A stretch of 64,000 nt of DNA from Vibrio sp. SCSIO 43135 (lineage in GTDB: Bacteria; Pseudomonadota; Gammaproteobacteria; Enterobacterales; Vibrionaceae), in the NCBI RefSeq assembly GCF_023716665.1, contig NZ_CP071859.1, positions 1,612,001 to 1,676,000 on the forward strand. Direction: 5' to 3'. The notes beneath the pieces are model-generated. The model did not search any database, was not told the origin of the DNA, and was given only the letters and a program-made list of their open reading frames with translations. A program made the position numbers and the translations under genes. Of the stretch, positions 1 through 64,000 are shown piece by piece; the first letter of the stretch is position 1, and the number at the start of each line of letters is the position of its first letter.

Positions 1-86
1 TAGACAGAGTCGAATGGCAAGATGCCGTAGGCGACAAAACAGTGAAATACGAAGAATATTTCCTACGTTTGAAAGCTGGCCAATAA
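1..86 (+). CDS. potD: PotD-type spermidine/putrescine-binding protein, C-terminal end only
   Basis: Only the last 28 codons are in the window, starting in frame at base 3 and ending in TAA at 84-86. The tail reads like the end of PotD (WQDAVG... then YEEYFLRLKAGQ) and closely resembles the end of the next gene, which also ends in a YEEYF-LK motif. PotD is the periplasmic polyamine-binding component of the PotABCD ABC importer. Tandem potD copies downstream of potABC are known in Vibrio, so this is probably the first copy. A strong terminator follows. The family is fairly certain; substrate preference cannot be judged from the fragment. Confidence 0.8.
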   Translation, partial: DRVEWQDAVGDKTVKYEEYFLRLKAGQ

Positions 87-110
87 CGCCATCGCAAACC
101 ATTGATACGA

Positions 111-138
111 AAAATAGGCAGCCTCGGCTGCCTATTTT
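111..138 (+). terminator. Rho-independent terminator after the first potD
   Basis: A 12-bp perfect stem (AAAATAGGCAGC at 111-122, GCTGCCTATTTT at 127-138) with a CTCG loop. It has A and T tracts on either side and sits 24 bases after the potD stop, so the second potD is probably transcribed from its own promoter in 140-290. Confidence 0.85.
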
Positions 139-295
139 GCTATATGGCTGATATACTTAACCGTTGCGACGTTTATATTAATCTGCCCAGCTATGTGGGT
201 CTAAGATGTTTAGGTATAGACGAATCTCACGCCTTGTCATACAAGCCTTAGTGCAATAACAAACAAGGCCCATGCAAAGTAAAAACGGAAAAGTA

Positions 296-1333
296 ATGAA
301 AAGTAAACTGTATGCTGGCGCACTTTGCGCTGCGACTCTATTCACTACCCCTGCGATGGCCGCTGATCAAGAACTCTACTTCTACAACTGGTCGGAATAT
401 ATTCCTAATGAAGTACTAGAAGATTTCACTAAAGAGACTGGCATTAAAGTCATCTACTCAACTTACGAGTCTAACGAAAGCATGTACGCTAAGCTTAAGA
501 CTCAAGGTTCAGGTTACGATCTAGTAGTACCGTCTACTTACTTCGTATCTAAGATGCGTAAAGAAGGCATGCTTCAAGAAATTGATAAGAGCAAGCTGAC
601 TCACTTTGCAGATCTCGATCCAAATTACCTAGACAAACCATTCGACCCTAGCAACAACTATTCTATTCCTTACATTTGGGGGGCGACTGGTATTGGTATC
701 AACGCCGATATGCTCGACAAATCATCCGTATCTAAATGGGATGACTTCTGGGATAGCAAGTGGGAAGGCCAGCTAATGCTAATGGACGACTCTCGCGAAG
801 TGTTCCACATTGCACTAACTAAGCTTGGTTACTCACCCAAACACGACGAACCCTGACGAAATTAAAGCCGCTTACGAAGAACTGAAAAAACTGATGCCAA
901 ACGTATTAGTATTTAACTCAGACTTCCCAGCAAACCCTTACCTAGCAGGTGAAGTATCACTTGGTATGCTTTGGAATGGTTCGGCTTACATGGCGCGTCA
1001 AGAAGGTGCATCGATCGACATCGTATGGCCGGAGAAAGGCGCTATCTTCTGGATGGATAGCCTATCTATTCCATCTGGTGCTAAAAACGTAGAAGCGGCC
1101 CACAAGATGATCGACTTCCTACTTCGCCCAGAAAACGCGGCTAAGATTGCTTTGGAATCGGTTACCCTACTCCAGTTAAGACAGCTTACCCATTGCTACC
1201 TAAAGAGTTCGCAAATGACCCTAGTATCTTCCCTCCTCAAGAAGTGATGGATAGCGGTACATGGCAAGACGAAGTCGGTGAAGCTAGCGCGCTTTACGAA
1301 GAATACTTCCAGAAGCTAAAAGTAGGCAATTAA
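296..1333 (+). pseudogene. potD: Second PotD polyamine-binding protein, reading frame broken twice
   Basis: The protein begins MKSKLYAGAL with a signal peptide ending AMA, after GGAAAAG spaced for an ATG at 296; an upstream ATG at 272 has no such site. Mature PotD sequence (LYFYNWSEYIP, YESNESMYAKL, IWGATGIGIN) runs to about base 838, where an extra A (CCCAAACAC for an expected CCCAACAC) leads to a stop at 856. PotD sequence continues in another frame ([15 protein letters not shown] to NAAKIALE) until about 1155. There an A is missing (GGAATCGG for GGAAATCGG), and the original frame resumes ([14 protein letters not shown] to LKVGN, stop 1331-1333). The two indels cancel: 1038 bases make 346 codons, the normal PotD length. 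Either the gene is newly inactivated or the assembly has two homopolymer errors. The rest of the sequence is intact, which favours errors or very recent damage. Confidence 0.8.
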
Positions 1334-1348
1334 TTGTCTATTCTCGAG

Positions 1349-1375
1349 AAAGCGACCTTAGGGTCGCTTTTTTTG
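1349..1375 (+). terminator. Terminator after the second potD
   Basis: Stem AAAGCGACC (1349-1357) with GGTCGCTTT (1362-1370) and a TTAG loop, followed by more T residues, 15 bases after the potD stop. Confidence 0.85.
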
Positions 1376-1414
1376 ATCTAAACTTTGGGTATTTAGTCAC
1401 TACAAGGATTGTAG

Positions 1415-2206
1415 ATGTACCGACTTAAAGTACCGGTATACATTCTTTCATTTATGATCGTGGGTTCGATCATTTTGATGTTACTCGGGGTTAGGGCTGA
1501 AGTAGATTCAAAGTACGACGTACTCTTTGAAAGTAACTCGTTAATGATCGTCACCTACATCTACTTTATCTCGCGAAAGCAAATTGGCTCCAATTGGAAA
1601 GTACATTGGGGAGCGTATCTTCTTATTTTTAATAAGCTTTATGATGTAGTGACTGAAATCGCTTATCTCGATGCCCTATCCGACCAATATGAGTTTATCG
1701 ATACGGTAATCGAAGACGGATTCGCCCAGGTTGCGATCTTAATGATTGCACTCGGTGTTACTGAAATAACCTCAAAGCTTCACTATCAAAGCACTATCGA
1801 TGAGCTGACTGGTTTATACAATCGCAAAAAGCTCGATGCCATTAAGCTGGTTCGCTTCGATCTCATTTACTTTGATATAGATGGATTAAAAGCAATCAAC
1901 GATAGCGAAGGCCACTCTGCAGGCGATTTAGTCATTGTTCGGTTCGCTCAAGCGATAAAACAATCATTAGATAACTCAGAACAAGCTTTCAGGATTGGTG
2001 GCGATGAATTTTTGGTGATTGTAAAACGAAAGCGTGCGCAGAGGTTTATTAACGCACTACGATCTGATCTTAAAACTGAAAACATCCATTATAGCTATGG
2101 TGTGGAAAGTACTTCTATCGATGAGTTTTATGAAGCTCTGGAGAGAACCGACAGAGCCATGTATGAAATGAAAAACTCTCGACGACCTGACACCGAGAGT
2201 TCCTAA
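1415..2206 (+). CDS. Membrane-anchored GGDEF diguanylate cyclase
   Basis: 263 aa. The N-terminal half is hydrophobic, with likely membrane segments near residues 8-27, 43-55, 68-85 and 100-118. The C-terminal half is a GGDEF domain starting at DELTGLYNR, with an intact RIGGDEF active-site loop, so it should make cyclic di-GMP from two GTP at the inner membrane. The allosteric I-site (RxxD five residues before GGDEF) is absent; the position reads DNSE, so product inhibition at that site is unlikely. There is no recognisable EAL, PAS or Cache domain. The ATG at 1415 follows AAGGA at a good distance. The gene stands alone and converges on cobB with only seven bases between them. No target process can be inferred. 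Confidence 0.85.
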   Translation: MYRLKVPVYILSFMIVGSIILMLLGVRAEVDSKYDVLFESNSLMIVTYIYFISRKQIGSNWKVHWGAYLLIFNKLYDVVTEIAYLDALSDQYEFIDTVIEDGFAQVAILMIALGVTEITSKLHYQSTIDELTGLYNRKKLDAIKLVRFDLIYFDIDGLKAINDSEGHSAGDLVIVRFAQAIKQSLDNSEQAFRIGGDEFLVIVKRKRAQRFINALRSDLKTENIHYSYGVESTSIDEFYEALERTDRAMYEMKNSRRPDTESS

Positions 2207-2213
2207 TTACGCT

Positions 2214-2951
2214 TTACGCTTGTTGCTGCGTAGGTTGCTGTAAATCCAAAAGCTCTTCAACTAACTTGGCCACCTCTATGCTGGCTTTCCCGTAGCGTTT
2301 CTCTTCAAATTCACTTTCAACGGCACTTGGTTCTAGATTGATTTCAATGGTGTGCGCGCCGTGCATTTTCGCATCATGAACAAAGCCTGCTGCGGGATAC
2401 ACTACGCCAGATGTTCCGATAGAGATAAACAAGTCGGCCTCTTCTAGCGCCGAGTAAATGTCTCCCATGCGTAGAGGCATTTCACCAAACCATACAATGT
2501 GAGGGCGCATTTGAGACGGGATCTGACAACAGTGGCACATCTCACCAGTTTCAATATCGCCCTTATTTTCAATTACTTGATTAGACTCACTGCATCGCGC
2601 TTTTAACAACTCACCATGCATGTGAATGACGTTTTCACTGCCGCCACGCTCATGAAGGTTATCGATGTTTTGAGTGATGATAGTGACTTTACCATCGAGT
2701 TCTTGTTCTAACTTACCAAGTGCTTTGTGTGCAGCATTAGGCTGGATTGATTCCAACTGAAGTTTACGGCGACGTTGATTGTAAAACTCTTGTACTAAGT
2801 CAGGGTCACGCTGAAACCCTTCCGGCGTTGCAACGTCTTCAATTCGATGATTTTCCCATAGTCCATCTTGAGCACGAAACGTCTGAATACCTGATTCAGC
2901 TGAGATCCCTGCACCACTCAATACAACAATATTACGATATGGAAATTTCAT
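2214..2951 (-). CDS. cobB: CobB sirtuin, NAD-dependent protein deacylase
   Basis: 245 aa from the ATG at 2951, chosen because AAGGAAGGGG lies just upstream; a further in-frame start at 3041 has no support. The Rossmann part shows [14 protein letters not shown] near residues 13-26 and TQNIDNLH near 93-100. HMHGEL holds the catalytic His (about 112). Zn-binding cysteines are C120 and the CHCC group at 139-142. Y57 and R60 in FYNQRRR match the pair that lets class III sirtuins accept succinyl as well as acetyl lysine. It removes acyl groups from lysines of metabolic enzymes such as acetyl-CoA synthetase, in the cytoplasm. It lacks the N-terminal extension of the longer E. coli form. Confidence 0.93.
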
Positions 2952-3076
2952 AACTAGCCCCTTCCTTTGGCGTTTTCTAAAGATTAGCATTATTGAATTA
3001 ACATCAGAAGAAGTAAGGGTTAGACCATAGTCGCAAGTCATAATACTAAGCAGCTATTCTGTGACATGAAACCAAA

Positions 3077-3099
3077 AAAGAGCAGCTAAGCTGCTCTTT
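3077..3099 (-). terminator. Terminator after amt
   Basis: AAAGAGCAGC pairs with GCTGCTCTTT, and read on the minus strand the stem is followed by a T-rich run. It lies between the amt stop at 3123 and cobB, so cobB is probably transcribed separately. Confidence 0.8.
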
Positions 3100-3122
3100 A
3101 TATGGAAGATATTTGAATTGGC

Positions 3123-4343
3123 TTAGTCTTCATTCACGGATGAGATCTTATGAATGGCTAAATCTGCTCCATTAAACTCATCTTCTTCGCTCATTCGTAA
3201 TCCTGACACTTTATTCAAAATGCCATAGACGACAATAGAACCAGCCACAGCGACAACGATGCCAGCTAGCGTGCCGAGAAGCTGTACAGTCAAACTCACC
3301 CCACCAAGGCCACCTAATGATGCCTGACCAAAGATACCCGCAGCGATCCCGCCCCACGCACCACACACGCCATGTAATGGCCATACACCAAGTACATCAT
3401 CAATTTGGGTTTTGTTCTGTAGATAAGTAAATAAGTAAACAAATAGTGCTCCGGCGACGCCACCCGTTACCAATGCTCCTAATGGGTGCATAAGGTCTGA
3501 GCCCGCACATATAGCGACCAAACCTGCTAATGGCCCGTTGTGGATAAAGCCAGGGTCATTCTTACCAGCAACTAACGCAGCAAGGATACCCCCGACCATA
3601 GCCATTAATGAGTTCATTGCGACCAAACCACTGATGCCGTTTAGCGTCTGAGCTGACATTACATTAAATCCAAACCACCCTACACAAAGGATCCAAGCTC
3701 CTAGTGCTAAGAATGGAATGTTCGATGGTGCAAAGTTGGTATGCTTGCCTGCTCTAACTCGGCCTTTTCGCATGCCTAAGAAGACAACCGCTACCAACGC
3801 AATCCATCCACCAACGCCGTGCACCACAACTGAACCCGCAAAATCATGGAACCCATAACCAAACCGAGTTTCAAACCATGCTTGAAGCCCAAAATTGCCA
3901 TTCCAAATCATGCCCTCGAACAAAGGATAAACCAGACCTACGGTAAAGAATGTTGCGATAAGGATTGGATAAAAACGCGCTCTTTCAGCAATCCCGCCAG
4001 ATACAATCGCTGGTATTGCAGCGGCAAACGTCAATAAAAAGAAGAACTTCACAAGCTCATAACCATTGCCCTGGGATAGCGTTTCTGCGTCTGCAAAGAA
4101 ATTAGCGCCATAAGCCACCCAGTAACCAATAAAGAAATACGCGATTGCAGATACGCCGAAGTCAGCCAAGATCTTAACCAACGCATTCACTTGGTTTTTT
4201 CGCCTTACCGTACCCACTTCAAGAAAAGCAAATCCAGCGTGCATTAGGAACACCATGATGGCGCCTAATAGCAGAAAAAGTGTATCTGAACTTTGGGTCA
4301 GGGTTTGAACCGCTCCATGGACCTGACTTACAGTTTGACTCAT
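3123..4343 (-). CDS. amt: Amt/MEP-family ammonium transporter
   Basis: 406 aa from the ATG at 4343 (GGAG ribosome site). Eleven or so hydrophobic segments fill the protein, which is usual for Amt. Hallmarks are FHDFAGSVVVHGVGGW, holding the conserved Asp and the first pore His, and WPLHGVCGAWGGI, holding the second pore His. It moves ammonium across the inner membrane under nitrogen limitation. Unlike E. coli amtB, no glnK (PII) gene is adjacent. Upstream there is a sigma54-type promoter at 4442-4458 with NtrC-like sites near 4577-4627, fitting nitrogen control. The N-terminus shows no clear signal peptide, and MSQTVSQVHGAV leads straight into the first membrane helix. Confidence 0.93.
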   Translation of the reverse strand: MSQTVSQVHGAVQTLTQSSDTLFLLLGAIMVFLMHAGFAFLEVGTVRRKNQVNALVKILADFGVSAIAYFFIGYWVAYGANFFADAETLSQGNGYELVKFFFLLTFAAAIPAIVSGGIAERARFYPILIATFFTVGLVYPLFEGMIWNGNFGLQAWFETRFGYGFHDFAGSVVVHGVGGWIALVAVVFLGMRKGRVRAGKHTNFAPSNIPFLALGAWILCVGWFGFNVMSAQTLNGISGLVAMNSLMAMVGGILAALVAGKNDPGFIHNGPLAGLVAICAGSDLMHPLGALVTGGVAGALFVYLFTYLQNKTQIDDVLGVWPLHGVCGAWGGIAAGIFGQASLGGLGGVSLTVQLLGTLAGIVVAVAGSIVVYGILNKVSGLRMSEEDEFNGADLAIHKISSVNED

Positions 4344-4439
4344 TGTGATTGTTCTCCATTTGTTCGTGGCGCACTTATCCTGTGCGACAGACTTTTCCCT
4401 AGTCACCAAAACAGGGAAATCCAAAATTTGAACAGTGTG

Positions 4440-4458
4440 GAGCAAGATACATTCCAAC
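4440..4458 (-). promoter_or_regulatory. Sigma54 (-24/-12) promoter of amt
   Basis: On the minus strand the sequence is GTTGGAATGTATCTTGCTCC. It has GG (4455-4454) and GC (4443-4442) exactly ten bases apart and TTGC at -12, matching the sigma54 pattern YTGG-N8-TTGC. Transcription would start near 4430, about 90 bases before the amt ATG. Confidence 0.7.
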
Positions 4459-4576
4459 CCATTGATATATTAGTTAATACTCAAAATAGAATTCACTTAA
4501 TAAATAAAAACAACAAGTTATCTACTAATCAAACTTCACGCGTCGGCTTTAAGTAAAAGGAGTGCTGAAGAGTTAT

Positions 4577-4627
4577 TGCACCGTTACAGGGAGAATGCCC
4601 CATAATAGGACGCACCAATATGGGGTT
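4577..4627 (-). promoter_or_regulatory. Two NtrC-like enhancer sites upstream of amt
   Basis: CGCACCAATATGGGGTT at 4611-4627 matches the NtrC palindrome TGCACCAATATGGTGCA at 13 of 17 positions. TGCACCGTTACAGGGAG at 4577-4593 matches at about 10 of 17. The centres are 34 bases apart, about three helical turns, and lie roughly 140 and 175 bases upstream of the amt sigma54 promoter. The first site is convincing and the second weaker. Confidence 0.55.
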
Positions 4628-4645
4628 CGGTACTGCAGGAACAAA

Positions 4646-4673
4646 AAAGCCAGCACTCTAATGTGCTGGCTTT
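4646..4673 (-). terminator. Terminator of the formate dehydrogenase operon
   Basis: AAAGCCAGCAC (4646-4656) pairs with GTGCTGGCTTT (4663-4673), followed on the minus strand by a run of T. It lies 17 bases beyond the stop of the last gene of the operon (4690). Confidence 0.85.
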
Positions 4674-4689
4674 GTTAGTGTAATCACTA

Positions 4690-5106
4690 TTACAGATTTG
4701 GGCCTTTAGAAAAGCTAAATGGTTGGTTCTCTTTTAGCTTTTTCATACCCTGGAACATACGTACGAACCAAATAAAGATGGCAATCAGGCCAAACAACAT
4801 GCCCACATAAGGTATGTAGTAAGCAATGTCATCAATAATATGGTTTCGATACCAGTAGTCATTCACACCAATCAAGACACCATTAGCTGTCGCTACAGTG
4901 ATAATAAGCACAACAAAGTACGTCAGATTGAGGAAAAAAGTACGAATGAGGCCGTAGTAATGAGAATCAACGACTTCTCCATCTTCGCCTTTATCTAATC
5001 GATAACCAGCATAGACAATCGCAATAACACCGGAAATCAAGCATGTAAATGGCGTTAAACAACTCAGAATGTAAGCAATCCAAATGCCCTTTTTAGGCTT
5101 GTTCAT
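4690..5106 (-). CDS. Small membrane protein at the end of the fdh operon
   Basis: 138 aa from the ATG at 5106 (MNKPKKG), chosen because AAGGAG lies eight bases upstream; it overlaps the fdhC stop by 14 bases. There are three or four hydrophobic segments (about residues 8-32, 55-75 and 97-118) with a charged loop containing DKGEDGEVVDSHY. The layout is like the DUF4870/Tic20-type small membrane proteins, but I do not recognise a specific family with certainty. Overlap with fdhC implies co-translation, so it may help assemble or stabilise the membrane arm of the dehydrogenase. That role is inferred from position only. Confidence 0.75.
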   Translation of the reverse strand: MNKPKKGIWIAYILSCLTPFTCLISGVIAIVYAGYRLDKGEDGEVVDSHYYGLIRTFFLNLTYFVVLIITVATANGVLIGVNDYWYRNHIIDDIAYYIPYVGMLFGLIAIFIWFVRMFQGMKKLKENQPFSFSKGPNL

Positions 5107-6139
5107 TGGCTTTAACTCCTTTCGGTTGTTCGATTGGTTCACTTATCTGCTCACCTTTTTCTTTTGCCATCACCTCTTCATACCAAATATCGTGATGTTC
5201 TTTCGCCCAAGTCTCGTCAACTTCCCCGGTAACCATACCTTCTAATGCCCCTTCCATACCAAACAAACCAATATAAATATGGAATACAAAGCCACAGATA
5301 AGGATCAGTGCAGCAAGCATATGAACTAAATTAGACAGCTCCATGTCGCGTCGAGTTTGACCAAAGATCGGAAAATCGAGAACCAAACCGCTTAACGAAA
5401 CTACGGTGCCCACTACAATGAGCAGCCAAAACAGCGCTTTTTCACCCGCATTGGAGAACTCCGCAGAAGGATGAGATCCTTTATGTTTACCGACCATACC
5501 TCCTAGCTTCATAAACCATGCGATATCGACTTTCTTGAAGATCGACTTTCTCCACCACTTGATGAGAACACACATCAATAGAACGTAGAAAATCGGGCCA
5601 ATATAATTATGGTATTGCTTGGCGAGCATAATAATGAATCCCCACAACTCGGTAGGAATATACGGTTTTAAGAAGTGTTTTCCATAAACCAACATTAAGC
5701 CGCTGAATGCCAAGGTAAGAAATGTGAACGCCATACTCCAGTGAAGAGCTCGGTCTAGCCTTGACCAACGTTTGATCTTGCGACCCGTACGCGGCGCGCT
5801 TAGCATCAAAGGACCAATTGCGATATACATCAGCGTCACGAACGCAATGCTGCCGAAGATCGCGACTGCACCAGCTGGAGACATCCATTTTTCTTTCAAG
5901 ATGTACCATGTCTGGCCGGGTGTACTAATCAGCACTCCATGTTCTGCGGATTGAGAAGTTGTGTACCCTTCCTCTCCATCTCTGACTTGACGCCAAAAAT
6001 CCGCTCCGGCCAGCTGCGTGATTTCACGCTCTGCCGTGTTAGCTTTAGTCTCAGATGCATGACTCATTGGAGACAGCATTATCAATGCTGCCATCAAAGG
6101 CAGCATGATAAGCGAGAGACGTTTAAACAATGAAAGCAT
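5093..6139 (-). CDS. fdhC: Formate dehydrogenase gamma subunit, cytochrome b membrane anchor
   Basis: 348 aa with an N-terminal signal-like stretch ending SHA near residue 28, then a soluble part and a four-helix cytochrome b domain. Likely haem ligands lie in DRALHWSMAFTF, KQYHNYIGPIFY and LVHMLAALILICGFVFH. The family (FdnI/FdoI type) passes electrons from the periplasmic catalytic and Fe-S subunits to quinone. The GGGAGA ribosome site supports the ATG at 6139. It is longer than E. coli FdoI because of the N-terminal extension, as in epsilonproteobacterial and Vibrio-type enzymes. It lies 14 bases after fdhB in the same operon. Confidence 0.9.
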   Translation of the reverse strand: MLSLFKRLSLIMLPLMAALIMLSPMSHASETKANTAEREITQLAGADFWRQVRDGEEGYTTSQSAEHGVLISTPGQTWYILKEKWMSPAGAVAIFGSIAFVTLMYIAIGPLMLSAPRTGRKIKRWSRLDRALHWSMAFTFLTLAFSGLMLVYGKHFLKPYIPTELWGFIIMLAKQYHNYIGPIFYVLLMCVLIKWWRKSIFKKVDIAWFMKLGGMVGKHKGSHPSAEFSNAGEKALFWLLIVVGTVVSLSGLVLDFPIFGQTRRDMELSNLVHMLAALILICGFVFHIYIGLFGMEGALEGMVTGEVDETWAKEHHDIWYEEVMAKEKGEQISEPIEQPKGVKANEQA

Positions 6140-6153
6140 ACGTCTCTCCCAAC

Positions 6154-6762
6154 TTAGCTCTTAGTCGCATCGTAAGAAAGATCGTTGCCATCAGTCCAAC
6201 CTGCACCTTTCGCACCACGCTCAACCACACGTTGACGGAATACGTCAGATACTTTGTTTGCATCACCAGCCAACAAAGCTTTGGTTGAACAGAGTGAAGC
6301 ACACATAGGCAGCTTGCCTTCCGCGATACGGTTTGCACCGTATTTTTGGCGTTCTTCTTCTGAACCTGCTTCGGTTTCAGGACCGCCAGCACAGAAGGTA
6401 CATTTGTCCATCTTGCCACGTTCACCAAATGCTTCCTGCTTAGGGAATTGAGGTGCACCAAATGGACAAGCAAATAGACAGTAACCACAACCGATACAAA
6501 GATCTTTGTTATGCAGTACGATGCCATCTTCAGTACGTTCGAAACAATCTGCAGGGCAAACTGCCATACATGGCGCATCGGTACAGTGCATACAAGCAAC
6601 AGAAATCGAGTTTTCACCCGGCTCACCGTCGTTAAGAGTGACAACGCGACGGCGCTGAATACCCCATTCTAATGCATCATCGTTTTCGTTCTTACAGGCA
6701 GTGACACAACCGTTACATTCGATACAACGTTTGGTGTCACATAGGAATTTCATATTAGCCAT
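6154..6762 (-). CDS. fdhB: Formate dehydrogenase beta subunit, four [4Fe-4S] ferredoxin
   Basis: 202 aa. Four cysteine groups typical of DmsB/FdnH-like electron-transfer subunits are visible: CIECNGCVTAC near residues 14-24, CMHCTDAPCMAVC, CIGCGYCLFAC, and the later CTFC with CASLC. There is no C-terminal membrane anchor like that of E. coli FdnH; the protein ends soon after the last cluster. It would relay electrons from FdhA to the FdhC haems. The start at 6762 has AAGGAG ten bases upstream. It has no signal peptide, so it probably crosses the membrane with the Tat-targeted FdhA. It sits 11 bases from fdhA. Confidence 0.93.
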   Translation of the reverse strand: MANMKFLCDTKRCIECNGCVTACKNENDDALEWGIQRRRVVTLNDGEPGENSISVACMHCTDAPCMAVCPADCFERTEDGIVLHNKDLCIGCGYCLFACPFGAPQFPKQEAFGERGKMDKCTFCAGGPETEAGSEEERQKYGANRIAEGKLPMCASLCSTKALLAGDANKVSDVFRQRVVERGAKGAGWTDGNDLSYDATKS

Positions 6763-6773
6763 TATCCGACTCC

Positions 6774-9629
6774 TTACGCTTTACGAATATTACAAAGGGT
6801 GACTTTCGTTTCCTGCATTAAAGTAACAGGGTCATAGCCATAGGTTGTCGCGGTGTTCGCCGCTTCACCTATCACGTATGGGTCAGTGCCTTCTGGATAT
6901 TTCGAACGTAAATCTTCGCCTTCAAACTTACCGCCGAAGTGGAACGGAATGAATGCTAAGCCTGGTTTAACACGACGAGTGACCATCGCTTTTACCTTAA
7001 TTCGGCCTTTTTCTGCACCTTCAACCCAAACCTCGTCGCCATCTTTAAAGCCAATGTCATTGGCATCTTTTGGGTTCACTTCCACAAACATTTCTTGTTG
7101 AAGCTCTGCAAGCCATGGGTTTGAACGCGTTTCTTCACCACCACCTTCGTATTCAACCAAGCGACCAGATGTCAGGATGATTGGGTATTCACCTGACTTG
7201 TCTTCTTCTTGGATCGATTTGTAGAGCGTTGGTACACGGAAGATCGCTTCTTTGTCATCCCATGTCGGATAATCAGTGACAAGGTCACGTCTTGGCGTGT
7301 AGAGCGGTTCACGGTGTAGAGGCACACGGTCTGGAAACGTCCATACGATGGCACGTGCTTTTGCATTACCAAATGGGATACAGCCGTGTTTGATCGCAAC
7401 ACGCTGAATACCGCCAGACAAGTCTGTTTTCCAGTTCTTACCTTCCGCTGCGGCTTTTTCTTCAGCGGTTAAGTCATCCCACCACCCTAATTGTTTCAGC
7501 AGTTTGTCGCTGAATTCAGGGTAACCATCTTTGATCTCACTGCCTTTCGAGTAGCTGTCTTCTGCCAGTAGGCTCTGCCCCTCGAACTCAACACCGAAAC
7601 GAGTACGGAAGTTGCCTCCGCCTTGAGCAACAGGTTTAGAGGTATCGTACAGAATATGAGTACCAGGGTGCTTCATTTCTGGCGTACCCCAACAAGGCCA
7701 AGGCATACCATAAGTATCACCGTTTGCTGGACCACCCTCTGCTTCAAGCGTTGTTTTGTGGAAAGTGTGCCAATTTTGTTGGTGTTCTTTCAGACGCTCT
7801 GGGCTCTGGCCTGTATAACCAATCGTCCACATACCTTTGTTAAACTCACGGGTAATGTCTTCGATTAGCGGTTGGTTATTCTCAACACGAATGTTTTTGA
7901 ACAGCTTGTCTGCATAACCGAGCTTCTTACTCAGTAGGTACATGATTTCATGGTCTGGTTTGGAATCGAACAGCGGCTCAACGACTTTGTCACGCCACTG
8001 AATAGAGCGGTTAGACGCCGTCACACTGCCGTAGGTTTCAAACTGGGTTGTTGCTGGTAGTAAATATACGCCGTCAGTGCGGTCGTTCATCACGGCTGCT
8101 ACTGTTGGGTATGGGTCAACAATGACCATCATATCCAGCTTCTGCATCGCTTTTTTCATTTCTGGGCCACGAGTTTGCGAGTTTACCGCGTGTCCCCAGT
8201 AGAACATGGCACGAATGTTTTCGCGTTGGCGGATGTTGTCTTTATCTTCAAGAACACCATCAACCCAACGAGAAACAGGGATACCTGCGCTGTTCATTGG
8301 TTTTTGACCGCCGTAGGCATTGTCGTCGAAACGGCTTTTCACCCAATCAAAATCGACATCCCACACTTTCGACCAATGACGCCATGAACCTTCAGACAGG
8401 CCGTAGTAACCCGGAAGCGTGTCGGAGAGAACGCCTAAGTCTGTAGCACCTTGTACGTTATCGTGACCACGGAAAATATTTGCGCCACCGCCCGATTTAC
8501 CAATGTTACCGAGCGCGAGCTCAAGCACACAGTATGCACGAGTATTGTTGTTACCAGTGGTGTGTTGAGTACCACCCATACACCAAACGATACAACCCGG
8601 GCGATTTTCGGACAAAAGCTTAGCGGTTTGGTAAACATCGGCTTCGCTTACACCCGTAACACGTTCAACTTCTGCTGGTGTCCACTTCGCAACTTCGGCA
8701 CGGATTTCATCCATACCAAAAACACGCTGACGAATAAACTCTTTATCTTCCCATTTGTTCGCAAATACATGCCATAGCACGCCCCAAATAAATGCGACGT
8801 CAGAACCTGGGCGTAAAGAAACAAAGTGATCAGATTTAGCTGCGGTTCGAGTACGGCGAGGATCCGCTACTACGATCTTACAGTTGTTCTTCTCTTTAGC
8901 GATCAAGATATGCTGCATTGCAACGGGGTGCGCTTCTGCTGGGTTCGAGCCAATAAACAGCATCGACTTACAGTTGTGCATGTCGTTGAAAGAGTTAGTC
9001 ATTGCACCGTAGCCCCAAGTATTTGCAACACCGGCTACTGTGGTTGAGTGACAAATACGCGCTTGGTGGTCAACGTTGTTCGTGCCCCAAAGCGACGCCA
9101 TCTTACGGAATGCGTAAGCTTGTTCGTTACTGTGTTTTGCACTGCCTAAGAAGTAAACTGAGTCAGGGCCAGATTCTTCACGCAACTGAAGCGCCTTATT
9201 ACCGATTTCTTCAATTGCCTGTTCCCATGAAAGCTTCTTCCATTTACCGTTTTCAAGCTTCATTGGGTATTTTAGGCGGCGCTCACCATGACCATGTTCA
9301 CGAAGTGCTGCACCTTTCGCACAGTGTCCACCAGCATTGAACGGGTGATCAAATGCCGGTTCTTGCCCTGTCCAAACCCCATTTTGTACTTCGGCGTAAA
9401 TACCACACCCTACCGAACAGTGAGAACAGATAGTACGCTTCACTTCTGTTTTCGCGTCAGGGTCGACCGATTTGGCTTGTGCTTTCTTCATCATACCCGG
9501 TGCAAACAAACCGGCACCAACCACAGCACCACCAGCAGCGAGTGAGGTATTTTTCATAAAAGATCGGCGAGAGACGCCAAGCTGATTAGTTTCTTTGCTC
9601 ACACTGTCGGAGCGTTTGACAAGTTTCAT
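6774..9629 (-). CDS. fdhA: Formate dehydrogenase catalytic subunit, molybdo/tungsto-bis-PGD, Cys type
   Basis: 951 aa. A Tat signal (SRRSFMK at residues 20-26, then a hydrophobic stretch ending AQA) sends it to the periplasm. A [4Fe-4S] site is formed by C68, C71, C75 and C103. The catalytic position is Cys193 in ARICHSTTV, where E. coli FdnG and FdoG carry selenocysteine; the codon is an ordinary Cys codon, so no SECIS machinery is needed. HSTTVAG and GAMTNSF match the active-site region, and the C-terminal part is the molybdopterin-dinucleotide binding domain (ILTSGRLVEYEGGGEETRSN). It oxidises formate to CO2, probably for anaerobic or microaerobic respiration. AGGAGATAAAGG precedes the ATG. 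Confidence 0.95.
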   Translation of the reverse strand: MKLVKRSDSVSKETNQLGVSRRSFMKNTSLAAGGAVVGAGLFAPGMMKKAQAKSVDPDAKTEVKRTICSHCSVGCGIYAEVQNGVWTGQEPAFDHPFNAGGHCAKGAALREHGHGERRLKYPMKLENGKWKKLSWEQAIEEIGNKALQLREESGPDSVYFLGSAKHSNEQAYAFRKMASLWGTNNVDHQARICHSTTVAGVANTWGYGAMTNSFNDMHNCKSMLFIGSNPAEAHPVAMQHILIAKEKNNCKIVVADPRRTRTAAKSDHFVSLRPGSDVAFIWGVLWHVFANKWEDKEFIRQRVFGMDEIRAEVAKWTPAEVERVTGVSEADVYQTAKLLSENRPGCIVWCMGGTQHTTGNNNTRAYCVLELALGNIGKSGGGANIFRGHDNVQGATDLGVLSDTLPGYYGLSEGSWRHWSKVWDVDFDWVKSRFDDNAYGGQKPMNSAGIPVSRWVDGVLEDKDNIRQRENIRAMFYWGHAVNSQTRGPEMKKAMQKLDMMVIVDPYPTVAAVMNDRTDGVYLLPATTQFETYGSVTASNRSIQWRDKVVEPLFDSKPDHEIMYLLSKKLGYADKLFKNIRVENNQPLIEDITREFNKGMWTIGYTGQSPERLKEHQQNWHTFHKTTLEAEGGPANGDTYGMPWPCWGTPEMKHPGTHILYDTSKPVAQGGGNFRTRFGVEFEGQSLLAEDSYSKGSEIKDGYPEFSDKLLKQLGWWDDLTAEEKAAAEGKNWKTDLSGGIQRVAIKHGCIPFGNAKARAIVWTFPDRVPLHREPLYTPRRDLVTDYPTWDDKEAIFRVPTLYKSIQEEDKSGEYPIILTSGRLVEYEGGGEETRSNPWLAELQQEMFVEVNPKDANDIGFKDGDEVWVEGAEKGRIKVKAMVTRRVKPGLAFIPFHFGGKFEGEDLRSKYPEGTDPYVIGEAANTATTYGYDPVTLMQETKVTLCNIRKA

Positions 9630-9639
9630 CCTTTATCTC

Positions 9640-9843
9640 CTAAAGTGTGTCGTAGTAATCACGAATATGTTGAGTTTCGCGATAGCCAGTCTTGTTTGTT
9701 TCTTTTTCTATTACTTCAACTGTTTCTGAAGCGGTTGCCACTTTGGTTGTGCCAGCGACAACTGCACCAGCAACGGCTGCAGTCGTTAAGCCTTTGAGTA
9801 GATCCCTACGGCTTGTATTCACTTCTTTGTTATCTTTCATCAT
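9640..9843 (-). CDS. Small Tat-signal protein of formate dehydrogenase loci
   Basis: 67 aa, consisting of little more than a Tat signal: NTSRRDLLKGL near residues 9-19, then an Ala/Val/Gly-rich hydrophobic stretch ending ATA, then about 30 residues ending GYRETQHIRDYYDTL. It matches my recollection of the family named 'formate dehydrogenase region TAT target' (TIGR02811), found just upstream of catalytic subunits. Its role is unknown; a part in export or assembly of FdhA is inferred from position. It lies 10 bases before fdhA and has an AAGGAAG ribosome site. Confidence 0.88.
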   Translation of the reverse strand: MMKDNKEVNTSRRDLLKGLTTAAVAGAVVAGTTKVATASETVEVIEKETNKTGYRETQHIRDYYDTL

Positions 9844-9916
9844 TGCTTCCTTACCTTACGGTAGATCTTTTTGGAGGCTTACTGCCTCTCTATCGATATG
9901 ATCGAGTACTGCTCGA

Positions 9917-10558
9917 TTACTCGTAATCAGTGACGTTTTTCACATCAATTTTTAATTTGTGTTTTGCGCTTTTTGTGTTCACACTGAAGCGAACCTGCTC
10001 TAGCGTTAAGAATGCTTGGCACAACTGCGAAGCTGCGACATAAAACTTCGCGCTTTCCGCACGACTTAGTTGATCAGTGAATGAACTAAACCACGGTGCG
10101 ATATGCTTGTTGAAAACCGCTTGTTGCAAAGCTTCTTCTTCCGTTGTGAGCATTGCCATCACTTCACACAGTGCTGCAATATGATCTTCAGGTTCTTTCA
10201 CTTGATCACTACGCTCAATACCAAGCAGCTCTAAGTCGTGTCTGATATCCGCCAGCGGCTTTTCCATCATTGAGCCGGTGCGGTGCCATGAACCAAAAGG
10301 CACCACCTCGCCACGACCAATACCAATAAACAGCTCTTGGTACTCTTCTTCCAAGGCTTGCTGATCAGAATCGCTAGCCGCTCGCTGAATAGCGAGCCAC
10401 GCCTTTTGCATTTCACTTTCTGCTTGCTCAACGTCCAGATAGGTTAAAAAGCCAATCATTTCTTGCGTAGGTGCGTTACGGAAAAGCGCAGAAAGAACCA
10501 AGTAAATCTCGGTTCTTAATGTCTGTTCATGTTCTTGCTTTTGATTGTTTTCCAACAC
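9917..10558 (-). CDS. TorD/DmsD-family maturation chaperone
   Basis: 213 aa, all-helical character, with no membrane or signal segment. The pattern of TorD-like chaperones is present: EYQELFIGIGRGEVVPFGSWH near the middle (residues about 70-90) and PEDHIAALCEVMAML near 121-135. These proteins bind the Tat signal or apo form of a molybdoenzyme and hold it until cofactor insertion. FdhA is the evident client given the operon. The start is a GTG at 10558, three bases after AGGAG. It sits between the polyferredoxin gene (six bases) and the small Tat gene (73 bases). Confidence 0.85.
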   Translation of the reverse strand: MLENNQKQEHEQTLRTEIYLVLSALFRNAPTQEMIGFLTYLDVEQAESEMQKAWLAIQRAASDSDQQALEEEYQELFIGIGRGEVVPFGSWHRTGSMMEKPLADIRHDLELLGIERSDQVKEPEDHIAALCEVMAMLTTEEEALQQAVFNKHIAPWFSSFTDQLSRAESAKFYVAASQLCQAFLTLEQVRFSVNTKSAKHKLKIDVKNVTDYE

Positions 10559-10564
10559 AAGCTC

Positions 10565-12226
10565 CTAATATTTCAATTGCTTCAATGGGTCTTGAGCCAT
10601 TGAGTCAAACATGTCGATCACACGGCAGTCCTCACACATCGCAATGCGGTTAATGGCTGCTTCATCAGAGAAATGAGAGTGACCGCGTAACTTATCTTGC
10701 AGCATATCAATCATCGATTGAGGTGCAAATGGCTTGTGGCAGCGAATACATTCAGCGGCTTTTTCTTGATGAATCACCACCGCCTTTTGTCGCTCCTCTT
10801 TCACCCAATTCATTCGTGGTGTAAGGCTAAGTACGTTTTCGGGACAAGCCTTTTCACACAGCCCACATTGAACACAATCTTGCTCAACGAATTTGAGCGA
10901 CGGTGAAGTGCCATCTGTATGAAGTGCGCGCGTAGGACAAACCGCTACACAACTCATACATAATGTGCAGTCTTTGCTTTCACACGTCACATTACCGTAC
11001 GGCGCATTCGCAGGAAGCGGAACAATGTTCTCAACCGGAATGCGTGACGCAGACATGGCATCTAAAGCACTGAACAAGCGCTGACGCTTATTCCCCTGCA
11101 AATCGCCAAGAGATAAGTCGAATGAGTCAGTGCATAACGTCGGCGCACCTTCACGCAGAGATTCTAGATAGAGAATATCGATTGTCTCTTTTGCAATCCC
11201 GAGTTGGCCGAGTAGCTCTTGAGCAATGCCAACTTCACTGTTAAGTACTCGAATAATGGTTTGTGGCATAAAACGAGATGCAGCAAATAGCACTTGAGTT
11301 GCGCCATTAACCAAAGCCGCAAACCAAGTATCAATTCCAATAGATGGAAGCTCTTCCACGACAACTGGAATCACGTTCTCTGGTAGCGCCTTTAATGCCA
11401 TTACGTTGTATGACTCATGACGAGAGCTACAAATAAGAACGATAGGATCAACACCACCGGCTTGTTCATAGTTAGCTAACGTGCGCTCAATAAACTTTTG
11501 CGTATCGTCTGGATTAGGTAGCGCATAGTGAATGGCTTCGGTTGGGCAGCTGGTCGCACACGTTCCTACCCCTTGACACAAATACGGGTTTATTTCGATT
11601 TTGTGCCCCGTTCTGTCACTGCCTTCACTGGTTAACGCACCAGCTGGACAAGCATCAACACAACGCTCACAGCCTTTCACGCCACGAGAGCTGTGCGCGC
11701 ACAAGTCGGTATCAAGGCGGAAAAACTTCGGCTTATCAAACGTGCCCATTAAGGTCGGAATCTCTTCCAAGGCTTCAGCAAGCTTCGGATAACCGCGTCC
11801 AACGGGGTAATATCCCGGGACAGGCACTTCCTCAGTCATGCAACTGCTTAGACATAAATCCAATACCACATCAAAGCAGTCATGATTAATCGCGACTTTA
11901 GCTAGATTGCTCGTACTGCCCTTATTTTCGATCAGCACTTCAAAGGTGCCTAAAAAGCCAGACACTTGAACTGAATTAGCGTAGTAGATTCCTGTTTGCT
12001 CACCTTTCTGCCCGTCAGTAGACAAGAGCGTTAAACTGGTTAACTCAGGAAGCTGTGCCGCAGCGCTTTCAATGATAGCCGTTGGGCCGATAATCAGCGT
12101 GTTACCACCACTTTCATAGCTTACCGTTGGTGGAATCAAATTGGTTAGCTCAACCGTATTCTCAAACGCATACAGTCTGGCTTGGCCATTTTTGGAAGTT
12201 GCTTCTTGTAGTAATTCTTTAAGCAT
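10565..12226 (-). CDS. Cytoplasmic polyferredoxin, first gene of the fdh operon
   Basis: 553 aa with no signal peptide. Four ferredoxin-type motifs are visible in two pairs: CERCVDACPAGAL and CQGVGTCATSCPTEA near residues 185-230, then CTLCMSCVAVCP and CVQCGLCEKACP near 415-465. A C-terminal CIRCHKPF and CEDC pair may hold another metal. Between the pairs is a region with no family I can name (VLICSSRHESYNVMAL). It would carry four [4Fe-4S] clusters and transfer electrons in the cytoplasm, perhaps during FdhA maturation or cofactor redox activation; this is inference. It is the first gene after the sigma54 promoter at 12381-12397, and the ATG at 12226 follows GGAAC. Confidence 0.85.
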   Translation of the reverse strand: MLKELLQEATSKNGQARLYAFENTVELTNLIPPTVSYESGGNTLIIGPTAIIESAAAQLPELTSLTLLSTDGQKGEQTGIYYANSVQVSGFLGTFEVLIENKGSTSNLAKVAINHDCFDVVLDLCLSSCMTEEVPVPGYYPVGRGYPKLAEALEEIPTLMGTFDKPKFFRLDTDLCAHSSRGVKGCERCVDACPAGALTSEGSDRTGHKIEINPYLCQGVGTCATSCPTEAIHYALPNPDDTQKFIERTLANYEQAGGVDPIVLICSSRHESYNVMALKALPENVIPVVVEELPSIGIDTWFAALVNGATQVLFAASRFMPQTIIRVLNSEVGIAQELLGQLGIAKETIDILYLESLREGAPTLCTDSFDLSLGDLQGNKRQRLFSALDAMSASRIPVENIVPLPANAPYGNVTCESKDCTLCMSCVAVCPTRALHTDGTSPSLKFVEQDCVQCGLCEKACPENVLSLTPRMNWVKEERQKAVVIHQEKAAECIRCHKPFAPQSMIDMLQDKLRGHSHFSDEAAINRIAMCEDCRVIDMFDSMAQDPLKQLKY

Positions 12227-12378
12227 TGCTCAGTTCCATTTGGGTATATGGATATTCTGTTCAACCTTCAGTGTAGTTAGCGTTAAGAAACTTGCTGAAT
12301 AATCAACTGAGTAACGCTTGATTATTATGCACTCGATCGTGTTGCTAACTTACCTTAAAGTTGGTACTGAACAGCAAT

Positions 12379-12398
12379 TTGCAATCTACGTGCCAAAC
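12379..12398 (-). promoter_or_regulatory. Sigma54 promoter of the fdh operon
   Basis: On the minus strand: TTTGGCACGTAGATTGCAAA. TGGCACG and TTGCA are perfect -24 and -12 elements, with GG (12394-12393) and GC (12382-12381) exactly ten bases apart. Transcription would begin near 12369, about 140 bases before the polyferredoxin ATG. Confidence 0.85.
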
Positions 12399-12404
12399 AA
12401 TATT

Positions 12405-12420
12405 TATTGAATATTCAATA
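12405..12420. promoter_or_regulatory. 16-bp perfect palindrome next to the fdh sigma54 promoter
   Basis: TATTGAATATTCAATA is perfectly self-complementary and lies just upstream of the -24 element, between it and the enhancer-like palindromes. It may be an operator; the binding protein is unknown. Confidence 0.4.
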
Positions 12421-12457
12421 AGATAGTGAAGAATTTAAGTATGACATGCATATTAAA

Positions 12458-12490
12458 AAGCCACTTGAGACAAAATGTCGCAAGTGGCTT
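12458..12490 (-). terminator. Terminator after DUF3306, containing an enhancer-like palindrome
   Basis: AAGCCACTTG (12458-12467) pairs with CAAGTGGCTT (12481-12490), followed on the minus strand by TTTTTAAT. The loop itself holds GACAAAATGTC, the palindrome shared with the tup promoter region. Confidence 0.75.
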
Positions 12491-12542
12491 ATTGGTAATT
12501 CAGTCAAAATGTACCTATTTTTCGTGTGGTATATTTTGTCCC
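12467..12542. promoter_or_regulatory. Cluster of GGGACA-N3-TGTCCC palindromes, candidate enhancer for fdh
   Basis: Three 15-bp dyads lie in a row: GAGACA-AAA-TGTCGC (12467-12481), CAGTCA-AAA-TGTACC (12501-12515, weak left half) and GGTATA-TTT-TGTCCC (12528-12542). The nearest is centred about 92 bases upstream of the -12 element of the fdh sigma54 promoter. The same motif occurs twice upstream of tupA at nearly the same distance and once near fdhD. The third dyad lies inside the DUF3306 coding end. Confidence 0.6.
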
Positions 12543-13165
12543 AAACTAACGCTGCCGTGTTGGCTTGTTATACGTTCTTGAGCAAGTAAAGTGTCTGAAC
12601 CCTTAGGTACTGTGTTTTTATACAGACCACCTACCTTTCCCGTGTCACCAGCGCCTTCGTCACCCTCTACTACCGGTAAATCATCAGTATCACCATGCTC
12701 GGCTGACTCCTCTTTCGCCACCATGGCTTCTTCCACTACAGTGTCTTCATTTGGTGATTGTGCACTTTCTATTGACTCTTCAGGCTTGTCTTTAACCCAG
12801 TCTCTAAGTTTATCGGCAACACCCTCAGACAAGGATTGTAAATTGCTGTAATCGTCATCGTAATCATCAAGCCCATCGCGAACGTTAAACTCCTCAGACA
12901 AAAATAGCTTTCTCAATGCCGCTTTTTTGATGCTCTCAGAAGCTTCTGATGTCAGTAGGCTTGCCACAGACATTTGTTCCTCTGGTTCAGTCACCTCAGA
13001 AGCAATGGACGAGTCTACTGGCAGTTCAACATCAGTATTTGGCTCGACGGTATTAGCTTGCAAGCTCTCATCTTGCAGGTCGCTTTCTTCAGCAAGCTCG
13101 TTTGAACGTTCTTGAGGATCTTCTAACTTGCGCTGAGACCAGCGACTAAAGAAATTAGTTGCCAT
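12515..13165 (-). CDS. DUF3306 protein of the formate dehydrogenase locus
   Basis: 216 aa. It begins MATNFFSRWSQRKLE, the short amphipathic start typical of the DUF3306 family that accompanies formate dehydrogenase genes. The rest is acidic and low in complexity, with blocks such as LFLSEEFNVRDGLDDYDDDY (the conserved part) and RDWVKDKPEES. No membrane or metal-binding motif is seen. The function of the family is unknown. The gene overlaps the DUF3305 stop by 11 bases, so the pair is co-translated, and its last bases contain a candidate enhancer palindrome for the fdh operon. Confidence 0.85.
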   Translation of the reverse strand: MATNFFSRWSQRKLEDPQERSNELAEESDLQDESLQANTVEPNTDVELPVDSSIASEVTEPEEQMSVASLLTSEASESIKKAALRKLFLSEEFNVRDGLDDYDDDYSNLQSLSEGVADKLRDWVKDKPEESIESAQSPNEDTVVEEAMVAKEESAEHGDTDDLPVVEGDEGAGDTGKVGGLYKNTVPKGSDTLLAQERITSQHGSVSLGQNIPHEK

Positions 13166-13619
13166 TCGCGCGCCCAGCCCCTTTGCGTTTTTTACGCCTT
13201 ACTTCTAGCAATTCACCATGACGACCAATAAACGCTTCCATCCAAGCTTGTACCGGCAGAGGCATATCGAACGACAGCACTTGGTTGTCACCATCCATAT
13301 ATTGGCCAGCAACGGTTTGTGAAGCGGTGAGAAGCTGTATGATAGGCGTCTCGCCAGAATCTACATTATCCATAACTAAAAACAGCTTGGGTTGTTGGGA
13401 GCTAAGGTTAAAGCGGTAGTCTGTTCGCTCGTCTCTGTGCAGTTGCAATAAACACACATCTTTAGTGTCGCTGGTTGGGGCTAAATTGAATCCCGTTAAC
13501 TGCCATTGAGTTGTTACCCAAATACCTGTCTTAATTTCCTGTTCGACACGTTGAACCCCGATGTCCCAAGTAGTGTCAGTTTTCTCGTATTGTCTTTCGA
13601 TTTCGTTAGTTTCAGACAT
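13155..13619 (-). CDS. DUF3305 protein of the formate dehydrogenase locus
   Basis: 154 aa from the ATG at 13619, which has GGAAGGG close upstream; a start at 13676 would add 19 residues of unlikely sequence and has no ribosome site. Family features are VGVQRVEQEIK-like and VTTQWQLTGFNL sequences near the start and LPVQAWMEAFIGRHGELLEVRRKKRKGAG at the end (quoted in parts: LPVQAWMEAF, RHGELLEV, RKKRKGAGR). It is always found with DUF3306 and formate dehydrogenase genes; its function is unknown. It has no signal or membrane segment. It is transcribed from a sigma54-type promoter at 13722-13735, divergent from fdhD. Confidence 0.8.
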   Translation of the reverse strand: MSETNEIERQYEKTDTTWDIGVQRVEQEIKTGIWVTTQWQLTGFNLAPTSDTKDVCLLQLHRDERTDYRFNLSSQQPKLFLVMDNVDSGETPIIQLLTASQTVAGQYMDGDNQVLSFDMPLPVQAWMEAFIGRHGELLEVRRKKRKGAGRANGN

Positions 13620-13669
13620 AGCCCTTCCACTTTCGGTTTTCAAGACCGGTTTTCGAGACAGATTGCGAT

Positions 13670-13684
13670 AGGACATTCTGTCTT
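13670..13684. promoter_or_regulatory. GGGACA-type palindrome between DUF3305 and fdhD
   Basis: AGGACA-TTC-TGTCTT, a 15-bp dyad fitting the GGGACA-N3-TGTCCC motif seen upstream of fdh and tupA. It lies about 30 bases downstream of the probable DUF3305 start site and about 180 bases upstream of the fdhD promoter. Enhancer-binding proteins can act from either side. Confidence 0.5.
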
Positions 13685-13719
13685 ATTGTTTGGTCTAAAA
13701 GTTACTCTTTACTAGTACA

Positions 13720-13737
13720 TAGCAATAACTACGCCAC
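13720..13737 (-). promoter_or_regulatory. Sigma54 promoter of DUF3305/DUF3306
   Basis: On the minus strand: GTGGCGTAGTTATTGCTA. GG (13735-13734) and GC (13723-13722) are ten bases apart, with TTGCT at -12 and TGGC at -24. Confidence 0.7.
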
Positions 13738-13856
13738 TGTCTTAATCAATGAAAAATTCGCCTGAACCCGCTGCATCGCATGGGCAAACGGGTTTACCTC
13801 TCACTTTTATTTGATAAATTTTAGAATAGTTCGCGGTTTTCGCCGTCTAGATTATG

Positions 13857-13875
13857 TTGGAATAGGAATTGCTAC
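13857..13875 (+). promoter_or_regulatory. Sigma54 promoter of fdhD
   Basis: TTGGAATAGGAATTGCTAC: GG at 13859-13860 and GC at 13871-13872, ten bases apart, with TTGCT at -12. It lies about 50 bases before the fdhD ATG. The -24 element lacks the usual CAC after TGG. Confidence 0.65.
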
Positions 13876-13921
13876 TCGCAAATAACGAAAATCACGCCCA
13901 GCACGAATCATCAAATAGGAT

Positions 13922-14764
13922 ATGAATGTGGTAAAGCCAAATATTATCAAAACCAGTGAAAACCCTCTCCAGACAATCGAAGTCGAAGTATTTGATGAAT
14001 ATGGCGAAAGACTAACAAAGCAAATCGCCTGTGAACGCCCATTGACAGTCATGCTCAATTGGAAAGAGATCGTCACGCTGATGACTTTAGGTTCACGCCC
14101 TGAAGCATTAGTTCTTGGCTACTTAAAAAACCAAAGCTTCCTTTCCGATCCTGAAGCCATTGAATCAGTCATTATCGATTGGGAGACACACAGTGCTGCA
14201 GTCGTTACCAAAGAAAATACCGACCATCTTGAAAAAGCGCTGAAAAAGAAAACTGTCACATCCGGCTGCGGACAAGGCACTATGTACGGGAATGTGATGA
14301 AGCAACTTGAGAACTACCAAGTGCCTCAAACGCAGATCAAACAATCTGAGATCTACGCTGCTCTTGAAGCGTTAACCCACTACAACGATACCTATAAAAA
14401 AGCGGGTGCGGTGCACGGATGTGCGATCTGCAGAGACGATGAAGTCCTTTCCTTCGTCGAAGATGTGGGTCGCCATAATGCAGTTGATACACTTGCGGGT
14501 GAAATGTGGCTTAACCAAGAGACGGGCGAAGACAAGATTTTCTACACCACTGGCCGCTTAACTTCGGAAATGGTTATCAAAGTCGCTCAAATGGGCATTC
14601 CTGTCTTATTATCGCGATCAGGTGTCACACAAATGGGACTCGACCTCGCAAGAAAATTCGGCATAACAACCATTGCTCGAGCGAAAGGCCTTAGATTCCA
14701 AGTCTTTACCGGAGCTGAAAAGATTCAGTTCGATGTAAAAGGTGAATCTAACCAAAATCAGTAA
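13922..14764 (+). CDS. fdhD: FdhD formate dehydrogenase accessory sulfurtransferase
   Basis: 280 aa, cytoplasmic. FdhD carries sulfur from a cysteine desulfurase to the Mo/W-bis-PGD cofactor of formate dehydrogenase, which is inactive without it. Family features are RPEALVLGYLKN near residues 59-70, EDVGRHNAVDTLAGEM near 167-182 and FYTTGRLTSEMVIKVAQMGIPVLLSRSGVT in the C-terminal half (quoted in parts: TGRLTSEM, GIPVLLSRSG). The usual CGxCG loop reads SGCGQGT here, so only C116 of the two loop cysteines remains; further cysteines occur in GCAICRDDE. AGGAT lies just before the ATG. It is divergent from DUF3305 with a sigma54-type promoter of its own. Confidence 0.92.
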   Translation: MNVVKPNIIKTSENPLQTIEVEVFDEYGERLTKQIACERPLTVMLNWKEIVTLMTLGSRPEALVLGYLKNQSFLSDPEAIESVIIDWETHSAAVVTKENTDHLEKALKKKTVTSGCGQGTMYGNVMKQLENYQVPQTQIKQSEIYAALEALTHYNDTYKKAGAVHGCAICRDDEVLSFVEDVGRHNAVDTLAGEMWLNQETGEDKIFYTTGRLTSEMVIKVAQMGIPVLLSRSGVTQMGLDLARKFGITTIARAKGLRFQVFTGAEKIQFDVKGESNQNQ

Positions 14765-14875
14765 TTTGCAAAACACCTCTCATAAGCTATTAGTTTTATA
14801 ACCGCTGAAATAAAAAGTTCACATAAGATTCATATTCAGCGCAATTAGACGTCATTGGCTAAATGGGAGGTGTGC

Positions 14876-16753
14876 ATGACCCGCTCACCCGATACTCAGC
14901 GTTTCTCGCTATCTATTCGAACTAAACTCGTACTTATCAACCTAACGCTTTTGCTTGGGGTTGTTCTTTATGCTTACTACGAACAAACCAGCCTCAATAA
15001 ACTCGACTCTCTTGAGCACGCCGCAAACGAAAACTTAAATGCGTCGGTCGATCTCTTAATGCTCCGCCGTCATGAGAAAGACTTCTTAGCCCGCAAAGAC
15101 AATAAGTACGTCTCTCGCTTCGATAGCACTTTCGAACAGCTCGATAAACGTATTGGCCAATTGGCCAATACCCTCACTCAACATGAACTCAATGTCACGC
15201 AACAAAGCGAAAAGATTTCATCAACGCTTAGCCAATATCAAAACCAGTTCCACCAATTAGCAAACCAAGTCAATTTGCTCCATGGTCCAGACTCGAGTTT
15301 AACGGCGTCATTGGCTACATCGCGAGACGAGCTCAAACAAACAGTTGCTACAGAGCAAGATTTCCTACTAAAAGTAGCACTTTTGGAACTCATTGAAGCC
15401 GATTTGAGCTACCTTGCTACCCCAACAAGCGAATCTATTTCAGATTACCGCAATGCTCGTAAACAGTTCTCACTCTATAGTGGTTTACCCAATTCTGTAC
15501 TTAGCGCGTTCGAGCTGTATCAAAACGTGTCAGACAAACATATTGAAGCCGTTCAAGTACTTGGGTTAACCGCCAACAAAGGGCTACGCGGAGCATTGAG
15601 AAATAACGTGCATGTAACAGAACAAGCGATTTCCGAACTTCAGCAAGATATTACGGTCGCAATACAATCTGCTTCTGCCTCAATTAAGAACCAACTGCAC
15701 TTAATCGGTGGTGCTATTGTCTTGTTGCTCAGCTGCCTACTCTATCTGATCGGCAGAAGTATCTTGGGCCGCATTAAAGCAATTAATGTGTTGATGAAGC
15801 AAATTGCTAGCGGTAACGGAGACCTCACCGTTCGCATGAATGCCAAAGGCAATGACGAACTTGCACAGCTGGCGAACTCTTTCGATATGTTTATCTCGTC
15901 TCTGCATGGACATATAAAAGAACTGGCTGGTGTAATGCATGTTCTTACCGAAAGCTCGTGTAGCTCAGAAAAAGCCGCTGTGCATAGTATGAAGAACGCT
16001 GAGCAGCAAAAAGTGGAATCAGAATCGGTGGCAACTGCGGTCAATGAACTGGTTATGACGACAAATGAAATAACGGCCAACATTGAGTCAGCTGCTCAGA
16101 ATACCGAGCGCGTGACTGCAGAAGCGCAAAAGGCACTGGATATGACTCATGCAACTGGTGACAGAATCGATAACCTTGCGGTTAGCATTGAGGATTCTCA
16201 GTCGCATATCATGGAGCTAGAAGCTCAGAGCCGGGAGATCAATCAAGTAATTTCTACCATTCAAAGTATCGCCGAGCAAACTAATCTACTGGCACTCAAT
16301 GCTGCCATAGAAGCAGCCCGTGCAGGTGAAAGTGGCCGCGGCTTTGCGGTAGTAGCCGATGAAGTGAGGCAGCTTTCGGTCATGACAAACGATTCTACTC
16401 ACCAGATCGAATCAACCATTCAAGGTCTGACTCAGGGGATTTCAGACACAGTGTCGAAAATGCAGTCCAGCGCCGACCAAGCGAGAACAACGAATACTCA
16501 TACCCATCAAGTAGTCGAAGCCATTGAAGGGATAAGTGCCCAGATCAGTGAAATATTCGACATGAACACCCAGATTGCTACGGCTTCGGAAGAACAGTCC
16601 ATGGTATCGGTAGAGATTGACCGTAATATTACGCAGATCGCTCAACTTGCTGGTGACACGTTTGAAGTGGTTTCTGGTTCTGTAAAGTGTAGCGAGCAGG
16701 TGTCAGGAGTAAGCCACAAACTTGAATCCATCGTCGGACAGTTTAAATACTAG
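14876..16753 (+). CDS. Methyl-accepting chemotaxis protein with HBM sensor domain
   Basis: 625 aa from the ATG at 14876, directly after GGGAGG; a TTG at 14855 is not needed. The N-terminal membrane segment (about residues 18-34) is followed by a helical periplasmic domain with the helical bimodular signature [18 protein letters not shown] near residues 55-72, known from McpS, which binds organic acids. The second membrane segment is about 275-297, then HAMP, then the signalling domain with the conserved tip [19 protein letters not shown] near 466-484. It controls CheA and so flagellar direction. The ligand cannot be read from sequence. It follows fdhD, but no common function is shown. Confidence 0.92.
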
Positions 16754-16797
16754 GCTCGCGTCTCCGTACACGTTAAACAGCAAGAAAATAAAATATA

Positions 16798-16828
16798 AAA
16801 GGCCTCAGACACACAATCTGAGGCCTTT
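16798..16828. terminator. Bidirectional terminator between the chemoreceptor and the secreted protein gene
   Basis: AAAGGCCTCAGA (16798-16809) pairs with TCTGAGGCCTTT (16817-16828), with A/T tracts on both sides. It lies between two convergent genes. Confidence 0.85.
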
Positions 16829-16884
16829 GCTTTAGGCTATTTACCAGTTAACTTGAAACGAAGTTACCGTTGTTCAAACAAACG

Positions 16885-17601
16885 TTATTCAGCTAGCGCC
16901 TCTTCGATTAATCGAGTTCGCTCGTTAGTACCACGGTTGCGCACTTCATGCATAATGAACGTCTTAACTTCACGAGTCCAAGCCTGCCCCGATTCTGGAT
17001 CATACTCATGCGGCAATTCGATACCCGCTGGGGCGTATGCGTCAATACCGAAATCTTTCGACGTATTAATGGTTCTTAAGCTGTGTTCATAAAATCCAAC
17101 CACTACCGTTTTGCCCAGATCACCACCAGACATTTCTACCGCCGTTTCTGCCACACCAATGGTGCTCAAATAAGTTAACGAGCCATCTTTTGCAATCACA
17201 GGGTTAATGGAGTGAAGATCTTTTGCTGGAATTCGATCTCCAATAGACTGAGCAATTTCCCACTGGGCGTACACAGGTTTACCAGTTTGTTCGTAAATCT
17301 CTACGACGGTATCTGCTAACGCTTCATTCATTGGACCCGGTACTTGATTACCATTTGGCATTAGACGATTGCCAAATGCATAAGCAAGGATGCTATCAGC
17401 TTGGTCTAGGGGCAGCTCTTCCCCTTTCCAAGTCAGCAAGTTATTCATGATAAATTCAGCGGTGTATTGCGCCGCTTCTTTATTCTCTAGTTGAACTTCC
17501 AACTTTTTCACCATAGCCGCTTCTAGTTCAGCGTCAGTAAGGGCAAAAGCTGGGGCAGCGAAAACCGTAGCAAGCAAAGTAGGTAGAAGTAATTTTTTCA
17601 T
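16885..17601 (-). CDS. Secreted protein of unknown function
   Basis: 238 aa from the ATG at 17601, which starts a good signal peptide (MKKLLLPTLLATVFAAPAFA, cleavage after AFA). An earlier in-frame start at 17658 would put 19 residues before it. The mature part is soluble and rich in Glu; it includes KPVYAQWEIAQSIGDRIP, which hints at a substrate-related periplasmic role, and HEYDPESGQAWTREVKTF. It contains no cysteine that I see and no lipobox or membrane anchor. I do not recognise the family. It is a single gene between two terminators, so context says nothing about its job. Confidence 0.8.
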   Translation of the reverse strand: MKKLLLPTLLATVFAAPAFALTDAELEAAMVKKLEVQLENKEAAQYTAEFIMNNLLTWKGEELPLDQADSILAYAFGNRLMPNGNQVPGPMNEALADTVVEIYEQTGKPVYAQWEIAQSIGDRIPAKDLHSINPVIAKDGSLTYLSTIGVAETAVEMSGGDLGKTVVVGFYEHSLRTINTSKDFGIDAYAPAGIELPHEYDPESGQAWTREVKTFIMHEVRNRGTNERTRLIEEALAE

Positions 17602-17869
17602 TATTAGTCGTTCCGATTGATTATTCGTGACGGGGTGGTCACCCTTCGAAAGTATCAATCCGTCGGACTACTTAAAAGCGGTTCAATCCGTCAAAGTTGA
17701 TTTGTGTGAAATTCTGCCAACATGTGAAAACTCTGGCGCTTTACTGATTTAGACTTGATTGGAATCAATACAATCCCCCTACTGATGCCAGACACCATTT
17801 GATTGATTTTTAGAATGAGTTTGTCTTAGAAAACTCAAGACTAGAGCGCTTCAAACAACCGGAAAAACA

Positions 17870-17899
17870 AAAAGGTCCAGCACGATGGCTGGACCTTTT
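17870..17899 (-). terminator. Terminator after ybiT
   Basis: AAAAGGTCCAGC pairs with GCTGGACCTTTT, 20 bases beyond the ybiT stop. A and T tracts on both sides would allow action in either direction. Confidence 0.85.
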
Positions 17900-17919
17900 A
17901 GTAGTATCAATAAAGCGAG

Positions 17920-19512
17920 TTAGCCGTCGATTCCGCGTGCTTTTAGGAACTCTGCGTACGTGCCTTTAAAGTCAGTAATCTTGTTATCTTTAATTTCGAT
18001 AATGCGCGTTGCTAGCGAGTCAACAAATACACGGTCGTGCGATACGAAGAACAAGGTGCCTTTATATTGCTCTAGAGCCGTGTTTAATGACTCAATCGAC
18101 TCCATATCCATGTGGTTAGTTGGTTCATCCATCAGCAACATGTTCGGCTTATGCATCATTAGCTTACCTAAAAGCATACGACCTTGTTCACCACCTGAAA
18201 GCACTTTTACTGATTTTTTGATGTCATCTTGACCAAATAGCATGCGACCTAAGAATCCGCGAACAGTTTGCTCATCATCACCTTCTTGGCGCCATTGACC
18301 CATCCAGTCGGTTAGATTCATGTCTTCTTCAAAATCATGAGCATGATCCTGCGCGTAGTAACCAATATTGGCATTATCAGACCACTTAAATTCACCGGTT
18401 CGTGGTGCTAGCTCACCTGCCAGTGTATTAAGTAGAGTCGTTTTGCCGACACCGTTCTCACCAATGATCGCAACACGCTCGCCAACTTCAAAAATTGCGT
18501 TGAAGTTATTGAACAAATCCTCTTCGTAACCTTGGCTTAGGTTCTCTACGATAAGCGCGTTACGGAATAACTCTTTAGACTGTTCAAAACGAATAAACGG
18601 GTTTTGACGACTTGAAGCTTTAACTTCGTCCAACTGGATCTTATCGATTTGCTTAGCACGTGACGTTGCTTGTTTTGCTTTTGATGCATTCGCAGAGAAG
18701 CGAGCAACGAACGTTTGAAGTTCAGCAATCTGCGCTTTCTTTTTAGCGTTATCCGCAAGTAGGCGGTCACGCGCTTGAGAAGCCGCTGTCATGTACTCGT
18801 CGTAGTTACCAGGGAACAGGCGAAGCTCACCGTAATCCAAGTCAGCCATGTGCGTACATACTGAGTTTAGGAAGTGACGGTCGTGCGAGATAATGATCAT
18901 TGTGCAGTTACGCTGGTTTAGCGTTTCTTCCAACCAACGAATCGTGTCCATATCCAAGTTGTTGGTAGGCTCATCAAGTAGCATGATGTGTGGGTCTGCA
19001 AATAGTACCTGAGCAAGCAGAACACGTAGTTTCCAGCCAGGAGCGACTTCACTCATTAAACCGTAGTGCTGCTCTTCTGGAATACCTACAGCAAGCAATA
19101 GTTCACCAGCTTTGGCATCTGCCATGTAGCCGTCCATCTCAGCGAACTGAACTTCAAGATCAGCCACCAGCATGCCTTCTTCTTCACTCATTTCTGGTAG
19201 AGAGTAAATACGGTCACGTTCTTGCTTTACTTCCCACAGCTCTTTGTAACCCATGATAACGGTATCAATAACCGTGTACTCTTCGTAGGCAAACTGATCC
19301 TGGTTCAGTTTAGCCACACGCTCATTAGGATCGTAGCTAACGTTACCGCCAGTCGGCTCTAGTTCACCACTTAGGATCTTCATGAACGTCGATTTACCAC
19401 AGCCGTTCGCGCCGATTAAACCGTAACGGTTACCTTCGCCAAACTTTACTGAGATGTTTTCAAAGAGTGGCTTAGCGCCGAATTGCTGGGTGATATTCGC
19501 TGTGGAGATCAA
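17920..19512 (-). CDS. ybiT: ABC-F ribosome-associated ATPase YbiT
   Basis: 530 aa, with two ATP-binding cassettes and no membrane segment. Cassette 1 has GANGCGKST near residue 35 and [10 protein letters not shown]; cassette 2 has GENGVGKTT near 352, LSGGEQGR and [10 protein letters not shown]. Between them is the charged P-site-tRNA-interaction linker region ([16 protein letters not shown]...). The start [21 protein letters not shown] aligns with E. coli YbiT. ABC-F proteins bind the ribosomal E site and relieve stalled or slow translation. It is a stand-alone gene with its own terminator, divergent from the large membrane protein gene at 19836. Confidence 0.92.
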
Positions 19513-19835
19513 AACCGTTACCTTAAATAGACAAAATCATTGTACAAAACCGCGCAACGGTACTGGTTCAGGCCCATAACTTCAAGTGTTGATTTCATTT
19601 ATTCACTTCCCCGACGAGTTCCTACACCAGCAAACGTATCCTACTTTTGTGATCTAATGAGCTCAGTATCAATAATGAAACACTATTCATTAATGACATT
19701 TCATTGACATATGGAATGATGTAAGGTTTAAAGTATTGCGCTTTGTGTATAGGTGGCAAGTTTAATATTCAGAGTTCGCATAACGCCGCAAACCAACTAC
19801 ACTAACTCTAACCTTTTAAGTTATAAGAGATTTTT
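19513..19835. promoter_or_regulatory. Divergent promoter region between ybiT and the 781-aa membrane protein gene
   Basis: 323 bases without a gene. TTGACA at 19704-19709 and TTTAAA at 19727-19732, 17 bases apart, make a plausible sigma70 promoter toward 19836. I see no terminator, operator palindrome or small ORF of note. Confidence 0.4.
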
Positions 19836-22181
19836 ATGCATTTACTCATTCGAGTAGTCATCGCTATTAGCCTTTTGGTCGCTCTTCCTGCTCAAGCGCA
19901 ATGGGAGTATGACTTCAAACCAGTACCAGAGGCGCAAGATATAGCGAAAGACATCGCTCAAGAGGTTTCCTCTCTGCCCGACCCGTTATTCATGAGTCCT
20001 CAAGATCGAAGTAAGGTGCGTCAGCTCCTAAATGCGGTGCTTGCCGAGCAAAAAAAGCAGATTGATATCTTCGATGAGCGTTTGAACCATTATCGTGATG
20101 ATGCCAATGAGCAAACTTGGTTTGACACCGAAACCAGTTACCTGACGCTAAACAGCATCAGTTTAAGCAAGCAACGTCTTCTTGAGCTGACTTCAGCATC
20201 AAATCGCGACAAATTAACCGGTTTTGGCCCTTTTGGTGTTACCCAGTTTAAACAAGAATGGTCGCTGACAAGACTCAATGGCGAATACCTACTGTATTTT
20301 CAATTACGCAGCTTCAAGTCGCTTGTAAAAGACATCTTTATCTCGCCTATCCCGGTGATTTGGGCTGGGTTGAAGGTTTTCATTATTTATTTGGTATTAG
20401 CCTGGTGGCTGCGAAACGCACAAAGGATCATTACTCTTTTTCGCGAGAGCCAATTAGATAACGCAGCTCGACCGCCAATATGGATTCGTTTGATTTGGTA
20501 TGTCAGTCGCGCACACCGTGCTATCGCATGGTTAATTGCCATTACGCTTTCACTTCGAGTACTTTCAGCTATTCCAAGCCTACAGCATTTGATCTTCCTA
20601 GAAATTTTTACTTGGTGGATTTTGGGTGGCTCGATTGCCATTAGCTTTATCTTAGAGTTTACCTATCGCAATAGTCGCAGTTCTAACCCAGAAGTGCTGG
20701 CACTGCGTTTATCAACGGTACGTCGCTACGTATGGAGCATCATTGTCGCAGGCGTTATTTTACAGATTTCGATGCGCACTTTAGGCAAAGGAACCATTTA
20801 CTACTGGATTTATAGCGCCCTATTCTTCTGGTTTGTGCTCGTGACGATTTCAGTACTCAGAATTTGGCGCAACAAAGTGTTCGAAGTTGCCGAGAAGTTG
20901 GCCGATCGACCTGTATGGGTTAACTGGGCTATCAGCCGCAAAGACGTTTACATTGTCAGAATTGTCGGTACGGCCATCGCCGCACTATGGATTGCAGGAC
21001 ATACCTTTAAACACCGCATTGTCGCCATGCTGTCTCATTACACCATCTTTAGCCAAGCTCTAGCGTATTTATTCCGTATAGAGGTGGCCAAACAAACCGG
21101 TAACAAAAATGAGCAGCACAACCTGGTGCGTGTTAAAGGAGATGCCACATTCGAGTACGTACTGCCTGGCACGCACGACAGCGAGTTGTTCGACTACGCC
21201 ACTGATGAATTTAAGCAACTGTCGCAATACTTGCTTAGCGACAGCCCTGCTATCTGTGTACTATCTGGAGAACGCGGTATAGGCACCACTACCATGCTCA
21301 AATCGATTTTGAACAAGGTGAAAAATGCCGAGCCGGTTTATCTAAATTGTCCTTATTCCGGATATCAGGAACTGCTGACACACCTTGCTGTCAGTCTTGG
21401 CTTAGACGAAGACGCAACAGAAATACAGATCCTCTCTTTCCTTAGAAAAAGTGATACTCGCTACCTAATTGCTGTTGATAACGCACAACGCCTTGTTAAA
21501 CCTATGGTTGGCGGTTTAACTAGCCTTATTAAACTCACTAACTTATTACGCCGCTCTAAGAAGAACCACCGCGTGGTAATTGCAATCGAAAAAGCGAGTT
21601 GGCGATTTGTGGACAGAGCGCGTGGTGAACGCCTACTGTTTGATTGGGTTTCCTTCATGCCTAAGTGGAGCGAAAAACAAATTCAGCAACTGTTGGATAG
21701 CCGCGTCAATCAAGACATTGATACCCCACTTTCATTCGATGGCTTAGTGGTACCAAAACAGTGGGACCAAGAAGAAATCACTGAAGAAGAGCGCGCAAAG
21801 CAAGGCTTCTATCGAATTCTATGGCATTACTCAGATGGCAATCCAACCGTTGCCCTGCGCTTCTTTAGGCAATCGTTGCAGCGAAACAAGGAAACCGAGC
21901 AGGTCTTTGTAAGGCTATTCCGTGCTCCAGAATCACAAGAGTTAGAGAAAATGCCAAAACCCATGCTGGCGGTTTTACGCTCTATCGTCCAACTTGAAAT
22001 TGCTTCGACTGAAGAACTATCCGAATGTACCCAGTTAAGTGTCGCCGAAGTACTTGGGACATTGCGCTATTTCCAAAGCCGTGGATTCATCGAATGGAGT
22101 GAAGATAAAGCTCGAGTATCCGATCACTGGTTCAGACACATTACCAATGTACTTGACCGTCAACACCTATTGGTGAAGTAA
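19836..22181 (+). CDS. Large inner-membrane protein with degenerate AAA-type ATPase domain
   Basis: 781 aa. A signal peptide (ending AQA, residue about 21) leads to a roughly 140-residue periplasmic helical part, then about six membrane segments between residues 165 and 395. The C-terminal half is cytoplasmic and AAA-like: GERGIGTTT near residue 478 sits where Walker A would be but lacks the Lys (GxxxxGTT instead of GxxxxGKT), RYLIAVDNAQ looks like Walker B, and the end (VQLEIASTEELSECTQLSVAEVLGTL) resembles a winged helix. It ends one base before an MscS-type channel gene, so the two are an operon. I infer a regulator or partner of the channel. I know no characterised homologue. Confidence 0.8.
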   Translation: MHLLIRVVIAISLLVALPAQAQWEYDFKPVPEAQDIAKDIAQEVSSLPDPLFMSPQDRSKVRQLLNAVLAEQKKQIDIFDERLNHYRDDANEQTWFDTETSYLTLNSISLSKQRLLELTSASNRDKLTGFGPFGVTQFKQEWSLTRLNGEYLLYFQLRSFKSLVKDIFISPIPVIWAGLKVFIIYLVLAWWLRNAQRIITLFRESQLDNAARPPIWIRLIWYVSRAHRAIAWLIAITLSLRVLSAIPSLQHLIFLEIFTWWILGGSIAISFILEFTYRNSRSSNPEVLALRLSTVRRYVWSIIVAGVILQISMRTLGKGTIYYWIYSALFFWFVLVTISVLRIWRNKVFEVAEKLADRPVWVNWAISRKDVYIVRIVGTAIAALWIAGHTFKHRIVAMLSHYTIFSQALAYLFRIEVAKQTGNKNEQHNLVRVKGDATFEYVLPGTHDSELFDYATDEFKQLSQYLLSDSPAICVLSGERGIGTTTMLKSILNKVKNAEPVYLNCPYSGYQELLTHLAVSLGLDEDATEIQILSFLRKSDTRYLIAVDNAQRLVKPMVGGLTSLIKLTNLLRRSKKNHRVVIAIEKASWRFVDRARGERLLFDWVSFMPKWSEKQIQQLLDSRVNQDIDTPLSFDGLVVPKQWDQEEITEEERAKQGFYRILWHYSDGNPTVALRFFRQSLQRNKETEQVFVRLFRAPESQELEKMPKPMLAVLRSIVQLEIASTEELSECTQLSVAEVLGTLRYFQSRGFIEWSEDKARVSDHWFRHITNVLDRQHLLVK

Positions 22182-22182
22182 G

Positions 22183-23061
22183 ATGATGAGACTATTTGTA
22201 TTTCTAGTAACCCTAATCGCTAGCAGCTCTGTTTTTGCAACGGAAGAAATTGCCAACGTCGAGAACATTACTCAATTCGCTAGCTTGATCCGCTGGAGCG
22301 GCGTGTTCTTTTCTGCGATTGTGGTCGCGGCCACTTGGCTGTTACTCAAGTTCATGAACTCCATGGTGGAGAGCATTGGTAGTCAGTTTGTGCAGTACCG
22401 AATGCTGCTGCAAAAGCTTCAGTCCTTCATGCAGTTCTTCATCTATATGTCAGCGGGCTTGTTGGTGTTTATGATGAGCTTTCGCATTAACGACCATATC
22501 CTTACACTAATTGGAGGTACGCTTGCTGTATCAGTCGGCTTTGCACTCAAAGACCTTGCCGCATCCTTCATCGCTGGTATGACAGTTATGATCGACCGCC
22601 CATTCCAAGTAGGCGATCGAGTCACATTTGAAGGCAATTATGGTGACATTGTCACAATTGGGTTGCGCTCAGTCCGCATGCGCACCCTTAACGATGACAT
22701 TATTACCATTCCAAACAACAAATTCCTTAATGAAGTCACCATGAGTGGTAACTATGGTGCACTGGATATGCAGGTGGTGATCCCATTCTATGTTGGAATG
22801 GAGGAAGACATTTCACTTGCCAGAGATTTAATTCAAGAGGCCGCTTCGTCCAGTCGTTATATCCACTTGCCTAAGCCTGTTGTTGTTTTGGTAAAACAGA
22901 CCATCACCGATAACTATTTAGCGATTCAATTAACGTGTAAGGCATATGTAGTGGACACCGCATACGAGAAGCTATTTGAAACTGACATTACTCTGCGAGT
23001 AATGAAAGAGTTCAAAAAGCATGGCATCAACGCACCTAAAATTGCTTTAAGTTCTCAGTAA
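22183..23061 (+). CDS. MscS-family mechanosensitive ion channel
   Basis: 292 aa. There is a signal-like N-terminus ending FA, then three membrane segments (about residues 35-55, 82-100 and 104-130). The pore helix and beta domain carry the MscS pattern: VSVGFALKDLAASFIAGMTVMIDRPFQVGDRVTFEGNYGDI (residues about 113-153; key pieces ALKDLAASF and RPFQVGDRV). The C-terminal domain is the mixed alpha/beta vestibule. It would open under membrane tension and release solutes during osmotic downshock. The start is the first of two adjacent ATG codons, one base after the stop of the upstream gene, indicating translational coupling. Confidence 0.92.
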   Translation: MMRLFVFLVTLIASSSVFATEEIANVENITQFASLIRWSGVFFSAIVVAATWLLLKFMNSMVESIGSQFVQYRMLLQKLQSFMQFFIYMSAGLLVFMMSFRINDHILTLIGGTLAVSVGFALKDLAASFIAGMTVMIDRPFQVGDRVTFEGNYGDIVTIGLRSVRMRTLNDDIITIPNNKFLNEVTMSGNYGALDMQVVIPFYVGMEEDISLARDLIQEAASSSRYIHLPKPVVVLVKQTITDNYLAIQLTCKAYVVDTAYEKLFETDITLRVMKEFKKHGINAPKIALSSQ

Positions 23062-23080
23062 ATCTTAGATGCAGCAAACA

Positions 23081-23110
23081 AAAAGGCCTCACCATAGGAT
23101 GAGGCCTTTT
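23081..23110. terminator. Bidirectional terminator between mscS-type gene and histidine kinase
   Basis: AAAAGGCCTC (23081-23090) pairs with GAGGCCTTTT (23101-23110), and T continues after it. It separates two convergent genes. Confidence 0.85.
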
Positions 23111-23138
23111 TTATTGTCACGATGAGTTAGAAAAACAA

Positions 23139-25169
23139 TTAAGAACTGGAAGAGACAAGAAGTTCTACTTCCGCTTTTTTCGGCAAATAAACGCTAAAAC
23201 AGCTGCCTTTGCCATACTCAGATGTTGCTCTGATTTCTCCCCCCGTCTGGCTCAAAATACTTTGAGAGACAGAAAGTCCCAAACCAGTGCCATCTCTTTT
23301 GGTGGTATAGAATGGGTCGAAAATACGTTTAAGTTGCTCAGGCTTAATGCCACACCCTTCATCTTGCACATGGATCACCGCGCCAATTGCCTCGCCACTT
23401 TCTATCCAGTCTTCACTCGAGATTGTTAGCCTGCCCTCGCCGTTCATCGCATGAATCGCATTCATCTGTAGGTTAACTAAGATCTGCAGTAGCTGGTGGC
23501 GATTAACCTCAACCGAGGTGTGTGCATCAAGCCTAGAAATGAATTCCACATTGCGCTTTTTCGAGCCTGTTTTCACTAGCGTGATGCTCTCGTCAACAAT
23601 CGGGTTAACATGTTGCCATGTAATTTCATCTTGCACGCCACCTTGCCTACTGTATTGCAGCAAGCTTCGAGTAATGTTTCTAATGCGATCAATCTGAGCC
23701 ATGATGGCATCAATCTCTTCTTCCACTCGGCTTGATTCATCGCCTAATTCAAAACGCATCAATTCGACATTACCTAAAATTACCGCAACTGGGTTATTGA
23801 TTTCGTGTGCAATCCCCGCAGTCAGTTCACCTAACGCTGCCAGCTTTTCATTGGTCACTAGCTTGTTACGGGTTTGATTTAGTAGCTTAATGTGGTGCTC
23901 TAGCTGCTCTGTTTTCTCTTTTAAACTCGCCGTTCGGTGTTGGACCTTGCATTCTAGTTCACCTGCGGCTGTTTTGATTTCTTGATTACGTTTATCAAGC
24001 AAATCGAGCATGTTATCGAACTGCTTGGCTAACTGAGCAAGCTCGTGCTTTTCATCGAGCCCTAGCTCCCCGATCCGCTGCTTTTTGCCGAGTTGAACTA
24101 ACTTAACAACGCGGTGGATTCGCTCGATTGGGTGAAACAAATCTCGAGAACCGCGGTAAACCATCAACCCCGACACGAGTAGAAGAAATAAAGTGGTGAT
24201 ACTGATCTCAACAATATTCGTCAGATAAGCTTTAACGAACGGCCACATTAAATAGCCGGTGTACAACATACCAATCACATTGTCATATTGGTCTTTTATC
24301 GGCTGATATGCCGTGATGTACCAAGCGTCATATACAAATGCGCGGTCAACCCATTCGTTGCCTTCAACTAAAACTTCTTGATAAACCTCTTTTGATACGC
24401 GAGTACCAATTGCTCGGCCGACTCGACCAGAGCTGTCTAAAGGTACGTTGGTACTGACGCGAAGATCGTCGAGAAATACAGTGAGAGTGCCTACAGGGCG
24501 TAGGCTATCGTGCTTACCTGGGTAGATAAGATCACGAATTTGATCAACCAGTTGGGTACTATTGTTGAGTAATATCCCGCCATCGAGAAAGCCGATAATA
24601 TCGTTATACTGATTCTTTACCGGTACCACTGTGCGGCTGATCAAACCACGCGTTTCAATCTCATCATCGCCCAATATTGGCGTTTGTGCTCGACGAGCCA
24701 AATCAGGGTCAAGCTGATTGAGTTGGTGTTCATCTAATCGGTCAAAAAAGGACTCGCGCTTTGTCAGATCCATAAACTGGAACTTCTGCTCGATAGTATC
24801 GACTCGGTGAAAACGCAGAAAGTCTAGATCATATCGATTCTTCTGTTGAGACACCCACTTCTCAATAGAAGTCGATGGATCACCATCGACCACTTTCTTG
24901 CGAAAGTCATATGATTCCGAAAATGCTCTAACATAGTTCGCCTGCTTTTGCTGGATAAGAACGATACTGTTGTTTGCTACGCCCAAGCGCTCTGATACAT
25001 CGACCAGGGCGCTATTCCATGTGTAGTGAATCGACCAATAGATAGTGATGGCTATCAAGGCGATTAGAGTCAGGAAAATCGGCGCTGACGTTAAAAATAG
25101 CAGCCGATAGCGAACCATAGATTTAAATCTATAACGCCACTTTTGCCACAGTCCATAATCACTCGGCAT
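23139..25169 (-). CDS. Membrane sensor histidine kinase of the tungstate/formate locus
   Basis: 676 aa from the ATG at 25169, preceded by GAGGAG; an ATG 18 bases earlier is less well placed. Membrane segments are near residues 23-45 and 315-337, with a Cache-like periplasmic sensor of about 270 residues between them. HAMP, a coiled coil (ELECKVQHRTASLKEKTEQL, about 405-425), the HisKA box with His455 in AGIAHEINNP, and an HATPase domain ending in GTGLGLSVSQSI follow. This is the DctB/NtrB-like layout that pairs with NtrC-type regulators. It overlaps the regulator gene by 11 bases. The signal is unknown; formate, molybdate or tungstate are guesses from context. Confidence 0.9.
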   Translation of the reverse strand: MPSDYGLWQKWRYRFKSMVRYRLLFLTSAPIFLTLIALIAITIYWSIHYTWNSALVDVSERLGVANNSIVLIQQKQANYVRAFSESYDFRKKVVDGDPSTSIEKWVSQQKNRYDLDFLRFHRVDTIEQKFQFMDLTKRESFFDRLDEHQLNQLDPDLARRAQTPILGDDEIETRGLISRTVVPVKNQYNDIIGFLDGGILLNNSTQLVDQIRDLIYPGKHDSLRPVGTLTVFLDDLRVSTNVPLDSSGRVGRAIGTRVSKEVYQEVLVEGNEWVDRAFVYDAWYITAYQPIKDQYDNVIGMLYTGYLMWPFVKAYLTNIVEISITTLFLLLVSGLMVYRGSRDLFHPIERIHRVVKLVQLGKKQRIGELGLDEKHELAQLAKQFDNMLDLLDKRNQEIKTAAGELECKVQHRTASLKEKTEQLEHHIKLLNQTRNKLVTNEKLAALGELTAGIAHEINNPVAVILGNVELMRFELGDESSRVEEEIDAIMAQIDRIRNITRSLLQYSRQGGVQDEITWQHVNPIVDESITLVKTGSKKRNVEFISRLDAHTSVEVNRHQLLQILVNLQMNAIHAMNGEGRLTISSEDWIESGEAIGAVIHVQDEGCGIKPEQLKRIFDPFYTTKRDGTGLGLSVSQSILSQTGGEIRATSEYGKGSCFSVYLPKKAEVELLVSSSS

Positions 25170-26610
25170 AACTTGGCTCCTCGCCATCCCACTCTTTGTA
25201 CTTGCGTTCTAACGTTTTTCTTGCCACGCCCAGCGTTCTAGAAGCCGCTGATTTATTCCCATCATGGAAGTTAACCACTTGTTGAATGTGTGATTTTTCA
25301 ACATCTTTAAGTGTCCAGTTATTCGGATAGCCTTCGCCAAAATCGACTTTTCCTTCAGGAATCGATGGTATTTCTGCGCCACTGGAAACCGTCATTGAGA
25401 CATGTGTTGGTGAAACACCACCGTTCAATTCGCGCCAATAATGCGCAGGTGGTTTCCCGAGCAAAATGCAACGCTCAATTAGGTTTTTAAGCTCTCGAAT
25501 ATTACCTGGCCAGTCATAGTCATTCATGGCCGAGATATCCTCATGAGCCCATTTTGGATCTGGCATCGCAAGCTCAGAAGTTAGCATCTTGGTAAAGAAA
25601 GGAACCAACTCAAGCAAATCACTCTTACGCTCTTTAAGTGGGGGCACTTCGATACGAAGTACATTGAGCCGGTAGTATAAGTCCGCTCGAAAATTACCCT
25701 TATCCACTTCCTCTTGTAGGTTGCGGTTAGTCGCTGCGACAACACGAACATCAACACTGATCTCTCTTTCTGAACCAACCGGGCGAATAGTTCGTTGTTC
25801 TAAAACACGCAACAGAGCGGATTGCATAGATAACGGCATTTCCCCTATTTCATCTAGAAACAACGTGCCACCATTAGCAACGCGAAAAAGCCCTTCACGG
25901 TTTTTCTTTGCGCCGGTGAAAGCGCCAGAAGTATGGCCAAACAGCTCACTTTCAAGTAATTCAGGTGCGATCGCACCACAGTTCACTGGCACAAATGGTC
26001 CTTTGCGTTGGCTTGCTTCATGAACACCACGAGCAACAAGCTCCTTACCCGTGCCCGATTCACCTTCCACCAAGACAGATGCTCGAGACGGCGCAAACTG
26101 AGTAATCAATTGCTTCAACTGCTTCGTTTTTTCTGATCCACCGACAATATCGGTTGTGAAGTGGCGTTTAAAGTCATGTTTAAGCGCAAACTGCATGCGC
26201 TCATTCAGGCGCTTGTCCATACAACGCTGAACCGCTTGTAGCATTTGGTCTAGGTTGAATGGCTTTAAAATAAAGTCCGATGCGCCAAGTTTTAAAGCCG
26301 AGATAGCCATCTCCAAATCGGCGTAACCGGTCATAAAGATCACATCACTTTTTCTCTCCGAATCATTGAATGCTTCTTCCCATTCAATACCAGAGCGACC
26401 AGGTAAATTGATGTCTAAAATAATAAGGTCATAATGACTAGAAACCCTGAGTACTTCAGCATCTTCGATACTGCCTGCCGTATCGACTTTGCTAAACCAT
26501 TTACCGAGTGCCTTCTTTAAAATGGCTTGCATTCCCGCCTCATCGTCTACGACGAGCACTGAAAAAGCTTGGTATTGGAGGGCATGTTTAGAATCGATGG
26601 AAGGAGACAT
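25159..26610 (-). CDS. NtrC-family sigma54-dependent response regulator
   Basis: 483 aa. The receiver domain has the acidic pair VDDE and phospho-acceptor Asp66 in LDINLPG. The AAA+ domain carries Walker A GESGTGKE near residue 183, the sigma54-contact loop GAFTGA near 233, and the LFLDEIGEM Walker B. A Fis-type helix-turn-helix lies at the end (NKSAASRTLGVARKTLERKY). When phosphorylated it should activate sigma54 promoters. Four such promoters with a shared palindrome lie at tupA, fdh, DUF3305 and fdhD, so it is the natural candidate regulator. Two of the palindromes lie in its own 5' region, so it may also control itself. It is divergent from tupABC. Confidence 0.93.
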   Translation of the reverse strand: MSPSIDSKHALQYQAFSVLVVDDEAGMQAILKKALGKWFSKVDTAGSIEDAEVLRVSSHYDLIILDINLPGRSGIEWEEAFNDSERKSDVIFMTGYADLEMAISALKLGASDFILKPFNLDQMLQAVQRCMDKRLNERMQFALKHDFKRHFTTDIVGGSEKTKQLKQLITQFAPSRASVLVEGESGTGKELVARGVHEASQRKGPFVPVNCGAIAPELLESELFGHTSGAFTGAKKNREGLFRVANGGTLFLDEIGEMPLSMQSALLRVLEQRTIRPVGSEREISVDVRVVAATNRNLQEEVDKGNFRADLYYRLNVLRIEVPPLKERKSDLLELVPFFTKMLTSELAMPDPKWAHEDISAMNDYDWPGNIRELKNLIERCILLGKPPAHYWRELNGGVSPTHVSMTVSSGAEIPSIPEGKVDFGEGYPNNWTLKDVEKSHIQQVVNFHDGNKSAASRTLGVARKTLERKYKEWDGEEPSYAE

Positions 26611-26636
26611 AATGTTCTCTTGGCTATCAAAAAATT

Positions 26637-26696
26637 GGGACAGAGTGTACCAACTAAATTTTTTTTAGCTTGTGCTAATGTGCGACATTTTGTCCT
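26637..26696. promoter_or_regulatory. Paired GGGACA-N3-TGTCCC palindromes upstream of tupA
   Basis: GGGACA-GAG-TGTACC at 26637-26651 and GCGACA-TTT-TGTCCT at 26682-26696. The centres lie about 136 and 90 bases upstream of the tupA -12 element, a usual enhancer distance. The 13-mer GACAAAATGTCGC read on the minus strand also occurs upstream of the fdh promoter. Confidence 0.65.
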
Positions 26697-26765
26697 AACT
26701 CAAATTTTGAAGGGAATAAGTCGCTGATATATGGATCAAATTGACGGGGAAAGCCATTATTACAG

Positions 26766-26784
26766 TTGGCACTATGCTTGCTAT
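26766..26784 (+). promoter_or_regulatory. Sigma54 promoter of tupABC
   Basis: TTGGCACTATGCTTGCTAT: TGGCAC and TTGCT are perfect, with GG (26768-26769) and GC (26780-26781) ten bases apart. Start would be near 26793, about 64 bases before the tupA ATG. Confidence 0.9.
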
Positions 26785-26856
26785 ACCATGTGTGCAATCC
26801 GGGTATCGATTGATACGGGCTGTCTATTGTCCATTACATAACGGAATAATAATTAC

Positions 26857-27675
26857 ATGAAAGCGACACATTTTACTTTGGCAGCAGCAACGCTAGCCTT
26901 CGTCAGTTTCACCGCCTCTTCTTCTGAAGAGTCCCAACACGTGCGTCTTGCGACCACAACAAGTACCTACCATTCGGGGCTGCTTGATTACTTACTCCCT
27001 AAATTCGAACAAGACACCGGCTATAAAGTTGATGTTATTGCGGCAGGTACCGGTAAATCACTTAAAATGGGTGAAAATGGCGACGTCGATTTAGTGATGA
27101 CCCATGCGCCTAAAGCAGAAGCAACGTTCGTTGACAAAGGATACGGAGTATTACCCCGCAAATTGATGTACAACGATTTTGTCATCGTTGGTCCACAATC
27201 TGATCCAGCTAAAGTCTCCAATTCCCAAGATGTGGCAGAAGTATTCAAAAACATTGCTAACGCTAATGTCACGTTTGTGTCTCGTGGTGACGATTCTGGT
27301 ACTCACAAAAAAGAAAAAGGTATTTGGGAACAAAGCAAAATTGAACCTAATTTTGGTGGCTATCGCTCAGTAGGCCAAGGCATGGGCCCTACACTTAACA
27401 TGGCGTCTGAGATGCAAGGCTACACCATTACCGACCGTGGAACTTGGTTGGCATACAACAATAAACTAGACCTTTCTGTGCTATTCCAAGGCGACAAGAA
27501 GCTGTTTAACCCTTACCAAGTTATCTTAGTGAACCCAGAGCGCTACCCGAGTATTAATTATCAGGGGGCCAAAGTATTCAGTGACTGGCTCGTGAACCCG
27601 CGAGGCCAAGAACTCATCAACCAATTCAAACTCAATGGCAAACAACTGTTTGTTGCCAACGCAAACGAGAAATAA
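26857..27675 (+). CDS. tupA: TupA tungstate-binding periplasmic protein
   Basis: 272 aa with a signal peptide (MKATHFTLAAATLAFVSFTA, cleavage near residue 22). The TupA ligand motifs TTTSTYHSG near 33-41 and RGDDSGTH near 141-148 are present; both contact the oxyanion in the family. It binds tungstate (and less well molybdate) for the TupBC importer. PstS-like phosphate binders lack this motif set. It is the first gene of a tight operon and has a perfect sigma54 promoter. Metal supply for the neighbouring formate dehydrogenase is the likely purpose, suggesting a tungsten- or mixed-metal enzyme. Confidence 0.92.
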   Translation: MKATHFTLAAATLAFVSFTASSSEESQHVRLATTTSTYHSGLLDYLLPKFEQDTGYKVDVIAAGTGKSLKMGENGDVDLVMTHAPKAEATFVDKGYGVLPRKLMYNDFVIVGPQSDPAKVSNSQDVAEVFKNIANANVTFVSRGDDSGTHKKEKGIWEQSKIEPNFGGYRSVGQGMGPTLNMASEMQGYTITDRGTWLAYNNKLDLSVLFQGDKKLFNPYQVILVNPERYPSINYQGAKVFSDWLVNPRGQELINQFKLNGKQLFVANANEK

Positions 27676-27681
27676 CGCTCT

Positions 27682-28380
27682 ATGAGCCTTTGGCAGACAA
27701 CCTTAGAAGCACTCGCACTGCTGTTTAATTTCGACAAAGATCTTTGGCAGATCGTCGCGGTATCCTTTAGCGTTTCGCTATCGGCAATTTCGCTGGTCCT
27801 CCTGCCATCGATTCTTCTCTCGTTTATCCTTGCGTATACCGAGTTTCGTGGAAAATGGCTGCTTCTTTCAGTCATTAATACGTTACAAGCAATCCCAACA
27901 GTGGTGATTGGCTTACTTCTTTACATGATGCTTTCTCGCTCTGGCCCCCTTGGCGATTGGCAGATGTTGTTTACTCAGAAAGCCATGATTGTCGGCCAAA
28001 TGATCATTTGTTTCCCTGTTCTTGTCTCCATGATGCACGGTGCATTGCAGTCCAGCGATCGCCGTGCCGTGGAAACATCTATCACTCTTGGGGTTTCCAT
28101 TCCACGTGTTGCCGCAACCATGATATGGGAAACACGCTTTCCTCTAATGGCAGCAACCATCGCGGCATTTTCTCGTATCGTAACGGAAGTGGGCTGTTCA
28201 ATGATGGTAGGCGGAAACATTATGGGCATGACACGTAACATTCCTACTGCTATCGCAATGGAAAGTCATAAAGGCGCTTTCGCACAAGGCGTAGCGTTAG
28301 GAATTGTTCTATTATCTCTTGCACTTATACTGAATTTTCTACTTACCAGTATGAGAGGCAAAGGTTATCTTCGTACTTAA
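27682..28380 (+). CDS. tupB: TupB tungstate ABC transporter permease
   Basis: 232 aa with five or six membrane segments. The cytoplasmic coupling loop of ABC permeases is visible as SSDRRAVETSITLGVSIPRVAATMIWE (key residues: the A-x3-G of AVETSITLGV). FSRIVTEVGCSMMVGGNIMG near residues 162-182 is characteristic of TupB and WtpB-like permeases. It forms the membrane channel of the tungstate importer as a homodimer. The ATG lies six bases after the tupA stop, so translation is probably coupled. Confidence 0.9.
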   Translation: MSLWQTTLEALALLFNFDKDLWQIVAVSFSVSLSAISLVLLPSILLSFILAYTEFRGKWLLLSVINTLQAIPTVVIGLLLYMMLSRSGPLGDWQMLFTQKAMIVGQMIICFPVLVSMMHGALQSSDRRAVETSITLGVSIPRVAATMIWETRFPLMAATIAAFSRIVTEVGCSMMVGGNIMGMTRNIPTAIAMESHKGAFAQGVALGIVLLSLALILNFLLTSMRGKGYLRT

Positions 28381-28389
28381 GGGCGTTGT

Positions 28390-29106
28390 ATGACGATCAA
28401 AATTACAGCTCAACAACTGTCGATGCGTTTCAAAGAACGCGTCCTGTTCCACATTCCAGAGTTATCCATTGGTCCGAACGACGCCATCTACCTTAAAGGC
28501 GACAACGGTGTAGGGAAAACAACGCTACTCAAAATACTGTCAGGATTATTAAAGCCAACGACAGGAAAGATAGCGCAACCTACTTCAAACTGGCTCAACC
28601 GCTTTTCAATGCGCACAGGACGCAAAGATGTCATCTATCTTCATCAGTCTCCGTATCTGTTTGATGGCACTGTCTATCAAAATATTGTGTACGGTATTCG
28701 CTACCAAAAAGAGTCAGCAAATGATAAGCGAGCTCAAGTTATCACGGCTTTGCGTATGGTAGGATTAGAAACTTTGGCAGATGAACACATATCAGTGCTA
28801 TCTGGCGGAGAAAAACAGCGTGTAGCCATGGCCAGAGCTTGGATTCTCAAGCCTTCGATATTATTAATGGATGAGCCAAGTGCCTCACTCGATCACGAAT
28901 CAATAGATAGGTTGGTCGTAATGGCAAAAGATCTGCTAGCACGGGGCTCAAGCCTGGTAATCACGAGCCACCAAACTAACGCGCTGACCGATTTATGTAG
29001 GAAACAGTGGTGGATAAAAGACACGACACTCGTCGAATCACCACTGCTTCAAGTAATTAAAGATACTTCTCAAGAGAAAACGTATGCTACTTCCAACGCA
29101 AACTAG
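28390..29106 (+). CDS. tupC: TupC tungstate ABC transporter ATPase
   Basis: 238 aa, a single ATP-binding cassette: Walker [10 protein letters not shown] near residues 38-46, signature LSGGEKQRV near 138-146, Walker [13 protein letters not shown] and the H-loop in ITSHQ. It powers tungstate import through TupB. The gene starts nine bases after tupB and its end overlaps mobA by 23 bases, which places cofactor synthesis genes in the same transcript. Confidence 0.92.
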
Positions 29107-29671
29107 TTGGGTTATTTTAGCTGGAGGCCAAGCCAGCCGCATGGGTGGTCAGGATAAAGGCCTTATTGAGTTAGACGGAAAGCCACTGATCGAGCACGTT
29201 CTGGATCGGCTTTCTCCTCAAGCATCTTCCATCACTATCAACGCAAACAGAAATCAACAACGCTATAAGCAGTTTGCTCCCGTTATCAGTGATACTTTCC
29301 CTGATTACCCAGGCCCGCTTGGCGGCATTCATGCAGGGTTGCTAAACAGTGAAACTGATTGGGTCGGCTACGTGCCTTGTGATAGCCCACAGATAAACAC
29401 CGACTTGGTCGAGCGCTTCTGCTCTCAAGTTCAGCCTGACAGTGACATACTTGTTGCCCACGATGGTGAGTTTAAACAACCTGTTTTCACTCTTTTCCAC
29501 AAACGTGTATTGCCAAAGTTAACCGCTTTTTTAGAAAGCGGCGATCGAAAAATCATCCTTTTGTATAAAGGCTGTAATACCAGCTATGTCGACTTTAGCG
29601 ATTCACCTCAGTGCTTCGTCAACTTAAACACCCCGGAAGAACTTGCCCAGTTTGGCACGGTTCAATCGTAA
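29084..29671 (+). CDS. mobA: MobA molybdenum cofactor guanylyltransferase
   Basis: 195 aa, cytoplasmic. The nucleotide-binding motif [18 protein letters not shown] near residues 9-26 is diagnostic, followed by [11 protein letters not shown] and VPCDSPQIN (metal-binding DSP). It joins GMP to molybdopterin to make the guanine dinucleotide form (bis-MGD) used by formate dehydrogenase. Its ATG lies inside the end of tupC. Length matches E. coli MobA (194). Confidence 0.92.
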
Positions 29672-29698
29672 AGAATCAAAGAGATAGTATTTGTTGCT

Positions 29699-31471
29699 AT
29701 GAGTATTCAAACTCCTAATATCCCACTTCTTGGTTTTGCGGCCTACTCAGGTACAGGTAAAACTACCCTACTCGAAGCCTTACTTCCTAAGCTGACCGAA
29801 GCAGGGTTAAAAATCGGTGTGCTTAAACATGCTCACCATAACTTTGATGTCGATATCCCAGGGAAAGACAGTTATAGATTGCGTAAAGCCGGCGCGTCTC
29901 AGATGTTGATCTCTTCTCGAAATCGCCACGCGCTAATGACGGAAACGCCAGACTCAGAAGCAGAATTTGAATATCTTCTTACTCGTTTTGATACTCAAAA
30001 ACTGGATGTCATTTTAGTTGAAGGTTGTAAGAATATTGAATTTCCTAAAATAGAACTACACCGAGAGGAAGTTGGAAAACCGTGGCTTTACCCAAATGAT
30101 AGCAACATTATCGCCATCGCCGCCGATACTTCGGTAGAAAGCGAACTTCCTCAAATGAGTATCAACGACTTAGATGCGATTGCTCAATTCATTCTTAATT
30201 ACGTTGCGAAAGGCACAACCAAAAAAGTATCTGAAGCGGCATGTTGTGACACCTTATCCCCTGCTTTCCTATCAGTTCAGCAAGGGCAAGATAAAATTCT
30301 CGCTGAAGTTTCTGCAGTCCAGTTGGTAGAACCTACTCATATTGCTCAATCATACGGCCGTATTCTGGGACATTCTGTAGCATCGCCAGTGAACGTTCCG
30401 CAGTACACGAATTCAGCAATGGATGGCTTTGCGATTCGTAGTGACGACCTAGGCCGTACAGAGTATCAAGTTGTTGCAGAGATTTTGGCTGGATATAGCT
30501 ACGACAAACCTTTAGAAAAAGGCCAAGCGGTTAAAATTATGACCGGCGCGCCGACACCTGAGCATGCTGATACCGTGGTCATGCGAGAACAAGCTAGTGC
30601 AGAAGGTGACAAGGTCACATTCGGTGACGCAGTGATTAAGGCGGGTCAAAATGTACGTCAAGCCGGTGAAGACTTAGCTCTTGGCCAAACCGTGTTTGAT
30701 GTTGGCACTCGGATAGAGTCTCCTGAAATGGGCATGCTTGCCTCATTAGGCTTTGAGCATTGTGACACGATTCGTAAGTTGAAGGTTGCCGTATTTTCAA
30801 CCGGAGACGAAGTACAAGCGCCGGGAACACCGATTAAGCCTAACTCTATCTTTGACTCGAACCGATTCACGATCATGGGGTTACTAGAAAAGCTAGGGTG
30901 TGAAATTTTAGATTACGGCATTATTGAAGATAACGAACAGAGAATGGTAGAAGCGCTGGAAAAAGCAGCCACTGAAGCCGACCTGATTATGACTTCTGGT
31001 GGCGTGTCTGTCGGCGATGCTGATTACATCAAACTGGCTCTAGATAGACTTGGAAAAATCGATTTTTGGCGCATCAATATGCGCCCTGGCAGGCCGTTAG
31101 CGTTTGGTAAAGTGACTGGAAAACCGTTTTTCGGTCTACCTGGCAACCCAGTGGCTGTCATGGTGTCATTCATCAACTTCGTTGAACCTGCAATACGCAA
31201 AATGCAAGGTGAAGCGAATTGGCAACCATTGAAAGTGAAAGCGGTAGCAACAGAACCTCTGCGTTCTCGTCAAGGGCGTACTGAATTTAGCCGTGGCGTA
31301 TACAGTGTTGATGAACATGGTCAACTGGTCGTAAAGACAACGGGTAAACAGGGTTCCGGCATTCTCCGTTCAATGAGCGAAGCCAACTGCCTAATTGAGG
31401 TCTCCCCTGCTGTCGACACCGTTAAAGTCGGAGAAAGCGTGACAATCATTCCGCTTCAAGGCAGAATCTAG
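29699..31471 (+). CDS. moeA: MobB-MoeA fusion, molybdenum cofactor synthesis
   Basis: 590 aa made of two enzymes usually encoded apart. Residues 1-170 are MobB: a P-loop YSGTGKTTLL near 17-26 and KIGVLKHAHH, a GTP-binding helper of MobA. After a short linker near 170-190 comes MoeA (about 190-590): NSAMDGFAIRSDD, VMREQAS, GDEVQAPGT, SNRFTIMGLL, TSGGVSVGDADYIK and GLPGNPVAVMVSF. MoeA inserts molybdate or tungstate into adenylylated molybdopterin. No stop or frameshift is seen between the parts. It follows mobA by 27 bases and ends the tup-mob operon. Standalone moaA-E and mogA are not in the window. Confidence 0.92.
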   Translation: MSIQTPNIPLLGFAAYSGTGKTTLLEALLPKLTEAGLKIGVLKHAHHNFDVDIPGKDSYRLRKAGASQMLISSRNRHALMTETPDSEAEFEYLLTRFDTQKLDVILVEGCKNIEFPKIELHREEVGKPWLYPNDSNIIAIAADTSVESELPQMSINDLDAIAQFILNYVAKGTTKKVSEAACCDTLSPAFLSVQQGQDKILAEVSAVQLVEPTHIAQSYGRILGHSVASPVNVPQYTNSAMDGFAIRSDDLGRTEYQVVAEILAGYSYDKPLEKGQAVKIMTGAPTPEHADTVVMREQASAEGDKVTFGDAVIKAGQNVRQAGEDLALGQTVFDVGTRIESPEMGMLASLGFEHCDTIRKLKVAVFSTGDEVQAPGTPIKPNSIFDSNRFTIMGLLEKLGCEILDYGIIEDNEQRMVEALEKAATEADLIMTSGGVSVGDADYIKLALDRLGKIDFWRINMRPGRPLAFGKVTGKPFFGLPGNPVAVMVSFINFVEPAIRKMQGEANWQPLKVKAVATEPLRSRQGRTEFSRGVYSVDEHGQLVVKTTGKQGSGILRSMSEANCLIEVSPAVDTVKVGESVTIIPLQGRI

Positions 31472-31486
31472 ACCAATTACTAAATT

Positions 31487-31510
31487 AAAGGCCAGTTCAC
31501 TGGCCTTTTT
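31487..31510 (+). terminator. Terminator after mobB-moeA
   Basis: AAAGGCCAG (31487-31495), TTCA loop, CTGGCCTTT (31500-31508) and further T. The next gene begins 16 bases on. Confidence 0.85.
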
Positions 31511-31526
31511 CTTTGAGAAGACAAAT

Positions 31527-31790
31527 ATGGCTCGTACAATTCTTTACACGTACAAAGATGAAGAAAAGACCCTAACTTTTTCATATCAACAGCATAGAAA
31601 CATCCACGAAGCCGTTGCAGAGGCTGAAGGCATCGATATTTCGGACTACCTTAAAATGGAACAACAGATTGAGGCGGTTTCTGACACTAAAGCAGTACGT
31701 AATTACCGCGACAATCACTTTCGTAAGTTAGGGTTTAGTAAGATTACGCTTCAGCAGAAAGAAAACCTTGGCGTGGGTAAAAAGAAGTAA
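31527..31790 (+). CDS. DUF2960-type small protein
   Basis: 87 aa, charged, with no signal or membrane segment. It begins MARTILYTYKDEEKTLTFSY and ends in a Lys-rich tail. I match it from memory to DUF2960, a small conserved family of Vibrio and relatives with no known function. TTTGAGAAGACAAAT precedes the ATG. It follows the moeA terminator closely, so it may be expressed by read-through or from a promoter inside moeA. It converges on nagK across a bidirectional terminator. Confidence 0.75.
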   Translation: MARTILYTYKDEEKTLTFSYQQHRNIHEAVAEAEGIDISDYLKMEQQIEAVSDTKAVRNYRDNHFRKLGFSKITLQQKENLGVGKKK

Positions 31791-31804
31791 TCTCTCATTC
31801 AACG

Positions 31805-31834
31805 AAAAAGGGCTCGTAAATACGAGCCCTTTTT
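31805..31834. terminator. Bidirectional terminator between DUF2960 and nagK
   Basis: AAAAAGGGCTCGTA (31805-31818) pairs with TACGAGCCCTTTTT (31821-31834), a 14-bp stem with A and T tracts for both strands. Confidence 0.9.
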
Positions 31835-31854
31835 ATTAGGTCAATTGGCACCTG

Positions 31855-32763
31855 CTACTTGATATTCAAGAACGCAGCACCACGTACACCACCTGAATCA
31901 CCGTGTTTAGCTTTGATGATCTTCGGGCATTTAGCCACTGAAAGGAGATGTTTTGGTATACGCTTAGGCATTTCTTCGTAGATAAGTTCGAAGTTAGATA
32001 ACCCGCCACCTAAAGCAACGACATGTGGATCGTTTCCAGTAAAGATATTTGCAAAACAAATCGCTAGAAGCTCCATGAATCGCTCTACATGCTCCACCGC
32101 TTTCTCTTCGCCTTCCGCATGAGCTTTGATGATCTCAATCGCTTTCTTCTGTTCACCAAAGTAATGCTCATAAATCAGCTCAAAACCACGGCCAGAAAGG
32201 TAGCTGTCTAAACAACCTTTTTTACCACACCCACAGCCTAGTAAAGGCGCATTATCTCCTAAATGGAACCACGCATCCAAAGGTAGGCGCATATGGCCAA
32301 GTTCACCCGCGACATTGTTACGGCCAGAGAAGACTTTACCGTCGTAAATCAGCCCGCCACCAAATCCAGTCCCCAAGATAAGGCCCATTACAGACGCTTC
32401 ATCTTTAAGCTCATCATCCCACGCTTCTGAAAGAGCAAAACAGTTAGCGTCATTTTCAATCTTAACGCTACGACCAATCTTAGCTTCAAGGTCAGCGCGA
32501 AGTTGTTTACCTTTTGCAGCTGGAACATTTACAGTTAACACTTCTGACGTATCGGCATCTTCCATACCTGGTAGACCCAAGCCAATTTTGCCTTCACAGC
32601 TTAGTTCCGCATCGTACTTGTTTACTAAACCTGCAATGGTCTCAACCAATAGGTTATAGTCATCCGTTGGGGTTGGAACGCGTTCCGTTGCAACACGCTC
32701 TAGTTGTTCATTGAAAGCACCAAACTCAATTTTAGTGCCGCCGACGTCAAAGCCGTAATACAT
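31855..32763 (-). CDS. nagK: N-acetylglucosamine kinase, ROK family
   Basis: 302 aa, start [15 protein letters not shown] as in E. coli NagK (303 aa). The ROK features are FDVGGTKIE near residues 4-12 (phosphate 1), [16 protein letters not shown] near 101-116 with the catalytic Asp, [11 protein letters not shown] near 127-137, and the Zn site [17 protein letters not shown] near 177-193. It phosphorylates GlcNAc recovered from peptidoglycan or chitin, in the cytoplasm. An AGGAGA ribosome site supports the ATG at 32763. It is a single gene, which is common for nagK. Confidence 0.93.
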
Positions 32764-32918
32764 GCAAATCTCTCCTAGAAAAAGGTTCCAAAGCTAGAAC
32801 CAAAAAGCATAACTTTGGGCATTATCCATATAGCTACGCCTACAAACCGTGACGTATAACATATTTATCTTGTAGGTAACTGCAACCGACCAATTGCTCA
32901 CCAACTGATTACCATTTC

Positions 32919-33680
32919 TTAGAGGTGCTTCTCGCTTTTAGAATACTCCACGAAACGTTTCAGAAACGGGCGTGTTAAGTCGTGTTTCAAGCGAGTTTTA
33001 CTGAGCAAGTAGCTTTCCCTAAATGCTTCGAACCAAAGCTCAAGCGTCTTCGAGGCTTGAGTTTCACCCGCTTGCTCTAACACTAAAGCCGCAACTTCTG
33101 CCGTTGACAAATGGTCTTCGTTCATCGACTTACGCATCAAGTATTGGGAAACACTATCTGGCTTAATCGATAACACAGGTAAGCCCGTTAAATATTCCGA
33201 CTTTCTGAAAATCTTTCGCGCTTCACGCCAGCTACCATCAATAAAGATAAATAAAGGCTTACAATTTGGGGCCTTTTCTTTACGCAAATTAGTCGGTTCA
33301 AGGCTTGTTGAGGTGATGAGCCGTTGTTTATCATCAACATAGTCTTCAGGAAATACGATGATTGGTAGGTAGCTGGGGTCACTCAGCACCTTTAGCATTT
33401 CTGCGTCTGGTTCTGTACGGTTCCACTGATAAACAAACGTATCTTTAATCACATCCGCGATTAACTTACCCGTATTGCTTGGCTTAAATACCTCGTTGTC
33501 CGATACAATCAACATGGTAGCAATATTCGTATCGATGTCAGGCTGAAACTCACAAATGCAATGCTGGCTTGAGACTTGGCAATATTGGCAGCGGTTTACT
33601 TTCGCTCCTCGAGCATTGAATGCTTTGGTCGAGATAGATTGGCGGTATTGGAAAAGTCGGTGGAACGCGTGAATTCTCAT
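32919..33680 (-). CDS. tapT: tRNA-uridine aminocarboxypropyltransferase, DTW domain
   Basis: 253 aa. N-terminal cysteines CQYCQVSSQHCIC near residues 32-44 probably hold zinc, and the DTW motif appears as DGSWREARK near 148-156. TapT (YfiP) adds the aminocarboxypropyl group of S-adenosylmethionine to U47 of several tRNAs. Sequence before residue 29 (MRIHAFHRLFQYRQSIST) is short and basic; the ATG at 33680 has no strong ribosome site. It is divergent from the hydroxylase gene at 33767, with about 86 bases between them. Confidence 0.87.
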   Translation of the reverse strand: MRIHAFHRLFQYRQSISTKAFNARGAKVNRCQYCQVSSQHCICEFQPDIDTNIATMLIVSDNEVFKPSNTGKLIADVIKDTFVYQWNRTEPDAEMLKVLSDPSYLPIIVFPEDYVDDKQRLITSTSLEPTNLRKEKAPNCKPLFIFIDGSWREARKIFRKSEYLTGLPVLSIKPDSVSQYLMRKSMNEDHLSTAEVAALVLEQAGETQASKTLELWFEAFRESYLLSKTRLKHDLTRPFLKRFVEYSKSEKHL

Positions 33681-33766
33681 GAGGCTACATCTGCATTAAA
33701 CTGTGGACGTCTTTCGTTGTGGCGGCATTGTACTGACCACAGGTTAAGAATCAAATGGAGTTACAC

Positions 33767-34576
33767 ATGAATAGCCCAGAAACCATTCGTCTAGCCATAT
33801 TCATAGCGGTACTTTTGCTATGTGCAATCTGGGAATTCACTTCACCACGTAAAGCCCTTACCCAAAACAAATTTCAACGCTGGCTGAGTAATTTAGGCCT
33901 AGTCGGATTTAACAGCATATGTATCAGCCTTTTGATGCCGCTCGTCGCGTTTCAAGCTGCTATAAACGCCCAAACAAGTGAGATCGGGTTGTTTAACATG
34001 AGTCTCTTTAATTCCGAAACGCTCCCTACTTTCGCAATTGTTATTCTATCCGTCGTTATCTTGGATTTTGCGATTTATATTCAGCATGTGGTGTTTCACC
34101 GAGTACCTTTGTTGTGGCGCCTGCATCAGGTTCATCACGCAGACCAGGATATTGACGTCACCACTGGCGCGCGTTTCCATCCGATTGAAATTATCCTGTC
34201 GATGTGGATTAAGATTGGTATTGTCGTCGCATTAGGGATTCCACCTGAAGCAGTACTGTTGTTTGAAATTATTCTCAACGCGAGTGCAATGTTTAACCAC
34301 AGCAATGCTTTCCTAAACCTAAAAGTAGATTCTTGGCTAAGAAAGGTCATTGTGACACCTGACATGCACCGAGTTCACCACTCGATAAAAGTGAAAGAGA
34401 CACACAGCAATTTTGGTTTTTTTCTATCGGTATGGGATCGTTGGGGTAATACCTACCGAGAACAGCCTGAAGACGGTCACGATAAGGTGACTATTGGTGT
34501 ACCTTTGTTTCGCACTTCTCGTGAACAGTGGCTAGATAAAATGCTTACCCAGCCATTTAGAATCAAAAAGCGTTAG
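33767..34576 (+). CDS. Fatty-acid hydroxylase / sterol desaturase family membrane protein
   Basis: 269 aa from the ATG at 33767, placed six bases after GGAG; an ATG at 33755 overlaps that site. Four membrane segments (about residues 4-22, 39-62, 83-105 and 145-170) are followed by the di-iron histidine clusters of the superfamily: HVVFH near 106-110, HQVHH near 120-124, FNHSN, and HRVHH near 204-208. Such enzymes use O2 and two irons to hydroxylate or desaturate lipids in the membrane. The substrate cannot be judged; bacteria with this gene usually lack sterols, so a fatty acid or ether lipid is more likely. Confidence 0.88.
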   Translation: MNSPETIRLAIFIAVLLLCAIWEFTSPRKALTQNKFQRWLSNLGLVGFNSICISLLMPLVAFQAAINAQTSEIGLFNMSLFNSETLPTFAIVILSVVILDFAIYIQHVVFHRVPLLWRLHQVHHADQDIDVTTGARFHPIEIILSMWIKIGIVVALGIPPEAVLLFEIILNASAMFNHSNAFLNLKVDSWLRKVIVTPDMHRVHHSIKVKETHSNFGFFLSVWDRWGNTYREQPEDGHDKVTIGVPLFRTSREQWLDKMLTQPFRIKKR

Positions 34577-34604
34577 GAAGAGTCCGGACGGAAACTAGAC
34601 CAAT

Positions 34605-36620
34605 CTACACTACGTATTTGTGCAACATTGCCTGCTGATGACCAGCTATATCCGCCACCTGTTCGGAACTCTCGACCATTGAATCAAGCTGCAAGCGAGT
34701 ATCTTCACCCTGCTCTGAAATATGAGCGATGGCACGGCTTACGTCTGCAGTTGCTCGCTCCTGTTGCTCTGTTGCCACAGTAATTTGCTCTATTCGAGCA
34801 CGAATATGATTCACCGCGTCTTCAATACCTTCAAATGTCTGCTTAACTTCATGGCTTGAAGCGAGTGCATTCGACATCTCTTTCCTTGAATCCGCAACTG
34901 CCTCACGTGATTTCTCCGCAGCCGCAATAAGCTCACTCATTCGCTGCCTTATGTTTGACGTCTGTTGAGACGTTCCACTGGCTAGTTGACGAACTTCATC
35001 CGCCACCACTGCGAAGCCTCGCCCCTGTTCTCCTGCCCGAGCAGCCTCAATCGCAGCATTTAACGCCAACAAGTTGGTGTTTTCTGCAATGCCCGAAATG
35101 AGATCAACCATTGCACGGATTTGCTTAACCCGGTTGTCTAATTCCAGCATTGACTGTTCGTTGATATTTAGTGTTTTCTCGAGCTTTTCTAGGCTTGCAT
35201 TATTCGATTCAACGACACTAACACCTCTCGACGAAGCTTCCGATGCGGTTACTGACTCAGAATAAGAACCGTTGGTCACCGTGGCGATTTCTTTGATAGA
35301 AGCCTCCAATTGAGTCACTGTCGCCACCATGCTATCTAACGAGTGGTTTTGTGTTTTGAGAGTACTTTTCGATTGCTCTGCCGCTTGATGGCTTACTTCA
35401 GCACTTTGATAAAGAGTTTCACAATTACGAGTGACGGAAGAAATGGAATCCCGCGTAGTTTCGATAACAGTGTTTAGATTGCTAGACAATATCTGAAGCT
35501 CCTTCGGGCCTTGAAGCTTTGCCGTTAGGCTGTAGTCGTAGTTCGTTAAAGCCTTAAGGCTATGGGTGATACCTTGTAGACCTCGGTTGATCCATGCTCT
35601 TAGCCCCAACCAACAAGTCAGAACGATACAACCAATCACTAGCCCCACTACAACCAATGTATATTTAGCCGACTCCATTACACTATCCACCACCATAGCC
35701 CGCTCGGTAATATCAACCTGTGCTCGCGTCGAGATTTCGTCAAGTAACGTAACCGTTTGATTAGCAACCGTAACTGCGTTGGACACCTTTTCTTGTAGTA
35801 ATTCAGAATGCTGGAGTTTGTTTAAAATCTGCTTCAATACACCTTGTTCTTCAAAACCTTTCTTCACCATTTCATAAGGGGTAATTAGACTTGCAAATTC
35901 AACGACATCTGGGTGCCACTCCAAAAAGTCGTCGTACGCTAAGTTAATACCGGCCACACGATTACGCATCTCTTTGTATTCGAGTTCGGCTTTTTCGAGA
36001 TCCGTTTGCATCATCAGCATTAAAAAGGTGCTTTCCATAGAGCTTGCACTGGCAATAAAACGGTTCGCTGCATCCGTTGACACGGGGTTATCTACCGAAA
36101 GAAAAGAGCTGATTCGATTCATTTCAGGACCAATAGAACTTAGCCCATATCGAAATCCCGTTACTTCGTCGGAAATCTGTTGTTGCATCTCAAGTAAGGC
36201 CGCTTTTGACTCCAAGATGGCCATTGAAGATTGGTTTAATCGCCCTATTTGCTCTTCAAGTGATTGGTGTTGAGCAAGGGCGTTTTCACCAAATACTAAC
36301 CTATGGCTGTCATTCAAGAGTTCTTGATTAGTTTCAATAACTTGTGCAACAGAACCTTCGATCGACTGCAGCTCCGATGTCGACGTAGCTTGCGTACCGT
36401 AGCTCAATAATTTTGCTTGTTCGAGTATTGATTGAGTCAACTTTGCATTGTTTAGCGCTTGAGGAAGGGCTTGAGTTGATAAGGCTTCAAAGTTATTGCC
36501 TATCCGCTCAATGCTTTTAATACTGGTAAATGAAATCACTGCGACAAAAACTGTTATAGTGATGAAGATAGCGCTGATTGTATGAATCAGTGATAAAGGG
36601 CGTTTTGTTTTAGTTTTCAT
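34605..36620 (-). CDS. Methyl-accepting chemotaxis protein
   Basis: 671 aa from the ATG at 36620, just before [16 protein letters not shown]; a TTG start 24 bases earlier is less likely. The first membrane segment is about residues 12-31, then a long helical periplasmic domain of about 280 residues, a second segment near 317-340, HAMP, and the signalling domain with tip [21 protein letters not shown] near 508-528. The sensor part is helical but shows no HBM signature, and I cannot name its ligand class. No C-terminal NWETF-like pentapeptide is present; it ends [10 protein letters not shown]. It is a single gene, divergent from the NlpC/P60 gene. Confidence 0.9.
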
Positions 36621-36711
36621 GATGAGTCTAGCCAATTGAAGCAATTGTTTGCTTGATGCTATTGCGCTTCAATGACAGATTCATTTCATTGATATTTCAC
36701 TTGGGTTACAT

Positions 36712-37218
36712 ATGGATAAGATAGCCGTATTGGTGTTGGGTTTACTGATAGCAGGGTGTTCTACTGCGCCAAGCACTGTGGTAACTGGCTCAAAATCTGT
36801 GGTGGAAGGCCAACCGACATCTCTTCAGCAACGCAAGTTAGTCGAATCCTTTCTTACCGTTTTTGACCAATGGGAAGGAGCACCTTACCAACTTGGTGGT
36901 AGCAGCTTAGCAGGCATCGACTGCTCTGCGTTTGTTCAAATAGCCTATAGTTCAGCTACACAGCAAAAACTACCTAGGACAACCCTAAAGCAAAGCCAAG
37001 TCGGAACATACGTGAACTACGATCAAGCTGAAATTGGTGACTTAGTTTTCTTCAAAACGTCACGCACGACTAGGCATGTTGGCGTGTATTTAGGTAGCAA
37101 GCAGTTCATGCATGCTTCCACATCCAAAGGCGTAATCATATCTAGGATTGATAACCCGTACTGGGCTTCAAAATTTTGGCAGTTTAGGCGAGTAGCTAAC
37201 TCGCCTGAAAAGATTTAA
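36712..37218 (+). CDS. NlpC/P60 lipoprotein, peptidoglycan endopeptidase
   Basis: 168 aa. The lipobox LIAGCS puts the lipidated Cys at residue 16, with no Asp at +2 (Ser/Thr follow), so outer-membrane sorting is expected. The NlpC/P60 triad is complete: Cys71 in GIDCSAFVQ, His122 in RHVGVYLG, and His134 in FMHASTSKG. It resembles E. coli NlpC and MepS, which cut peptide cross-links between D-Ala and DAP or within stem peptides. The short region between lipobox and domain is Ser/Thr-rich. It is close to the DUF3802 gene, which converges on it. Confidence 0.92.
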   Translation: MDKIAVLVLGLLIAGCSTAPSTVVTGSKSVVEGQPTSLQQRKLVESFLTVFDQWEGAPYQLGGSSLAGIDCSAFVQIAYSSATQQKLPRTTLKQSQVGTYVNYDQAEIGDLVFFKTSRTTRHVGVYLGSKQFMHASTSKGVIISRIDNPYWASKFWQFRRVANSPEKI

Positions 37219-37240
37219 GAAAATCGAAAGGTGTGTTTGA

Positions 37241-37585
37241 TTAGTCGTACGTCGCTACGGCAATATCGAAAAGGTTTTTTACCAACGCGATGTATTCATC
37301 CAGAAAGGTAATTTGTTCATTGGTGGCTGGCTTGGTCCAAACGCCAGCAAGCACTTCAGATAAGTCTTCTACTACCGAGTCGGCTTCTTTAAGTAGTTGA
37401 AAACGCACGCTTGAATGCAGCTCTGGATTCTGTTCGAAAATCGCCATGATATTGCTCGCTACCATATCAGTAACCACATCTTCGACACTTTCCGCGCCCG
37501 TATCACTGGTATCGGACGTAAATACATCTAAATTGAATGCTAGGTGCTCGATTAGAGCTAAGTATCCATCGGTTTCTACAACCAC
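37241..37585 (-). CDS. DUF3802-type small acidic protein
   Basis: 114 aa from a GTG at 37585, eight bases after GGAG. It is acidic and helical, with no signal or membrane segment and no cysteine. It begins MVVETDGYLALIEHLAFNLD. I place it in DUF3802, a Vibrio family of unknown function, from memory of its start and length; this is moderately sure. It ends 22 bases from the NlpC gene on the opposite strand. Confidence 0.75.
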   Translation of the reverse strand: MVVETDGYLALIEHLAFNLDVFTSDTSDTGAESVEDVVTDMVASNIMAIFEQNPELHSSVRFQLLKEADSVVEDLSEVLAGVWTKPATNEQITFLDEYIALVKNLFDIAVATYD

Positions 37586-37993
37586 ACTAAATTCTCCGCG
37601 TTACTGCTTAACTGGCTAGCGATAAGTATTCCTTCACTAATACTAAGACATATAGGCAGACTTTAACAATATACCCGCTCTCAGTTGGCTTTTTTTTACT
37701 CATAACCTGAACCAACTAACGCTTTTTATGGTTCAAGTCACACTCTAACTCATCACCAATAAGCGTAAAGTTTCATGAGCTTACTAAGTGTTTGCTATTT
37801 GAGAAATAGGAGCTGTACATATCGAAGCTAAGGTAAATCATTTATGATTTGGCTATAGAGGAATATCACACTTTGCCTAATATGTTATATGAATACGTGT
37901 GAATTAAATGAATCTTTGAAAAACGAATCAGATTTCCTCTTTGTCTTGTCCTAAACTTATGGCAAATAAGCATTTACTTGGCGGAGAATACTT
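37586..37993. other. Intergenic region before the fructosamine-kinase-like gene
   Basis: About 408 bases without a credible gene. The only open frames are a few codons long. Around 37708-37738 the stretch CTGAACCA ... TGGTTCAAG forms an imperfect inverted repeat of unknown use, and it is not followed by a T run. The region is AT-rich and should carry the promoters of both flanking genes, but I cannot place them with confidence. Confidence 0.4.
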
Positions 37994-38860
37994 ATGTGGC
38001 AAGCTCTATCCCAACAGCTATCTGAAACTCTAATGTTTGATTTCAACATTAACGAACGTTCAAAAGTTCACGGAGGAGAAATTAGTGAGTGCTACATGAT
38101 CAGTGATGGAGAACAGCGTTATTTTGTAAAAACCAACACGAGGGATTTTTTGCCACAATTCCAAGTCGAAGCGGAGAACATTCAAACCCTTCGCGACACC
38201 TCCACCGTATTCGTTCCCGAGCTAATTCTAACTGGCACCAGCAAAGACCACTCGTTTATCGTGCTCAATTACCTTGCGACCAAACCGCTGGATGACAATA
38301 AGCTCAGCTTCAAATTCGGTGCTCAGTTGGCCAAGTTGCATTTATGGGGTGAGCAAAAAGAGTTCGGTTACGATCAAGACAACTACATTGGAAATACACT
38401 TCAGCCAAACAAATGGGATCGCAAGTGGCACCGATTTTTCTCTGAGCAACGTATTGGCTGGCAATTGCAATTGCTACGAGAAAAAGGCATCGAACTCGTC
38501 AATATTGGCGAATTTGTCCAGTTAGTTGAAAGTCGGCTCGCCAGTCACACCCCCCGCCCTTCGCTTCTCCACGGCGACCTTTGGCATGGTAATGTCGCTA
38601 AATCCGCATTTGGTCCCATATGCTACGACCCTGCGTGTTATTGGGGTGACCGTGAATGTGATATTGCAATGACGGAGTTATTCGAGGGCTTCCAACCTGA
38701 GTTCTATCAGGGGTACGAAAGCGTTTTACCGTTAGACTTTGGTTATGCTGAGCGCAAGGACATTTACAACCTTTATCACGTACTGAACCACTACAATCAA
38801 TTTGGTGGCCACTACCTTGCTGAAGCTGAATCAATGGTTGAGAAAATACTAAGCTATTAA
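37994..38860 (+). CDS. yniA: Fructosamine kinase family protein (YniA-like)
   Basis: 288 aa, cytoplasmic. The kinase fold is shown by GGEISECYMI near residues 27-36, the nucleotide-binding Lys in YFVKTNT near 43-49, and the catalytic motif LLHGDLWHGN near 190-199, followed by CYDPACYWGDRECDIAM. Family members phosphorylate ketosamines to undo glycation, or ribulose- and erythrulosamines; the substrate of the bacterial YniA group is less certain. GGAG precedes the ATG. It is a single gene with a terminator at 38891-38919. Confidence 0.9.
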   Translation: MWQALSQQLSETLMFDFNINERSKVHGGEISECYMISDGEQRYFVKTNTRDFLPQFQVEAENIQTLRDTSTVFVPELILTGTSKDHSFIVLNYLATKPLDDNKLSFKFGAQLAKLHLWGEQKEFGYDQDNYIGNTLQPNKWDRKWHRFFSEQRIGWQLQLLREKGIELVNIGEFVQLVESRLASHTPRPSLLHGDLWHGNVAKSAFGPICYDPACYWGDRECDIAMTELFEGFQPEFYQGYESVLPLDFGYAERKDIYNLYHVLNHYNQFGGHYLAEAESMVEKILSY

Positions 38861-38890
38861 TTAATTCACAACAAAAATACACAAACCTCA

Positions 38891-38926
38891 AAACAGACGC
38901 CTAACTTATGCGTCTGTTTGTTTTTT
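38891..38926 (+). terminator. Terminator after yniA
   Basis: AAACAGACGC (38891-38900) pairs with GCGTCTGTTT (38910-38919), followed by GTTTTTT. Confidence 0.85.
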
Positions 38927-39020
38927 CTGGGGCAAATCAAACTTTGTACTTAATTCACAACCATAACTAACTTGGCGGCTTACTATTGAAGTATCTCAAA
39001 CATGAAGTAAGGAGATAGGC

Positions 39021-39224
39021 ATGAGAAACTACACGGAACGAAAGGTAAAATGCCCTCACTGTGGTCATTCAATCGGTATTACGCTGGATGCGTCGAATGG
39101 AAGCCAAGAGTTTTATGATGATTGCCCAGCATGTTGCCACGCTATTCACCTCAATATGACGGTCGATGAAAGGCATAATAGTATCGAACTCTTTGTCGAT
39201 GCCGACGATGAACAAGTCTTCTAA
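39021..39224 (+). CDS. CPXCG-motif cysteine-rich small protein
   Basis: 67 aa with two cysteine pairs: CPHCG near residues 11-15 and CPACC near 35-39, probably a zinc ribbon. The rest is acidic. The family is widely spread in gammaproteobacteria and its role is unknown. A clear AAGGAG precedes the ATG, and a terminator follows eight bases after the stop, so it is transcribed alone. Confidence 0.85.
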   Translation: MRNYTERKVKCPHCGHSIGITLDASNGSQEFYDDCPACCHAIHLNMTVDERHNSIELFVDADDEQVF

Positions 39225-39231
39225 AATTTTC

Positions 39232-39258
39232 AAAAAGCGCCCTTTATGGGCGCTTTTT
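39232..39258 (+). terminator. Terminator after the CPXCG gene
   Basis: AAAAAGCGCCC (39232-39242), loop TTTAT, GGGCGCTTTTT (39248-39258), then T. It marks the edge between housekeeping genes and the T6SS cluster. Confidence 0.88.
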
Positions 39259-39435
39259 TATTAGCTCCACTTTTATTTTCATAACGCAGAACAAATCACA
39301 CCACACCAAAACATTTGAAATAAAATCACTTTCTTACTTGATGTGCGATTTCTTTTAATTAATCATTAACATTAATTAAGGCGTACTTATAAAACTTGTT
39401 GACTTCATTTGCGCCTCAACTTCACAGGGATGTAT

Positions 39436-41418
39436 ATGGCTGATCAGTTTTCACCTTCAGCAAGTTCGATTTCTGCTGTCGACTCAAGTAATCAAGAACA
39501 CAGTGTTACTGAATTTTCTGTTTCACAGCGTCTTTCCGAACCTTTTGTTATCGAGCTCATTTTGGTCTCGAAATCCTTTGATTTAGAAGCCCAGTTAGGC
39601 CAAAAGCTTACTGTGAGTCGTTATAATAACGAATCAGGGAGCCTTTCACTTTCCCGTTCATACAATGGTGTCATCACTCAGATACAGCATTTAGGCTTAG
39701 ACGCCAACCTACAGTTTTCTAGCTATAAGGTTGTGCTAAGACCTTGGTTCTGGCTCTTGACTCATACCCATGGTTTTCGTGTTTACCAAAACCAATCGAC
39801 CAAAGACATCGTTAGCGATATTTTCACCAATGCGGGTTTCAGTGGTTCATTTACCGCTAGTAATTTGCCTTCTACTAAACGTGAGTACTGTCTTCAATAC
39901 AATGAGTCAGATTTTGACTTTGTTACTCGTTTACTGTCAGAAGAAGGGGTCCACTACTATTTCGAGCATTCTTCTTCTGATCATAAAATGATTCTTCAAG
40001 ATGCTCAGACACCCTTTTCTAAAGCAAGTACTTCTAAGTTTGATATGGTCGAAGTTCCTTCGGGAAGTAATCCACTTATTCACTCATGGATGCCTCGCTC
40101 TGAGTTTCATGGTGCAAGTGTAGAATTGACTAGTTACGATTACTCACAAAGCAAACTTATTTCCAGCAAGGTGAAGAAATCCAGTCATACCATTTCGAAC
40201 AATACTAAACTTACGCAAACACACTACCCTCCGTTAGGAATAAGTCGAGATCGCACTGACCTCGCAAGTAACTTGGTTAAGCGCCGTATTGAACAAATAG
40301 AACAGAATTACCAAAGTGTCATCGCAACAAGTCATTCTGACGAGTTTGAGCTAGGATCCTGGTTTTCTCTCGCGAATCACCTAGATAAGAACCAATTGGG
40401 TGATTATTCCGTCATTGGAATGACCGCTGCTTATAACAGCGAAGGTGAGTGCACGATAGAGATAGAGCTGATTCCACAAGCGACACCCCATTATCCTCCA
40501 GTGCTAAACAAACCCGTGGTTAATGGCTTACAAAGCGCACTGGTCGCAGGCTCAACGGCTGGTGATATAAACCAAGACGAACAAGGCAGAGTAAGAATAC
40601 AGTTCCACTGGGACACTGAAACCTCTGGCGACAAAACAAGTTGTTACGTTCGAGTTGCACAGATGCTCGCTGGCAGCGGTTATGGTAGTCAATTTGTACC
40701 TAGAGCCGGGCAAGAAGTCCTTGTGGCTTTTATTGATGGCGATCCTGATCAGCCTGTAATCACTGGTAGTGTATACAACAGTAAGAACGCCCTCCCGTAC
40801 CCAGAAGCCAATAGCACTAAATCTGGTTTTAAAACTAAACTTTCTGGGCAAAGCAATGAATGGTATTTCGATGACAAGAAAGACAACGAGTTGTTTTACG
40901 TGCACGCAGCAAAAGATCTTACCCAAGAAGTTGAAAATAACGTCACCGAAACGATTAAGGGTGAAGCCAGCCAAACCGTCACTAAGCAGGTGACGGTATC
41001 CACTGAAGATAATTACAGCCTCTCAGTCACTAAGGCACTCAGCCAAAAGGCAAAATCTATTTCCATCGAAGCCGACGACTCGATAGAGCTCACAGTAGGA
41101 TCAAGCAAAATCAGTATTTCCTCATCTTCTATAAGCATAGAAGCTAGCAGTATCGAAGTTAAAGCATCCAACTCTCTATCGTTGCAAGGCACTAGCGTCG
41201 AAAGTAAAGCGACCTCTTCCAATAAGATAAGTGGCGCCACTACGGCTGTTGAAGCAACAAGCTCAAATAGCATTAAGGGGATGAGCGTTGCAATCGAGGC
41301 CCAAACTACGCTTAGCGCACAGGGGCAATTGAGCGCAGAGTTTAAGTCAGGGTTAAAGGCGACGTTTGATGGCGGTGTTATGGGCGAAGTAAAAGGTGCA
41401 ATTGTAAAGGTTAACTAA
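39436..41418 (+). CDS. vgrG: VgrG spike protein of the type VI secretion system
   Basis: 660 aa from the ATG at 39436 (AGGG six bases before it). The N-terminal gp27-like part holds FRVYQNQSTKDIVSDIF and YNESDFDFVTRLLSEEGVHYYFEH. The gp5-like OB fold carries DEQGRVRIQFHWD, RVAQMLAGSGYGSQFVPRAGQEV and VAFIDGDPDQPVITGSVYN (each 14-23 residues in the protein; key pieces QGRVRIQFHWD and GDPDQPVITG). The last 150 residues are Ser/Ile/Glu repeats forming the beta-helical needle and end at KVN, so there is no fused effector. It is the puncturing tip of the T6SS, sharpened by the PAAR protein. It overlaps the next gene by one base. Confidence 0.95.
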   Translation: MADQFSPSASSISAVDSSNQEHSVTEFSVSQRLSEPFVIELILVSKSFDLEAQLGQKLTVSRYNNESGSLSLSRSYNGVITQIQHLGLDANLQFSSYKVVLRPWFWLLTHTHGFRVYQNQSTKDIVSDIFTNAGFSGSFTASNLPSTKREYCLQYNESDFDFVTRLLSEEGVHYYFEHSSSDHKMILQDAQTPFSKASTSKFDMVEVPSGSNPLIHSWMPRSEFHGASVELTSYDYSQSKLISSKVKKSSHTISNNTKLTQTHYPPLGISRDRTDLASNLVKRRIEQIEQNYQSVIATSHSDEFELGSWFSLANHLDKNQLGDYSVIGMTAAYNSEGECTIEIELIPQATPHYPPVLNKPVVNGLQSALVAGSTAGDINQDEQGRVRIQFHWDTETSGDKTSCYVRVAQMLAGSGYGSQFVPRAGQEVLVAFIDGDPDQPVITGSVYNSKNALPYPEANSTKSGFKTKLSGQSNEWYFDDKKDNELFYVHAAKDLTQEVENNVTETIKGEASQTVTKQVTVSTEDNYSLSVTKALSQKAKSISIEADDSIELTVGSSKISISSSSISIEASSIEVKASNSLSLQGTSVESKATSSNKISGATTAVEATSSNSIKGMSVAIEAQTTLSAQGQLSAEFKSGLKATFDGGVMGEVKGAIVKVN

Positions 41419-41990
41419 TGACGTTTAAAAAGATTCCGTACAATAGTAGTGCTCAAATACTACCTCGATTTAAAATTTCGGATGATGCGGCTGCCCTTAT
41501 TGAGGAGGAAGCATCCGTTGAACAGACAATTCAAGTTCTTAATGATAATGCCCTATATTCAGACCTAGTTCAGTTCTTAGCTCATGCTCTGCCCGTCAGA
41601 GAAGCCATTTGGTGGGGGGCACTATGCCTCCAAACCCGTCAAAATGATTGGTCACCCGTACAGTTACAGTGCTTAAACTCCGCAAAAAACTGGGTCAAAG
41701 GGCCATCTGAAGAGCTACGCCGAAAATGTGAACTATACTCAAATCGCTTAGAGCTCAACTGTGGACCTTCATGGCTTGCTCAAGCCGTCTTTTGGAATGG
41801 CTCAGGAAGCATTGTATCGCCGGAGCTTCCAGCAGTACTGCCCGACCCGTTCCTGTATTCCAAGGCCGTTGCTGGCGCAGTTAACCATTCAGCCGCACTA
41901 CCCGAATGGGACAACTACCAAGGATATATTGAATATGCCATCTCGACTGGGCTAGATATTGCTCGTGGCGGTAACGGAAAAGAGGATTAA
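41418..41990 (+). CDS. DUF6931-like T6SS-associated protein between vgrG and PAAR
   Basis: 190 aa, with no signal or membrane segment. Tryptophan-rich motifs REAIWWGALC near residues 61-70 and WLAQAVFWNGSGSI near 118-131 fit the DUF6931 proteins encoded beside T6SS spike genes; I assign the family from memory. The ATG overlaps the vgrG stop (TAATG) and the gene ends two bases before PAAR, so the three are co-translated. It may be an adaptor or chaperone for loading the spike, by position only. Confidence 0.7.
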   Translation: MTFKKIPYNSSAQILPRFKISDDAAALIEEEASVEQTIQVLNDNALYSDLVQFLAHALPVREAIWWGALCLQTRQNDWSPVQLQCLNSAKNWVKGPSEELRRKCELYSNRLELNCGPSWLAQAVFWNGSGSIVSPELPAVLPDPFLYSKAVAGAVNHSAALPEWDNYQGYIEYAISTGLDIARGGNGKED

Positions 41991-41992
41991 CT

Positions 41993-42292
41993 ATGACATT
42001 AGCAGCTAGATTAACCGACATGCACGTGTGTCCCATGCAAACTCCAGCTGTTCCTCCCGTACCACACGTAGGTGGGCCGATAACAGGCCCTGGAGCACCA
42101 ACTGTTCTCATTGGCAATATGCCGGCCGCAACAATGGGAGATATGTGCGTTTGCGTAGGCCCCCCCGACTCCATTATTAAGGGAAGTGCTACCGTTTTAA
42201 TCAATAGTAAACCGGCAGTTAGGATGGGAGATACCACCTCTCACGGTGGGAGTATTGTGCTAGGAATGCCCACAGTTATGATCGGGGGTTAG
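41993..42292 (+). CDS. PAAR-repeat spike tip protein
   Basis: 99 aa, rich in Gly, Pro and Thr. The PAAR repeats show as MPAATMGD near residues 38-45 and KPAVRMGD near 73-80. Conserved His and Cys (HVCP, HVGGP, MCVC, SHGG) can hold the zinc at the tip. PAAR proteins cap VgrG and sharpen it. No toxin domain is attached; the protein ends soon after the last repeat (TVMIGG). It is the last gene of the vgrG trio, and 217 bases follow before tssA. Confidence 0.9.
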   Translation: MTLAARLTDMHVCPMQTPAVPPVPHVGGPITGPGAPTVLIGNMPAATMGDMCVCVGPPDSIIKGSATVLINSKPAVRMGDTTSHGGSIVLGMPTVMIGG

Positions 42293-42441
42293 TAAATATT
42301 TTCATTTACCTTTCACATTTAGCGTGACATCAGTCCAGTTTTTTAGATGAAGTTCAAAGTTTTTGGTAAATAATTATTTTCTCGAAGACATTTCATAAAA
42401 AAGTCCTAGAATTAACAAATGTTAATAAACCTTTAAACCTA

Positions 42442-42461
42442 TTGATAATCATAATGATGCG
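42442..42461. promoter_or_regulatory. Fur-box-like sequence upstream of tssA
   Basis: TTGATAATCATAATGATGCG reads as hexamers GATAAT-CATAAT-GATGCG, close to the repeat structure of Fur boxes (GATAAT arrays). It lies about 50 bases before the tssA start, where a promoter should be. The region is AT-rich, so chance matches are likely. Confidence 0.35.
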
Positions 42462-42509
42462 TAGATTTTAACCACCACATTATCGATTAAGTTAATCATC
42501 AGGAATCAT

Positions 42510-43916
42510 ATGGTAGACACGGACAGTTTGCTGACGCCAATTTCGGAATCCGAGCCTTGTGGCGTATATTTAAAATTAGATCGAAGTGCCTACAGAGGCA
42601 TTCGAAATGCATACAATGCATCTCAATCCTCTTTCCGTCAGTTAGTAGAAACACCTGATGCCTCATCTGATCAAGCTATTGTTGATAGCAATGAAGCCAA
42701 CTGGCAATCTTTGCGTGAAATCACTGAAGACGCACTAAAAACAAAGACCAAAGATTTGGAGATACTAGGTTGGTACATCACCAGCCAACTGTTCACAAAT
42801 CAGCCTTACGAAAACCTTTCCAGTTCTATCAGCCTAATTAAGTCCTATGCAGACACTTGGTGGGATGATCTGAACCCTAAAATGCCAGCGGAAAAGCTCA
42901 AGTCATCTGACGAAGCGGGTCAACAAAAAGAACAAGCCGAATTTAAGATTAAGCCTTTGCTCCAACTGGTAGGTGAGTCAAATGAGTCCACCTCCTTGTA
43001 TATTCCGTTGCAAATGCTTGGCCTAGTGGATGACATTACATTTGCTGATTACCTAAGAGCTGAGCGACAAGGTGAAATCGCAAGCTTAAAGGAGAAAGCG
43101 CTAGGTTTATTTTCTTCCGATACTCAGCATACGTTGATGGCACTTTCCGACTGTTACGTGAACTTGGTAGAGGCAGAAGCGACCATTTCCACAAAATGTA
43201 ATGAAATCGGCGTTTCTGCAATTAGCTTCAGGTTTATAAAGCAGAACATTGCTGACCTAATCAACGCAATTCAATTCTTGGTTGGCGACAAGTTCGCTAT
43301 TTGGCCGTTAGATTCAAACTATCAACCTAAAGGCGATGAGCCTGAAGCAGAGCAGCCTGTTGAATCGGTGCAACCACAAGGCCCTGCACCTACTGCGGAA
43401 ACAAGCAATGCTAGTCAACCGCAATCAACTAGCACACCAGCAGGTTCTCCAACACCAGCTGTCACCTCCTCAGTTAATGCGGTCACAACCAATACACCTA
43501 TCGCTACAGGGCCAATAGCAAGTCGCGAGCAAGCATTTCACGAAATTCGCAAAGTTGCTGAATTCTTCAAAAAGAATGAACCGCACAGCCCTATCGCATT
43601 TTTACTCGAGCGCGCCATCCGTTGGGGACAACTCAGCCTACCTGAACTTTTACAAGAAATGGTCGGCAATGATTCATCGGCGTTAAATCACATCAACCTA
43701 CTAACGGGTATGGACAACTTAGAAACAGCAGAGCTCGGTACCTATACAGCCCCTGCTGTTCCTACAATGAATTCAACAGAAGAAGTAAAGCACCAAGATG
43801 TTGAATCTCGTTCGAATCCATCGAGCGAGAGTACTGAAACTATGCAAAACACAGTTAACCAAAACTCTGAACCATCAAGTCAAGACTCAGGAAACCTGAC
43901 AGATTTCGAATGGTAA
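42510..43916 (+). CDS. tssA: TssA baseplate-associated T6SS protein
   Basis: 468 aa. The ImpA N-terminal domain spans about residues 5-150 (ISESEPCGVYLKLDRSAYRGIRNAY; key GIRNAYNASQ, then WWDDLNPKMP near 130). A Pro/Thr/Ser/Gln-rich linker occupies about 275-330, and a C-terminal domain (REQAFHEIRKVAEFFKKNEPHSP) and a Ser/Glu tail follow. TssA marks the baseplate and helps sheath polymerisation. CAGGA precedes the ATG. It starts the main T6SS transcript after the AT-rich gap. Confidence 0.9.
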   Translation: MVDTDSLLTPISESEPCGVYLKLDRSAYRGIRNAYNASQSSFRQLVETPDASSDQAIVDSNEANWQSLREITEDALKTKTKDLEILGWYITSQLFTNQPYENLSSSISLIKSYADTWWDDLNPKMPAEKLKSSDEAGQQKEQAEFKIKPLLQLVGESNESTSLYIPLQMLGLVDDITFADYLRAERQGEIASLKEKALGLFSSDTQHTLMALSDCYVNLVEAEATISTKCNEIGVSAISFRFIKQNIADLINAIQFLVGDKFAIWPLDSNYQPKGDEPEAEQPVESVQPQGPAPTAETSNASQPQSTSTPAGSPTPAVTSSVNAVTTNTPIATGPIASREQAFHEIRKVAEFFKKNEPHSPIAFLLERAIRWGQLSLPELLQEMVGNDSSALNHINLLTGMDNLETAELGTYTAPAVPTMNSTEEVKHQDVESRSNPSSESTETMQNTVNQNSEPSSQDSGNLTDFEW

Positions 43917-43948
43917 GGAATTAATGCTAGCTAGCAAAGGAGAAAAGA

Positions 43949-44470
43949 ATGGCTTCTATTTACATGAGAATTGACGGTACTACCCCTAAAGGCGCAGCAA
44001 CTGTTGAAAAAATTGGTGGTAAGGACGGTTTTTTTGCAATTGGTAATGTCTCTTGGAGTGCTGTACGTGGTGTAGGTATCGACGTTGGTAACGCGAACAA
44101 CGCAGACCAAGGTATGGTTGCATTAGGTGAAATCAACGTAAACCGCAGCTGTGATGGTGCGTCACCTTACTTGACGACTTTCCTTTATGCACCTGGTGCA
44201 GAAGGTAAAACAATTGAGATTGTTATGACTAAACCAAACCGCGAAGGTTCTGGTGCAGATCCATACCTAATCCTTACTCTTAAAGAAGCTCGTATGGCGA
44301 GTTACAACATGGGCGCAACTGACGGTAGCCTTCCAAGCGAGTCATTTAGCCTGACATACACTCAGATCTCTAAGGCCTACTACATCGAAGGTCAAAACGG
44401 CAAGATCGAGAAAGGCCCAGAAGTCGGATTTGACGCTACAACAGCGAAAGTGACTTCAACAGCGTCTTAA
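43949..44470 (+). CDS. hcp: Hcp tube protein
   Basis: 173 aa with no signal peptide. It begins MASIYMRIDGTTPKGAATVEKI, with VNRSCDGASPYLTTFLYAPGAEGKTIEIVMTK (key CDGASPYLTT) and SFSLTYTQISKAYY in the second half, the standard Hcp core. Hexamers stack into the inner tube ejected by the sheath. The strongest ribosome site of the cluster (AAAGGAGA) and the most biased codons fit high expression. It lies between tssA and tssB. Confidence 0.96.
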   Translation: MASIYMRIDGTTPKGAATVEKIGGKDGFFAIGNVSWSAVRGVGIDVGNANNADQGMVALGEINVNRSCDGASPYLTTFLYAPGAEGKTIEIVMTKPNREGSGADPYLILTLKEARMASYNMGATDGSLPSESFSLTYTQISKAYYIEGQNGKIEKGPEVGFDATTAKVTSTAS

Positions 44471-44490
44471 TGTAATTAAGGAGAAGTACT

Positions 44491-44994
44491 GTGGCACTGA
44501 ATTCCCAACATAAACGCGTAAGTAAAAACCGCGTAAGCATTACCTACGACGTCGAAACAAATGGCGCAGTAGAAACTAAGGAACTCCCATTTGTTGTGGG
44601 TGTGATTGGTGACTACTCCGGTCATAAACAAGACAAAGAAGATATTGAAGATCGCACGTTTTACAACGTAGACAAAGATAACTTCGACACGGTAATGAAG
44701 CGTGTTGGCCCTGAGCTATCGCTCAAGGTTGACAATGTTCTCGCTGACGACGACAGCCAATTTGAAGCTAGTCTAAAATTCGATTCGATGAAGGACTTCG
44801 AGCCTGAAGCCATCATCGATCAAGTAGAACCACTTAAAAAATTAGTTGAAACACGCAATCAGCTAAAAGTGCTTCTATCAAAAGCAGACCGTTCTCGTGA
44901 CCTAGAAAAACTACTCAAAGAAGTCCTACAAAGTGCAGATACCATTAACGCTTTGTCTGATGAGCTTGGGATTAAGAACGAAGGAGCTGAGTAA
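44491..44994 (+). CDS. tssB: TssB sheath small subunit
   Basis: 167 aa, GTG start with AAGGAG seven bases before. Family motifs are RVSITYDVETNGAVETKELPFVVGVIGDYSG (key pieces VSITYDVE and LPFVVGV) and the C-terminal helix DLEKLLKEVLQSADTINAL. It pairs with TssC to build the contractile sheath around the Hcp tube. Its stop overlaps the tssC start (TAATG). Confidence 0.96.
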   Translation: MALNSQHKRVSKNRVSITYDVETNGAVETKELPFVVGVIGDYSGHKQDKEDIEDRTFYNVDKDNFDTVMKRVGPELSLKVDNVLADDDSQFEASLKFDSMKDFEPEAIIDQVEPLKKLVETRNQLKVLLSKADRSRDLEKLLKEVLQSADTINALSDELGIKNEGAE

Positions 44995-46472
44995 TGAGTG
45001 CAGAAACCGAAAATCAAGCGCAACCCGAAGCAGCAGAGGGTGCACTGAGTTTCCTTGACCGTGCCATTGAAGCAACAACTCAAACCCCTGCTGACACTAC
45101 AAAAGAGTTGTTTTCCGTATTAGCTGAGCAAGCTTTGTCAGGAACGGTGACTTGGGACAAAAACTTAACTAAAACAATTGAAAATGCCATTTCAGAGATC
45201 GACAAAAAACTTTCTAGTCAGCTCTCTGAAGTCATGCAGCAAAAAGACTTCCAAAAATTGGAAGGTTCTTGGCGTGGTATTCAAAAGTTGGTTAAAGAAA
45301 GTGAGCTTGGCCGTGACCTTAAGATTAAAATGGTCGACTTCACGCAAGATGAGTTGCTAGAACAATTTGAAGATGCTCCAGCAATCGATCGCAGCCCATT
45401 ATTCAACGCGGTATACCAAGGTGAATACGGTACTGCAGGTGGTGAACCATACGGTACTTTCATTGGTGACTACGAGTTTAGTGCTAAAGATGAAGACGTT
45501 GCCCTACTTCGTTACATGGGTGAAGTTGCTGCCGCTTGTCACGCGCCATTTGTGGCAGCTGCAAATGCTGAAATGTTCGAGTTCAATGACTTCACGACCT
45601 TTGATGAAGGTAAACCAGTAGCGGCAGGCTTTGATTCTCCAGCTTACGCTGCATGGAACTCTTTCCGTGAAAGTGACGATGCACGCTATGTCACACTGAC
45701 TCTACCAAGAACACTAGCTCGCCTACCATACGGTGCAAAAGGTTTGGGTACGGAAGTCTTCGACTACGAAGAACTTGGTACTGATATGGATGGTAATCCT
45801 AAGCCGACCAGCAATGATCAATTAGTATGGTCAAACGCAGCTTACGATCTAGGCCTGAAAATGACTCAAGCCTATACCGCTTCTGGTTGGTGTACATCCA
45901 TTCGAGGTTTAGACAATGGTGGTAAGGTTGAGAATCTACCTAACCTAACATACAAGTCTGAAGCAGGTGATTTACTTCAACAGTGTCCAACTGAAGTTAA
46001 CCTAACCGACGAGCGTGAAAAAGAGCTAAGCGATCTTGGTTTCCTACCTCTAGTTCACTACAAAAACTCTAACTACGGTGTATTTATCGGCGGTCAAACG
46101 ACGCAAAAACCGAAAACATACACAGACCCAGACGCTACAGCAAATGCTGCCATTTCTGCTCGTCTGCCATACATCATGGCAAGTAGCCGTATTGCGCACT
46201 ACTTGAAAGTTATGGGCCGTGACAAGTTAGGTTCAAACCTTGAAGCTCCAGATATCCAAAGAGAACTACAACTTTGGATCGACCAATACACCAATGCTGG
46301 CGCGATTGGCAATGAGCAACGTGCGAAAACTCCTCTATGTGAGTCTCGTATTGAAGTAGTAGAACAACCAGGTCGCCCTGGTTCTTACTCTGCTGTTGCA
46401 CACCTAAGACCTTGGCTACAACTGGAAGAACTGACTACGTCTGTTCGAATGGTTGCTAAGATCCCAGGTTAA
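44994..46472 (+). CDS. tssC: TssC sheath large subunit
   Basis: 492 aa. Core motifs are QQKDFQKLEGSWRGIQKLV near residues 82-100, GTFIGDYEFS, LPRTLARLPYGAKG near 239-252, YTASGWCTSIRG and RPGSYSAVAHLRPWLQLEEL at the end (each typical of VipB/TssC). With TssB it forms the sheath that contracts and is later taken apart by TssH. The start overlaps the tssB stop. Length is normal for the family, in contrast with the paralogue that follows. Confidence 0.96.
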   Translation: MSAETENQAQPEAAEGALSFLDRAIEATTQTPADTTKELFSVLAEQALSGTVTWDKNLTKTIENAISEIDKKLSSQLSEVMQQKDFQKLEGSWRGIQKLVKESELGRDLKIKMVDFTQDELLEQFEDAPAIDRSPLFNAVYQGEYGTAGGEPYGTFIGDYEFSAKDEDVALLRYMGEVAAACHAPFVAAANAEMFEFNDFTTFDEGKPVAAGFDSPAYAAWNSFRESDDARYVTLTLPRTLARLPYGAKGLGTEVFDYEELGTDMDGNPKPTSNDQLVWSNAAYDLGLKMTQAYTASGWCTSIRGLDNGGKVENLPNLTYKSEAGDLLQQCPTEVNLTDEREKELSDLGFLPLVHYKNSNYGVFIGGQTTQKPKTYTDPDATANAAISARLPYIMASSRIAHYLKVMGRDKLGSNLEAPDIQRELQLWIDQYTNAGAIGNEQRAKTPLCESRIEVVEQPGRPGSYSAVAHLRPWLQLEELTTSVRMVAKIPG

Positions 46473-46479
46473 TGAGATT

Positions 46480-46503
46480 GGCCGGAGCAATCCGGCCTTT
46501 AAT
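46480..46503 (+). terminator. Attenuator-like hairpin between tssC and its paralogue
   Basis: GGCCGGA (46480-46486), loop GCAA, TCCGGCC (46491-46497), then TTTAATTT. It is a GC-rich stem with a GNRA-like loop and a weak T tract, directly after the tssC stop, and could lower transcription of the genes downstream of hcp-tssBC. Confidence 0.6.
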
Positions 46504-46507
46504 TTGT

Positions 46508-47902
46508 ATGAAGTTAAATACAGATTGGCAAACCGCATTCAACCAACTAGACAGTAAAGACAACGCCTTTTTGAAAGAAGCGTTATCTTTATTTTCTGAA
46601 TTGGACTCGAGCGCGCTTAAAAATAAGCAACGATTGATCACGAGTATCGCACAATTGATTGCGGCTCTAGATAAACAGCTTTCAAGTCAACTTGATGAAG
46701 TACTACACCACCAAGATTTTCAATTACTCGAAAGAAATTGGCGTAGCCTTAAAAACTTGTCTGCGCTACCAATAAACTACAACCGCACTAAGCTCAAAAT
46801 GTTGGACATGTCTTGGGCAGAGCTTTCGACAGACCTAAACCAAGCTTACAGCACTAAATCGAGCGACCTGTTTAACAAAATTGGTAACCGAGAACTCAAT
46901 ACTCTCGGTGGCCAACCTTTTGGCTGTATCGCGTTTACTCACTCGATAAGCATGGATATTGATTTCGACTCTGAGTACGACGATCTGTTCACTCTAGAGC
47001 TGCTTTCCAAGCTGGGTGAAGCTACGTTATGCCCAATGCTACTCTCTCCAGCGATAAACTTCTTTGCTAACTCCGGTGCAGATTGGCTTTCAGATATCGG
47101 ACGTATTGAAAAAATACTTGCTGGCCCAGATTATCAGGCATGGCGTGATCTGCGGGATAAGGCAAGCTCTCGGTTCCTTGGTTTGGTCATGCCTCAAGTT
47201 CAGCTCAGAGCGCCCTATTCAAATAGAAAGTCAGGATTTGTGTATAACGAGGAAGGTCAAGGGCTATGGGGAAATGCTGTTTTCCCTTTTGTATCTACAA
47301 TCATGCGTGAACACCATAGAGTTAACTGGTTCGGTTTCTTGAAGTCACGTTGGAATGATAAGTACCAAGGTGCATTAGTGAATACACCACCCACGCACCG
47401 CACTACCCCTAGTTACTCTGAACCTATTGTCGATGTGGCTTTGTTTGGACAAATTTCTACATTTTATGCTCAAAGTGGGTTTATCCCATTAACTCGAAGT
47501 CCTTTAACCAACAAGTACTACTTTAACGGCAATAATTCTGCCTGGCAGCACGGTTCAGGGGACAATGAGAAAGTACTCACTCAAATTCAAACAAGTTTGA
47601 TGTCTTGCCGTATTGCCCACTATTTAAAGGTCCAAGTCCGAGAAATGATTGGTAGTTTCAGCACAGCGGCTGAATGTGAGTTGTTTCTGACCCAATGGAT
47701 AGAAAAATTCTCTAGTAACGTGTCATTTGCGAACGAAGAAACTCTCGCTCGTTACCCGCTGAGCTTCGCCAAGGTCAGCGTGCATGAGTCAACACACCAG
47801 CCGGGAAGTTACTCTTGTACGTTACGTATCGTTCCACAATATCAATACGATCATTTTAGCGGCGAAGTGGTGCTTACAACCGAAGTTGATGAGGTGGCGT
47901 AA
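46508..47902 (+). CDS. Second TssC-like sheath protein
   Basis: 464 aa from the ATG at 46508; an ATG at 46472 overlapping the tssC stop would add 12 residues but lies before the hairpin. It is a divergent TssC: LDKQLSSQLDEVLHHQDFQLLERNWRSL aligns with the same part of TssC (LDKKLSSQLSEVMQQKDFQKLE), and it has LRAPYSNRKSGF where TssC has LPYGAKG, and ends HQPGSYSCTLRIVPQYQYDHFSGEV (quoted for alignment only in parts: HQPGSYSC). No second tssB is present. Possible roles are a sheath variant, a baseplate-proximal ring or an assembly regulator. It overlaps tssE (TAATG). Confidence 0.88.
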   Translation: MKLNTDWQTAFNQLDSKDNAFLKEALSLFSELDSSALKNKQRLITSIAQLIAALDKQLSSQLDEVLHHQDFQLLERNWRSLKNLSALPINYNRTKLKMLDMSWAELSTDLNQAYSTKSSDLFNKIGNRELNTLGGQPFGCIAFTHSISMDIDFDSEYDDLFTLELLSKLGEATLCPMLLSPAINFFANSGADWLSDIGRIEKILAGPDYQAWRDLRDKASSRFLGLVMPQVQLRAPYSNRKSGFVYNEEGQGLWGNAVFPFVSTIMREHHRVNWFGFLKSRWNDKYQGALVNTPPTHRTTPSYSEPIVDVALFGQISTFYAQSGFIPLTRSPLTNKYYFNGNNSAWQHGSGDNEKVLTQIQTSLMSCRIAHYLKVQVREMIGSFSTAAECELFLTQWIEKFSSNVSFANEETLARYPLSFAKVSVHESTHQPGSYSCTLRIVPQYQYDHFSGEVVLTTEVDEVA

Positions 47903-48321
47903 TGAGCTTTTGGAATACTTTTTTGTCTCCGAACACGGTTAAAGACAATCACATAGACGACATTAAATATCATCTGACCAAGCTGTTTGAAGCAGAAGCA
48001 TCTTTGGTCGAGATCGACAACCGTTTAGGCGAAGTAAATCGCTCCAACTTTAGGTTTGGGATCGAAGATATTCAGTTATTGAGCGCTAGCCTCGACCAAA
48101 CTCAACTAGCCAGACGCATCGAATCTTGGATTCAAAACTTTGAGCCGCGCTTGAGTAATGTATCGGTCGAGTTAATCGAGCGAAAAGAAGGCGAAAACGC
48201 CCTTTCATTCAATATCATCGCGAAAACAAAAACAGAATATGGGGACCAAGAGCTCGTATTCGATTCGAAGATTGCACTCAATGATTTAAGCACTTCATTG
48301 GATGAGGATAGTTATGACTGA
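47902..48321 (+). CDS. tssE: TssE baseplate (gp25-like) protein
   Basis: 139 aa. It has the gp25 fold motifs VKDNHIDDIKYHLTKLFE near the start and VNRSNFRFGIEDIQLL near 45-60. TssE nucleates sheath growth at the baseplate. The start overlaps the stop of the second TssC gene by one base, and its end overlaps tssF by eight bases. The usual 'EFR'-like sheath-contact motif is not clear in it. Confidence 0.85.
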   Translation: MSFWNTFLSPNTVKDNHIDDIKYHLTKLFEAEASLVEIDNRLGEVNRSNFRFGIEDIQLLSASLDQTQLARRIESWIQNFEPRLSNVSVELIERKEGENALSFNIIAKTKTEYGDQELVFDSKIALNDLSTSLDEDSYD

Positions 48322-50065
48322 TCCCCTATTACGTTATTTTGAACAAGAGCTAGCATTTGTACGCCGCTCACTTGGGCAATTCGGCTCAGACTATCCTACT
48401 CACGCGGAAAGCCTGAACATTCACCAAGGAAAAGTTGAAGACCCAAGCATGGCACGCTTGCTCGATGGTGTGGCTCTGCTCAACGCAAATCTAGAGAAAC
48501 AGCTTTCCGATCAACTACCTGAAGTGGTTGAAGGGCTTTTAGATGTGTTGTACCCATCGTACGTACAAACCGTCCCAAGCGTGGCCTACCTTCACCTCAA
48601 TGACAACGAACCTATTACTGAAGCAGTTTCCTTACCAAAAGGGAGTCAGTTTGTCGGTTTAGCCAAAGGTGAAGAATGTATTTTCACAACGGTTGATAAA
48701 ATAGAAGTATCACCATTTAGCATTGTTGATATTCAGGCTCTAAGCGCTCCTTTTAGCTTCAATAGACCGCAGAATGCGGCACGCACTTCTGCGGTGATTC
48801 AAATCTCTTTGTCGACGGGTGATCCTGAAGTGTTTTTTAGTCAGCTAGACATTGGTGACTTCGACTTTTTTGTTCAGGGTTTTGAAAACAGTGCTGATTC
48901 ATTGGTCGAGCTACTTTTGAGTAATGTTTCAGCGATATCTCTATCCGATTCAACGTGTGAGAGTCATAGAGCTATTGAGAGCAACAACCTTAAAAATCGA
49001 ATCAGTGATTTGGAGTTCAAGTTTTTACCCCAACACGGTAATCAGTTTTCAGGGTATCAATTACTTAACGAATACTTCTTCTTCAAAGAAAAACGGCAGT
49101 TCTTCCGCTTAAAACGATTTGGAGACTTTGCTAAACAGTTTTCCGAGTCTGAAATTATCGTCAATTTGTTTATGGATTCATTGCCATCTGAGTTCATTCG
49201 ACTGTTCGATAAAGGAGTATTCAAACTTAATGTAGTGCCCGCTGTTAACTTGTTTGAACAGACTGGCGAACCCATTAACTATGACAATCGTAAACTGAGC
49301 GCTCCAATCAATGCTGACGCCCACAGTGATTCGACCATCAATGTCGTTGAAGTTAAAGAAGTCTATGAAATTACATCACAAGGTGAAAAAAAACTAACAC
49401 CCTTGTTCAGAGACAAGTACGGTCAAGGCTCTTCAACTGATTATTGGCAATGCAAACGTGACCATGGCGATACACTGCAACTCTCCGTTAGCTTGTCTGA
49501 TCCCAATAACATCGATTTTAACAAGTTATATGGAACTCGGTTACTGTGTACCAATGGTAAACAAGCCTGTGCAGCCGAAGGTGAATTTGAATGTATTGAA
49601 AGCATAGACTTACCTGCGGCTTTTTCGGCTATCTATCCGCCCTCTGCTCCTATTGAGCGTGAAAGAGATCAACACATGCACTGGCAGTTTGTCGGGCTAT
49701 TAAACTGTAACTTTTCGTCCCTATTACAATCTCCAGAACCAGAAAATGAACTAAAGCAAATGTTGGCACTGTGCAGCCGAAGCCAAGTATCGTCATCGGA
49801 AATTCAGATGATTCGTTCTGTCAACTTTCGTTCTCAAGTCTCTGCGATTCGAATTATGGGTAAAAACGTATTTTCCCCAGGTACCGAGATAGAAATTACG
49901 CTTGATGCGAAAGGCGCTTACCACGTGTTTAGTGACGTATTGAATCGTTTCTTCCAACAATTTTGTAGCTTTGACCGCTATGTTCGCTTAAGTGTTCGAG
50001 TATACGGGCGCGATGGCATCGCCAAGCAGTACCCGAAGGTTCACGGGAGTCAGCTATGTCTTTAA
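48314..50065 (+). CDS. tssF: TssF baseplate protein
   Basis: 583 aa from the ATG at 48314, which follows GAGGA; an ATG 12 bases upstream lacks it. The start DPLLRYFEQELAFVRRSLGQFGSDYPTHAESL is typical of VasA/ImpG (key YFEQELAFVR). PEVVEGLLDVLYPSYVQTVPSVAYLHL near 80-106 (key LLDVLYPSYVQ) and NRFFQQFCSFDRYVRLSVR near the end confirm it. It forms the baseplate wedge with TssG, TssE and TssK. Its stop codon is the first codon of the 18-bp repeat array. Confidence 0.93.
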   Translation: MTDPLLRYFEQELAFVRRSLGQFGSDYPTHAESLNIHQGKVEDPSMARLLDGVALLNANLEKQLSDQLPEVVEGLLDVLYPSYVQTVPSVAYLHLNDNEPITEAVSLPKGSQFVGLAKGEECIFTTVDKIEVSPFSIVDIQALSAPFSFNRPQNAARTSAVIQISLSTGDPEVFFSQLDIGDFDFFVQGFENSADSLVELLLSNVSAISLSDSTCESHRAIESNNLKNRISDLEFKFLPQHGNQFSGYQLLNEYFFFKEKRQFFRLKRFGDFAKQFSESEIIVNLFMDSLPSEFIRLFDKGVFKLNVVPAVNLFEQTGEPINYDNRKLSAPINADAHSDSTINVVEVKEVYEITSQGEKKLTPLFRDKYGQGSSTDYWQCKRDHGDTLQLSVSLSDPNNIDFNKLYGTRLLCTNGKQACAAEGEFECIESIDLPAAFSAIYPPSAPIERERDQHMHWQFVGLLNCNFSSLLQSPEPENELKQMLALCSRSQVSSSEIQMIRSVNFRSQVSAIRIMGKNVFSPGTEIEITLDAKGAYHVFSDVLNRFFQQFCSFDRYVRLSVRVYGRDGIAKQYPKVHGSQLCL

Positions 50066-50157
50066 ATCTTGAAGTGTTTATAAACCTAGATGAGCTTGTA
50101 AATCTAGATAAGTTTGTACACCAATGCCCTAGCGTCCAATTAGAGGAGAGTCATTAA
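50056..50157 (+). CDS. 33-codon ORF between tssF and tssG built on 18-bp repeats
   Basis: ATG at 50056 inside the end of tssF, stop TAA at 50155-50157 overlapping the tssG ATG by one base. The peptide contains three tandem six-residue units, NLEVFI, NLDELV and NLDKFV, then HQCPSVQLEESH. No family is recognised and no ribosome site is needed if ribosomes re-initiate from tssF. It could be a real small protein, a translational coupler carrying tssF ribosomes to tssG, or an expansion accident. GAGGAG at its end is the ribosome site of tssG. Confidence 0.45.
   Translation: MSLNLEVFINLDELVNLDKFVHQCPSVQLEESH
50065..50118 (+). repeat. Three imperfect 18-bp tandem repeats
   Basis: AATCTTGAAGTGTTTATA, AACCTAGATGAGCTTGTA and AATCTAGATAAGTTTGTA run end to end (50065-50082, 50083-50100, 50101-50118). 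The first starts with the last base of the tssF stop codon. Units two and three differ at five positions. Confidence 0.8.
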
Positions 50158-51086
50158 TGAGCTTCATTCATGATATGTCTTCTCAGCCAGAGAAATACGA
50201 TTTCGTTCAGGCGATGCGTTTGTTGAACTCGCTAGTGAAAGCGAACCCTCGTCATGTAAAAGTTGAGCTTAAAGCAGAGGTAATGCCTACCGGTGCACCC
50301 AATGAGATTCAGTACTTTTCGTTTAAAAACAGTAAAGCCAAGATCCGCCTAGCGAAACAAGCTCTTTCTGGCGTCAAAGGAGTGATTCCAAACTACATTT
50401 ATGAAGAGTTACTCATCGCCCTTCACAAAGAAGATCATGCGCTGAAAGATTTCCTAGATGTGTTTAATCAACGTCATTTCGAGTTGGTGAATAAAGCCGA
50501 CAGCCAACGTTGGTTACTGCTAGAAAATGAACTTTCCCCAGAAAAAACTCGCTTATTGAACCAGCTATCGGCGTTAAAAAGTAGCCATGGTCGATACTTT
50601 CAATACTCCATGTTGCTTGGCCACAAAACACGCCATATCGGCACATTAAAACAGATGCTGAACGACTATTTTCCTTACCGGATTGATGTTGAGTGTAATC
50701 CAAGTGAAAAACGTCAGTTACCGACCGATTCGCTAACTCGCCTTGGGAACAACGAAAAGTACAACTGCCGTATTGGGCAAGGTTTTTTGCTTGGCAAACA
50801 CTGTGAGGCTCAATTCAATCATATTTCGATTTACATCGTACCAAGCAGCCGTACTCAGTTCACGCAAGCCCAGCAAGATGAACAACTCGGTCGGGAGGTA
50901 CTCCAGCTTGCCGAACATTTTATTCGAGATAACACCCCTATCTCGATTTATCTAAGTGTGAAACGAACTTACCTAAACCAACCTGTACTGTCATCAGACT
51001 CGAAACAGGCAGCAAGGCTTGGTGAAGTAGATTGTCTTTCTCCAGAAAGAAAACCAAATGAAATCGTTAGAATCCTGATCAACTAA
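50157..51086 (+). CDS. tssG: TssG baseplate protein
   Basis: 309 aa. The start SQPEKYDFVQAMRLLNSL is the expected N-terminus of TssG/ImpH. GRYFQYSMLLGHKTRHIGTLKQMLNDYF (key FQYSML), TRLGNNEKYNCRIGQGFLLG and QFNHISIYIVP follow the family. A GAGGAG lies eight bases before the ATG. It is slightly shorter than many TssG proteins (about 330 residues), mainly in the middle. It works with TssF2-TssE-TssK in the baseplate wedge. Confidence 0.93.
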   Translation: MSFIHDMSSQPEKYDFVQAMRLLNSLVKANPRHVKVELKAEVMPTGAPNEIQYFSFKNSKAKIRLAKQALSGVKGVIPNYIYEELLIALHKEDHALKDFLDVFNQRHFELVNKADSQRWLLLENELSPEKTRLLNQLSALKSSHGRYFQYSMLLGHKTRHIGTLKQMLNDYFPYRIDVECNPSEKRQLPTDSLTRLGNNEKYNCRIGQGFLLGKHCEAQFNHISIYIVPSSRTQFTQAQQDEQLGREVLQLAEHFIRDNTPISIYLSVKRTYLNQPVLSSDSKQAARLGEVDCLSPERKPNEIVRILIN

Positions 51087-51171
51087 CATCAACAAAAGAA
51101 TGCTTAAAACCGTTCGATACAACCAGTATTAGCTACGCTGTTCTGCTTACTGAGATACAAGGAAATTTAGT

Positions 51172-53787
51172 ATGACTCAAGTAACCCTCACCAACCTCGT
51201 TGGTAAGCTCGCTCCCGAGCTAAAACAAGCCTTAGAAGTCTCTGCCGGTGCAGCCATGAACCAAGGTGTGCCTGCGATTGAAGTTGAGCATTGGCTGCTA
51301 CAGCTCATCTCTCAAAGTGATGCAAAGCTGCAAGCTCTGTTCGACTCGCAGAAGATAACGCAAGACACGGTCGTAAACGAGCTAACGACCAAGATATCGC
51401 GTCTACCAAAAGGAAGTGAAGGTCAACCAACACTCAGCCACTCTCTCACAGAGCTAGTTAAAGATGCTTGGATGATCGCTTCGGTAAACTATGGGCACGG
51501 CGAAATTGTCAGCTTGCACCTTGTTCAAGCTCTTATTCAACAAAACGTCATGGGCGTTAATACGTTACAGCTTGATAGCTTAAAGCCGGTATCTTTGGAA
51601 TCACTGCAAGGTTTAATCTCGAAGACGCCAATCGCTCGCGCCAAATCTTCTTCCTCTCAAGCTGGCGGATCTGTTGATACCACACCATCGGGTAATGATG
51701 CTCTAAGCAAGTACACGATCAATCTTACTCAGCAGGCATTAGACGGAAAGATAGACCCTATTTCCGGTCGTAATGCAGAAGTACGCAAGGCTATCGATAT
51801 CTTGTGCCGTAAGCGTCAAAACAACCCTATCATGGTCGGTGAACCGGGCGTTGGTAAAACCGCAGTGGTTGAAGGTTTAGCACTTCGAATCGCTGCTAAT
51901 GAAGTCCCAGGTGCGTTGCAAGGCGTGCAAATTCACTCTTTGGATTTAGGCTTACTGCAAGCCGGTGCCAGTGTTAAAGGCGAATTCGAGAATCGCCTTA
52001 AAGACGTCATCAATGAAGTGAAAAACTCTGAAGAACCTATCATTGTATTCATTGATGAGGCACACACTCTCATCGGTGCGGGCGGCGCAGCTGGTCAAAA
52101 TGACGCGGCTAACCTACTTAAACCTGCACTAGCGCGTGGTGAGTTCAAAACCATTGCAGCGACTACGTGGGCTGAGTACAAAAAATACTTCGAAAAAGAT
52201 CCTGCACTAACACGCCGCTTCCAAGTCGTCACAATTGAAGAACCAAACGCAGAAGATGCGATGCAGATGTTGCGTGGTATTGCTGCTTCTCTTCAAAATC
52301 ATCATGGCGCTTTCATTGCCGAATCTGCTATCGAAGCAGCCGTTAACCTCTCTATTCGCTATCTGCCAAGCCGACAGCTACCTGATAAAGCCATCAGCCT
52401 TCTCGATACAGCCAGTGCGCGTATCGCCCTGACTCAAGGTGCGAAACCAGAAGTAATAGAGACGTTAGAGCAAAAGATCCGCTATCAAGAGAATGAAAAA
52501 GTGGCGTTAGAAAAAGAAGAGGCACTTTTCTCTAATAGCGCAGAAGAGATTGAAGAGCTCACAGAGGAAATTAAAGCAAATAAACTCCGACTCGAGCAGT
52601 ACCAGACTCAATGGGAACAAGAAGTTGAGTTGGTCGATCAAATTAAGGTCGTCCAAGAAGAAATCACTCAGCAACAAGAGCAAGATGCGGTTGAAGAAGC
52701 GAAACAAACACAGCTTACTGATCTAAGAAATAAGCTTTCTGCTCTGCAAGGCGAGGACCCACTGGTACATGCAATGGTAGACGACAATACCATTGCTCAA
52801 ATCATCGCTAACTGGACAGGCATTCCAGTTGGAAACATGATGAGCGACGAAATCGCGAAGCTACTCACCCTTGAGGAAGAGTTGGATAAACGAGTCATTG
52901 GACAGAATGTTGCCAAGCAAGAGCTCGCGAAAGCAATTCGAATCTCGCGCGCGGGTTTGACCGACAGCCGTAAGCCTATCGGTGTCTTCTTAATGTGTGG
53001 TCCAAGTGGTGTTGGTAAAACTGAGACAGCAATGGCGCTTGCTGAGCAGCTTTACGGAGGAAGCAATGACCTTACTATCATCAACATGACTGAGTTCAAA
53101 GAGGAACATAAGATCTCGATGTTATTGGGCTCTCCTGCTGGTTATGTTGGTTTTGGTGAAGGTGGTGTGCTTACTGAAGCCATTAGACGCAATCCATACT
53201 CAGTACTTCTACTAGATGAGATGGAAAAAGCGCACCCTGGTGTGCATGACTTGTTCTACCAAATCTTTGATAAAGGGCATATCAAAGACAGTGAAGGCAG
53301 AACTGTCGATTTCAAAAATACCATCATCATCATGACGTCAAACGCCGCCGACCAAGCTATCTGTGATGCCTGTGCCGACTCGGATGAGCGTATGGAGAAC
53401 GAAGAACTTCTCGAAGCTATTCGTCCAGACTTACAGCATTACTTCAAGCCCGCTTTCTTAGGCCGTACAACTATAGTTCCTTACTACCCACTTAATGATG
53501 AAGAGCTGTCTAAAATCACAGAGATTTCTCTCAACAGAATTAAGAAAAAACTTGCCGAACAATATCAAGCAACCTTTACGTGGGATGAGGGCTTCGTTCA
53601 ATTTGTCGTGGGCAGAAACACCGACCCAACCACTGGCGGCCGTGCTGTAGAGCAAATCATTAATCGCTCACTGATGCCAAAACTTGCCGAAGAGTGTATT
53701 GGTCGATTAAGCCGACAAGAGCCAATCACACAAGTACGCGTAACAGCAGAAGATTCTGCACTTGGCTTTGCTTTAGAAATTGAATAG
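51172..53787 (+). CDS. tssH: TssH (ClpV) sheath-recycling AAA+ ATPase
   Basis: 871 aa. An N-terminal Clp-repeat domain (about residues 1-155) binds contracted sheath. The first AAA+ module has GEPGVGKTAVV near 223-233 and VFIDEAHTLIGAG; a coiled-coil middle domain follows (about 420-530), and the second module has GPSGVGKTETAMA near 611-623 with LLLDEMEKAHPGV. Hexamers pull TssC apart after firing so the parts can be reused. It is 85 bases after tssG with an AAGGA ribosome site. Confidence 0.96.
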   Translation: MTQVTLTNLVGKLAPELKQALEVSAGAAMNQGVPAIEVEHWLLQLISQSDAKLQALFDSQKITQDTVVNELTTKISRLPKGSEGQPTLSHSLTELVKDAWMIASVNYGHGEIVSLHLVQALIQQNVMGVNTLQLDSLKPVSLESLQGLISKTPIARAKSSSSQAGGSVDTTPSGNDALSKYTINLTQQALDGKIDPISGRNAEVRKAIDILCRKRQNNPIMVGEPGVGKTAVVEGLALRIAANEVPGALQGVQIHSLDLGLLQAGASVKGEFENRLKDVINEVKNSEEPIIVFIDEAHTLIGAGGAAGQNDAANLLKPALARGEFKTIAATTWAEYKKYFEKDPALTRRFQVVTIEEPNAEDAMQMLRGIAASLQNHHGAFIAESAIEAAVNLSIRYLPSRQLPDKAISLLDTASARIALTQGAKPEVIETLEQKIRYQENEKVALEKEEALFSNSAEEIEELTEEIKANKLRLEQYQTQWEQEVELVDQIKVVQEEITQQQEQDAVEEAKQTQLTDLRNKLSALQGEDPLVHAMVDDNTIAQIIANWTGIPVGNMMSDEIAKLLTLEEELDKRVIGQNVAKQELAKAIRISRAGLTDSRKPIGVFLMCGPSGVGKTETAMALAEQLYGGSNDLTIINMTEFKEEHKISMLLGSPAGYVGFGEGGVLTEAIRRNPYSVLLLDEMEKAHPGVHDLFYQIFDKGHIKDSEGRTVDFKNTIIIMTSNAADQAICDACADSDERMENEELLEAIRPDLQHYFKPAFLGRTTIVPYYPLNDEELSKITEISLNRIKKKLAEQYQATFTWDEGFVQFVVGRNTDPTTGGRAVEQIINRSLMPKLAEECIGRLSRQEPITQVRVTAEDSALGFALEIE

Positions 53788-53798
53788 GTAATAAGAAA

Positions 53799-56351
53799 AT
53801 GAGCAAGATGGACCTTGTTAACAACGACAAACGCAAATTTAGCTTCAGCTTAAGAGCAAAGCTATCGTTTGCCATTTTGTCTGTCTTGCTCTTTTCAATA
53901 AGTCTAAATACGGTACTCAATTACCTTAACTTTGAGAAGCGTATCGTTCAAACATCAGATTCAATCTACGACATTGTATTGGAGGAAACTGAAAACGATA
54001 TCAATCAAGCTATTAGCCTTGGTTTACCTTTATCTGCGATCAGTAACATTCAAGCGTTGCTTGATAGGCGTATAAGTCTGGCACCTGGCATAACGTCAAT
54101 TTCCGTTGAAGCCGCAAATGGCGCTGTACTATTTCAAGCTACGACACAAGAAAGCGAGTCCGACCGGGAACTCACCTCTACGATTACCAACACTTTTGGG
54201 GTTGTTGAAGGAAGACTAAAACTCCACTACTCAATTGATCAATTAGAAAAACAGACCGCTTTCATATTGAACATGCAGCTGTTTTACGCGTTGTTTTCGG
54301 TATTGGTAGCGTCTATTTGCGGATTTATTTTTCTTAAAGTGTTACTAGCGGGTATATCGAATCGCGTTAAAAAAGCCGACTCGATTCTAGCAAGCAGTGA
54401 AAACGTCACAGTAGAAACGCTGCAAGATGCTCACCGAGCATTATCGTTCAGTCAAAGTAAAAGCAAATGGAATCAAAAAAGAGAGAAACACTTCCCTTTG
54501 TTTGTGATTGTCCTGGCGATAGTACTGACTATCTCAGCCAATGTGACATCGTCGTACTTATCTCTTAACAAATTTTCGCAGCTTTACGAACTTAAACTTG
54601 AACAGAAATCGAATTTAATTGGAGACGCGCTGACAACAATGGTCGATAGACTTTTGTCTCAGGGAGTACCCATTGATCGCCTTCAAGGCCTAGAAGAAGA
54701 ATTCGCATTCTACACCGAGGGACATGAAGAAATCACCGCAATTGCCTTGAGCAACGAGGATGCACATCTGTATCACTACCCAGAAACGACTGGTGATCTT
54801 TCCAATGCTAGTCATATCGAAGTTGGTAGCCGTAGTCAGATCCACTTAAATATATCGACCGACGAAAACATACTGTTGAAGATGCTGAAAGAAAGCCTGA
54901 TGGATATGCTCACGGTGTTGGTTGCATCATGTTTGGTGGTAAGTGAAATCATTCTCTTCATGTGTAACTTCATGATCATTTCGCCGTGGCATCAAGTCAA
55001 AAAAGTCTTTATGACTATCAACAGAGACATTGTTAGCCATGTGGCTAAAGTGACCTCACGGGACGAAATTGGTCAATTACTAGAGCGGGCTAACTCGGCA
55101 ATAGTAAAGCTTAACCCAGAACAAGAAACAAAGTTAATCGAGTCACAAGATTATCGATTCATTCGATTGCCGCTCTTCATGCTAGTTTTCGCCGAGGCGG
55201 CTTCTCTGGCGTTTTTTCCAAACTATGTGTCCTCACTTGAAAACTCTTATGGATGGATTCCTGAAAACTTAGTGACGAGCTTACCTATTTCTCTGTTTAT
55301 GTTGTGCTGGGCACTCTCCCTGCCCTTTGCCGGATACTGGTCAGATAAAGTCGGCCGACGACACTCATTAATGGTCGGAGGCATCATCACCGGCTTGGGA
55401 TTGTTTGGTACGGCAATCACTCAATCTCTAGAGATCCTACTCGTCACACGTGCCATTACCGCCGTTGGCTACGGTATCGTATTTATTTCTGCTCAAGGCT
55501 ATGTTTCAGATACCACCAATGACAATAGTCGTACCAAAGGCATGGCAACCTTCTTATCTTCATTCTTTTCTGGTTCATTGTGTGGTGCTGCAATTGGTGG
55601 GATTTTAGCGGATAAACTAGGTTACTCCGCAACGTTTATATTTGCTGGCCTGCTGGCATTTGCAAGTGTTGCACTAGTATCTGTTTTCTTTGAGCGGACC
55701 AATGTAAATAACAACAGCCAACCCGTGAAGCTGTCCGATTTCAGTATACTGCTAAGCAACAAATACTTCGCGTTGATCACTATATGCAGTGCAATCCCCG
55801 CCAAAATCGTACTGACAGGTTTCCTCTATTACATATGCCCGGTTTACTTGCAGTTCTTAGGGGAAAGCAGTGCAGCCTCCGGTCGGGTCATGATGGCTTA
55901 TGGTCTGGCAATCATTATTATCTCTCCTATCAGTGCCATTCTGGTTGATAAGTTTAATAACAAGATCGCGTTCATCTTTATCGGCGGCCTGATCTCAGCC
56001 CTTGCGTTGCTTAATATCTATTTTGTCCAAGGAACGTTGGGAATACTGATGATCGTAATCTTTATTGGTATTGCACATGGTGTATGTGTCTCACCACAAA
56101 TACCCTTGGTCATTGAGCTTTTATCTAGTCAGGGAATCAACCGTGGCAAAGTCATCGGTATATTCCGCCTGACGGAGCGCATTGGCAATATTGCAGGACC
56201 GATGCTCGCAGGTTTAGCTTTGAGCGTTTTCGGATACAACTTCACAATCATGCTATTCGGTGGTGCACTGTTAGCAAGCTCCCTCGCTCTGCTGCTGTTT
56301 TTCTTTACCTTTACTCGTTTAGACCAAAAAAGTTTAGAGGTGTCATCATGA
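53799..56351 (+). CDS. Double-sensor domain fused to a major facilitator transporter, inside the T6SS operon
   Basis: 850 aa. The N-terminal half looks like two receptor sensor modules in series: membrane segments near residues 21-40 and 161-182 flank one periplasmic domain, and segments near 231-253 and 368-394 flank another. A HAMP-like stretch (SRDEIGQLLERANSAI near 428-443) follows. Residues about 452-845 are a 12-helix MFS transporter with the signature AGYWSDKVGRRHSLMVGG and later VDKFNNKIAF. No kinase, cyclase or methyl-accepting output is present; the transporter takes that place. It is 11 bases after tssH and overlaps the next gene by four bases. Its substrate and role in secretion are unknown. 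Confidence 0.85.
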   Translation: MSKMDLVNNDKRKFSFSLRAKLSFAILSVLLFSISLNTVLNYLNFEKRIVQTSDSIYDIVLEETENDINQAISLGLPLSAISNIQALLDRRISLAPGITSISVEAANGAVLFQATTQESESDRELTSTITNTFGVVEGRLKLHYSIDQLEKQTAFILNMQLFYALFSVLVASICGFIFLKVLLAGISNRVKKADSILASSENVTVETLQDAHRALSFSQSKSKWNQKREKHFPLFVIVLAIVLTISANVTSSYLSLNKFSQLYELKLEQKSNLIGDALTTMVDRLLSQGVPIDRLQGLEEEFAFYTEGHEEITAIALSNEDAHLYHYPETTGDLSNASHIEVGSRSQIHLNISTDENILLKMLKESLMDMLTVLVASCLVVSEIILFMCNFMIISPWHQVKKVFMTINRDIVSHVAKVTSRDEIGQLLERANSAIVKLNPEQETKLIESQDYRFIRLPLFMLVFAEAASLAFFPNYVSSLENSYGWIPENLVTSLPISLFMLCWALSLPFAGYWSDKVGRRHSLMVGGIITGLGLFGTAITQSLEILLVTRAITAVGYGIVFISAQGYVSDTTNDNSRTKGMATFLSSFFSGSLCGAAIGGILADKLGYSATFIFAGLLAFASVALVSVFFERTNVNNNSQPVKLSDFSILLSNKYFALITICSAIPAKIVLTGFLYYICPVYLQFLGESSAASGRVMMAYGLAIIIISPISAILVDKFNNKIAFIFIGGLISALALLNIYFVQGTLGILMIVIFIGIAHGVCVSPQIPLVIELLSSQGINRGKVIGIFRLTERIGNIAGPMLAGLALSVFGYNFTIMLFGGALLASSLALLLFFFTFTRLDQKSLEVSS

Positions 56352-57337
56352 AAAAGTGGCTAACTTTTATTGTTATCACCTTTGCGTGTAATTTCATGGT
56401 TCAAGCCAGTGAAGAAAAGCACGTGGTCATGTTGTTATGGCGCGGTATTACAGAAGCAGAAAAAGGCTATATGAGCTATTTGTCTGAACGAAACTCTGTA
56501 AAGTTTACTGTTCTGGATGCAAATAGAGATAAAGCGACGTTGGCTGCACATATCTCTTCGCTTGAAGAGCATCAGGCGGATGTCATATATACGTTTGGAA
56601 CAACGATTACTCGTACTCTACTTGGAACGGTAGACAATCCTTCTCCCTTTAGCCTAACCAGTTCTACGCCTGTCGTATTCAGTATTGTTACCGATCCTGT
56701 AGGGTCACGAATCACAGACAGTTTAAATAGCGACCATCGTAATTTTACTGGGGTGAGTCATATTGTTCCGCACAATGTTCAATTAAAAGCAATCAGCCAA
56801 TTACCTAACGTAGATATTCTAGGCATCATTTACAATCCCCTCGAAAATAATGCGGTAATAACTGCAAACAATATTGCTGCGCTCGGCAGGAAGTTCAATA
56901 TTCAAGTAAATTTGTACCCACTTGATATTGTCGATGAAAAGCCATCTGCTGGGTCGGTTGATATTATCAGTAGCAAAATGGCAGAGGATGGCGTTGATGT
57001 TGCTTATCTGCCACCGGACTCCTATATCATTGCTCAAGGTGGGGTTATCGTAGATTCTATCCATAATCAGGGAATACCAACCTTTTCTGCAACCGAGTCA
57101 CCAATACGAAATTATGATGCACTGTTCGGTATAGTCAGCCGATATTACAATGTAGGACAATTTGCTGCATATAAAACTGAACAAATTTTGAATGAATCGA
57201 TGAATATTAGTGATATTCCGATTGAAGCATTAAGCCAGTATTCGTATATTGTAAATATTAACGCAGCCAAACAGTTAGATTATTATCCACCCGTTTCTAT
57301 TTTGAAGATTTCCGAAATTATAGGGAAGCAACAATGA
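56348..57337 (+). CDS. ABC-type periplasmic binding protein (PF04392-like) in the T6SS operon
   Basis: 329 aa with a signal peptide (cleavage near QAS, residue 21). The fold is that of ABC substrate-binding proteins of the PF04392/TrpX type: VIYTFGTTITRTLLG, TPVVFSIVTDPVGSRITDSL (key VTDPVGS), DILGIIYNPLENNAVI and VDVAYLPPDSYIIAQGGVIVDSI (key LPPDSYI). Such proteins bind aromatic amino acids or similar small molecules. No cognate permease or ATPase is encoded nearby. The start overlaps the MFS fusion, and its end overlaps the next gene by four bases, so it may deliver ligand to the sensor domains. Confidence 0.82.
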   Translation: MKKWLTFIVITFACNFMVQASEEKHVVMLLWRGITEAEKGYMSYLSERNSVKFTVLDANRDKATLAAHISSLEEHQADVIYTFGTTITRTLLGTVDNPSPFSLTSSTPVVFSIVTDPVGSRITDSLNSDHRNFTGVSHIVPHNVQLKAISQLPNVDILGIIYNPLENNAVITANNIAALGRKFNIQVNLYPLDIVDEKPSAGSVDIISSKMAEDGVDVAYLPPDSYIIAQGGVIVDSIHNQGIPTFSATESPIRNYDALFGIVSRYYNVGQFAAYKTEQILNESMNISDIPIEALSQYSYIVNINAAKQLDYYPPVSILKISEIIGKQQ

Positions 57338-58077
57338 TGTTAGGACAGACCATAAATAAAAGACATCATGCTGTATTATTGCCTTTCCTCATACTATGGT
57401 CTGCTCACTCTTTCGCACAAAGCTCTGGCCTCTCAAGTCACGTAGGTCCAGCTCGGCTACAGCTCACCACACAAAATTGGGCGCCTTACCAAGAGTATAC
57501 CGGCGGCCAAATGCACGGTATCGCGTTAGACAAAGTAAAATGTGCGTTAGGAAAAATGGGGCAACCATACCAAATCACGATGACCAGTTGGTCTGATGCT
57601 CAGCTTCGTGTCCATAGTGGCTCTCAGCACGGTTTTTTTGTGGCAACACAAACTACCGAGCGTGACGAATACGCAACGCTTTCCGATCCAATCGCTCAAC
57701 AAAAACTCAGTTGGTATTTTGGCCCTGGCGTTGAGCCGAAGATTGATGAGTTGTCAAAGGTAAACCTTAAGTTTTCTGCCAAATTTGGGTCCAATAAATG
57801 GTTTTGGCTAAAACGTAATGGTTTTAACGTAGTCAAACAGCCTCGTGATGCTAAAGTATTACTAAGGCTTTTAAAACAAAGGGAAATTGATATTGCCTTA
57901 GAAGATGAGCTTGTGTTCAAAACTGAACTTCAGCAAGCCCTGCTTCCAGCAGATTTCTTTCGTTCTGAATTGCTCGATACAAAAGAGATGGGCGTTTACT
58001 TTTCTAAACGTTTTCTCAACCAATACTCAGGCTTCCTAGAAAGCTTTAATGCCGCTGTAGCACAGTGCAAAGGATAA
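57334..58077 (+). CDS. SBP_bac_3-like periplasmic binding protein in the T6SS operon
   Basis: 247 aa with a signal peptide (cleavage after SFA, residue about 28). The family-3 solute-binding pattern is seen in LTTQNWAPYQEYTGGQMHGIALDKVKCALGKMG (key WAPYQ and MHGIALD) and in DIALEDELVFK. LTTQNWAPY resembles proteins that bind amino acids or quorum-like signals such as the BctC or histidine-type binders. One Cys pair (C65 area and the C-terminal AQCKG) may form a disulfide. It lacks ABC partners. It completes the sensory trio before fha, with 22 bases between. Confidence 0.82.
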   Translation: MMLGQTINKRHHAVLLPFLILWSAHSFAQSSGLSSHVGPARLQLTTQNWAPYQEYTGGQMHGIALDKVKCALGKMGQPYQITMTSWSDAQLRVHSGSQHGFFVATQTTERDEYATLSDPIAQQKLSWYFGPGVEPKIDELSKVNLKFSAKFGSNKWFWLKRNGFNVVKQPRDAKVLLRLLKQREIDIALEDELVFKTELQQALLPADFFRSELLDTKEMGVYFSKRFLNQYSGFLESFNAAVAQCKG

Positions 58078-58099
58078 AGATAATGCGAGGGATAAGTTA

Positions 58100-59050
58100 G
58101 TGGCAATCAGTGTTCATTTGATTTCTGTACCCGCTGAAGAGGTTGTTACCTCTCGTGTCGTATATCTACCGGAAAACGGTGGAGAATTTGGGCGCTCGCC
58201 ATCCTGTGATATCGCCCTGCCCGATCAATCAAAACGCATTTCACGTGTACATGGTAAAATCGTTTTAAAAAACAACGCCTACTTTGTCAAAGATACCAGC
58301 AACAATGGCGTCCTGCTCAATGACAAACCGCTTGCTAAGGAAAGAGAATATCCGCTCAACGATGGTGACGTGCTCAAAATCGAAAGCTACACCATGTTAG
58401 TCAGTACATTAACCAGTACAACCAACGTTACTGAAACCAGCACAGCAACCGATGATGACCCATTCTCTGAAGGTTTCTCGCTAGATCTTAATGATGAGAT
58501 GGATTTCTTAGAAGACAGTAAACCGATAGAAGTCGATAAAGAACCCGCTCAGTTTTCTAAACAGAACGTGCTTAGCGACGACCCTTTCTCTGCAGATCCG
58601 TTTGAAGACCTAGATCAAGATAAAGTCGTACCTAATATCGAGATAGACGAAGTTGAAAGTATTGATACGAATGGTAATTCCAGCAAAGAGCTAGAGTATT
58701 TACCTGTACATACTGAGCAGAACAATAGTCACATTGAAGCTTCCATCGATAAGCTTATCCACCTAACTGAAAAGAATCAGCGTTTCTTGCAGAACCCTCA
58801 GCTACAGCATGAAGCACTATTCAATGCGCTTGAGCAAACTGTGGAACAGTTTCTAAACGAGTTCGCTCCAACAAATCTAGAGAGTCAGTTTAGTGAATAT
58901 GTCTCGTCAGGCATGTTTACCAGTAAAGATAAGAAATATTGGCGCATCTACCGTAAGCACTTTCAGCATCGACGCGATAACGGAGATTTCCGTCGTCAGT
59001 TTAAAGCGTTGTTTATGGAAAACATGCAGAAGCAAGGAGAAGAGCAATAA
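58100..59050 (+). CDS. tagH: Fha (TagH) FHA-domain protein of the T6SS
   Basis: 316 aa from a GTG at 58100 (GAGGGA upstream); no ATG in frame is available. The FHA domain is at about residues 20-95 with GGEFGRSPSCDIALPDQSKRISRVHGKI (key GRSP, SRVHG and NNGVLLN). A long acidic linker (about 110-215) and a helical C-terminal domain with FSEYVSSGMFTSKDKKYWRIYRKHF (key KKYWRIYRKHF) follow, as in TIGR03354. FHA proteins recognise phosphothreonine made by PpkA-type kinases and trigger assembly; the kinase is not in the window. Confidence 0.9.
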   Translation: MAISVHLISVPAEEVVTSRVVYLPENGGEFGRSPSCDIALPDQSKRISRVHGKIVLKNNAYFVKDTSNNGVLLNDKPLAKEREYPLNDGDVLKIESYTMLVSTLTSTTNVTETSTATDDDPFSEGFSLDLNDEMDFLEDSKPIEVDKEPAQFSKQNVLSDDPFSADPFEDLDQDKVVPNIEIDEVESIDTNGNSSKELEYLPVHTEQNNSHIEASIDKLIHLTEKNQRFLQNPQLQHEALFNALEQTVEQFLNEFAPTNLESQFSEYVSSGMFTSKDKKYWRIYRKHFQHRRDNGDFRRQFKALFMENMQKQGEEQ

Positions 59051-59532
59051 TGGCTAAATGGTTTGTTGCTGTCGCGTTGTTTCTTGCAGGGTGTTCTTCA
59101 GACCCTGTGCCAGTAGTGACCAAGCATACCTTTAGTATCAAAGCCGATGCGACATTGAATACGTATCAGGGTAACCAAGCAAACCCCGTTATCGTTCGAT
59201 TGTACCAACTGACAGACAAGCAAATGTTTTCTCAGTTAGCCTTTATCGATCTATATAACCAAGACATACAGTTGCTTGCCGCGAACTTAGTATCAAAACA
59301 AATTTTGCCAGCGGTGTTACCCAACTCTAATCAAACCATCGAAATTGATGTGAATAAGAATACCCAATACCTAGCTGTATTGGTCGAGTTTGCGGACTAT
59401 CAAAACAGTGAAGCAAAGTCTGTAACCATGTTACCAACCGACGAAGATCAGTATGTAGAACTCTACTTGTCGGGAATTAAAGCTCAGCTCAACATCATCA
59501 CGCCCGACTCTAGTTGGTGGCAGGTATTTTAA
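59050..59532 (+). CDS. tssJ: TssJ outer-membrane lipoprotein
   Basis: 160 aa. The lipobox LFLAGCSS places the lipidated Cys at residue 15. The transthyretin-like core shows in NPVIVRLYQLTDKQMFSQLAFIDLY (key VRLYQLTDK), and in ILPNSNQTIEID and YLAVLVEFADYQ. TssJ anchors the TssLM membrane complex to the outer membrane. The ATG overlaps the fha stop by one base. Asp follows Cys-Ser-Ser at +3, so the retention rule for +2 is not met and outer-membrane sorting is expected. Confidence 0.93.
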   Translation: MAKWFVAVALFLAGCSSDPVPVVTKHTFSIKADATLNTYQGNQANPVIVRLYQLTDKQMFSQLAFIDLYNQDIQLLAANLVSKQILPAVLPNSNQTIEIDVNKNTQYLAVLVEFADYQNSEAKSVTMLPTDEDQYVELYLSGIKAQLNIITPDSSWWQVF

Positions 59533-59557
59533 TAAGAATAAACTATAGGGATATCAC

Positions 59558-60889
59558 GTGGACGCGTTTAAAAAAGTAGTATGGCAAGAAGGGATGTTCA
59601 TAGCCCCACAGCATTTTCAACAACAAGACCGCTACGTTCAAAACTATATTCGTCAAAATGTAGAAACTCTCGCTGGATTCTCTCCGTTTTATGGCATCAC
59701 AGATTTTACTATCAACCACGACTTGCTAAAAATTGGCAAGTTGGCGCTACCGAGTTGTGCTGGCGTTTTTCCTGATGGTACTCACTTTGAAGTTAACAAT
59801 GAAATCCTATTGGAAATTCCTCAGGGTACAATTGAGACGGTGGTATATATTGCTTTACCGATTTCGCTACAGGGTAACAACGACTACAGCGAAAATGAGC
59901 AAGATCAAAGCCGCTATCTCACTCACCCTATTAATGTCTTTGACACTTCAACGTCTGAGAACGCAAGCGTAGAAATAGATGTTGCGCGACTTAATATAAC
60001 GTTGAAGCTTGAGTCAGACGACACTTCAGGCTTTACCCTTATTCCTGTATGTAAAATCCTAGAAAGTAATGAGTCTGGCGAGGTTGTATTAGACAGAGCA
60101 TTTATTCCTGCTTGTTTACACTATGGCGCCTCAGCATTTCTAACCGAGCGAGTAAAGGAAATACACGCCCTGGTCAGTAACCGCGCGCAAAACCTTCTGA
60201 AACGGATTCAAGCAGGCCAGGGGCAGAAGAGTGCTCAGTCCTTAATGCAAGACTATCTATGGCTGCAGACACTGAATACATGGATGCCTTGGTTCGATCT
60301 CACGATTGCAAATTCAAAGCTTCAAACTCATCAGTTGTACAGCAAACTCAAACAGTTTGAAGCGCAAGTAATGGCGTTAACTCCTGCTATTCCAGATACT
60401 TGTGAGCCACTTAAATACCATCGTTTATACGATAGTTTTAACCCACTCTTTTCTAGCTTGCGAAATATGCTCACACTCGTCCAGCAAGACTCAGTGATAG
60501 AGTTCAATTGGGATAGTTCGCTGTTTGAAAAACGCCGCCTATTAAGAACAATCATCAAAGATGCAGCGAGCGTTGCAAATAGGCGTTTCGTTCTCAGCGT
60601 TAAATCTTCCATCAGCACATCCGATTTAAATGAGCTGTTCCCTATTTCTGCGAAACTGAGTAGTAATACTCGCATCGTTGAGCTAGTGCGTAACTCTTTG
60701 TCTGGTATCGCTTTATCTCCTCTTCCTCTCGCCCCAAGCGAACTCAAACCAATGCAAGGAGTGGCCTACTTTGAAGTCGATACCTCTGATAAAACATGGA
60801 AAGATATGCTTGAACAGCGTGATGCTATAGCACTGCACGTAGATGCGCGTATTCCAGAGCTCGAAGTCATGCTTTATGCGTTGAGGTAG
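59558..60889 (+). CDS. tssK: TssK baseplate-membrane connector
   Basis: 443 aa, GTG start with AGGG upstream; the next in-frame ATG would cut the conserved start. It begins VVWQEGMFIAPQHFQQQDRYVQNYIR, the family hallmark (key WQEGMFIAPQHFQQQ). Middle motifs are LIPVCKIL and LPIFIPACLHY-like FIPACLHYGA, and it ends with HVDARIPELEVMLYALR. TssK trimers link the baseplate to TssL and TssM. It is 25 bases after tssJ and six bases before tssL. Confidence 0.95.
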   Translation: MDAFKKVVWQEGMFIAPQHFQQQDRYVQNYIRQNVETLAGFSPFYGITDFTINHDLLKIGKLALPSCAGVFPDGTHFEVNNEILLEIPQGTIETVVYIALPISLQGNNDYSENEQDQSRYLTHPINVFDTSTSENASVEIDVARLNITLKLESDDTSGFTLIPVCKILESNESGEVVLDRAFIPACLHYGASAFLTERVKEIHALVSNRAQNLLKRIQAGQGQKSAQSLMQDYLWLQTLNTWMPWFDLTIANSKLQTHQLYSKLKQFEAQVMALTPAIPDTCEPLKYHRLYDSFNPLFSSLRNMLTLVQQDSVIEFNWDSSLFEKRRLLRTIIKDAASVANRRFVLSVKSSISTSDLNELFPISAKLSSNTRIVELVRNSLSGIALSPLPLAPSELKPMQGVAYFEVDTSDKTWKDMLEQRDAIALHVDARIPELEVMLYALR

Positions 60890-60894
60890 CCTAG

Positions 60895-62088
60895 ATGGAC
60901 TATGTAGATGAAGAAACGCTCGTTTGGGATAGAGACACAGGCCAAGTTCAAGATGAAACTGATGGCCTTTCTCAGGTTAAGCAATCTCACGTAAAAGCCT
61001 CCAGCGCTCAAGTGGAGTTTCTGAGACACTTTGATAAAGCAGAAAACCAACTGATCAACATCAGTAGCGAATTGTTGTCTACCACTTTAAAAATCTCAAC
61101 ACTACCTGAGCCCGAAGATTTATCAGTTCTCCGCGAGCAACTGATTCAGAGTATCAACGATATCAAAGCAAAAGGCGCAGAACTTACCTACCCCGTGGCG
61201 GTTATAGATAAGCTTTGCTTCTTGTACGCTGTCGTTATCGACGAGTTCATTATTTATACTGAATGGGGCGAAAAGCGTGGCTGGGAAAACAAAACCTTAT
61301 TGAGCCAATTGTTTGGAATGCGTAACGGTGGTGAGTTGTTTTTCTCAGTAGCGGAAAAAGCGGTAAGGCAACCACATAAGCTTATCGATTTGCTAGAGGT
61401 TATCTACATTTTCCTCAATATTGGATTTAAAGGCCAATATCGTGACTCTGGTAACGACCAATTAAAAGCCTTTGTTCATCAGCTCGAACAGGTTGTCAGC
61501 CAATACCGTCAAGGCAGTGGTATTCATTGTAATATCAAAACTAAAATGCCAAAGACACGTAAACCGACACGTCGTAAACGCTACCTAGTCACGACACTGT
61601 TTTTCGGCTGTCTGATTGCCACCAGCATAGGGTTAACCTATTTTTGGTACGATAAAACACACCCTCAACGCGCTCGTGATTTCAACTACCTTCAAGACTT
61701 CAGTCAACGTTACGTTCTTTCAGGAGAAGTAAACGATATTGTTTTCATTAGCAATGATCAGGATCTCGACGTACTCCCACAACGAGCAAGTAAAGTTGAG
61801 CTCGTTGATACTCCAGCGCCTCAGTCTCTTGCTACTAGCCAATCAAATTGGTTGGTTCAATTGGCAACATTCTCAGCCAAGAGCAATGCAGAAAATTACC
61901 TAAGCAATCTTTCGGCGTCTAAGTACGAACCGGTTATTGATCAATACAAAGCCTACTACCGCGTGATTGTACGAACGAAAACAGCGCAGCAAGCAAGAGA
62001 AATTAAAAATTGGTTTAAGGAAAACAACCAAATTAACGCCATCATCGTTCGCAATGAAAAAGCGCTACCTAGTGAAGAGAGTAAGTAA
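60895..62088 (+). CDS. tssL: TssL (DotU family) with a C-terminal SPOR domain
   Basis: 397 aa. The cytoplasmic DotU domain is residues about 45-205 with VIDKLCFLYAVVIDEFIIYTEWGEKRGWENKTLLSQLF (key DEFIIYT and GWENKTLLSQLFG). A single membrane segment lies near 226-247. The periplasmic tail ends in about 75 residues (317-392) typical of SPOR: NWLVQLATFSAKSNAENYL, YKAYYRVIVRTKTAQQAREI. SPOR domains bind glycan strands stripped of stem peptides, at division sites. TssL proteins often have no periplasmic domain or an OmpA-like one; a SPOR fusion is less usual. GAGG precedes the ATG. Confidence 0.92.
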   Translation: MDYVDEETLVWDRDTGQVQDETDGLSQVKQSHVKASSAQVEFLRHFDKAENQLINISSELLSTTLKISTLPEPEDLSVLREQLIQSINDIKAKGAELTYPVAVIDKLCFLYAVVIDEFIIYTEWGEKRGWENKTLLSQLFGMRNGGELFFSVAEKAVRQPHKLIDLLEVIYIFLNIGFKGQYRDSGNDQLKAFVHQLEQVVSQYRQGSGIHCNIKTKMPKTRKPTRRKRYLVTTLFFGCLIATSIGLTYFWYDKTHPQRARDFNYLQDFSQRYVLSGEVNDIVFISNDQDLDVLPQRASKVELVDTPAPQSLATSQSNWLVQLATFSAKSNAENYLSNLSASKYEPVIDQYKAYYRVIVRTKTAQQAREIKNWFKENNQINAIIVRNEKALPSEESK

Positions 62089-62091
62089 ACT

Positions 62092-64000
62092 ATGTCGTCA
62101 AATAGTCAGTCTTCAAGTAAAGATAGCAAGCAGCAAAAGAAAAGCGGCAAACTAAAAGCAGTCTTAGTATCTCTACTCATTTTCGTATTGGTATATGCAC
62201 TCACTTCGGGTGGGCTTTGGTTTACTTCTTTCCAAGATCAGCTTGCAGCATTGTTAATCATTGGCTTTGTCACCGCCCTGATCGGTGCTTTTGTTACCTA
62301 TTGGTTAATGACTAAATCAAAGCGAAAATCGGAAACTAATTCTCAAGAGCGAATCCTAATCGCAAAGCGTAAAAAGCTTTTAAGTCAGCATTTCGCACGC
62401 ATGCTTAAACTTCAAAAGCGCAAGAAGCGCCTTAACAGCCGCTACGACCAACCTATTTACCTTATGTTGAGCTCCGATCCCCAGCAGGACAAAACGGTCA
62501 TTACTCAGATGGGTTACGAAGCCTACAAGCTCGACGACTTTGGCAATGACATTGAGTTTCCTATCCTCTTTTGGCTAAGTGAACACTCGATCCTAATCTC
62601 AGTAAGTACTGGCGAAGATCAACATCCAGAATACCTTAAGACCCTTTGCCAATGTTTAATGAAGTGGCGTCCAAGACAGGCTGTCAACGGTGTATTACTC
62701 ACTACTGAAGTGTCTCTATTACTCGATTCTAACGAAAGTATTTCGCAATATGCTGACGAAATGAAGTCGGTCATCACTACATTCAATCAGACCTTTGGGC
62801 TTTCACTACCTGTCTATAACGTGGTAACAAACTTGGGAAGCATCAGTGACTTCTGTCAGTTCTTCTCCGGTTTTGATGAGTCAAAACGTGACGATGTGTT
62901 CGGCGCAACTATCCCTTACCAGAAACATGGCGGGATCGATGCTAACTGGTTTAATGAACAATATGACCATTTGATTGGCCAGCTAATTGCAAATATGAGC
63001 AATGCTCTTTCCGGGCAACTAAACCAAGAATATCGAAACTCGATTGCTAGCGCGCCTTTTCAATTCGGACTTCTCAAACAAAATCTATGGCAATTGTTGC
63101 AGCGCCTGTATCGTGGAGAACAGCTGAGTGACGGTTTAATGTTTCGCGGGTTTTATTTCACCCACAACGGCCAAGACCATGAACAAAATGATCTGCTGGC
63201 AAGTACCATCAATTACTCTCTAGGCAATGAGTCATTCCAACAGCACGAGCAGATTCCAGTACACCAAACCTTGTTTGCGCAGCACTTGATGTCCCATGTT
63301 GTCCTTAATGAACACGAATTGGTTGGCGTCAATAAACGCAAAGAAAATTCCCTACTTTTTGCTCAAGTAGGCTACACCTTTGCGTGGGTCGGCCTTTTTG
63401 CTGCGACGCTCGCTGTACTTAAGCTCGACTTTGATTATCAGAGTCAACGTGAAGCACGAGCAGACGCAATGCTGGAGCGTTATAAAGAGGCCATCTCAGC
63501 TTCTCCTTATGACATTGAAAATATGGCTGGGAATATTCCTAATCTTTATTCCTTACATACAATCTACTCGCTATACCTTGAACCAGACCCTTGGTACACA
63601 CTGCCCTTTATGCCAAGTTCGAGTATTAAAACTGACGTAGAAGAAGCATATTTTACTGAACTCGAGCAAGTACTTGTTCCATCCATGGAGAACACGCTAG
63701 AGAAAGACCTGTTTGTTTACGTGAATTTGGAAGATCAGGCAAAAACCCTGTCTTTGCTAAACAACTATCGTCTGCTGTTCAACGAAAAGCGAACCAATAT
63801 CGAAGAGCTAAAAAACTACTTCGTAAACTCTTTGAAAGATCAAGGTGAAGCAGACAGTGCGAATGTTGCTCAATTGACTATCCTGCTTGATGAAGTTTTC
63901 GCTAGAAACCTTGTACCGATCAAAGCAAATACTGACTTAGAAAGTTTAGCGAAAAAGGTCATCAATCAAACGGGCGTCGAGACGCTGCTTTACGACCACA
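62092..64000 (+). CDS. tssM: TssM (IcmF family), cut by the window edge
   Basis: The ATG at 62092, four bases after the tssL stop, opens a frame with no stop to the window end (636 codons seen; whole proteins are about 1100-1200). Membrane segments are near residues 22-42, 50-72 and 426-444. Between the second and third lies the cytoplasmic domain, where YLMLSSDPQQDKTVIT near 123-138 occupies the Walker A place but lacks its glycines. FFSGFDESKRDDVFGATIPYQ near 262-282 (key GFDESKRDDVFG) fits the IcmF pattern, and WFNEQYDHLIGQL follows. TssM spans the periplasm to reach TssJ; that part mostly lies outside the window. It is missed by a simple stop-to-stop search because its end is absent. Confidence 0.9.
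   Translation, partial: MSSNSQSSSKDSKQQKKSGKLKAVLVSLLIFVLVYALTSGGLWFTSFQDQLAALLIIGFVTALIGAFVTYWLMTKSKRKSETNSQERILIAKRKKLLSQHFARMLKLQKRKKRLNSRYDQPIYLMLSSDPQQDKTVITQMGYEAYKLDDFGNDIEFPILFWLSEHSILISVSTGEDQHPEYLKTLCQCLMKWRPRQAVNGVLLTTEVSLLLDSNESISQYADEMKSVITTFNQTFGLSLPVYNVVTNLGSISDFCQFFSGFDESKRDDVFGATIPYQKHGGIDANWFNEQYDHLIGQLIANMSNALSGQLNQEYRNSIASAPFQFGLLKQNLWQLLQRLYRGEQLSDGLMFRGFYFTHNGQDHEQNDLLASTINYSLGNESFQQHEQIPVHQTLFAQHLMSHVVLNEHELVGVNKRKENSLLFAQVGYTFAWVGLFAATLAVLKLDFDYQSQREARADAMLERYKEAISASPYDIENMAGNIPNLYSLHTIYSLYLEPDPWYTLPFMPSSSIKTDVEEAYFTELEQVLVPSMENTLEKDLFVYVNLEDQAKTLSLLNNYRLLFNEKRTNIEELKNYFVNSLKDQGEADSANVAQLTILLDEVFARNLVPIKANTDLESLAKKVINQTGVETLLYDH

Follow-up and report, generated by a model that had tools for sequence, protein, structure and literature searches.

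What are a sensor-transporter fusion and two periplasmic binding proteins of different families doing inside a T6SS gene cluster? Three genes encoding these proteins lie between tssH and fha in the window, the whole 64,000-nucleotide stretch of DNA that was analysed, with the following neighbours.

39409..51086, plus strand: upstream T6SS genes vgrG, a DUF6931 gene, tssA, hcp, tssB, tssC, a second tssC-like gene, tssE, tssF and tssG
51172..53787, plus strand: tssH (ClpV), upstream border of the trio (TIGR03345, 1159 bits)
53799..56351, plus strand: sensor-MFS fusion in the VtsB position, 850 aa; module 1 at about residues 18-216, module 2 at about 232-440, MFS at about 448-846
56348..57337, plus strand: PF04392 ABC_sub_bind/TrpX-like periplasmic binding protein in the VtsC position, 329 aa (Pfam, 2.5e-28)
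57334..58077, plus strand: SBP_bac_3-like periplasmic binding protein (VtsD-like; hereafter the SBP), 247 aa, the constant member, adjoining fha on its upstream side
58100..59050, plus strand: fha (TagH/Fha-like), coding for a protein with an FHA domain and neighbouring the SBP gene (FHA 1.8e-16, T6SS_FHA_C 5.7e-9; TIGR03354 114.9 bits against a cut-off of 120.25)
59050..64000, plus strand: downstream T6SS genes tssJ, tssK, tssL and tssM, the last extending beyond the window

The open reading frame coordinates bear out the tight packing between tssH and fha described in the sequence-only reading: all three genes are on the plus strand and each neighbouring pair shares 4 bases. The fusion gene starts 11 bases past tssH, and the SBP gene ends 22 bases ahead of fha. 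A chance grouping of unrelated genes was ruled out, since the order tssH-fusion-PF04392-SBP-fha-tssJ-tssK-tssL is intact in 22 of the 23 close loci with flanking DNA; in the remaining locus the contig stops within the fusion gene. As had also been claimed, none of the cluster proteins covered by the Pfam and profile scans was identified as an ABC permease or ABC ATPase. The end of the cluster lies beyond the window, where a Pkinase-domain gene is found downstream of tssM (L079:3469-4269); a kinase-like gene follows tssM in 22/22 full window-type relatives. No PppA phosphatase was seen among the cluster ORFs scanned, in which the Pkinase gene and fha are present.

In the fusion protein, Pfam places MFS_1 at residues 461-775 (4e-49), and fold matches in the PDB span residues 447-846, which is the MFS half only. 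The AlphaFold2 model (pLDDT 88.3, pTM 0.84) contains two long-helix/four-strand modules followed by a 12-helix MFS. These modules are mutually related (hhalign probability 96, E 2e-9) and are predicted to be Cache-like. The proposal of an 850-residue sensor-MFS fusion thus held for the full MFS and for the two modules, but the window protein has no Pfam match to a Cache or HAMP domain. Among the 51 aligned fusion relatives (Pfam, E<=1), HAMP was matched in 10 (best 2.7e-4) and sCache_3_2 in 8 (best 1.7e-6). The absence of an enzymatic output domain from the fusion was corroborated. That the fusion is an artefact of one genome was ruled out, as in 29 of the 44 Vibrio loci the alignment starts no later than residue 16 (that of G011 is in two pieces). 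The expectation of an unsplit gene in relatives failed in 6 of the 44, where module 1 is a separate gene of its own. A viral structure search with the fusion gave mainly MFS-like top matches. Among plasmids, 22 records are related to the fusion, none spanning 80% of it; in one Azospirillum plasmid region the MFS gene has no annotated PF04392 neighbour, and one Vibrio plasmid record carries no annotation.

The two binding proteins do belong to two families, as the earlier reading had it. The 329-residue protein matches ABC_sub_bind (2.5e-28 for PF04392) and scores 103.9 bits against NF041285, far under the 390-bit cut-off; related structures are 3lkv, 3lft and 6hni. For the SBP, the match to SBP_bac_3 (PF00497) is weak (5e-4; 20.2 bits, below the curated cut-off of 26.4), and precomputed PF00497 annotation is present for many of its relatives. 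A single-sequence search of the SBP against the PDB returned no match at E<=1, while its profile gave one weak match (E about 0.006). The model matches amino-acid SBPs as well as the SBP-type sensor domains 3h7m and BvgS VFT2.

Across 148 Vibrio genomes, the SBP gene lies directly upstream of fha in all 42 fha loci (fha E<=1e-30), with 5-103 bp between the matched segments. The SBP-fha order is identical in eight third-type clusters with a weaker fha. In five of the 42 clusters, the stretch retrieved contains the SBP gene but neither a fusion gene nor a PF04392 gene. What stays constant is the SBP gene, the sensor-MFS and PF04392 genes are a removable pair, and it is this constancy of the SBP gene beside fha that is new here. 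Because the SBP is retained in those five clusters, it needs another partner there. At the level of the order, 30 of the 60 SBP matches in 394 genomes were examined: the 19 scoring at least 248 bits have an adjoining fha, and the 11 scoring at most 206 bits have no fha within 1.5 kb, which indicates that a T6SS-bound SBP subfamily exists. Loci L073-L078 were dropped as weak matches. Protein distances correlate among the SBP, Fha, TssH, the fusion and the PF04392 protein (r 0.87-0.95; n=23 window-type loci, a set without second-type loci and without L088, L111 and L112), as expected for a unit inherited together; co-inheritance by itself does not demonstrate joint function. In genome G059 the cluster is in many fragments (L111, L112).

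Our tentative answer, to which we give a probability of roughly 45%, is that the trio forms a small-molecule input to the T6SS, the SBP being a dedicated sensor and the fusion pair setting or reading the level of its ligand.

The behaviour of the fusion pair outside vibrios lends some weight to a different account. Inside the genus, the claimed T6SS linkage is upheld, with 43 of 44 fusion loci in T6SS clusters and a single one outside. At greater distance it is mostly lost: in 11 of the 14 distant (non-Vibrio) loci no T6SS gene was recognised within the stretch displayed. In 11 of these 14 the MFS gene has a PF04392 gene after it, 8 of the 11 being without a recognised T6SS gene alongside, and no SBP gene was called in any of the 14. 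Together, these loci argue that the ancestral job of the pair was not T6SS control, and the pair as a T6SS-only invention was rejected because it is also found outside T6SSs. Both binding proteins could instead feed the Cache-MFS protein, which would work as a secondary transporter for import or export with SBP help and be linked to the T6SS by co-expression only. Six polar MFS residues, R551, Q566, H760, R790, E793 and R794, are invariant in 51/51 fusion relatives, which argues for a working transporter. Additionally, an amino-acid-ligase-like gene sits beside the MFS gene both in the sister clusters (ATP-grasp) and in Aureimonas (GCL family). On the other hand, the two sensor-like modules exceed the needs of a plain transporter, and the five clusters retaining the SBP have no transporter gene for it to feed. 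We consider this account somewhat unlikely.

In a further alternative, the SBP is a structural component of the T6SS membrane complex or helps to assemble it, having kept its binding-protein fold and lost ligand sensing, with the fusion pair a separate passenger. Such a role would suit its fixed place beside fha, its retention without the fusion and its conservation. Mean identity to the window over 22 loci (L052 excluded) is 73.7% for the SBP, against 59.7 for Fha, 58.3 for TssJ, 65.6 for TssL and 61.6 for TssM, and so is close to that of TssK (77.3). At position 191, 21 of the 22 close rows share the Asp of amino-acid SBPs and all 13 rows of the sister group have Asn, a replacement that also fits loss of sensing. 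Against this, 33 of the 35 aligned SBPs keep the Arg at position 110, and the SBP is modelled as a complete two-lobe binding protein of the type II fold. As a candidate ligand-carboxylate residue, R110 pairs with an Arg of GlnP, in the weak profile match (E 0.0057). Cysteines C70 and C245 are present in 35/35 aligned SBPs. We know of no such SBP in the well-studied T6SSs of other bacteria, which function without one. A purely structural SBP therefore appears doubtful to us. Self-protection or a metabolic passenger role, in which the MFS protein exports harmful products encountered while the T6SS is active, with the binding proteins as their scavengers, draws on the export-type antiporters VMAT2, NorA and SotB being the nearest solved folds to the MFS half, but it is very unlikely, as the non-antiporters G6PT1, DgoT and MCT1 score almost as high and so leave the direction of transport unfixed, gene order differs between cluster sub-types by whole-module steps, and the SBP has a T6SS-bound subfamily of its own.

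The closest described relatives of the trio are the Vts proteins. The SBP is 41% identical (E 1.5e-61) to an Aliivibrio wodanis protein annotated VtsD (P0052), which is itself 60-77% identical to 10/10 third-type SBPs. Sister clusters run ATP-grasp, sensor-MFS, PF04392, SBP, fha, tssJ, tssK, tssL, an order that we take to fit the vtsA-H operon of V. anguillarum. From this order, the fusion and PF04392 genes are probably vtsB and vtsC. Weber et al. in 2009 reportedly found hcp expression to be activated by VtsA, VtsC and VtsD and repressed by VtsB, and are said to have proposed a signal-sensing role for the Vts proteins. VtsA-VtsD clusters of the V. anguillarum/A. wodanis T6SS3 type likewise place an MFS sensor, a PF04392 protein and an SBP_bac_3-like protein immediately before fha-tssJ-tssK-tssL. 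The window differs in having no ATP-grasp gene (the VtsA position by order) between tssH and the MFS gene, where only 11 bases intervene, and thus holds a VtsBCD-type variant rather than the full set. Its fusion has an additional N-terminal module and is only about 19-24% identical to the third-type proteins.

The claim that no T6SS component of this kind had been described was overturned by the A. wodanis VtsD relative and by two articles. One describes vtsABCD in the A. wodanis T6SS3 and their role in V. anguillarum, including effects on hcp expression and the stress response (PMC8861277), and these effects on hcp and stress regulators may be indirect. The other, from 2023, tabulates the trio for Vibrio sp. 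J383, whose chromosome 1 has a window-type T6SS (PMC10385127 Table 5). Starting at tssA the order is shared and likewise has two tssC genes, the trio is labelled 'MFS transporter', 'ABC transporter protein' and 'Transporter protein' ahead of FHA, and an 'AarF/UbiB family protein' follows tssM (PMC10385127 Table 5). The vgrG-tssA interval holds two unknown genes in J383, and in the window one gene was named there; the table is annotation only, and the part of the article available mentions no role or Vts link (PMC10385127). Among the articles consulted, only PMC8861277 and PMC10385127 deal directly with such a trio in clusters of this kind. The vtsA1-type names in PMC11790442 proved to be a name clash, being applied there to ordinary T6SS subunits.

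Two better-known systems resemble the locus in part. Like the TagQRST/PpkA-Fha system, the window has an envelope input beside Fha and a kinase gene in the cluster. That system is a threonine phosphorylation pathway, and PpkA-type kinases are membrane-spanning. In this cluster, the kinase gene at the end is short, the proteins scanned included none identified as TagQ, TagR, TagS or TagT, and the SBPs and MFS protein occupy the input place. UhpC is an MFS sensor that works with UhpB, and the window shares with it an MFS protein acting as, or joined to, a sensor. What sets the window apart is the fusion of its MFS to Cache-like modules and the lack of a histidine kinase gene in the tssH-fha interval.

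A small-molecule input could work as follows. In the periplasm, the SBP would close around an amino-acid-like ligand. Since the SBP is retained where the fusion is absent, it probably hands its output to the periplasmic portion of the TssJ/TssL/TssM membrane complex, and in the cytoplasm the result would be relayed via Fha and the kinase whose gene ends the cluster. The two Cache-like modules, aided by the PF04392 protein, would gate the MFS half, which would move the ligand and so set or read its level, serving as a brake on the T6SS. In favour of this scheme are the SBP's place beside fha, its conservation, its R110, paired cysteine positions and fold, the invariant MFS residues and the kinase-like gene after tssM. 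Counting against it are the fusion's lack of an enzymatic output domain, the Asn at position 191 in the sister group, the weakness of the profile match that pairs R110 with GlnP, and the distant loci with the pair but no recognised T6SS gene. A sensing input, one of the options in the sequence-only reading, survives as the best reading, while the companion idea of plain docking of the two binding proteins on the fusion is weakened by the SBP occurring without it in 5/42 clusters. A stronger form, improbable as it stands, makes VtsD-type SBPs a core ligand-responsive T6SS subunit that docks on the machine and licenses firing, with Cache-MFS proteins as binding-protein-gated transporters tuning the ligand level.

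What triggers firing is an open question for many T6SSs. That all related clusters examined have an SBP gene adjoining fha hints at a chemical trigger, one open to ligand screening on a single small soluble protein. To our knowledge, a sensor-MFS protein working with a soluble binding protein would also be unusual among secondary transporters. In V. coralliilyticus, the cluster with the trio is, to judge by gene spacing, the T6SS2. In that system, quorum sensing affects transcription and secretion in opposite directions, through another mechanism that is 'likely post-transcriptional' (PMC11837519). The trio is a candidate for this control, and, if VtsD-type SBPs are indeed licensing subunits, they would also account for the post-transcriptional control of the V. 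coralliilyticus T6SS2.

The window's T6SS cluster, carried on the 3.2-Mb contig C1, runs in the order vgrG, DUF6931 gene, tssA, hcp, tssB, tssC, second tssC-like gene, tssE, tssF, tssG, tssH, trio, fha, tssJ, tssK, tssL and tssM, with a protein-kinase-domain gene after tssM at the cluster end; several of the profile scores used in naming these genes lie below the curated NCBIfam cut-offs. The trio begins 11 bases 3' of tssH with a sensor-MFS fusion gene, and there is a 4-base overlap at each of its two gene junctions. The following features are referred to below, with folds as predicted.

39409 (vgrG) to past the window end, + strand: T6SS operon (ORFs with Pfam and NCBIfam profiles)
41418-41990: DUF6931 gene, after vgrG
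46472-47902: second tssC-like gene, directly after tssC (TIGR03355, 260.1 bits; cut-off 271.5)
53799-56351, + strand: fusion (850 aa), two predicted Cache-like modules and an MFS transporter
56348-57337, + strand: PF04392 (ABC_sub_bind) binding protein
57334-58077, + strand: SBP_bac_3-like, VtsD-like binding protein (SBP)
L079 (stretch beyond the window end):3469-4269: short protein-kinase-domain gene, T6SS cluster end

Elsewhere in the window, a potD-like gene (272-1247) is interrupted, apparently by a frameshift or sequencing error: its two parts, 272-856 and 825-1247, overlap in different frames and each matches the PotD model.

Relatives of the fusion (E≤1e-20) were found in 43 of 148 Vibrio genomes at 44 loci, comprising 29 of the window type (48-100% identity), six at 33-37% and nine at 24-28%. 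All but one (43/44) lie in T6SS clusters, which bears out the sequence-only reading of the trio as a real, T6SS-bound set. The sole exception, L099:6941-10680, holds a sensor-MFS (905 aa) and PF04392-type pair next to an SDF symporter and an SDR gene. Window-type clusters are arranged tssH-fusion-PF04392-SBP-fha. The second type comprises six loci, one fragmented. Here vgrG is preceded by a stand-alone 238-283-aa gene that matches the first module, by a sensor-MFS gene of ~700 aa and by the PF04392 gene; the SBP gene is still between tssH and fha, ~17 kb away. A split gene, which the sequence-only reading would have counted against itself, is thus seen in 6/44 loci. Eight third-type loci carry, in this order, a 383-385-aa gene, a sensor-MFS gene of 731-747 aa, a further gene of 377-390 aa and SBP. 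The first of these is ATP-grasp, D-Ala-D-Ala-ligase-like, in both loci scanned (L090, L097); Pfam assigns the gene preceding SBP to PF04392 in L090, and BLAST matches it to the window PF04392 protein in 6/8 loci. An annotated example of this type is V. tubiashii plasmid pFP31. Two further third-type clusters lack the fusion, L097 keeping the ATP-grasp and SBP genes and L098 only SBP.

Several side observations concern these layouts. The second tssC-like gene has relatives in second- and third-type clusters, and the DUF6931 gene in second-type clusters. The kinase-domain gene has relatives after tssM in 22/22 full window-type loci. A passage of PMC10385127 likewise notes tssC duplication, and its table for Vibrio sp. 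J383 has an 'AarF/UbiB family protein' in the kinase gene's place. Genome G011 has its match to the fusion gene in two separate pieces (C2, about 1390047-1393187); SBP and fha match there without stops.

An A. wodanis relative of the SBP is annotated 'putative type VI secretion protein, periplasmic solute-binding protein VtsD'. Because this protein is 60-77% identical to 10/10 third-type SBPs and 41% identical to the window SBP, we equate the third type with the vts type, an example of whose ATP-grasp gene is:

L090:6376-7530: ATP-grasp, D-Ala-D-Ala-ligase-like gene, vts-type T6SS cluster

This gene suggests that a dipeptide-like product may be made there. In work by Weber and colleagues in 2009, VtsA, VtsC and VtsD reportedly activate hcp expression and VtsB and VtsE-H repress it, VtsE-H being signature T6SS proteins; signal sensing is said to have been proposed. 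By gene order, the fusion would correspond to VtsB and the PF04392 protein to VtsC. The trio is a variant of an already described T6SS accessory set, and the sequence-only statement that no T6SS component of this kind had been described does not stand, given the VtsD-named relative, the vts set and Table 5 of PMC10385127, where a window-type cluster is listed with 'MFS transporter', 'ABC transporter protein' and 'Transporter protein'. PMC8861277 describes vtsABCD in T6SS3 of A. wodanis and, for V. anguillarum, effects on hcp expression and the stress response, with no role in virulence.

The SBP is the constant part of the set. It lies 5-103 bases upstream of fha in 42/42 fha matches (E≤1e-30) among the 148 Vibrio genomes, a statement on this fha clade only, the query coming from an SBP-bearing cluster. 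The fusion gene is present in 37 of these clusters and absent from five (L080, L082-L085), where SBP is directly 3' of tssH and no PF04392 gene was recognised within the 19.5-kb stretch; four of the five genomes gave zero fusion matches (E≤1e-20), and the fifth, G003, gave one in a different T6SS cluster. The SBP-fha order recurs in eight third-type clusters, with fha weaker than 1e-30. In the order-wide search, SBP matches (E≤1e-25) occur in 41 of 394 genomes. Among the 30 of 60 match rows whose neighbourhoods were examined, all 19 matches of at least 248 bits, from four families, adjoin fha (18/19 also with fusion and PF04392 genes), and the 11 of 206 bits or less have no T6SS gene within 1.5 kb. 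Mean identity to the window protein over 22 window-type loci is 73.7% for SBP, 58.0% for the fusion, 60.2% for PF04392 and 59.7% for Fha, with TssM at 61.6%, TssL 65.6%, TssK 77.3% and TssH 84.5%; pairwise distances of five cluster proteins correlate with one another. Gene set, linkage and conservation are observed directly. Taken together, these findings suggest that the SBP belongs to the T6SS itself and that the fusion pair is an accessory to it.

The main result against simple docking of the SBP on the fusion, an idea raised by the sequence-only reading, is that SBP persists in clusters without the fusion. We therefore propose that the SBP acts together with the membrane complex and Fha/kinase. 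The fusion pair would act upstream, regulating ligand level, a role in keeping with the opposite effects reported for VtsB and for VtsC/VtsD. Ligand class, partner, transport direction and effect are all what we infer.

Genome contigs yielded 43 loci. Of these, 23 are window-type, all labelled Vibrio except one from Motilimonas; another 14 are distant, and six weak MFS matches were excluded. The PF04392 gene comes after the MFS gene in 11/14 distant loci. T6SS linkage, firm in Vibrio, was not seen in most of these: T6SS genes were recognised in three (L067, L068, L071; two from one genus), on the opposite side and pointing away, and not in the remaining 11 (BLAST to the window's proteins only, over the displayed 5-20 kb). 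An SBP gene was called in 0/14, ORF calling being poor in these G+C-rich loci. Several carry a stand-alone 248-293-aa gene upstream of the MFS gene, with a weak, below-cut-off sCache_3_2 match in 2/3 scanned. The sensor-MFS and binding-protein pair may therefore be an old module taken into T6SS clusters, and the window fusion's extra module a neighbouring sensor gene fused on. Other neighbourhoods include an Aureimonas plasmid (L117:4284-11529) with MFS, glutamate-cysteine-ligase-family, ABC-substrate-binding (PF04392-type) and SpoIIE phosphatase genes together; Nitratidesulfovibrio plasmid pDVUL01 (L116:3093-9049), where a gene annotated as a type III secretion chaperone has an MFS gene (987 aa) and an ABC-substrate-binding gene nearby; and Iodobacter, where a RamC/LanC-like kinase gene (L059:13697-16483) lies a short way downstream of a sensor-MFS and PF04392 pair.

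V. coralliilyticus BAA-450 has the window-type set (L042), with its single Hcp match (87%) and nearer VgrG match (73%) ~2.7 kb apart. Since this spacing fits the T6SS2 locus tags in the relevant part of PMC11371242 (VgrG VIC_RS20150, Hcp VIC_RS20130) and not those of T6SS1 (VIC_RS16325, VIC_RS16330), the trio-bearing cluster is probably T6SS2, which a passage of PMC11837519 places under unexplained, 'likely post-transcriptional' control. The testable part of the trio finding would be a chemical trigger for the T6SS.
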